Shown here: positions 1 through 64,000 of the stretch, piece by piece | Layout: every line of letters starts with the position of its first letter | Position numbering within the stretch: the first letter of the stretch is position 1 | Origin: Paragorgia papillata | Lineage: Eukaryota; Cnidaria; Anthozoa; Scleralcyonacea; Coralliidae | Direction of reading: 5' to 3' | Assembly: GCA_035771165.1 (NCBI GenBank) | Contig: JAWNZC010000471.1 | Location: 2,323,001-2,387,000 of the forward strand | Length of the DNA: 64,000 nt | The notes under the pieces: model-generated | What the model saw: the letters and a program-made list of their open reading frames with translations, nothing else | What the model was told of the DNA's origin: nothing | Databases searched by the model: none | Program-made: the position numbers and the translations under genes

Positions 1-118
1 TGTACTAAACAGTTCAAAAAAGAACATGAATGGCAAATCTCCTTACACTTGTAATAAAACACAATTCCTAGTTGGTAGAAATATTGACAATAGTTGACAG
101 TCTTTTTTTTTTTCCTTT

Positions 119-3100
119 TTAGCCAAACAATTTTACAAAACATGAATGACAGTAGGGTTTGTCATTTTGTTCTTTAAAGGTTCCCTTGTTGAGCTGCTTC
201 AGGCAGAATGCACAAATAAAATGTTCTGGGTGGAACTTGCGATGCATTGCTGTGATGCATCGGCCAGTGATTGGTTTCTGACAGTTGTAGCACAGGGTTC
301 CTCGTTTCGAGTGGTAATGCATCTCACAGTAGGGTTTTCCCTCGTGCTCGAAGAAACTTCCACCTGGGAATGGTTGGTGGCATTCCTAGCAAGAAAGAGT
401 ATTTTAGCAATGACTTTTTAGAAATAATTCTTATGAAATGAGAGGAAGGACTGGCATAATTTTCTGTTATGCTTGTTTGGTCATTTTTTTGGATAGGACC
501 TGTGGTTGCATGGGACAAACAGAGGTAACCATGTTAGTTGGTGGGTGCTGAGCGCAATTGTACAATACAGCAATTGGTTTTCTTGTAGACATGAAATCAT
601 CATTGGGAGGCATGGGTAGCACTGTGGCCTCAGTGCACGCAGACTTCTAGGGTGATTGCAGGGGCAAGGAAAGCTGGGGGCTGGGGAGAGGGATGCAGTC
701 CCCCTTTCCCTCACCTTAGTCTTTGACTTCCATTCCCATGCAGCTTGAGCCTGTGGTTTCTTAAGCCAGCTCGAATAGGGTTTATAGCAGGGTGCATATA
801 TAAGCACCCTGGTTTATAGCATGGTTTATAGTACTCACTACTCAGATCATGTCATGTGACACTGGTGTTGGGATCATAGAGATGATATAAATACAAGAGG
901 GGGCATCCTATCTTAATATCAGTCAACCACGGGTAATCAATTGAACGCTGCCATCTTGGATTTTTTGCAAACATTAGAGGCAAACATTAGGCGTGTTGGT
1001 TGGCACAGGACTGGGTCTATTACATTTGCCAACCAATTCACTGAAATATCATAGGTAATGGCAGCTGCCAGATATGTGGCTACCAAATTTTCCTGCCAAT
1101 TGCCCCCTCTAGTATTTATATGATCTCTATGTCTGGGAATAGGGTACGAAAAATCGTCTTTTTAGGTCTGGGATAGGGTCAGGATTTTGAGGTCACAGTG
1201 GCACACCCCTACACAAAAATTGCCAGAGTACCCCCCAGGTCACTTTACTTTTAGAATTACTTTCCCTTCCCACTAATAATCCTAGATAACTACTGTACTG
1301 ATAAAAAAAACAAGAAAATCTTGTTTTGCCTATATACTGTATAAACACATATATATGAAAATTTACTTACATAGCAAACAAAGCACTCTGGGTGCCAATG
1401 TTGTCCCAAAGCAGCAATGTAGTTGTCCATGATTGGCTGCTCACATCCACCACATTTTGGAGCAAATGCAGCAAAGTAATCATCACGACAGAATGGTTTA
1501 CCATCTCTCTCGTGGAAACCAGAATCTCCAAATGGCTTGCCACATTGATGGCAGAAAAAGTGCTCTTGATGCCAAGTTTTATCCAAGGCAGTCACACAAG
1601 ACTAAACCAAAAAAGAAACTGTTTTTATGGTCTTGAATGAATAAACAGTATTAACCCATTCCTGCCTAGGATGTCTAAGGCTTCTCCCTTTGACGAGTAA
1701 AAATGTCTGGTGTTAGATGGAGTAAAACAATAAATTATATAGGGGACATTTTTGACAAACTCAGGTAGGAATGGGTTAACCTTATATTGCTGCCTAGGAT
1801 GCAGGGGGGTGACTAGGGGAATGGTCTCCAAGACCGTTCTCGTGAAAAGTTTAAATCCATGGAAACTTGTACAGGGGGGTTACAGTTGTTTTAAGGCGAA
1901 GTGAGTAGTCAACTAGTAATGTGTTATATATATATTGCAGGCATGCATATGCTATAAATTAGAATATTAAGGGTCTATACAAAATGCCATACATTTACAA
2001 CTTGTTTATGAATAAATCTAAAGATATTCTGACGTGTACATGTATCATATTCTATGTTCTGGTTTGATTTCAACAAAATTATGTAATTTATGGCTTTCAG
2101 ATTACTCTTAAATATTTGCCTCAAAATGCAGGAAAGTGTTTCAGAGACCCTAGGAATCCAAAACGGTCCAGGGAAGCATGCCCCTGCCCACCCCTGTGAG
2201 ACTAAGGTTCTCGATCCCCCCCCCCCCCCCAAACCCTGGCTATGTCACTGAGCTTACCAACACAATGACTTGCAGACAACAAACTTACATCAAGAATGGG
2301 TCCATTGCAGTAAGCACATCTTGGTGCATAAAGGTCGTGGTAATCTTTCTCACAGAATGGTTTGCCTTCTCTTTCAAAAAAGTTTCGTGAACCCAATGGT
2401 AGCTCACAAGCAACGCAAGTGAAATGCTCAGGATGCCATGTCTTGCCCAGTGCTGTGCACACCTGACCAATAATTGGTTTGTTGCAAGCAGCACACGTTC
2501 CTTTCTTCACTGTACTGACACCTTGGCGGTTCATGTCAGACTGAAGATTCCCCAGCATAGAATCTAGTTGACTTACTCTCATTGGCTGACCACCTAACAA
2601 AGAATGATTACATAATACCATCAAACACTCTAATTACAAACACCAGGACCTTGTAGAACTTTAAGAAAGTTTAGAAAGCATACATTTGTAACTCATAAAC
2701 AAAGCAGTGATGGATCCAGCTTGATCTGGTAGGGGGTGCTGAGCGAGCAAAGTGAGATCAGGCCTGCAGCATGGGGCACGACTGAGGCAGGGTCGAGCGC
2801 CGCTGAGGGAGCTAAGGCAGGGGTCTGGGGACACAGCCCCCAGCAGGGTCCAGGGTCTGAGCTGGTGGTGGGGCTGGGGGGTAGGGGGTGAATCCCACCA
2901 GAAAATTATTTTTTTTATACCTATGAATCATATGATAGCTAATTATATGAATCATATATCTATGAATCTTATGATAGCTAGGATACCTAATACCTAGTCC
3001 TTGGCCAAGGCCAGGGGTGTGTGCACCCCCACAAATCCATCACTGAAACAAAGTAATGAGTATAATTATTATAATTATAATTTAATTATAATTATAATTT

Positions 3101-6100
3101 AATTATAATTATTACAATTATCATCTTAATTATCATAATTACTGTATCACAAATATTATAATTATCATACTTATAATTATCACTATAATTATAATTATAC
3201 TAATTACCATAATTATAATAATTATACTACTGTATGATTATTATATACATAATTATACAAAGCCAATAACTATCATTAGTTCGAATTTCACGTGGTTTTC
3301 TTTGTTATTCTTAAGTCTTTATGATGTAGCTTTAAATGCCTTGGTTCTCGGTAATTATAACTCTTACCAAATTTTCTGGGTTCGATAACCCGCGGGTTAT
3401 CTCTTAATTTTGCTAGGAAACATAATTAGTGCGTGTAATAGGATGGTGCAGGTAATCTGTTGAATTCTTAGGATGACACCATCACAAAGACTGGAGACCA
3501 AGGATTCTACTTTCATCTTGCGATGTTAGAGATTGTTATCAAAACGCCTCTGTTGACATTTAGGATTTTAGGTACTTGTATGCATGACTTTTTCACACAT
3601 CTTCTCCAATATTTAATAGCTACTTTACTTTTAATCTTAATAAATTTTTTCAACTACTCATACTGTACTTTTTTAAACTTTTGTCCCAAACCTATTATTA
3701 GCAGCTGCGGGTTATCCGATGATGCGGGTAGTACACTGATTTCTTTTTTTTAAATTGACATTTTTGTTGCTGTACAGGTTATACACCATGCGGGTTATCA
3801 CCCAGAAAATAAGGTACTTAAAATAGACCACAGTACCATGCATAATTATAGAAAAAATTATAACTTGTCAAAAGATAACTATAACATAACATCTCTATTA
3901 AATGGAGTACAGACCTTGTGGGGAAGACGTAAGAGATCCAGCCTTTTGTGGTTTGGCATAATCATCATTATGCTTAACCGACTGAGCTGGTCCTACAGTC
4001 TGAACATTGACCTTGAAGTCTGACAACGAGGCCATTAAATCATCTAGTTCTTTCGTTGCTGAAGATGCCTTATTTGGTGCATGTGCATCATGTAGGCCAC
4101 CAGAAGATTCATTTTGCTGGCGTGAACTCACAGCACTGTCTAGTTCACTAAGCAATGATTCAACTAAAAAAAAAAAGAAGCAAGAACAAAATGAGAAAAC
4201 AGAACTGTTTACAGACCACTGATTAAATGGGGAACACGTGTGGCGTGTGCTGTTAGGGCACTGCCTCTCACCAATAGTTAAGCCCAGTTGGACGGGGTTT
4301 GTACTTGGATGGGTGACTGCTTGGGAATTAATGACCCCGTTGTCGAGCTTGGGACTCATGCGAGTAGAGTTTTTCACCGGGTACTCCGGTTTTCCTCCCT
4401 CTGTAAAACCAACACCTAGAACTTAGGAGGATAACCTTGTAAGGGACCTAGAGTCCTATTGTTACTTCTCCTGTACAGCTAGGTAGAAATGTTGATAAGA
4501 TAAGATACTGGAAGACAATGAAAATATCATGGCTTTGTGAAAAACTGAAATATTTTATGTACTGTACATGTAATACTATATAATAATACAGTGCTCTACT
4601 CGGGTTTACAGTCAAATGGAAATATGTGTACCTTCCCACTTCTGCTTCTGTAGTTTGTTACATTACTGTACTTTCTGTAGCTGCTACAGAAACATGAGAA
4701 AAATCTAGTGATAAGTCACTTATTCTTGATTTATATTTGTTTGTTGATAACGATTTGGGAGAAACATTTGTTATATAATGATTAAATTCCATGAAAGCTA
4801 AATTATACTTTTTATTCACATTTTTCAACAAAACGTTTTCCTCAAACTTTAGTAGCAACTACAGAAATACAGTAATACACAACAAACTACAGAAGTGGAA
4901 GTGGGAAGGTATATATTTCCATTTTGACTGTAAAGTAAAAACCAGACAAGTTCCCTATTATAATTACTAAGGTTATCCCAACACTTGTCGATATCTCTTA
5001 AAATAGGATAAAAAAAAGTATATGGGGGTGCACTACATAGTGGGTAATCTCACCAAAATTAAAATTATGGGGCAATGGGATCACCACTTAATGTGGATAT
5101 CTCCCCAAGATTAAATATTGGGAAAATAAAAAATATAGGGCCACCACATATAAATCTCCCCAAAGTTGAATTAACAAAATAAACACCAAAAAAGAACTAA
5201 AAATATCTCTGAAAGTCTTAATATCTCAAACAAAAAAGAATGGGACCAAAGAATCTGAAGAAAATTATTTCCAGCACGTGATGCTGTGATGACCAGTCAT
5301 TTGACCAGCATAGTTCTGAACGTTATTTTGAGCCTTGCAATATTTATTGTAATCCCGAGATCTTTATTAAATACTTGATACTTGCCTGTTTGATACATAT
5401 GTTCTGACTCTCTTTGATACATATTTCAAAATCTTACAGCAAAAACAAAATCACTTGATAGTGACTTCACTTGTAATAAGAGTTAAACACAATAACCCAC
5501 CTGGAGGACGATTGCTCTGTTGTGGTGGACTATTGATTTTGTCTGAGAGTCTGTTTTCACTGCTTCTGTTGCTTCCTCCTAATAAAGTAAATATTTATAG
5601 TTCACTTGATTCTTGTCACTGGTCAGTCATTGTTCTTCCCAGTTTGGCTATATTTGACAGACTTGTGATTAAAATTTCAATTCACAATTTTAATTTTTCA
5701 AACAATTTCTAGCATGTTGCATAACTTTTGTTAGCGCATTCCAACATCAAAGGGACTTATAAAAAATTAGGATCACACAAAATTGTTGAAGGTCAATTTG
5801 TGAGTGATGACAACAGAGTGGAAGCTATTTTAGACCAGAGATAAGCTGTTTATTAAATCAGAATTAATTACAGCAAAGTAATAATTATGTGCATATGTCA
5901 AAGTAAGTGATACATGTTGTAATTAACCCTTTCACAACTAGACTTAATCTTCTCTCAATGATTAAAATCATCTGGTGTTAGCCAGAATAAAATACTAAAA
6001 GGCTCCAATGTAGTGAAAGGGTTAAAATTAATTAGGTAAGCTTTTCCACAAACAACACGACAATAACTGCACAAGCCCAAACACAATTAAGTCCTTTAAA

Positions 6101-9100
6101 TTTCACAATAATGACAGAGCAATTTTTACTTTTAATATAATTATGAACTTTCACTTGATTATATATACAAGATTTCCGAAGTTGGTTTGTTATCTGTGTG
6201 TGTCAAAATTGTGTTCACAGTTTAATAAATGTCTAAAAACATTACCATAGTTTACTGGGTAAGCAACCCATCTTTGAGCAAGCACCCATCCCCTTGTTTA
6301 ACTCTTTCCTGTCCGAATTGGTCTTTAGTATTTTATTCTGGCTAATGCCAGACGATTTTATTCATCTCTGGGGAAGCCCTCGGACAGGAATGAGTTAAGA
6401 AAAAAGGAATTTTTAGAAATTCATATTTTGTGATATAGTTTGTTTGTTTCAATATATTAAGTGTACTAAAATGGTTTTGTTTGTTTTCATATATTCAGCT
6501 GAGCATTGTGTCGACTTTATGCATATAAAATCATTTTTTTGCATAAGGCACATTTTGCTCATGTAAGCATGCCCACCCCCTTCCTTTGACAAAAATTAAA
6601 ACATTGTGGGGGTAGGTGCAGAGTTACCCGGTCAACTACAGTTTAACAACTGTTGTATTACAAAAACTTGTCTAATTTTTTTCTTGCAATTTTTCTCTGA
6701 TAATAGCATGGTCACAGGTGTAATGGTGGATAAAATACAATTAAAACCTGTGCGAGTGACATGCTAGAAGGTGTGAAAGTTAATTTGATGAAATGTCAAT
6801 AGATCTGATAACATATTGCAAAATGCTAGTGATTGCAAGACAGCATGTGGTTGTCAAACTCGATCCATGTAACATATTGTAATGACTTCTTTGCATTACC
6901 AGTTCTCGAGAATCAAAGGTCATGACATCCCAAGTAATAAAAGCACTTTTACAAATTAAAATAATAGAAAGGACATATTAAATATTAAACTTGACTTGTA
7001 AAAGTCTATTAGTTTATAAACATCAATTACAACGGCTGTTTTGCCACATATAGGAATATGATTCAGATTTTTTGGATTTGTAGGTAGAGAGAAGTCTGTG
7101 ACCAGAAGCAAAAGGGAATGAAATGCTTCAAAATTCTACCACACTCAGGCCAGTAAAAACAAAATAGAGTGGTTTTTAAAGAAAAAAAATTGACACTTTT
7201 TTACCATCTCAATAAATAAACATTCATGTGTTTTTACCTCCTATTTCATAAAAGAAATAGAAAACATTTTTTCTGTGTTTACAACTTTACAGTAGAGTTA
7301 TAAAAAAAAAGTTAGATTAAATTTTATACAGGGGGAAATAAGCCACAGCTTACTGTCGTGGCAATAGAAGCATTCCTAAAATATCGTGGCAATATATTCC
7401 TCAAGTTGATCAATTCATTTGATGAAAATTATTGCTAACTTCCTGTTTTGAATTTGATTGGCTTCTGGTTTTTAAACAACCAATAAGAAACAGGATTATT
7501 TGCCAAACACCAATCAAATTCAAAAGAGAATTCAAAACAGGAAGTTGTCAATGAATCTTATGAAATGAATTGTTCAACTTGAGCAATGTATTGTGAACAC
7601 TTCTAATGCCACGACAGTAAATAGGCTGTGGCTTTAAAAATAAATTTTGAACAGCTTGTATGAATGGTCAATTCTTTAAGCCACAGTTTATTTTAAACTA
7701 GCTTCAACCCTGGGCTTATTTTAGTCATGGCTTACAGTAATGATACAATGATTGTTTTTTATAATGAGCTGTTTGCAACTTTAAAATATTTAAGCCACAT
7801 CCTATTTAAGCCAGGTATTATGTTTTTTTATTATATAAAATAGAGTGTTTTATTGATTTTCCCACCACTAATAAAAGTGATAATCTCACATGTGTGATTA
7901 TTTATGATAATCGCACATGTGATGATTATCGCTGAATCAGCATTATAGTTTAATGCAATTTTTGCAAGGCCAATAGGACAATTTTTTTATATAATAAACA
8001 GAACAATACATGGATGCTTGGAAATATGAAATTTATTTCTAGTGTTGAACAGGATATGTCACTCGTTCGCTTCACTCACTCGTGAGATATCCTGATCAAC
8101 ACTCGAAATAAATTTCATATTTCCGCACATCCATGTATTATTCTCTATATATCCTCCTGTTTGATGGCCTTGATCTGTGTTTTATGCTGGGCACTAATAT
8201 TTATAATATAAATACTATGAATGTGAGAGAATTTGAAATATTTTTGATTTGTTAACATGTAGCAAAATTAGATATTAGAATTCAGGTCCAGGTAATTATA
8301 GTGCATAATTAATACTCATAATAACAATATAATTATTTAATGTACTAATTATCTATTATCTTGTACAAAAATAATGTGCCTGCCCACTTAAAGTTTACCT
8401 TTCCTATTGAAGAAAAATAAAACGATGTGTAAAATGTGAAAGAAAGAATTTTGGAAACGTTTTCTTTAAAAGGACGCGTTTAATTTATGCACAGTTCAAC
8501 AACAGCAAACATTGGGTTGTTTATGAACGTGAGTAATCAAAACAACATATTTACTGTCTCAACTATAATTTATACAAATATCTGTACATGAACTTCGTAT
8601 CGGAAGGCAAAACAAACTGTCGCTAAAAACCTTTGCCCTTTTCAAATATTCTCAAGAAATACATTAATTAATAACTTGTGTTTCGCATTAATAATTATAG
8701 TATAGTAGCCATTTTGATAAAGGAATTGATAAATAATAAATTAGAGATACAAGCGAAGGTGTATTATAATAACATAACGCAAAACAGAAGAAAAGCAACG
8801 CGACTTATTATACAGAGCAACACTAACAGTAAACAACTACAGTTGATAGTTCCTTTCTTCTAGAAACGTTTTTCGATATAAATGTTGTCCATTGCTCGTA
8901 GAAATGCTTTGGGGGCAAGAGAACCGCATAAAAACGTCAAGAACTGCCACACTGTGTCCTGAATGAACAACAGACATTTGGAAACGGGGCGTCGACTGAA
9001 ATCGAAGATGCTTTGCCCATGGTCGCTATGTAAACTATAATTTTTTATAAAGACGGTGCTAATGGCTTTATACACGGACATATTTAAATTATATAGAACG

Positions 9101-9535
9101 TACTACAGTACACCCTTGAAACACAGTCGGTTATATACGCAAAATCTAATGTATAAGAATCATTCTATATTGGCTTTGACATACACACAAACTTGCCCAA
9201 TATTTGAAACGGGTCCAAAAAATGTCATTATTATTACTGCTAGAATTCGTTTTCTACGTACCTTTTGTATAAGTTGTACTATTCAAGTCTTCCAAAAGGC
9301 TATCCAGTTCAGATAAGTTAGTCCCTAAACTCATTGTGGTGTTTCTAGCACTGCCATTTGAAAGAGACTCTTTCGGTGGAGCGGGTATCGGAGGAGGGGA
9401 ATCTGTTGGGTCTCTGGTCGTCTTCGTCGACCCTCCGATGGGCATAGCTTGCAAATCGGCGAGTAACGCATCTAAAAAATCGATATTGTCTTTAAATTTT
9501 GATGAAACATCACGGCTGGGTCTCGCATCGGCCAT
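119..9535 (-). CDS. PXN: Paxillin, focal-adhesion LD/LIM adaptor (complete, 6 coding exons)
   Basis: Scaffold of integrin adhesions that binds FAK/vinculin-type partners through LD motifs and targets to adhesions through LIM domains. Coding exons, 5' to 3': 9262-9535, 5501-5578, 3915-4163, 2289-2593, 1371-1601, 119-385; all junctions are GT/AG and phases match, giving 467 aa. Visible motifs: LD1 [10 protein letters not shown] (20-29), proline-rich [11 protein letters not shown]2 [12 protein letters not shown] (74-85), LD3 ESLLSELDS (119-127), LD4 [13 protein letters not shown] (156-168), LD5 [11 protein letters not shown] (210-220), then four LIM domains from Cys234 to the end, which reads [12 protein letters not shown]. 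Shorter than vertebrate paxillin (about 560-590 aa), mostly in the LD1-LD4 linkers. One YxxP site (YAKP, Tyr186). The start is the first ATG of the LD1 exon; an upstream non-coding exon is possible. Hic-5 or leupaxin would be paralogues within this family; a single-copy paxillin orthologue is likeliest. Confidence 0.95.
1651..1779. mobile_element. Short TTAA-ended MITE, copy 1
   Basis: Inverted ends TTAACCCATTCCTGCCT and AGGTAGGAATGGGTTAA enclose about 95 bp, in the paxillin intron between exons 4 and 5. The inner text (TGTCTGGTGTTAGA and similar) recurs in the copies near 5923 and 6298 and in partial copies near 14562, 27199 and 54690. Confidence 0.7.
2705..3045. mobile_element. hAT-like non-autonomous element with 8-bp target duplication
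   Basis: Ends CAGTGATGGATCC and GGATTTGTG-type complement (CCATCACTG at the right end) are inverted, and the flanks carry the identical 8-bp word AAACAAAG at 2697-2704 and 3046-3053. CAGTG ends with an 8-bp duplication fit the hAT superfamily. No transposase is present. It lies in the paxillin intron between exons 3 and 4. Confidence 0.8.
3058..3260. repeat. AT-rich TAATTA simple repeat
   Basis: About 200 bp made almost only of TAATTATAATTA-type words, in the intron between paxillin exons 3 and 4. The rest of this intron up to 3914 is AT-rich, with several GCGGGTTAT words and no recognised gene. Confidence 0.75.
4235..4435 (+). mobile_element. 5S/tRNA-like SINE, 3'-truncated copy
   Basis: Begins GTGTGCTGTTAG...CTGCCTCTCACC, then GTACTTGGATGGGTGACTGC, a near match to the internal promoter (box C) of 5S rRNA. 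Ends in the shared CCGGTTTTCCTCCCTC body. Same family as the copies at 12824, 14083 and 62160. It lies in a paxillin intron, antisense to the gene. Confidence 0.8.
4605..4933. mobile_element. Palindromic MITE (TTTACAGTCAAA ends), copy 1
   Basis: Left end TTTACAGTCAAATGGAAAT and right end ATTTCCATTTTGACTGTAAA are inverted, and pairing continues inward for tens of bases (CCTTCCCACTTC and GAAGTGGGAAGG). A second, left-truncated copy lies at 62740-62999 in FTSJ3. Superfamily not determined. Confidence 0.7.
5923..6025. mobile_element. Short TTAA-ended MITE, copy 2
   Basis: Inverted ends TTAACCCTTTCAC and GTGAAAGGGTTAA surround a core with ATCATCTGGTGTTAGCC, shared with copies 1651 and 6298. Paxillin intron 1. 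Confidence 0.7.
6298..6398. mobile_element. Short TTAA-ended MITE, copy 3
   Basis: Inverted ends TTAACTCTTTCCTGTCCG and CGGACAGGAATGAGTTAA, core AGTATTTTATTCTGGCTAAT. Paxillin intron 1, which otherwise shows only AT-rich sequence and the elements listed between 5579 and 9261. Confidence 0.75.
7341..7634. mobile_element. Foldback MITE with AGCCACAG ends
   Basis: Left AGCCACAGCTTACTGTCGTG and right CACGACAGTAAAT...CTGTGGCTT arms pair across about 300 bp, with TA on both sides. An inner pair (AACTTCCTGTTTTGAAT and ATTCAAAACAGGAAGTT) makes a second hairpin. Related end sequence recurs at about 7679 and 7791. Confidence 0.65.
8005..8139. repeat. 135-bp near-perfect palindrome
   Basis: AATACATGGATG...GGAAATATGAAATTTATTTC pairs with GAAATAAATTTCATATTTCC...CATCCATGTATT; the loop holds CACTCGTTCGCTTCACTCAC. 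Just upstream (7870-7930) a GATAATC/CACATGTG palindrome may belong to the same element. Confidence 0.6.
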
Positions 9536-12039
9536 GCTGGAGCCACAAGCTGACCGAAGTTTGGTTCCTTGGGTTTCGATTTAAAAGCTGAACCGAGAAG
9601 GATAACGCCCCAATTCGAGCGAGATGTTTCCGTTGAGAGAAAATGAAAGATAAACGGCTTCAGGAGAATTTGAAGGACAGACGACAGTCACTTTCCTCCA
9701 CGTGTATACACACACGTTGATGTTTTAATAGATTAGATGTGACAGGAGAAAGTTTATTATTTTGAGGAACCCTCAGTCATGAATTATTTATCTCGCAGAG
9801 AGAGCTTTATTTCGCTAGCATGGGGCAATTCGCTTTTTCGAACGAATCCCCAAACCCCTGACGACCTAAAAGACTGCGATTTAATCGGGAATCATTGATA
9901 ACAAATTACTTCTTCTGGCTAAAAAACTGTACAAAAAAACCCGGCATTGTAATACAAATAGAGTAAGAGATCTAAGACAAATATAAGCTAAGTGCTTCGG
10001 TAAGCCCCAGACAAAATAGCAGTCAGCTATCATCGTTGACGAAAGAGCAAACACGTTGACCAACCAAACAGGCAAATATGGTGCCGCTCTTTCGCAATAG
10101 GTTTCATAAGTCGGTAAAGGTACACATTACGATGTATATTTGTTGGGTAATTCTGTTTATTCGAGTGCTGTTTGTCATTGCCTTGTGCCCGAATTTGGCA
10201 AGTTCGATAGACACACAGTTTGACAAAGATGTAGTCATGTGTTTGTTTAGAAACAACTTACAGTGTAATTGCACATTCGGAAAGCGCTAATTTGGTTTAC
10301 TGAACCACCCAGATTGAAAAACAGACGAGAAAGCATTCGGTTGAACTTGAGAAACACAAACAGAAATACTCTTACCTAAATCGTCCATTTCACCAAAATG
10401 GTAGTCAGATGTCTTCTCGCGTTTTTACTGTAACACGTCGATGTATTATTATTCTCGATCAACAAACCTTTTAATAGTGTTTGGAATCCGGTAGAAATCG
10501 AGTCTACTCTTGCCAAACAACTAAGCAGTCTTTTTTCCCTTCCTCTACAAATCGAGATCGCTTGTGGTGATATTTTTTTATCTTATCACTGGAAATGAAA
10601 TCCACCAATTTCTGAAATCCATCACAAGGGGCAGATCGAGTTCGCTAAAATTTATGCATTCCTTGTCCATATATGGAAGCAGGACGGGTGTTTATTTTAG
10701 TCAAGTGTCCTGCCTTCCATGCGTGACGACTGCAAAACACTATTAAAGAAATGTCTTTGAATGAGGACGGATGGAATCTTCTACTAACGACCGTTCAAGA
10801 AACACCGAAAACAAGTGTTTCTTTTTAGAAATTTTTAAAATCTATTTTTCAAGTATTTGGTCAAAAGTGTAGTAAATCCAATTACCGTTTGCGGTCACGC
10901 AGTTATTCTGGGTCACGCATACATATTTTACACGCATAAATATAAACATCAAATCATAATCAAATTGAACCTCACCTTTCAGTAAAAAAATACAGATATC
11001 AAATTATGTGGTTTGTGGAGACATAATCGACGGGCCATTTTATTTCTTTATTGGAAGATTGAGCAAATATTGAAATAAAATTCGAGCAAAATTGTAAACA
11101 TGTCTAAAAAATTCTTGCAATGGTTTAATTTTAACAAGAAACATTTCTGGCGTGATAAAATTGCGGAAACCCTTCGATCTGTATGATCAGTAAGTTCGTT
11201 CATTCGTAGAAATCGTGACTGTCGCAGCAGCAGCTTTTTTGCCTTCGTACGTACGCGCGCTCTTTTTTTGCGTTAGGAATACGAGTGGTCCTTGGTTCAT
11301 TGGCCTTAAAAGTCTCTAAACTCCGTTGCTCTATATCAAAGCAAGTAAAGTATCATTAAGATGATCAAGTACCCGAAAGATACTCCCCACTCCCCAGTAG
11401 GAGTTAGGATAGTGGTGTAGTATTGAAGCCTGTTATAGTGTTATATATGTTCCAGACGAAAAATAATTAGTACCCTGTTTTATTAGACAAAAACATGGCA
11501 AGATGTATATTTTGTTCCAAATACTAAATAACTGGAATCCTAAAAAAATACACGTGACCTTGTTCTAGACCAAGAGAGAATATTGAGGTGAAAATTTGGT
11601 TAATTTATGGGGATTTTATATCAGCATTTTATAGACGAATTTCAGGATATTCCGGTATTGCGCGCGCGTCATTTTGGAAAGGAATTCGCGGGCTCTCCAC
11701 AAAGCAAGCAATGGCAATTAGACTTGCTAGCGAGCCAACAACAGCAGAATAACAGCGTTAAACATCCAGAAACTGTATCTATACTTTGTTGATTTTAAAC
11801 AGTATGTTTACTTTGAGTGGAGTTTGCCAGTTTTTTTGAAAAATGATGCGCGCGCAATACCCTGAAACTCGCCTTTATATGCAATTTCTTCATATCGAAA
11901 GAATTTATATTTCCAGCTCGGGTATTAATTATACGTTCAAAAGATTCACTAAAACATTAATATTCAATGCTTTCCTCAACTACCAGTGAGCCGTGTACGG
12001 TATTTTGACTCAATTATCTAAATGATAAAACAAAAATTA

Positions 12040-12174
12040 ATATTGCTGTTGATAACGTTCTCTGGTTTTAATATTAATTCGGGTTACGAGCTTTCGGCTA
12101 CCAGTCTGAAGTCTCCGAAGGCTGTAACCCGAATTAATATTAAAACCAGAGAACGTTAATATCAACAGCAATAT
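12040..12174. repeat. 135-bp palindrome
   Basis: ATATTGCTGTTGATAACG...CTGGTTTTAATATTAATTC pairs with its complement GAATTAATATTAAAACCAG...CAGCAATAT; the loop holds CGAGCTTTCGGC and CCGAAGGCTG. It resembles arms of degenerate Penelope-type terminal repeats, without a full hammerhead core. Confidence 0.6.
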
Positions 12175-12823
12175 GAATAATCCTGGTTTCGCATCCAACA
12201 TCGTTAAAAAACTAATATGCAATTAAGAGTGGGCAACCATTTATAACCAAGAAGAGTGAAATTCATCAACACCGTACCGGAAGTAAAGTTCGTTCAATTG
12301 CTTAAAAATCACTTTAAAATGCATTTTCTCAACTATAAATTAACCTTTCATGATATTTGTATTCACTTACCTGGATAGTAGTTCTATAGTCGACTGATTT
12401 CGAGTGGGTAGACCGTAGACAAGATGAAATCCTTCTGTGAGTGTATTTTGTGTCCATCTTGTTCAACCATTATAATCTTGCTGTTTTTCAGTTATTCCCG
12501 CTTCTTTTTCGCTGACGTCAGCGTAAACCAATTCTGAGAGGTTACTAAGTTTCGAACGCTTTTCTCGAAATACACGTGACCAAGCACATGACATAGTCAT
12601 AGAAAATCTCCCTTTCTTTTCCTTGTTTGAGATGAAATCCAATGGTAGGAGGTCGGTGTTTAAATTGTACTTCCGAAATAATCAAAAGAGATATGACGTT
12701 TCGAGCGAAGGCCTTTAGGCGACAGGCCTTTTGTTAATATAGATATAGGCACGCAAGGGATAGGACTGGGGAGAAAGAAACATTGAGAGGGGAGAAAGAA
12801 ACATTGAGAGGGGAGCAGGGGTA

Positions 12824-13175
12824 GCGTGTGCTGTTAGCGCGCTGCCTCTCACCAAAAAGTTAAGCCCGGTTAGACGGGGTTAGTACTTGGATGGGTGACC
12901 GCTTGGGAATGACCCCGTTGTCGAGCTTGGACTCATGTGAGTAGAGTTGTAGTTGATCTCTCCTGTGCTTCGAGGGTTTTTCGCCGGTTCTCCGGTTTTC
13001 CTCCCTCCATAAAATCAACACCTAACATCTTAGCTGTGATCCGTGGTCTGAACTGTGTCGTTGGTGGCTGCTTGGAGCGCCTTGGATATGCCTCGACACG
13101 GCCACGTTGATCTGCGTCCTTCGCAATTCAGCCACTGGCTGCAAGTAAGGATGATTAGCCCCCAGTTCTTTATCC
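12824..13175 (+). mobile_element. 5S/tRNA-like SINE, near full length
   Basis: Head GTGTGCTGTTAGCGCGCTGCCTCTCACC looks like the 5' half of a tRNA (Glu-like). It is followed by AAGCCCGGTTAGACGGGG and TTAGTACTTGGATGGGTGAC, matching the 5S rRNA internal control region. The body runs through CGAGGGTTTTTCGCCGG and CCGGTTTTCCTCCCTCC to CAAGTAAGGATGATTAGCC. About 350 bp; no long A tail is visible. Confidence 0.8.
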
Positions 13176-13385
13176 TAACAAAAAAGAGAGAAAGCCTGCG
13201 AGCAGACTCTCCATGCAACGCTGTGACAGACAGCAACAGGAGGGTCTGTCCGCAGACTAACAGTGCTCTACAACGAGGCACAGGGGCCCTGGCAGTCTGG
13301 CTAATTTGCACAATTCGCATTTTTCTATATTCCACATATATCCTAGTTTTCATGCATGTGGGATCCTGAAGAAATAGCGCATGTG

Positions 13386-13585
13386 CAGTGGCGAGGCCAC
13401 GGGGGGGGGGGGGGGGAATGGGGGTCCGGACCCACCCCCACCCCACTTTTCTTTAAGACCAATTTTGTAATTCTTCCAAATCCGATGAGAAACTGTTGGG
13501 GGGGGGGGGGGGCTACCTCATAGTTGTCTCTCGCCTTCCGCGCTTCGTGGACTCCCCCACTCAGTTTATGCTGGCCTCGCCGCTG
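13386..13585. mobile_element. hAT-like MITE with perfect 8-bp target duplication
   Basis: Ends CAGTGGCGAGGCCA and TGGCCTCGCCGCTG are inverted. The 8-bp word CGCATGTG flanks both sides (13378-13385 and 13586-13593). It contains two G runs of 15 or more bases. It lies just downstream of the eIF3c polyadenylation signal. Confidence 0.85.
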
Positions 13586-13701
13586 CGCATGTGCATCATA
13601 CCCGATTAACTCTTGGGGGCTGCCAACAGGGTCGTGAGGGGGCCAAACAGTACTGGCAGCTCACAAAGGCAAGCAAACGTAACGACTGTGGTACGCATTA
13701 T

Positions 13702-13707
13702 TTTATT
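13702..13707 (-). terminator. eIF3c polyadenylation signal
   Basis: AATAAA on the minus strand, about 40 bases after the eIF3c stop codon. It is the first canonical hexamer downstream of the gene. Confidence 0.7.
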
Positions 13708-13747
13708 ATCATCTCAATTGACTACACTACAGTACCCAGTTTGACTT

Positions 13748-34957
<21,210 letters not shown>

Positions 34958-35000
34958 CTTTTCTTAAAACTGAACAAATGAAAAAATCTTTTCTGAACTC
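34958..35000 (-). promoter_or_regulatory. Remaining native eIF3c 5' leader
   Basis: Only 43 bases of original sequence separate the eIF3c ATG from the 8-bp duplication of the foldback insertion. They read TTTCATTTGTTCAGTTTTAA and AAAAG before ATG, with no TATA box or clear initiator. Transcription must start here, inside the transposon end, or beyond it. Confidence 0.6.
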
Positions 35001-35008
35001 CAAAATAA
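35001..35008. repeat. Left target-site duplication CAAAATAA
   Basis: Identical to 51777-51784; the two copies bracket the foldback element exactly. Confidence 0.95.
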
Positions 35009-35080
35009 GGCCCTTTCTCGATATATGAGCAACCGAAATAGAGGAGCTTATTGGGAAGAAGCGTACTTAGCTCGCCCCAG

Positions 35081-38000
35081 TCCTCCTTAGACTGCCTTAG
35101 AATGACTTAGACTGACTTAGACCGACTTAGACTGACTTAGGCTGACTTAGGCTGACTTAGGCTGACTTAGACTGACTTAGACTGACTTAGGCTGACTTAG
35201 ACCGACTTAGACTGACTTAGGCTGACTTAGACTGACTTAGGCTGCCTTAGACCGACTTAGACTGACTTAGACTGACTTAGACTGACTTAGACTGACTTAG
35301 ACCGACTTAGACCGACTTAGACCGACTTAGACCGACTTACACTGACTTACACTGACTTAGGCTGACTTAGACCGACTTAGACTGACTTAGACTGACTTAG
35401 GCTGACTTAGGCTGACTTAGACCGACTTAGACCGACTTAGGCTGACTTAGGCTGACTTAGACCGACTTAGACCGACTTAGACCGACTTAGACCGACTTAG
35501 ACTGACTTAGACTGACTTAGACTGCCTTAGACCGACTTAGACCGACTTAGACTGACTTAGACTGACTTAGGCTGACTTAGACTGACTTAGACTGACTTAG
35601 GCTGCCTTAGACCGACTTAGACTGACTTAGGCTGACTTAGACTGACTTAGACTGACTTAGGCTGACTTAGACTGACTTAGGCTGCCTTAGACTGACTTAG
35701 ACCAACTTAGACTGACTTAGGCTGCCTTAGACCGACTTAGACCGACTTAGACTGACTTAGACTGACTTAGACTGCCTTAGACCGACTTAGACCGACTTAG
35801 ACTGACTTAGACTGACTTAGGCTGACTTAGACTGACTTAGACTGACTTAGGCTGCCTTAGACCGACTTAGACTGACTTAGACTGACTTAGGCTGACTTAG
35901 ACTGACTTAGGCTGCCTTAGACCGACTTAGACCAACTTAGACCGACTTAGACTGACTTAGGCTGACTTAGACCGACTTAGACTGACTTAGACTGACTTAG
36001 ACTGCCTTAGACCGACTTAGACCGACTTAGACCGACTTAGACTGACTTAGACTGACTTAGACTGCCTTAGACCGACTTAGACCGACTTAGACTGACTTAG
36101 ACTGACTTAGGCTGACTTAGACTGACTTAGACTGACTTAGGCTGCCTTAGACCGACTTAGACTGACTTAGGCTGACTTAGACTGACTTAGACTGACTTAG
36201 GCTGACTTAGACTGACTTAGGCTGCCTTAGACCGACTTAGACCAACTTAGACTGACTTAGGCTGCCTTAGACCGACTTAGACCGACTTAGACTGACTTAG
36301 ACTGACTTAGACTGCCTTAGACCGACTTAGACCGACTTAGACTGACTTAGGCTGACTTAGACTGACTTAGACTGACTTAGACTGACTTAGACTGACTTAG
36401 ACTGACTTAGGCTGCCTTAGACCGACTTAGACTGACTTAGGCTGACTTAGACTGCCTTAGACCGACTTAGACCGACTTAGACCGACTTAGACTGACTTAG
36501 GCTGACTTAGACCGACTTAGACTGACTTAGACTGACTTAGGCTGACTTAGACTGACTTAGGCTGCCTTAGACCGACTTAGACCAACTTAGACCGACTTAG
36601 ACTGACTTAGGCTGACTTAGACCGACTTAGACTGACTTAGACTGACTTAGGCTGCCTTAGACCGACTTAGACTGACTTAGACTGACTTAGGCTGACTTAG
36701 GCTGCCTTAGACCGACTTAGACTGACTTAGACTGACTTAGGCTGACTTAGACTGACTTAGGCTGCCTTAGACTGACTTAGACTGACTTAGGCTGACTTAG
36801 ACTGACTTAGGCTGACTTAGACTGACTTAGGCTGACTTAGACTGACTTAGGCTGACTTAGACTGACTTAGACTGACTTAGGCTGCCTTAGGCTGCCTTAG
36901 ACCGACTTAGACTGACTTAGGCTGACTTAGGCTGACTTAGACCGACTTAGGCTGACTTAGACCGACTTAGACTGACTTAGGCTGACTTAGGCTGACTTAG
37001 ACTGACTTAGGCTGCCTTAGACCGACTTAGACTGACTTAGGCTGACTTAGACTGACTTAGACTGACTTAGGCTGCCTTAGACCGACTTAGACTGACTTAG
37101 GCTGACTTAGACTGACTTAGACTGACTTAGGCTGACTTAGACTGACTTAGGCTGCCTTAGACCAACTTAGACTGACTTAGGCTGCCTTAGACCGACTTAG
37201 ACCGACTTAGACTGACTTAGACTGACTTAGACTGCCTTAGACCGACTTAGACCGACTTAGACTGACTTAGGCTGACTTAGGCTGACTTAGACTGACTTAG
37301 ACTGACTTAGACTGACTTAGACTGACTTAGACTGACTTAGGCTGCCTTAGACCGACTTAGACTGACTTAGGCTGACTTAGACTGCCTTAGACCGACTTAG
37401 ACCGACTTAGACTGACTTAGGCTGACTTAGACCGACTTAGACTGACTTAGACTGACTTAGGCTGACTTAGACTGACTTAGGCTGCCTTAGACCGACTTAG
37501 ACCAACTTAGACCGACTTAGACTGACTTAGGCTGACTTAGACCGACTTAGACTGACTTAGACTGACTTAGGCTGCCTTAGACCGACTTAGACTGACTTAG
37601 ACTGACTTAGGCTGACTTAGGCTGCCTTAGACTTAGACTGACTTAGGCTGCCTTAGACCGACTTAGACTGACTTAGACTGACTTAGGCCGACTTAGACTG
37701 ACTTAGGCTGACTTAGACTGACTTAGACTGACTTAGGCTGCTGATTAGACTGACTTAGACTGACTTAGGCTGCCTTAGACCGACTTAGACTGACTTAGGC
37801 TGACTTAGACTGACTTAGACTGACTTAGGCTGACTTAGACTGACTTAGGCTGCCTTAGACTGACTTAGACCAACTTAGACTGACTTAGGCTGCCTTAGAC
37901 CGACTTAGACCGACTTAGACTGACTTAGACTGACTTAGACTGCCTTAGACCGACTTAGACCGACTTAGACTGACTTAGACTGACTTAGGCTGACTTAGAC

Positions 38001-41000
38001 TGACTTAGACTGACTTAGGCTGCCTTAGACCGACTTAGACTGACTTAGACTGACTTAGGCTGACTTAGACTGACTTAGGCTGCCTTAGACCGACTTAGAC
38101 CAACTTAGACCGACTTAGACTGACTTAGGCTGACTTAGACCGACTTAGACTGACTTAGACTGACTTAGACTGCCTTAGACCGACTTAGACCGACTTAGAC
38201 CGACTTAGACTGACTTAGACTGACTTAGACTGCCTTAGACCGACTTAGACCGACTTAGACTGACTTAGACTGACTTAGGCTGACTTAGACTGACTTAGAC
38301 TGACTTAGGCTGCCTTAGAACGACTTAGACTGACTTAGGCTGACTTAGACTGACTTAGACTGACTTAGGCTGACTTAGACTGACTTAGGCTGCCTTAGAC
38401 CGACTTAGACCAACTTAGACTGACTTAGGCTGCCTTAGACCGACTTAGACCGACTTAGACTGACTTAGACTGACTTAGACTGCCTTAGACCGACTTAGAC
38501 CGACTTAGACTGACTTAGGCTGACTTAGACTGACTTAGACTGACTTAGACTGACTTAGACTGACTTAGACTGACTTAGGCTGCCTTAGACCGACTTAGAC
38601 TGACTTAGGCTGACTTAGACTGCCTTAGACCGACTTAGACCGACTTAGACCGACTTAGACTGACTTAGGCTGACTTAGACCGACTTAGACTGACTTAGAC
38701 TGACTTAGGCTGACTTAGACTGACTTAGGCTGCCTTAGACCGACTTAGACCAACTTAGACCGACTTAGACTGACTTAGGCTGACTTAGACCGACTTAGAC
38801 TGACTTAGACTGACTTAGGCTGCCTTAGACCGACTTAGACTGACTTAGACTGACTTAGGCTGACTTAGGCTGCCTTAGACCGACTTAGACTGACTTAGAC
38901 TGACTTAGGCTGACTTAGACTGACTTAGGCTGCCTTAGACTGACTTAGACTGACTTAGGCTGACTTAGACTGACTTAGGCTGACTTAGACTGACTTAGGC
39001 TGACTTAGACTGACTTAGGCTGACTTAGACTGACTTAGACTGACTTAGGCTGCCTTAGGCTGCCTTAGACCGACTTAGACTGACTTAGGCTGACTTAGGC
39101 TGACTTAGACCGACTTAGGCTGACTTAGACCGACTTAGACTGACTTAGGCTGACTTAGGCTGACTTAGACTGACTTAGGCTGCCTTAGACCGACTTAGAC
39201 TGACTTAGGCTGACTTAGACTGACTTAGACTGACTTAGGCTGCCTTAGACCGACTTAGACTGACTTAGGCTGACTTAGACTGACTTAGACTGACTTAGGC
39301 TGACTTAGACTGACTTAGGCTGCCTTAGACCAACTTAGACTGACTTAGGCTGCCTTAGACCGACTTAGACCGACTTAGACTGACTTAGACTGACTTAGAC
39401 TGCCTTAGACCGACTTAGACCGACTTAGACTGACTTAGGCTGACTTAGGCTGACTTAGACTGACTTAGACTGACTTAGACTGACTTAGACTGACTTAGAC
39501 TGACTTAGGCTGCCTTAGACCGACTTAGACTGACTTAGGCTGACTTAGACTGCCTTAGACCGACTTAGACCGACTTAGACCGACTTAGACTGACTTAGGC
39601 TGACTTAGACCGACTTAGACTGACTTAGACTGACTTAGGCTGACTTAGACTGACTTAGGCTGCCTTAGACCGACTTAGACCAACTTAGACCGACTTAGAC
39701 TGACTTAGGCTGACTTAGACCGACTTAGACTGACTTAGACTGACTTAGGCTGCCTTAGACCGACTTAGACTGACTTAGACCAACTTAGACTGACTTAGGC
39801 TGCCTTAGACCGACTTAGACCGACTTAGACTGACTTAGACTGACTTAGACTGCCTTAGACCGACTTAGACCGACTTAGACTGACTTAGGCTGACTTAGAC
39901 TGACTTAGACTGACTTAGACTGACTTAGACTGACTTAGACTGACTTAGGCTGCCTTAGACCGACTTAGACTGACTTAGGCTGACTTAGACTGCCTTAGAC
40001 CGACTTAGACCGACTTAGACCGACTTAGACTGACTTAGGCTGACTTAGACCGACTTAGACTGACTTAGACTGACTTAGGCTGACTTAGGCTGACTTAGGC
40101 TGCCTTAGACCGACTTAGACCAACTTAGACCGACTTAGACTGACTTAGGCTGACTTAGACCGACTTAGACTGACTTAGACTGACTTAGGCTGCCTTAGAC
40201 CGACTTAGACTGACTTAGACTGACTTAGGCTGACTTAGGCTGCCTTAGACCGACTTAGACTGACTTAGACTGACTTAGGCTGACTTAGACTGACTTAGGC
40301 TGCCTTAGACTGACTTAGACTGACTTAGGCTGACTTAGACTGACTTAGGCTGACTTAGACTGACTTAGGCTGACTTAGACTGACTTAGGCTGACTTAGAC
40401 TGACTTAGACTGACTTAGGCTGCCTTAGGCTGCCTTAGACCGACTTAGACTGACTTAGGCTGACTTAGGCTGACTTAGACCGACTTAGGCTGACTTAGAC
40501 CGACTTAGACTGACTTAGGCTGACTTAGGCTGACTTAGACTGACTTAGGCTGCCTTAGACCGACTTAGACTGACTTAGGCTGACTTAGACTGACTTAGAC
40601 TGACTTAGGCTGCCTTAGACCGACTTAGACTGACTTAGGCTGACTTAGACTGACTTAGACTGACTTAGGCTGACTTAGACTGACTTAGGCTGCCTTAGAC
40701 CAACTTAGACTGACTTAGGCTGCCTTAGACCGACTTAGACCGACTTAGACTGACTTAGACTGACTTAGACTGCCTTAGACCGACTTAGACCGACTTAGAC
40801 TGACTTAGGCTGACTTAGGCTGACTTAGACTGACTTAGACTGACTTAGACTGACTTAGACTGACTTAGACTGACTTAGGCTGCCTTAGACCGACTTAGAC
40901 TGACTTAGGCTGACTTAGACTGCCTTAGACCGACTTAGACCGACTTAGACCGACTTAGACTGACTTAGGCTGACTTAGACCGACTTAGACTGACTTAGAC

Positions 41001-44000
41001 TGACTTAGGCTGACTTAGACTGACTTAGGCTGCCTTAGACCGACTTAGACCAACTTAGACCGACTTAGACTGACTTAGGCTGACTTAGACCGACTTAGAC
41101 TGACTTAGACTGACTTAGGCTGCCTTAGACCGACTTAGACTGACTTAGACTGACTTAGGCTGACTTAGGCTGCCTTAGACCGACTTAGACTGACTTAGAC
41201 TGACTTAGGCTGACTTAGACTGACTTAGGCTGCCTTAGACTGACTTAGACTGACTTAGGCTGACTTAGACTGACTTAGGCTGACTTAGACTGACTTAGGC
41301 TGACTTAGACTGACTTAGACTGACTTAGACTGACTTAGGCTGCCTTAGGCTGCCTTAGACCGACTTAGACTGACTTAGGCTGACTTAGGCTGACTTAGAC
41401 CGACTTAGGCTGACTTAGACCGACTTAGACTGACTTAGGCTGACTTAGACCGACTTAGACTGACTTAGGCTGACTTAGACTGACTTAGGCTGCCTTAGAC
41501 CGACTTAGACTGACTTAGACTGACTTAGACTGACTTAGACTGACTTAGACCGACTTAGACCGACTTAGACCGACTTAGACCGACTTACACTGACTTACAC
41601 TGACTTAGGCTGACTTAGACCGACTTAGACTGACTTAGACTGACTTAGGCTGACTTAGGCTGACTTAGACCGACTTAGACCGACTTAGGCTGACTTAGGC
41701 TGACTTAGACCGACTTAGACCGACTTAGACCGACTTAGACCGACTTAGACTGACTTAGACTGACTTAGACTGCCTTAGACCGACTTAGACCGACTTAGAC
41801 TGACTTAGACTGACTTAGGCTGACTTAGACTGACTTAGACTGACTTAGGCTGCCTTAGACCGACTTAGACTGACTTAGGCTGACTTAGACTGACTTAGAC
41901 TGACTTAGGCTGACTTAGACTGACTTAGGCTGCCTTAGACTGACTTAGACCAACTTAGACTGACTTAGGCTGCCTTAGACCGACTTAGACCGACTTAGAC
42001 TGACTTAGACTGACTTAGACTGCCTTAGACCGACTTAGACCGACTTAGACTGACTTAGACTGACTTAGGCTGACTTAGACTGACTTAGACTGACTTAGGC
42101 TGCCTTAGACCGACTTAGACTGACTTAGACTGACTTAGGCTGACTTAGACTGACTTAGGCTGCCTTAGACCGACTTAGACCAACTTAGACCGACTTAGAC
42201 TGACTTAGGCTGACTTAGACCGACTTAGACTGACTTAGACTGACTTAGACTGCCTTAGACCGACTTAGACCGACTTAGACCGACTTAGACCGACTTAGAC
42301 TGACTTAGACTGACTTAGACTGCCTTAGACCGACTTAGACCGACTTAGACTGACTTAGACTGACTTAGGCTGACTTAGACTGACTTAGACTGACTTAGGC
42401 TGCCTTAGACCGACTTAGACTGACTTAGGCTGACTTAGACTGACTTAGACTGACTTAGGCTGACTTAGACTGACTTAGGCTGCCTTAGACCGACTTAGAC
42501 CAACTTAGACTGACTTAGGCTGCCTTAGACCGACTTAGACCGACTTAGACTGACTTAGACTGACTTAGACTGCCTTAGACCGACTTAGACCGACTTAGAC
42601 TGACTTAGGCTGACTTAGACTGACTTAGACTGACTTAGACTGACTTAGACTGACTTAGACTGACTTAGGCTGCCTTAGACCGACTTAGACTGACTTAGGC
42701 TGACTTAGACTGCCTTAGACCGACTTAGACCGACTTAGACCGACTTAGACTGACTTAGGCTGACTTAGACCGACTTAGACTGACTTAGACTGACTTAGAC
42801 TGACTTAGGCTGACTTAGACTGACTTAGGCTGCCTTAGACCGACTTAGACCAACTTAGACCGACTTAGACCGACTTAGACTGACTTAGGCTGACTTAGAC
42901 CGACGACTTAGACTGACTTAGACTGACTTAGACCGACTAGACCTGACTTAGACTGACTTAGGCTGACTTAGACTGATTAGGCTGACTTAGACTGACTTAG
43001 GCTGACTTAGGCTAGACTGACTTTAGACTGACTTTAGGCTGACTTAGACTGACTTAGGCTGACTTAGACTGACTTAGGCTGACTTAGACTGACTTAGACT
43101 GACTTAGGCTGCCTTAGGCTGCGACTTAGACCGACTTAGACTGACTTAGGCTGACTTAGGCTGACTTAGACCCGACTTAGGCTGACTTAGACCGACTTAG
43201 ACTGACTTAGGCTGACTTAGACTGACTTAGCTGACTTAGACTGAACTTAGACTGACTTAGGCTGCCTTAGACCGACTTAGACTGACTTAGGCTGACTTAG
43301 ACTGACTTAGACTGACTTAGGCTGACTTAGACTGACTTAGGCTGCCTTAGACCAACTTAGACTGACTTAGGCTGCCTTAGACCGACTTAGACCGACTTAG
43401 ACTGACTTAGACTGACTTAGACTGCCTTAGACCGACTTAGACCGACTTAGACTGACTTAGGCTGACTTAGGCTGACTTAGACTGACTTAGACTGACTTAG
43501 ACTGACTTAGACTGACTTAGACTGACTTAGGCTGCCTTAGACCGACTTAGACTGACTTAGGCTGACTTAGACTGCCTTAGACCGACTTAGACCGACTTAG
43601 ACTGACTTAGGCTGACTTAGACCGACTTAGACTGACTTAGACTGACTTAGGCTGACTTAGACTGACTTAGGCTGCCTTAGACCGACTTAGACCAACTTAG
43701 ACCGACTTAGACTGACTTAGGCTGACTTAGACCGACTTAGACTGACTTAGACTGACTTAGGCTGCCTTAGACCGACTTAGACTGACTTAGACTGACTTAG
43801 GCTGACTTAGGCTGCCTTAGACCGACTTAGACTGACTTAGACTGACTTAGGCCGACTTAGACTGACTTAGGCTGACTTAGACTGACTTAGACTGACTTAG
43901 GCTGCCTTAGACCGACTTAGACTGACTTAGGCTGACTTAGACTGACTTAGACTGACTTAGGCTGACTTAGACTGACTTAGGCTGCCTTAGACTGACTTAG

Positions 44001-47000
44001 ACCAACTTAGACTGACTTAGGCTGCCTTAGACCGACTTAGACCGACTTAGACTGACTTAGACTGACTTAGACTGCCTTAGACCGACTTAGACCGACTTAG
44101 ACTGACTTAGACTGACTTAGGCTGACTTAGACTGACTTAGACTGACTTAGGCTGCCTTAGACCGACTTAGACTGACTTAGACTGACTTAGGCTGACTTAG
44201 ACTGACTTAGGCTGCCTTAGACCGACTTAGACCAACTTAGACCGACTTAGACTGACTTAGGCTGACTTAGACCGACTTAGACTGACTTAGACTGACTTAG
44301 ACTGCCTTAGACCGACTTAGACCGACTTAGACCGACTTAGACTGACTTAGACTGACTTAGACTGCCTTAGACCGACTTAGACCGACTTAGACTGACTTAG
44401 ACTGACTTAGGCTGACTTAGACTGACTTAGACTGACTTAGGCTGCCTTAGAACGACTTAGACTGACTTAGGCTGACTTAGACTGACTTAGACTGACTTAG
44501 GCTGACTTAGACTGACTTAGGCTGCCTTAGACCGACTTAGACCAACTTAGACTGACTTAGGCTGCCTTAGACCGACTTAGACCGACTTAGACTGACTTAG
44601 ACTGACTTAGACTGCCTTAGACCGACTTAGACCGACTTAGACTGACTTAGGCTGACTTAGACTGACTTAGACTGACTTAGACTGACTTAGACTGACTTAG
44701 ACTGACTTAGGCTGCCTTAGACCGACTTAGACTGACTTAGGCTGACTTAGACTGCCTTAGACCGACTTAGACCGACTTAGACCGACTTAGACTGACTTAG
44801 GCTGACTTAGACCGACTTAGACTGACTTAGACTGACTTAGGCTGACTTAGACTGACTTAGGCTGCCTTAGACCGACTTAGACCAACTTAGACCGACTTAG
44901 ACTGACTTAGGCTGACTTAGACCGACTTAGACTGACTTAGACTGACTTAGGCTGCCTTAGACCGACTTAGACTGACTTAGACTGACTTAGGCTGACTTAG
45001 GCTGCCTTAGACCGACTTAGACTGACTTAGACTGACTTAGGCTGACTTAGACTGACTTAGGCTGCCTTAGACTGACTTAGACTGACTTAGGCTGACTTAG
45101 ACTGACTTAGGCTGACTTAGACTGACTTAGGCTGACTTAGACTGACTTAGGCTGACTTAGACTGACTTAGACTGACTTAGGCTGCCTTAGGCTGCCTTAG
45201 ACCGACTTAGACTGACTTAGGCTGACTTAGGCTGACTTAGACCGACTTAGGCTGACTTAGACCGACTTAGACTGACTTAGGCTGACTTAGGCTGACTTAG
45301 ACTGACTTAGGCTGCCTTAGACCGACTTAGACTGACTTAGGCTGACTTAGACTGACTTAGACTGACTTAGGCTGCCTTAGACCGACTTAGACTGACTTAG
45401 GCTGACTTAGACTGACTTAGACTGACTTAGGCTGACTTAGACTGACTTAGGCTGCCTTAGACCAACTTAGACTGACTTAGGCTGCCTTAGACCGACTTAG
45501 ACCGACTTAGACTGACTTAGACTGACTTAGACTGCCTTAGACCGACTTAGACCGACTTAGACTGACTTAGGCTGACTTAGGCTGACTTAGACTGACTTAG
45601 ACTGACTTAGACTGACTTAGACTGACTTAGACTGACTTAGGCTGCCTTAGACCGACTTAGACTGACTTAGGCTGACTTAGACTGCCTTAGACCGACTTAG
45701 ACCGACTTAGACCGACTTAGACTGACTTAGGCTGACTTAGACCGACTTAGACTGACTTAGACTGACTTAGGCTGACTTAGACTGACTTAGGCTGCCTTAG
45801 ACCGACTTAGACCAACTTAGACCGACTTAGACTGACTTAGGCTGACTTAGACCGACTTAGACTGACTTAGACTGACTTAGGCTGCCTTAGACCGACTTAG
45901 ACTGACTTAGACCAACTTAGACTGACTTAGGCTGCCTTAGACCGACTTAGACCGACTTAGACTGACTTAGACTGACTTAGACTGCCTTAGACCGACTTAG
46001 ACCGACTTAGACTGACTTAGGCTGACTTAGACTGACTTAGACTGACTTAGACTGACTTAGACTGACTTAGACTGACTTAGGCTGCCTTAGACCGACTTAG
46101 ACTGACTTAGGCTGACTTAGACTGCCTTAGACCGACTTAGACCGACTTAGACCGACTTAGACTGACTTAGGCTGACTTAGACCGACTTAGACTGACTTAG
46201 ACTGACTTAGGCTGACTTAGGCTGACTTAGGCTGCCTTAGACCGACTTAGACCAACTTAGACCGACTTAGACTGACTTAGGCTGACTTAGACCGACTTAG
46301 ACTGACTTAGACTGACTTAGGCTGCCTTAGACCGACTTAGACTGACTTAGACTGACTTAGGCTGACTTAGGCTGCCTTAGACCGACTTAGACTGACTTAG
46401 ACTGACTTAGGCTGACTTAGACTGACTTAGGCTGCCTTAGACTGACTTAGACTGACTTAGGCTGACTTAGACTGACTTAGGCTGACTTAGACTGACTTAG
46501 GCTGACTTAGACTGACTTAGGCCGACTTAGACTGACTTAGACTGACTTAGGCTGCCTTAGGCTGCCTTAGACCGACTTAGACTGACTTAGGCTGACTTAG
46601 GCTGACTTAGACCGACTTAGGCTGACTTAGACCGACTTAGACTGACTTAGGCTGACTTAGGCTGACTTAGACTGACTTAGGCTGCCTTAGACCGACTTAG
46701 ACTGACTTAGGCTGACTTAGACTGACTTAGACTGACTTAGGCTGCCTTAGACCGACTTAGACTGACTTAGGCTGACTTAGACTGACTTAGACTGACTTAG
46801 GCTGACTTAGACTGACTTAGGCTGCCTTAGACCAACTTAGACTGACTTAGGCTGCCTTAGACCGACTTAGACCGACTTAGACTGACTTAGACTGACTTAG
46901 ACTGCCTTAGACCGACTTAGACCGACTTAGACTGACTTAGGCTGACTTAGGCTGACTTAGACTGACTTAGACTGACTTAGACTGACTTAGACTGACTTAG

Positions 47001-47810
47001 ACTGACTTAGGCTGCCTTAGACCGACTTAGACTGACTTAGGCTGACTTAGACTGCCTTAGACCGACTTAGACCGACTTAGACCGACTTAGACTGACTTAG
47101 GCTGACTTAGACCGACTTAGACTGACTTAGACTGACTTAGGCTGACTTAGACTGACTTAGGCTGCCTTAGACCGACTTAGACCAACTTAGACCGACTTAG
47201 ACTGACTTAGGCTGACTTAGACCGACTTAGACTGACTTAGACTGACTTAGGCTGCCTTAGACCGACTTAGACTGACTTAGACTGACTTAGGCTGACTTAG
47301 GCTGCCTTAGACCGACTTAGACTGACTTAGACTGACTTAGGCTGACTTAGACTGACTTAGGCTGCCTTAGACTGACTTAGACTGACTTAGGCTGACTTAG
47401 ACTGACTTAGGCTGACTTAGACTGACTTAGGCTGACTTAGACTGACTTAGACTGACTTAGACTGACTTAGGCTGCCTTAGGCTGCCTTAGACCGACTTAG
47501 ACTGACTTAGGCTGACTTAGGCTGACTTAGACCGACTTAGGCTGACTTAGACCGACTTAGACTGACTTAGGCTGACTTAGGCTGACTTAGACTGACTTAG
47601 GCTGCCTTAGACCGACTTAGACTGACTTAGACTGACTTAGGCTGACTTAGGCTGGCTTAGACCGACTTAGGCTGACTTAGACTGACTTAGACTGCCTTAG
47701 ACCGACTTAGACCGACTTAGACTGACTTAGGCTGACTTAGACTGCCTTAGACCGACTTAGACCGACTTAGACCGACTTAGACTGACTTAGGCTGCCTTAG
47801 ACTACCTTAG
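35081..47810 (+). repeat. Left arm: ~1,273 copies of a 10-bp satellite
   Basis: Consensus actgacttag. Common variants are gctgacttag, accgacttag, gctgccttag, actgccttag and accaacttag. Phase is unbroken from 35081 to about 37630 and from about 37749 to 42899, then again from about 43261 to the end. Higher-order structure: the doubled gctgccttag occurs at 36881, 39049, 40419, 41339, about 43109, 45181, 46551 and 47471, giving recurring 1,370- and 920-bp spacings. Confidence 0.97.
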
Positions 47811-47840
47811 ATTTGGCCTACACAAAGGAGTTCCAGTGGA

Positions 47841-48763
47841 ACTGGGAGAGTAAAGCTTTATACTTTTGACTTCTTGATAAAACGTTTTAAAAAACTCATG
47901 AGAATATCAATGTAAACGAATAGTGAATGGGTAGTTTTTCACCTTTTAATTTTATGTGGAAATAGGTAAGTTTATATGCGGGTAGATATTTTGATCTTAT
48001 GTTGTATAAGATATATTACTAAATAATTACCAATTGTTGGACCAGGTGACCAAAAATATTATAATTTGTCAGTATCGATCGTAATTAAAGTAAATATCGT
48101 AGTTATTATCGCAATAATTATCGTAGTTATAAAATGTTTAATATGTCTTTATAAGCAGAGTGCCCGATTTACAAGTTCAAAAGCTATTCAACTTTTGTAT
48201 TTCGGTTTTTTTAACTTTAGCACAAATACTGAAATGCCAATCAAGCCATTATTCGATATTTCGACATACACTTTCAATAAAACTGCACCTCGTGATAAAA
48301 GTAATTTTAAAGCAATACACAGTCAATACAAGACTTATAAAAGACTGACAAAAACAGTTTATATTTAAAATTGTCAAAACACTACAACTGTAATTAACAA
48401 CAAATTATTTCCAAGTTATACAGACAAATGTTTATTGAGCATTAATGTCAGATCTAAAGTACTTTGACATCTTAACAATAGGGTGACTACAACTACCAGA
48501 ATGCTTTGCTAGCATCCTAGTGCTGATAAATGGAGCGCACTGGCAAAGCATTCTGGTAGTTGTAGTCACCCAACGCTATTTTACGTCATCGTGCAAATGG
48601 CTTATTGTACAATAATTCCACATAAAATTAAAACACAACCTATTTCCACATAAAATTAAAAGGTGAAAAACTACCCATTCACTATTCGTTTACATTGATA
48701 TTCTCATGAGTTTTTTAAAACGTTTTATCCAGAAGTCAAAAGTATAAAGCTTTACTCTCCCAG
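47841..48763. other. Central domain of the foldback element
   Basis: Inner arms 47841-47966 and 48639-48763 are inverted copies differing at one base (CTTGAT versus CTGGAT). Between them lie 672 AT-rich bases without a credible protein; the 100-aa frame at 48066 is low-complexity and has no domain. A duplicated CCACATAAAATTAAAA word sits at the right inner junction. Confidence 0.85.
48481..48571. repeat. Perfect 29-bp-arm hairpin nested in the centre
   Basis: GGGTGACTACAACTACCAGA...GCTTTGC at 48481-48509 is exactly complementary to 48543-48571, with a 33-base loop. Flanking AATA and CTATT suggest it is itself a small inserted MITE. Confidence 0.85.
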
Positions 48764-51710
48764 TCTAAGTCAGTCTAAGCCAGCCTAAGTCAGTCTAAGT
48801 CAGCCTAAGTCAGTCTAAGTCAGTCAAAGTCAGTCTAAGTCAGCCTAAGTCAGTCTAAGTCAGTCTAAGTCAGCCTAAGTCAGTCTAAGTCAGCCTAAGT
48901 CAGTCTAAGTCAGCCTAAGTCAGTCTAAGTCAGTCTAAGTCGCTCTAAAGCAGCCTAAGGCAGCCTAAGTCAGTCTAAGTCAGCCTAAGTCAGTCTAAGT
49001 CAGCCTAAGTCAGTCTAAGTCAGCCTAAGTCGGTCTAAGTCAGTCTAAGTCAGTCTAAGTCAGCCTAAGTCAGTCTAAGTCAGCCTAAGTCGGTCTAAGG
49101 CAGCCTAAGTCAGTCTAAGTCAGTCTAAGTCAGCCTAAGTCAGTCTAAGTCAACCTAAGTCGGTCTAAGTCAGTCTAAGTCGGTCTAAGGCAGCCTAAGT
49201 CAGTCTAAGTCAGTCTGAGTCAGCCTAAGTCAGCCTAAGTCAGTCTAAGTCAGTCTAAGTCAGCCTAAGTCAGCCTAAGTCAGCCTAAGTCGGCCTAAGT
49301 CAGCCTAAGTCAGTCTAAGTCAGCCTAAGTCGGTCTAAGTCAGCCTAAGTCAGTCTAAGTCAGTCTAAGTCGGTCTAAGTCGGTCTAAGGCAGCCTAAGT
49401 CGGTCTAAGTCAGTCTAAGTCAGCCTAAGTCAGTCTAAGTCAGCCTAAGTCAGTCTAAGTCAGCCTAAGTCAGTCTAAGTCAGTCTAAGTCGCTCTAAAG
49501 CAGCCTAAGTCAGTCTAAGTCAGCCTAAGTCGGTCTAAGTCAGTCTAAGTCAGCCTAAGTCAGTCTAAGTCAGCCTAAGTCGGTCTAAGGCAGCCTAAGT
49601 CAGTCTAAGTCAGTCTAAGTCAGTCTAAGTCAGTCAAAGTCAGTCTAAGTCAGCCTAAGTCAGTCTAAGTCAGTCTAAGTCAGCCTAAGTCAGTCTAAGT
49701 CAGCCTAAGTCAGTCTAAGTCAGCCTAAGTCAGTCTAAGTCAGTCTAAGTCGCTCTAAAGCAGCCTAAGTCAGTCTAAGTCAGCCTAAGTCAGTCTAAGT
49801 CAGCCTAAGTCAGTCTAAGTCAGCCTAAGTCGGTCTAAGTCAGTCTAAGTCAGTCTAAGTCAGCCTAAGTCAGTCTAAGTCAGCCTAAGTCGGTCTAAGG
49901 CAGCCTAAGTCAGTCTAAGTCAGTCTAAGTCAGCCTAAGTCAGTCTAAGTCAACCTAAGTCGGTCTAAGTCAGTCTAAGTCGGTCTAAGGCAGCCTAAGT
50001 CAGTCTAAGTCAGTCTAAGTCAGCCTAAGTCAGCCTAAGTCAGTCTAAGTCAGCCTAAGTCAGCCTAAGTCAGCGTAAGTCAGCCTAAGTCGGCCTAAGT
50101 CAGCCTAAGTCAGTCTAAGTCAGCCTAAGTCGGTCTAAGTCAGCCTAAGTCAGTCTAAGTCAGTCTAAGTCGGTCTAAGTCGGTCTAAGGCAGCCTAAGT
50201 CGGTCTAAGTCAGTCTAAGTCAGCCTAAGTCAGTCTAAGTCAGCCTAAGTCAGTCTAAGTCAGCCTAAGTCAGTCTAAGTCAGTCTAAGTCGCTCTAAAG
50301 CAGCCTAAGGCAGCCTAAGTCAGTCTAAGTCAGCCTAAGTCGGTCTAAGTCAGTCTAAGTCAGCCTAAGTCAGTCTAAGTCAGCCTAAGTCGGTCTAAGG
50401 CAGCCTAAGTCAGTCTAAGTCAGTCTAAGTCAGTCTAAGTCGGTCTAAGGCAGCCTAAGGCAGCCTAAGTCAGTCTAAGTCGGTCTAAGTCAGCCTAAGT
50501 CAGTCTAAGTCAGCCTAAGTCGGTCTAAGTCAGCCTAAGTCAGTCTAAGTCAGTCTAAGTCGGTCTAAGTCGGTCTAAGGCAGCCTAAGTCGGTCTAAGT
50601 CAGTCTAAGTCAGCCTAAGTCAGTCTAAGTCAGCCTAAGTCAGTCTAAGTCAGCCTAAGTCAGTCTAAGTCAGTCTAAGTCGCTCTAAAGCAGCCTAAGG
50701 CAGCCTAAGTCAGTCTAAGTCAGCCTAAGTCGGTCTAAGTCAGTCTAAGTCAGCCTAAGTCAGTCTAAGTCAGCCTAAGTCGGTCTAAGGCAGCCTAAGT
50801 CAGTCTAAGTCAGTCTAAGTCGGTCTAAGGCAGCCTAAGGCAGCCTAAGTCAGTCTAAGTCGGTCTAAGTCAGCCTAAGTCAGTCTAAGTCAGCCTAAGT
50901 CGGTCTAAGTCAGCCTAAGTCAGTCTAAGTCAGTCTAAGTCGGTCTAAGTCGGTCTAAGGCAGCCTAAGTCGGTCTAAGTCAGTCTAAGTCAGCCTAAGT
51001 CAGTCTAAGTCAGCCTAAGTCAGTCTAAGTCAGCCTAAGTCAGTCTAAGTCAGTCTAAGTCGCTCTAAAGCAGCCTAAGGCAGCCTAAGTCAGTCTAAGT
51101 CAGCCTAAGTCGGTCTAAGTCAGTCTAAGTCAGCCTAAGTCAGTCTAAGTCAGCCTAAGTCGGTCTAAGGCAGCCTAAGTCAGTCTAAGTCAGTCTAAGT
51201 CAGTCTAAGTCGGTCTAAGGCAGCCTAAGGCAGCCTAAGTCAGTCTAAGTCAGTCTAAGTCGGTCTAAGGCAGCCTAAGTCAGTCTAAGTCAGCCTAAGT
51301 CAGTCTAAGTCAGCCTAAGTCAGTCTAAGTCAGCCTAAGTCAGTCTAAGTCGGTCTAAGGCAGCCTAAGTCAGTCTAAGTCAGTCTAAGTCAGCCTAAGT
51401 CAGTCTAAGTCAGTTTAAGTCGGTCTAAGTCGGTCTAAGGCAGCCTAAGGCAGCCTAAGTCAGTCTAACTCAACCTAAGTCGGTCTAAGTCAGTCTAAGT
51501 CGGTCTAAGTTGGTCTAAGTCGGTCTAAGGCAGCCTAAGTCAGTCTAAGTCAGCCTAAGTCAGTCTAAGTCAGTCTAAGTCGGTCTAAGTCAGCCTAAGT
51601 CAGCCTAAGTCAGCCTAAGTCGGTCTAAGTCGGTCTAAGTCAGCCTAAGTCAGCCTAAGTCAGCCTAAGTCGGTCTAAGTCATTCTAAGGCAGTCTAAGG
51701 AGGACTGGGG
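48759..51710 (-). repeat. Right arm: ~295 copies of the 10-bp satellite, inverted
   Basis: Units cagtctaagt, cagcctaagt, cggtctaagt and cagcctaagg are reverse complements of the left-arm variants. The 10-bp phase has no indel over 2.9 kb. A variant not seen on the left, cgctctaaag, occurs at 48941, 49491, 49751, 50291, 50681 and 51061 and marks 260-550-bp higher-order repeats. Confidence 0.95.
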
Positions 51711-51776
51711 CGAGCTAAGTACGCTTCTTCCCAATAAGCTCCTCTATTTCGGTTGCTCATATATCGAGAAAGGGCC

Positions 51777-51784
51777 CAAAATAA
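51777..51784. repeat. Right target-site duplication CAAAATAA
   Basis: Identical to 35001-35008. Confidence 0.95.
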
Positions 51785-51894
51785 AACTTTTATAAGAACA
51801 TGTGAAATGACGATCTCACGATCAGAAATCGCATAGAATCGAAAATCGGCCACTTTCATGGGGCAGTTCGCAGTCCACGTGCGTGCTGGCTCAA

Positions 51895-52115
51895 GTGAGT
51901 TGTCGGCCGTGTATTATTGATGACGTTTACACCAAGATATTCGTTCTACGCACGCGTAGCTAATACGGGTCAACCAGCCCCGTATCATGGCCCGTACACG
52001 ATCGGAAATGGCGGCTGTCGAGGCTCGCGAAATACGGGCTGACTCGTATTAGCTACGCATGTGTAGAACGAATATTTTGCGTGTAAACGTCATCAATACA
52101 CGACCGACAACTCAC
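51895..52115. mobile_element. 221-bp palindromic MITE-like element
   Basis: GTGAGTTGTCGGCCGTGTAT...GCTAATACGGGTC pairs with GACTCGTATTAGC...CCGACAACTCAC over about 77 bp with few mismatches. The loop holds ATGGCGGC. Confidence 0.75.
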
Positions 52116-52159
52116 TGTGATACCGCCGGCTACTGGGTAAACTCAAAGTAGAAATAAAA

Positions 52160-52188
52160 ATAAATTAATTAATTAATTAATTAATATA

Positions 52189-52247
<59 letters not shown>

Positions 52248-52248
52248 A
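52160..52248. repeat. (TTAA)n / (TAAA)n microsatellite
   Basis: TTAATTAATTAA followed by about 16 TAAA units. Confidence 0.95.
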
Positions 52249-52266
52249 TCGTTTTCCTACCGCAAA

Positions 52267-52612
52267 ACGGTATGCACATGCATAACCACTACATGGTTAT
52301 CTGCATACCGCAAAAAGGTATGCACAAAACCACTACATGGTTATCTGCACGCCGGAAAACGGTATGCACATAACCACTACATGGTTATCTGCCTACCGGA
52401 AAACGGTATGCACATAACCACTACATGGTTATCTGCATACTTGAAAACGGTATGCACATAACCAGAACATGGTTATCTGCATACCGGAAAACGGTATGCA
52501 CATAACCACCACATGGTTATCTGCATACCCAAAAACGGTAACCGGAAAACGGTATGCACATAACTACCACATGGTTATCTGCATACCCGAAAACGGTATG
52601 CACATAACCACC
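52267..52612. repeat. Tandem array of ~44-bp hairpin units, 7-8 copies
   Basis: Each unit is CGGTATGCACATAACCA-CTACA-TGGTTATCTGCATACCG plus GAAAA. The two 17-base halves pair except for one C-C mismatch, so every copy is a self-contained hairpin. Compensating or single changes appear between copies. Confidence 0.85.
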
Positions 52613-53720
52613 AAGGCAATGTTTTCGTGTGACTCTTGCCATTTCTAGACTAGTTTCTGCTGCGTGAATATCCAGCTCGTTTGCGCTAAAATATATATTG
52701 CGCATTTTGTAGGTGCATTGAAGCCTGGGCGCAACTTGAGGGATCCTATGGGATTATGGAGGCTTTTGTAGGTTATAAATCCATGTCCTATATTCACGAA
52801 TTTATTGGTTAGGATTAGGGTGTGTGTTGGGGTCAGGCTTTCATGAAGTACCTGGGTTATTTAGGACATGGAATTATTACCCTTTTGTAGCCGTGGACAA
52901 ATCGGGTGATTCGTCTGTAAAAATATGCGTGAATAATGAATATCATAAATACAAAATTTGGTATTATTACTGCTGACCGTAAAGTATTTTTCATATTCAG
53001 TGGTAATTACCCTCCGTTCGCTTCAAGCTGTGCACTGGGTATCCAGGGGGTGTTCAATTTTTAAAACGTTTCCAAAAAAATATTTGCGGTCAGGATGGTC
53101 AGCAGTAATACGACAAAAGTTTAAATTTCACACATGGACAAATGGTCGAGAACTCGTGGTTTAATGATTGGAAGAATATAGGTCTAATTTTACGGTTATA
53201 GATTGTTATAAAGACTTTTTATGGGTAGTAGAACAACTTATTGAAAGGAGGAGAAGCGTTGTTTTTGTAATAACTCGGTAGGTTAACCGTTTACGTTATT
53301 TAAAGCAAGATTTTTATAGTCTGTGTGACTCTGTTTAAACACACAGTATGATATTACAGACGGTGACTCTAGTCTACAATTAAAGTAACTAGGATGTTCA
53401 GACTTCAGAGCACTTTAGCCACTACAAGCAATAGATTAATCTATTTTAATTTAGATCAATTTTTATGTTTGCTTGTAAATAGCTTATGTAGATGTTCAAT
53501 CCTTGGTGTGAACATCCCCCTCCCAGATTTTGATTTGTTTATTACTAAACTAAAAAGATATTGGGTCATCCGAGAAGAGATCCATGCCCCCCACAGAGAA
53601 TTCCAATAGTAACGGCCCTCGTTACTTTTGGATTTAGCAACGCTTGGGGGGGGGCACTACTTTGGGGGGGGGGGGGGCTGCTACTTTTGGATGGTTGAAA
53701 TACAGTACCAGATGGTTGGT

Positions 53721-53881
53721 ACAGCAGCGATGATGGCCTGGACATGATTGTTGGTGGTGATGGTGGCAACTTATGAAGAGAGATCAATCTTATGATGTAG
53801 AGAACGTAATGTTTTATGACAGCAGCGATGATGACCTTGACATGATTGTTGGTGGTGATGGTGGCAACTTATAAAGAGAGA
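53721..53881. repeat. Direct duplication of a ~63-bp segment
   Basis: ACAGCAGCGATGATG...GGTGGTGATGGTGGCAACTT occurs at 53721-53783 and 53819-53881, 98 bp apart, with a few substitutions. G runs lie just upstream (53648-53678). Confidence 0.8.
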
Positions 53882-54523
53882 ACACATGCTTTCATCGAAC
53901 AGAAATGTCAATAATCAAAAAAACATACATTACTAGCTTTAAGTTGATTGTTAAGTTTTAATACGAACATTACTTTTTTGTTGGATAAACATGTATTTGA
54001 AACATTAAAAAAATGCACCACATTCGAAGGGGCCACTAGTAGAATTTTCTACATTCAGGAAATTGTAGAAGTGTCACAATTCAACGTTACTTTTGGAATT
54101 CTATGGTAATGTAGCATGACCAAAAAGGGGGGGAGGACCCATTTGCCGTTTCCTCGGGGTACATACATGTACTTGGGGTCTTTACTCCATTGAGATGGGG
54201 CCGTGCAAAGACCCCTGGGTATAAGGTTTGCCAACCCTAAGTAAAGCAATTGTTTGTGGGTGAAGATTTATATTCCTTGGTCCCTGTCCTGGTCCCTATC
54301 CCTATTCCTGGGTTGTAGGATCAGATGAACAACAAACTTCTGCAACTCCAGGCAGTGTTAGACCATGTTTTCTTGGGGGTGGGGTGGGGTGGGGGTGGTC
54401 ATAGCAAAAAAAATAATGTTAGCAGTACTTCACTTTGATCTTTACTCAGTCTTTTTATTTTCTTGGATTTTGCTCAGGAAAATGACAAATTCAAACTGAA
54501 CAACAGCAACAAATAATTGCACA

Positions 54524-57500
54524 ATGGGAAGAAAAAACAAAATTGGAAAACAACGTCGAGATAAATTTTATCATCTTGCAAAGGAGACAGGTAAGATGTT
54601 CTGTCATTTCCAGGAAAGGGATCTTATTACATTGGGGGAAGAGAGGGGAATAAGACACTAATTATCCCCCATTACGGTCTACTGCAGTAGTGCCTAGGAT
54701 GTCTTAGGGTTCTGCCTTTGACAAGTAAAATTGTCTGGCGTTATGCAGAGAAAAAATATAGAGGGGCTATTTTTGTTCAGGTTAGGCAGGAATAGGTTTA
54801 AAGAACTACTGACAAATACTGTGTTTCTTGTTCATTTATAGGTTATCGTGCTCGTTCTGCATTCAAACTTATTCAGTTGAATCGGAAGTTTGAATTTCTT
54901 CAGTCCTCTCGAGTTTGTATTGATCTTTGTGCAGCCCCAGGAGGATGGTAAAAAATAGATAATTAATTAATAATTTTTTTTTTATTTTCCTCTTTTGTCC
55001 TTTGTGTCTTTGGAAATTTTATTCCATCTTTCCAGTGATCTTTCCTAGTTTGTAAAATTATGAATTGTATTCTAAATTTAAGTCACTCTTAATCAATGGT
55101 TACAATAAATGTGGTGACATTAACCTGAACCAAAATTTATATATTTTCAATTGCTTTTAAGGTTACAAGTTGCTTCAAAGTTTATGCCCGTATCCAGTAT
55201 CATTATAGGTATTTATAAATCAGGTTCTGATGCAATCTCATTCCCAGAGCCCATGTTCCCCTTACCCAGTGGGCTGGAAACGAGAGGCTCTGGGATAATC
55301 CGTTCACACCATCACAGGATTCTTGTTATCCGGAAGAAGAGTTAATATATAGAGTTCACTGTGTTCATCAGCCAATGAAATATCAATGTGAAACAGATTA
55401 TCCCAGAGCCTCTTGTTTCCCGCCTGCTGGGTAAGGGGAACGTGGGCTCTGAGAACGAGATTGGTTCTGATGTTGTAAGGATAATTTTCCTACTAGTTTA
55501 ATTAAGGATTCATTATTTAATTTTCTAATCTTGTTTGATATTTAGGAGTTGACTTGGTGTCAATTAAACCCATTTCAAATGTGATTACTTTACAAGGAGA
55601 CATTACTACTCAGAAATGTAAACAGGTACTGGTAATAGCATGCTGTACATGTTTAGCTACAACAGAGATAAATAAACAAAGGGAAATAGATGTTTTTATT
55701 AGTCTCTTCAATAACCTTTACCAGTAACAAAAGGAAAAAAAGCTGTATGTACCAGGATTTCAAAAATATACTTAAAGATGGAGAGTTGGCTATTAATTGG
55801 AGGGGACAATTTGGGAAGGAAAAGAGGAATAGATTGATAGGGGGGAAATTATTATATTACTCACTGTAATGACTGAAGGGAATGTTTTAATTTTGAAGGA
55901 CATAAAGAAAGAATTAAAAACATGGAAAGCTGATTGTGTTCTCAATGATGGTGCACCAAATGTTGGTTCTTCTTGGGCACATGATGCCTTCTCACAAGGT
56001 GAATAAATTTACTAAATTAATTAATGAATTAATTATATTAATTATTAATTATATTAATTAATTAAACTAAATTAATTAATGAGTAATTAATATTAAATAA
56101 TAATATGTAATTAATTAATTAATTATCTTTTTAATAATTATTAATTTTAATCAATTTTATTTTTTTACATTTATTTATTTATTTATTTATCTATCTATTT
56201 ATTTTACTTACTTTTACGTATTTATTTATTTAATTAATCAATAATTAATTAAAATTAAATATGTACCTTATTTACCTTCCAGTACCTCTCATTGAGTTTA
56301 TCACCCATATCTCTCATTTTTAGCCCATCTAACACTGGCTGCTTTGAAAATTGCAAGTGACTTTTTAATCAAAGGGGGATGGTTTATCACAAAGGTACCA
56401 CATGATGAAAGATCCACGCTGACTTAAAATATCTAATATTAAGTATATATTATACCGTATATATGATTAGATCATAGTTGTCTATCTTTTTTTAGGTTTT
56501 TCGTTCAAAAGACTACCAACCTCTCATGTGGGTCTTTAATCAATTATTCAACAAAGTTCATGCAACCAAACCACAGGCTTCTCGTAATGAGTCAGCTGAG
56601 ATATTCGTTGTTTGCCAGGTGATCCTAAAACTTAAAGTAAACATTATTAATGGTTTAGTTGTAAAAAGTTTAAAATGTCTTACAAGAAATGTTAAACTTG
56701 TTTTAGGGTTACAAGGCACCTGACAAAATTGATCCCCAGTTGCTTGATTGGAAATGTATTTTTGAAGAAGTCAACCAAGAAGCAGTAAAGCCAGCGAGTC
56801 TTCTTAGCAACAAGGTTGATATTATCAATTGTTATTTGTGCGTAGACTAATATGTTTTGAAGACGTTTCTCAGGGTATGATATTGCAACATGCTTACTAG
56901 AAACTTGCTTGGTCGTTTAAAGTGCACACGTACCTTGAGTCATCAAGATATGCATTTAACCACGCGTGAGTTTAATTGGAGAAAATGTTCAAAAAAACTT
57001 TTTTGAGTGAATTATAACTTTTATACAATAACGTGACTTGTGTATTGTAATAGATCACAGAAGATGTCACAGTGTGTAAAGAACAACAGTCACACCACTC
57101 GACTTTGTCTCGTATTGTACTTTTTTGTTCATTACACACTGTGATGTCATCTGTGATCTATTACAGTGCACATGCATGGAAAGATGTAATCTATAACAAC
57201 AGAGCGTAACGTCCTGCAGCATAACAGAACGTTTAATAGTATAGCTGAATGCCTGAACGTGTTACAATGTGGCAATTTATAGTTTATATAAATTATGGTT
57301 AATGATATAGCAATTTCACTCTGTTCTGTGCACGAAGTCATCACATGCTTAGCTAACAGACCATACATGACTATCGTGTACACAAACAACCCATTGTCCC
57401 AAGAATACAACCTTTTCCAGTACCACAACGAAGGCACCACACAACTAAGCACTAATCCTACTAAGTATGCCCATTAGTCACTCCAACCATTCACGCATCC

Positions 57501-60500
57501 ACTTCCCTGGAGTAAGTTACTCTGATACTGCATAGTCAAAGATAAAGAAAGTAAAGTAGAAAAAAGTTTTCCCACCCACCTCCCTTCTAACAACTAATCA
57601 ATCAGCAGGATCATTTAATGTAAAAAACTAAATTTATACTAGTTATCTTTAAGAAAAACAAGAACTTATCCAGTGTATTACTAGAAAATTACATGTAAAA
57701 TAAGTAATTGTCATTTTTCAATAAAAATGTTTTTGGGGTGGGAAGTGGTGTCCTCCAGGCCACACTTCATCCACGGTGAAGCCCACGCCAGGACATGTGG
57801 GCAAGGTCCGATCCAATTCAGGAGTGCCAGGGCCCTTACCCTCACTCCGACCTTGTTCCTCCCATTTCTCCTTGTTCCTCTGTTCCTCCCAGGGCCCTTA
57901 CCCTCAGAACTGCACTTTCCATCACCCTAACTTTGCCACAAAAATTGTGTATTAAATCATTAAGCATCATATATAATGTCTTATGATGTATATATCGTAA
58001 CATTGTAATGAAACGTCTGGTCTTAACACATAGTTTTGTCATCGCATGCCCAACTTTTAATATGGAGAGCCAAGAGACATCCCATGCACCTCCAAGAAAT
58101 TTTCTGAGCACCAATAGTTGGAGGAAACATTCTCACAACATTTATTAAAACTGCTCAGAGCACCATTATTTAAAAAATTATCTGTCTTTTTTAGAAACGA
58201 GCTCGTGCCCAGGGTTATGAAGAGGGAGATTACAGTTTGTTTAAAACGCTTCCTGTCACAGAGTTTATCAAAAGTGCAAAGCCACTGGACTTGCTAAGCT
58301 CCATACATAAAGTAAGATGGGTGTACAGTACATGTATGGATTATTATGATGTAGCATTCGACAATGTGTCATTAATTACTTGGAAAAGGGAAAAGAGGGA
58401 CGTGTAGGTCTTTAAGCAGACATACTTAGGAGAGGGGAGATAAGGGGAGACTTATGTGGAGGGTAGGGATGAAAGTAAAGCAGTGATGTTTTTCAGGGGG
58501 AACGGCGTTCCAAGCGTTGATTTTACGACCAGTGATTTTACGATAGTGATTTTTACAGCCCATTTGACTTCAGTGAGCGTTCCCCCACTTCTAAAATTTG
58601 GAAAACATCACTGAAGTAAAGAGTGTATAAGGGATGAGTGATCATGAATGGGTGGTGATTAGGGGATATGGAAGAGATTTAATAAGAGAGTGGGAGGAAA
58701 GGAGTCATGCACTTACATGTAAAGTAATGAAGATAGTAGGAGAGAAGGGGAAGAATTGAAAGAATAGAAGAGTTGGGAAAGAATTAAAGAATGGGAGCAG
58801 TGGAGTGGGAAAAGAGGAAATTTAAGTGTGTTCAGGAGGCAAGGGATCACTTAAAATAATGAAAATGGTGGTAAAGGAAGAATGAAGTGAAAGAATAGGA
58901 TGTTGGGAAAGAATTAAATGAGAAATGTGGAGTGGGAAGAGAGGATGGGGAATCAGGGATGAATTAAGGGTCGTAGGAGGACTGCCCACGGACACTGTGG
59001 TGCAGTGGTAGAGTAGAGAATATTCTTGGGGAAGTTATATAGAAGTAATGTAGAGCTAGGGACGGAAAGGTAAGGCCTTTTGTATAAGCGAGTGTAAGAC
59101 AAGAATTAGGCACTAGCAACTAGACGAGAGTTCAAAAAGGAGCGTCCACAATAGGTTTATCGGGACGCGGGATAACGATTATTTTGATAACGAAAAACGG
59201 GATACAAGAGGAAAAATGGACGAGAGATTGGATTCCAAAAAGACAAGAAACGAGATCTAGGATTTTTTTATTCGGGCCAATAAAGAGATTGAACAACTGG
59301 ATTCGGGATTTCTGAATAAAAAAGACGGTTACACACGTAAAAATCTCACAGCTTGTCAACAGGATGTGTTCGCAACAGGCTTGTAGCAAGGCTGGGAACA
59401 AGTTGTAACAATGCTGTTCATTCAAGAAGCTGCTACAACCTTGTTAGCATCAACCTGTTAACAACTTGTTAAGTACAGAGCGGTAGCAGGTTGTTGGAAT
59501 AACTTGTCATCAGTCTGTTGGAGTCATCAGCCTTGTTACAAGTTGTCAACAACCTGTTACAGACATGTTAACAGACTGGAACAACCAGTGCGAACACATG
59601 ACGGTGACATCCTGTTGAACAGCCTTGTAACAACTTGCTTGCAGGTATGTAACAGCTTGCGCGTTTTTACGTGTGTTATAGGTTTGGAGATTGGATCAGC
59701 TAACCAAACTTGTCGGGATATTGGAAGGGTGGCAAATATCGAGCAGGATTTCAAAAGCCTATGTACAGTTGTATTGTGGACCCTCCAAAAAGGGATTTGG
59801 ATTAGAAAGACGTTAGGGAGATAACTAATTAGTTTTCAAAACACAGATTTGAACATCTTTATGATTGATTAACTATCAACCTATTTTAGATTGTATTTGA
59901 TGATAAAAAGTATTTGGAACTCGATCTAACAACAGCAGAGATCCAGGAGTGTTGTAAAGATATCAAAGTTCTGGGAAAAGCAGAAGTTAGGTCAGTAAAA
60001 TGTATGAAAAAAATTATCCTCTGACATAAATAAGACGGAAGAAGCAAAAAATATTGTGGAGTGGAGAAAATAATTTCTTATCATTTTCCAACCTTTTTCT
60101 TTTCTCATTTAACTTAGAATGTTATTAAACTGGCAGGGAAAATTACACAAGTTGGAATATGATGAAGAAAATGTCAGGTATGTGTAGAATTAGGGCCTGT
60201 TTATATGGAGCCGAGTTAACCGGCTAGGCGAGTTACCCGGCAAGCCGAGTTGAAAAAAGATGAGTGTTTATATGAGACGAGTTACTCGGCAAAGCCGCCC
60301 ACGCATTATGATGGTTTGTTGGGTTTTTTAAGGCATAACAGGGAATGTTAGGGTTTGTTGGGGTTTTAAGGCATAACAGGGAATGTTAGGGTTTCTAAGG
60401 AATAAAAGGTCTAAAATTCGAGATCCGTCACTAGCCAGAGCAACATGAAAATAGATAGAACTAGATCGAGGGCAGTCAGAGACTGCATATACCTCCGCCA

Positions 60501-63220
60501 GCGGGTTATTAGAGGGCGAGCCTGTTTATATGTAGCCGAGTTACCCGGCTAGGCGAGTTACCCGAGTTGAAAAAAGATGAGCGTTTATATGAGACGAGTT
60601 ACTCGGCAAAGCCGCCCACGCATTATAATGGTTTCACATTCCATGAGTAGTTTCCGATTGTCTTCATAAGTGGCGCATGCGCTGTTGTGACGAATTCAAC
60701 TCGGGTATAGCTGAGTTACCCGGCAAGAGAGTGTTTATATGGGAATATTTTCATCCCGGCATGCCGAGATCTCGGCTGTTTTGCCGGGATCTCGGCTGTT
60801 TTGCCGGGATCTCGGCTAACCGAGTTACCCGCCTGTCTCGTATAAACACTCTGCCGGGATAGCATTGAATAGGGACTTTAAGGAAACACAGCGACTACGA
60901 CTACGGCAACGTGTTTGAACAATAGAATTTTATGTCATATACGAAGATCTTTTGCGAATGACGGTCCCAGGAGTAATCTTTACGCCGTCATGGCTCTGTT
61001 GACAACGTAGAAAAAGCATTTTTACGTTGAAAAGACAACGCGAAACCTGAGTCACTACAGAAGCCTTGGAAAAGCTTAGCCGTATTCCCGCGACTATTAA
61101 CATAGATTGAACAAGTGCTTTTCTTCAAGAATTTAAGAACAAAACGAGTCCGTGCGATTATGTATCTTGAAATTTGAATGTATAAATACACCACCATTTA
61201 ATACCACTGTTAAACTTTCTACCGTAGCCGTAGTCCGTTGTCTGAATCTTAAAGTCCCTATTTTCTATACATGGCGGGTAACTCGGTTTGCCGAGTAACT
61301 CGGCTCCATATAAACAGGCCCTTAGTAAAAAAGTAGAGTACTCGGTACATTTGCAAGCTTGGTGTAATGTATAACAGACCTTTAGTGGACGTTCGTCAAG
61401 CTCAAATACTCAGGGAGTCATCTCCCTGTCTGGGGCTCTCTAGACTACCGTATACCAAACGTCTAACCATGCAGACGTTTGTTGGTTCGAGTCCTGCTGT
61501 ACATAATATATGTAAGAACACGACAATTCTCGTATTCGAGCTAACGTGAACAGATTTATATTTTTTTGTTTTGTTTTAGCACCAAGCAAGAAAACAACAA
61601 CGTCGAAGAGGAGGATTGTGAGGTAAAAATATTGGACTTTTACAAAATTTAGTCCTCGGGTTGCGCTTTGATTTTGTTGAAATTCTTGTTCTCTTTTTTC
61701 AGAAAACCATTGATGAAATGATAAATGATTTACGAGAGGAAGAAAATGGTGAACTGAAGAGGTATACGGAGAAAGGTGTACTGTACTATACTCAAGCATA
61801 TCAAGAGAATACAATGTAATTCTTATTCACGAAATTCTAGGAAGCGGCGTAAACTTTTTGCCATGAAGAAACAAGCAAGAGAAAGACTTCAAGTTGATGG
61901 CGGTGCTCAAGGAGATGGAGAAGACGTTGAACTATTTTCACTTGATAGAATAAAGAGCAAGAAGGTAGGAAGTTAGAAAAGTATAAAATGAACTATTTCC
62001 CAAAAAATAATGACACCTTGAAAAATTAATGTCTAATACCTTGATGAAGCATTCCGACACTGATTACGAAATTACACAGGACAAAACATATGACACAAAA
62101 CATATGACAGTATATTATACTGATAACCCAACGGCCTTCACCCCTTGATCTCTGGGGAAACTACAGGGAAACCATAGGGATTAAGGACTGGGGGCTAATC
62201 ATCCTTACTCGCAGCCAGTGGCTGGATTACGTTGGCTGCAGATCAACTTAACGTGGCGCATATCAAAGGCGCTACAAGCAGCCGCCATACGACACAGTTC
62301 AGACCACGAATCACAGCTAAGAGGAGAACCCGGCGAAAAACTTTCGAAGCACAGGAGAGATCAACTATAACTCTACTTACATGAGTTCCAAGCTCGACGA
62401 CGGGGTCATTTTCAAGCAGTCACCCATCCAAGTACTATATATATAACCTCGCTAACCGGGCTTTTGGTGAAAGGCAGCGCGCTAACAGCACACGCCACCC
62501 GTGTTGATTTTGTGTAGTGTTGTATTATGGTGTTAATTTTGACAGAAGGAAGGAAAACCGGAGAACCAACTACTCAACTCACATGATTGAATTCAATTAA
62601 AGTTGGTCACCCATGATCCGAGTACTATAACCGACCCATTCAACGGACCTAACTTTCTTAAGCTTAATTACTCAGAAAAGATTTCTGAGCCCCAGACAGG
62701 GTTCGAACCTGCAACCTTCTATAGTCATAAAAATTTCAGTTCTGTAGCCACTACAGAAACGTGTGAAAAATCTAGCGATAAAAGTCGCTTATTCTTGATT
62801 TATATTTGTTTGTTGGTATCGATTTGGGAGAAACATTCGTTATATTAATGATTAAATTCCATGAAAGCTAAATTATACTTTTTATTAACATTTTTCGTCA
62901 AAAAATTTTCCTCACGCTTCAGTAGCGACTACAGAAATACAGTAATACACAACACAAACAGAAGCGGAAGCGAGAAGGTATTTCCATTTTGACTGTAAAA
63001 TAATTCCTAGAACCTAGAGACCGTCGACCAAGGTGAAGTTGCTGACGAAGACGATGAAGATGAAAAAGATGATGATGATGACACGGAGGAAGATGAGGAC
63101 ATCGAGGATGACGAGGACATTGAGGACGATGAGGATGATATCGACGAGGGTAACCCACTGTTAGTAAACCCAGTAAAAGATACTGACAAAGACTCAAAAA
63201 TGAAACTCTGGTTTGGAAAG
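54524..63220 (+). CDS. FTSJ3: FTSJ3/SPB1 pre-rRNA 2'-O-ribose methyltransferase (5' 14 exons, 3' partial)
   Basis: Nucleolar SAM-dependent methyltransferase of large-subunit rRNA processing. Exons: 54524-54590, 54842-54947, 55162-55208, 55546-55625, 55899-55998, 56324-56394, 56496-56618, 56707-56814, 58195-58311, 59890-59990, 60118-60177, 61580-61622, 61703-61761, 61841-61964 and 63011-63220 (15 segments, 1,416 nt, 472 aa, in phase). Starts [23 protein letters not shown] motif DLCAAPGGW at 50-58. The RrmJ-family K-D-K-E tetrad is Lys31, Asp117, Lys157, Glu192, with the spacing (86, 40, 35) of E. coli RrmJ. An acidic run follows 410, then NPLLVNP and LWFGK. The C-terminal Spb1 region lies beyond 64000. 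A 3' splice-like TTTTGCTCAG at 54468-54477 suggests a non-coding first exon upstream. Final exon could instead start at 63020. Confidence 0.95.
55233..55463. mobile_element. 231-bp palindromic MITE with 9-bp target duplication
   Basis: Ends CAATCTCATTCCCAGAGCCC and GGGCTCTGAGAACGAGATTG are inverted. GTTCTGATG flanks both sides (55224-55232, 55464-55472). A 9-bp duplication suggests a MULE/Mutator-type origin. It begins 25 bases after the FTSJ3 exon 3 donor. Confidence 0.8.
56000..56260. repeat. AT-rich TTAATTAA / TTTATT simple repeat
   Basis: Nearly pure A/T with AATTAATTAA and ATTTATTTATTT runs, filling the FTSJ3 intron after exon 5. Confidence 0.9.
57047..57167. mobile_element. 121-bp palindromic element
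   Basis: TGTAATAGATCACAGAAGAT/GTCACAGTGTGTAA pairs with TTACACACTGTGA/TGTCATCTGTGATCTATTAC. It lies in the 1.38-kb FTSJ3 intron 8, whose remainder shows no recognised feature. Confidence 0.65.
58481..58613. mobile_element. hAT-like MITE with perfect 8-bp duplication, short copy
   Basis: Ends CAGTGATGTTTTTCAGGGGG and GGAAAACATCACTG; AAGTAAAG flanks both ends (58473-58480 and 58614-58621). An internally shortened relative of 31908-32267. Confidence 0.88.
59329..59680. mobile_element. Inverted-repeat element with CAACAACTTGTTAAC-type interior
   Basis: TTACACACGTAAAAATC at the left and CGTTTTTACGTGTGTTA at the right are inverted. The interior is dominated by repeated AACAACTTGTTA and CAACCTGTTA words. 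FTSJ3 intron 9. Confidence 0.6.
60193..61321. mobile_element. PIF/Harbinger-like non-autonomous element, 1.13 kb
   Basis: Ends GGGCCTGTTTATATGGAGCC and GGCTCCATATAAACAGGCCC, with TTA on both sides (60190-60192, 61322-61324). The 3-bp TTA duplication and GGGCC start fit PIF/Harbinger. The left subterminal block (CCGAGTTACCCGG, GAGACGAGTTACTCGGC) is repeated twice inside. FTSJ3 intron 11. Confidence 0.75.
60872..61258. mobile_element. MITE nested inside the Harbinger-like element
   Basis: TA-GGGACTTTAAG...CGACTACGACTACGG at the left and CCGTAGCCGTAGTCC...CTTAAAGTCCC-TA at the right are inverted. About 387 bp with TA on both sides. Confidence 0.7.
62160..62512 (-). mobile_element. 5S/tRNA-like SINE, near full length, minus strand
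   Basis: Read on the minus strand: GGTGGCGTGTGCTGTTAGCG, GCTGCCTTTCACC, AGTACTTGGATGGGTGACTG, CTCTCCTGTGCTTCG, ending AAGGATGATTAGCCCCCAG. Same consensus as 12824. FTSJ3 intron. Confidence 0.82.
62515..62725 (-). mobile_element. Composite SINE: tRNA B box plus 5S-like block
   Basis: On the minus strand GGTTGCAGGTTCGAACCCTG, a tRNA T-arm with a perfect B box (GGTTCGAACC), lies about 70 bases before GGTTATAGTACTCGGATCAT/GGGTGACC, a diverged 5S box C. CTCCGGTTTTCCTTCC follows. It abuts the SINE at 62160-62512 in the same orientation. Confidence 0.6.
62740..62999. mobile_element. Palindromic MITE (TTTACAGTCAAA ends), left-truncated copy 2
   Basis: Shares TTCTTGATTTATATTTGTTT, TTAAATTCCATGAAAGCTAA and the end ATTTCCATTTTGACTGTAAA with 4605-4933. 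Its right end lies 11 bases before FTSJ3 exon 63011-63220. Confidence 0.75.
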
Positions 63221-63376
63221 GTGTGTTGTCGTAAGAGTACATTGTGGTAGTCAATGAAGATTTGGTCTGCAGAAACTCAGCAAAAATCTTTGTTAATTCT
63301 TTGAAAGTTTTCATGACGATAATGTAATATAAATACGTTTTGTGGAAACACCACGTAAAATATTTCTTCGCTAAGC

Positions 63377-63406
63377 TTTCGGCCTGTTGACTCAGGCCTT
63401 CATCAG
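63377..63406 (-). ncRNA. Hammerhead-like core, left arm
   Basis: Minus strand CTGATGA, stem II GGCCTG/CAGGCC (6 perfect pairs, loop AGTCAA), GAAA, GCTTAGC. Confidence 0.45.
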
Positions 63407-63694
63407 AGCAATGACAACAAGTTGTTGGCTCACGTCATTTATAAACTAAGCAACTGATCAATTAAATCACGTAAGAAAACAATGGCGTATCACGTTAATT
63501 TTATTAATTAGAAAACAAAATCAAGAATATGACAGCCATTAAACAGCACGTGGTGTGCCCTATTCGGAGAACATTCTTGATTTTGTTTTCTAATTAATAA
63601 AATTAACGTGATACACCATTGTATTCTTACGTGATTTAATTGATCAGTTGCTTAGTTTATAAATGACGTGAGCCAACAACTTGTTGTCATTGCT

Positions 63695-63724
63695 CTGATG
63701 AAGGCCTGAGTCAACAGGCCGAAA
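63695..63724 (+). ncRNA. Hammerhead-like core, right arm
   Basis: Plus strand CTGATGA (63695-63701), GGCCTG/CAGGCC stem, GAAA (63721-63724). Identical core to the left arm. Confidence 0.45.
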
Positions 63725-64000
63725 GCTTAGCAAAGAAATATTTAACGTGGTGTTTCCACAAAACTTATTTATATTAAAAATCTTTGTGCTATCTATTTGA
63801 TAATCCTTATGCAAACTTATGTTTGTTTTTACAATGTTTGTTAGGTGTAAAAACTTAAGTTTGAATCACGAGACTTTTTGCTTGAGATTTAATTTCGATT
63901 TCCAGTTGGTGGTCAGGCAAAATAAGATTACATCAATTTCTACAACCTAGCACAACGCCAGCGTACGGCATTTTCCAACAAGAACGTAAAACATTAAATA

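Follow-up and report, generated by a model that had tools for sequence, protein, structure and literature searches.

A satellite-armed foldback element of Paragorgia papillata and gene-bearing relatives encoding a candidate OTU-CXC transposase

The 16,768-bp block at positions 35009–51776 of a 64,000-nucleotide stretch of Paragorgia papillata DNA (G000:C471:2323001-2387000, the whole stretch analyzed and hereafter the window) is a foldback element and one of dozens of family members in the 617.9-Mb assembly that we searched. We consider it likely to be a foldback DNA transposon that lacks a recognizable gene and is moved by a transposase predicted from related gene-bearing elements of the same build. 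An earlier sequence-only reading had pictured a foldback transposon at this position, and this picture holds.

Architecture of the window element

The block is bordered on both sides by CAAAATAA and consists of paired, inverted domains around a middle segment (Table 1). As the sequence-only reading had described, the 8-bp duplications are perfect, the satellite arms run in opposite orientations and the inner arms differ at a single base; the inverted identity of the ends, given there as at least 104 bp, extends over exactly 104 bases, with base 105 as the first mismatch. Long inverted arms with short tandem repeats, a target-site duplication and dispersed copies, all of which mark foldback elements, are present. 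Array units assessed with TRF match at 89% (left) and 88% (right). The last 4 bases of the right inner arm overlap the right array. The spacer occurs on the left side only in the window element, whereas C353 and C460 have it beside each inner arm. Within the left array, an internal duplication appears at a lag of ~6.1–6.3 kb, and exactly duplicated stretches reach 2646 bp. Nearly the entire array holds a strict 10-bp period outside one patch and, because eight of its ten irregular units cluster in that patch, the length of the left arm is perhaps uncertain.

Table 1 Features of the window element (positions in the window).
Feature	Position	Strand	Remarks
Target-site duplication, left copy, CAAAATAA	35001..35008	.	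8 bp
Left terminal domain (TIR), first bases GGCCCTTTCTCGATATATGAG	35009..35085	+	77 bp
Left arm, 10-bp unit CTTAGACTGA and variants, ~1267 units	35086..47811	+	12.7 kb
Irregular-unit patch in the left array	42894..43245	+	8/10 irregular units; consensus-quality problem or real decay possible
Unique spacer	47812..47840	+	29 nt
Left inner arm	47841..47967	+	127 nt
Middle	47968..48637	+	670 nt; colinear in sister copy C345
Hairpin within the middle	48481..48571	.	32-nt arms
Right inner arm	48638..48764	-	127 nt; 1 mismatch to left inner arm
Right arm, same 10-bp unit in opposite orientation, ~284 units	48761..51699	-	2.9 kb
Right terminal domain (TIR), same sequence as left TIR	51700..51776	-	
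Target-site duplication, right copy, CAAAATAA	51777..51784	.	8 bp

The first 18 bases of the end, allowing up to three mismatches, occur in the window only at the two element ends (shuffled sequences average 0.01 occurrences), and two random 8-mers outside the element are identical with a frequency of 9.3e-5. Because such identity is rare and the window holds no second pair of ends, a chance origin is very unlikely. The longest frame of the middle had no protein-family match, no remnant of the OTU-CXC gene discussed below was found in the window element, and an Rfam scan of the window at gathering scores returned no match. A protein-coding role of the satellite was rejected, the arrays being devoid of any stop-to-stop frame of 100 aa. 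Also rejected was a common unit order between the two arrays, with a longest shared run of 11 units as compared to 7–12 in 60 first-order simulations. The hairpin contains ACTACAACTACCAGAATGC, which we take to resemble the ZNF143/SBS motif.

Several further features were observed in the window. Just beyond the element lies a 44-bp tandem repeat array (52256–52611; TACCGGAAAACGGTATGCACATAACC...). Palindromic MITE-like repeats occur at 18035–18523 and 17079–17628, with possible TTAA duplications, and at 55233–55463, with the 9-base duplication GTTCTGATG. The minus strand at 119–9580 and 20077–20397 carries exons of paxillin (LIM and Paxillin models) and EIF3C (eIF-3c_N, E = 2.3e-30). Joined, the paxillin LIM exons (119–2633, minus strand) show 100% identity with a partial protein of Paramuricea clavata over 91% of the query and 91% identity with a Xenia protein over 85%, which points to an octocoral source, probably near Paramuricea.

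Copies in the genome and turnover of the arms

Genome searches with the 21 outermost bases of the element, allowing up to two mismatches, gave 106 matches (57 + 49), with none for the reversed control. The 72-bp end had at least 40 matches at 97–100% identity (40 scored of 87 candidates), and the inner arm had 40 among 41 candidates. Twelve complete copies were read, comprising ten visible end pairs, including that of the window, and two that were completed within longer stretches. They span 3,250 to 16,768 bp, lie on 11 contigs and mostly carry the spacer and inner arm. All 12 are flanked by 8-bp duplications, each of different sequence (C9 requires a one-base shift at one end), and all 12 contain oppositely oriented arrays, those of C9 being interrupted and mixed. 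The expectation that other loci would show the same ends beside duplications of their own was therefore borne out. Outside this set, C7 (248 bp) shows no evident duplication by eye, and C340 and C415, considered as candidate autonomous copies, have longest frames of just 136 and 124 aa.

For C133, a paralogous empty site was found in a stretch of C440, where the 300 joined flanking bases align end to end with a single CACAAGCT at 95.7% identity, with one 8-base gap 24 bases past the junction. The empty site that the sequence-only reading had proposed as proof of insertion thus exists for a family member, with one copy of the target, and not for the insertion in the window itself; the other 11 joined flanks, including those of the window element, gave no empty site in the genome stretches compared. 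A 35-base match over the junction of the joined C9 flanks was too short to count.

These copies bear on the suggestion that two unrelated satellites face each other by chance or that the structure is an assembly artefact, which we regard as highly improbable. The irregular patch and the exact internal duplications do show how hard the left array is to assemble, but ends and duplications recur across the complete copies, one of them with an empty site. For the element itself this explanation has thereby been refuted, and arm length alone is left to it. The block thus represents one transposition unit, as the sequence-only reading had argued.

Copy C353 looks like it keeps the fuller plan of the family. 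It contains an inner domain of ~550 bp, 98.7% identical in inverted orientation, around a center with an OTU fragment. The 127-nt inner arm of the window element looks like a truncated remnant of such a domain; on its right side, 127 bases of the C353-type inner domain are kept, without the spacer. In at least five copies (C321, C291, C133, C126 and C381), the hairpin segment (48481–48608) is turned around with respect to the remainder of the middle; in C345 it has the same orientation as in the window.

The sister copy C345 measures 10,484 bp, is flanked by a duplication of a different sequence, CCATCATG, and lies in the opposite orientation to the window element. Over 953 bp comprising spacer, inner arms and middle, the two differ by no substitution and two gap positions, a 1-bp indel. 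The sequence-only reading had deduced a recent insertion from the identical ends; identical ends alone give no date, but recency is supported by this absence of substitutions from the non-satellite bases of the pair. We compared 22 arrays from 11 elements, excluding C9 as interrupted. C345 and the window element have identical array stretches of 1,869 and 976 bp in common, whereas every other pair shares at most 277 bp. The left array of the window corresponds to nearly two tandem copies of the 6.5-kb array of C345, with C345 5013–6338 mapping to window 40123–41448 and C345 156–1024 to window 41422–42290. Either the window arm doubled once the two copies had separated, or the doubling arose in the assembly. 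Unless the latter applies, change is much more rapid in the arms than in the core, since the core of C345 is unsubstituted while the left arm in the window is about twice as long. The doubling is uncertain because the irregular patch falls in the second half of the window array and C345 contains other irregular units. The arms of C133 have a run of 277 bp in common; therefore, arms do not always diverge independently.

Exact-pattern searches of viral contigs returned no match for the end 21-mer, the satellite 25-mer or the inner-arm 20-mer. An end 19-mer found in one IMG/VR contig, with at most 26 similar bases, was discarded, and 3.6 units matching the satellite 25-mer in one Flavobacterium MAG among prokaryote contigs were taken as unrelated.

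Gene-bearing relatives and the candidate transposase

Gene remnants occur in members of the window family. C3 (1,981 bp) has window-type ends whose first 21 bases are exact at both sides, with 94.9% identity over 77, and 7 of 8 duplication bases agree by eye. It carries OTU-like, cysteine-rich CXC-type and C-terminal parts, the cysteine-rich part giving a weak MSL2-CXC match below the cut-off. OTU domains (PF02338) were detected in C353 (3.5e-8) and C397 (3.2e-6). C251 represents a second subfamily, with ends GGCGCTTTCTCGATATATGAA, the 8-bp duplication CGAAGGCC and arms of a different 10-bp unit, TCCTTAGCTA. A genome search with its central frame gave 25 matches, which include C-terminal remnants of ~40 residues at 50–53% in seven further window-family copies. 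Searched against a protein database, the OTU piece alone gave a single, uninformative match and the protein of locus L038 two unnamed ones.

In the genome, where 134 of 167 candidates were scored, the L038 protein has at least 122 matches, and several of them lie in open frames of more than 1000 aa. A 1073-aa frame in L046 contains the motifs DHTFK, IDNCC and NE..H; DHTFK is common to L046 and C89, while IDNCC and NE..H are common to L046, L045 and L043. Read by eye, these motifs could possibly constitute a DDE triad. In Pfam, L046 and L045 matched OTU only, below its cut-off; transposase models gave no match to either at E values up to 10, with a filter that drops most weak matches, and the full-length protein had no match in NCBIfam or among solved structures. 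The label 'transposase' is applied because of the three motifs and the location of the gene between element ends.

Those ends, GGCTCTTTCTCTATGTATCATG, were exposed by a similarity break between C89 and C405, and the gene-bearing elements have related ends of the form GGCTCTTTCTC. The GGCTCTTTCTCTATGTATCATG end agrees with that of the window at 16 of 21 bases, a level reached in 0 of 200,000 shuffles, and occurs 19 times with up to two mismatches (control, 0). Five of six inward-facing pairs enclose a protein match (C89, C237, C350, C405 and C445, but not C314). In the two elements checked, C89 (19.2 kb) and C237 (6.5 kb), each arm contains a 9-bp array, inverted relative to that of the other arm, and both elements are flanked by 8-bp duplications. 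In all four left ends read, the 9-bp arrays start at base 76, compared to base 78 for the arrays of the window. The remaining 5 of 21 end bases differ, as do the satellite units. No intact gene was found between window-type ends among the copies. Likewise, among the ends and hits compared, no window-type or second-type end lay within 30 kb of a full-length gene; such ends were near remnants only.

As separate observations, full-length or long OTU-CXC genes are followed on their 3′ side by tandem arrays (L044 1–1037, L045 2780–3814 and L043 481–1175), with 9-bp units in L044 and L045 according to TRF and in L043 by eye. Inside the left end of C322 (L041 82–401, L040 1–7064; G000:C322) sits a third satellite-armed foldback of ~9.2 kb, with ends GGTAATAAGTCCATG, opposed 20-bp units CTTGACATAACCTAGTATCA and, by eye, an apparent 8-bp duplication CTTATTGT.

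An alternative is that the family is a Mutator (MULE) foldback mobilized by an as yet unseen MULE transposase, with the OTU-CXC pieces as captured passengers; we consider this improbable, although MULEs often capture genes. The arms of Tm1, as described in the accessible text of its report, have ~14-bp repeats and duplications of 8–10 bp, which fits such an origin (PMC3169594). According to the same text, Tm1 duplications are most commonly 9 bp (PMC3169594). About 9 bp is expected of Mutator elements in general. The duplications of the window family are 8 bp in all 12 complete copies, a length also found in C251, C89 and C237, which is below the commonest Tm1 value but within the Tm1 range. 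Further arguments against captured passengers are that related proteins recur across elements of three end types, one of which encloses such a protein in nearly all its pairs, as given above, and that no MULE domain was detected in the frames scanned, which cover most copies in part. MULE models likewise gave no match to L046 or L045 at E values up to 10.

Similarly slim is the chance that a hAT, P or KDZ/Zisupton-type element evolved long satellite arms. The ends of hAT elements mostly start with CA or TA, which counts against this origin, as the window-family ends start with GGC. In its favor, 8-bp duplications, present in all 12 complete copies, are usual for hAT and, in the part of the source available, reported for Zisupton (PMC12730594), and Galileo of the P superfamily is described as having long arms with tandem repeats bound by its transposase domain (PMC3688188). 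In C473, moreover, two hAT-type frames (PF05699 and PF14291) are enclosed by a left end at 1007671 and an inner arm at 1021567 that faces right. These frames were seen in this one copy only and look like part of later insertions because GRF-zinc-finger and Pox_A32-like frames adjoin them, though they may also point to another source of the enzyme. The OTU-CXC protein gave no Pfam-A match to hAT, P or KDZ models at E values up to 10, and the same held for a P-type transposase with a THAP domain (L046 and L045).

The hAT-type frames and their GRF and Pox_A32-like neighbors are located at L027 8413–9928 (G000:C473). Frames near unpaired ends (an RT in L023 and others) and a LINE in C9 were judged nested or neighboring elements and not partners, and the hAT frames in L027 were tentatively judged likewise. 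In the G000:C10 copy, the inner arms are ~13.6 kb apart, and frames resembling Polinton/Maverick structural genes by eye follow middle position 303 (L026 4411–9849), where they were probably inserted.

Known foldback systems and the proposed mechanism

Drosophila FB and sea-urchin TU elements share a plan of short tandem repeats in inverted arms around a variable middle, and the window element resembles them in this respect. It differs from FB and TU, as these are generally described, in an arm of up to 12.7 kb and in its ends and repeat unit. FARE2 foldback elements of Arabidopsis reportedly reach about 16.7 kb through internal coding sequence; the window element is of comparable length, but almost all of it is satellite. 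Closer in layout is Tetris of Drosophila virilis which, in the accessible text of its report, also has terminal, tandem-repeat and inner domains with a middle, as well as 8–10-bp duplications; its repeats are said to expand to satellite-like arrays, and sea urchin is named there as a foldback host (PMC4079207). Tetris differs in its ~220-bp repeat, arms of at most 1,735 bp and, within that text, the lack of a transposase, compared to 9–10-bp repeats and a candidate gene here (PMC4079207). Tm1 of Meloidogyne is described as sharing with the window family a variable number of ~14-bp arm repeats and both coding and non-coding members, but has a Phantom/Mutator-type transposase and asymmetric terminal motifs (PMC3169594). 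Galileo, as far as its report was accessible, likewise has long repeat-bearing arms, whereas its transposase is of the THAP/P type and its arms are little over 1 kb (PMC3688188); here, arrays start 76–78 bases from the end.

In the explanation that we prefer, a foldback transposon served by its gene-bearing relatives, the transposase would be the protein of ~1000 aa with a predicted DDE-like core, an OTU domain and a cysteine-rich, CXC-type domain. This candidate would act in trans on window-type elements by recognizing their ends. The arm repeats, spaced about one helical turn apart, may serve as an array of putative transposase binding sites, by analogy with Galileo, whose tandem repeats are described as binding the THAP domain of its transposase (PMC3688188), and with Tetris, for which the available text suggests tandem repeats as binding sites (PMC4079207). 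Slippage and unequal exchange could lengthen and shorten the arms, and this would account for a left arm in the window that is about double that of C345.

More tentatively, and with less confidence than doubt, we suggest an undescribed superfamily in which the ends are of the GGCNCTTTCTC type, target duplications measure 8 bp and the transposase is joined to both an OTU protease and a DNA-binding CXC domain. In each lineage, a distinct 9–10-bp satellite might then be a helically phased landing array for this protein, transposons would seed and disperse satellites, and one arm could double while the rest stays unsubstituted. Among the papers listed in literature searches, judged by title and abstract opening, there was no cnidarian foldback element and no OTU-CXC transposase. 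The structural class itself is old; as far as the literature consulted shows, satellite arms on this scale, a repeat unit that changes between subfamilies near related ends, and the coding relatives are new.

Although foldback elements were first recognized around 1980, it is to our knowledge still an open question which enzyme mobilizes many of them and what their repeated arms are for. The P. papillata genome unites many copies, coding relatives that are built alike, three types of end with different 9–10-bp units nearby and a sister pair in which one arm apparently grew while the core stayed fixed. With this set, it becomes testable whether arm repeats are binding sites of a transposase and whether transposons are makers of satellites.
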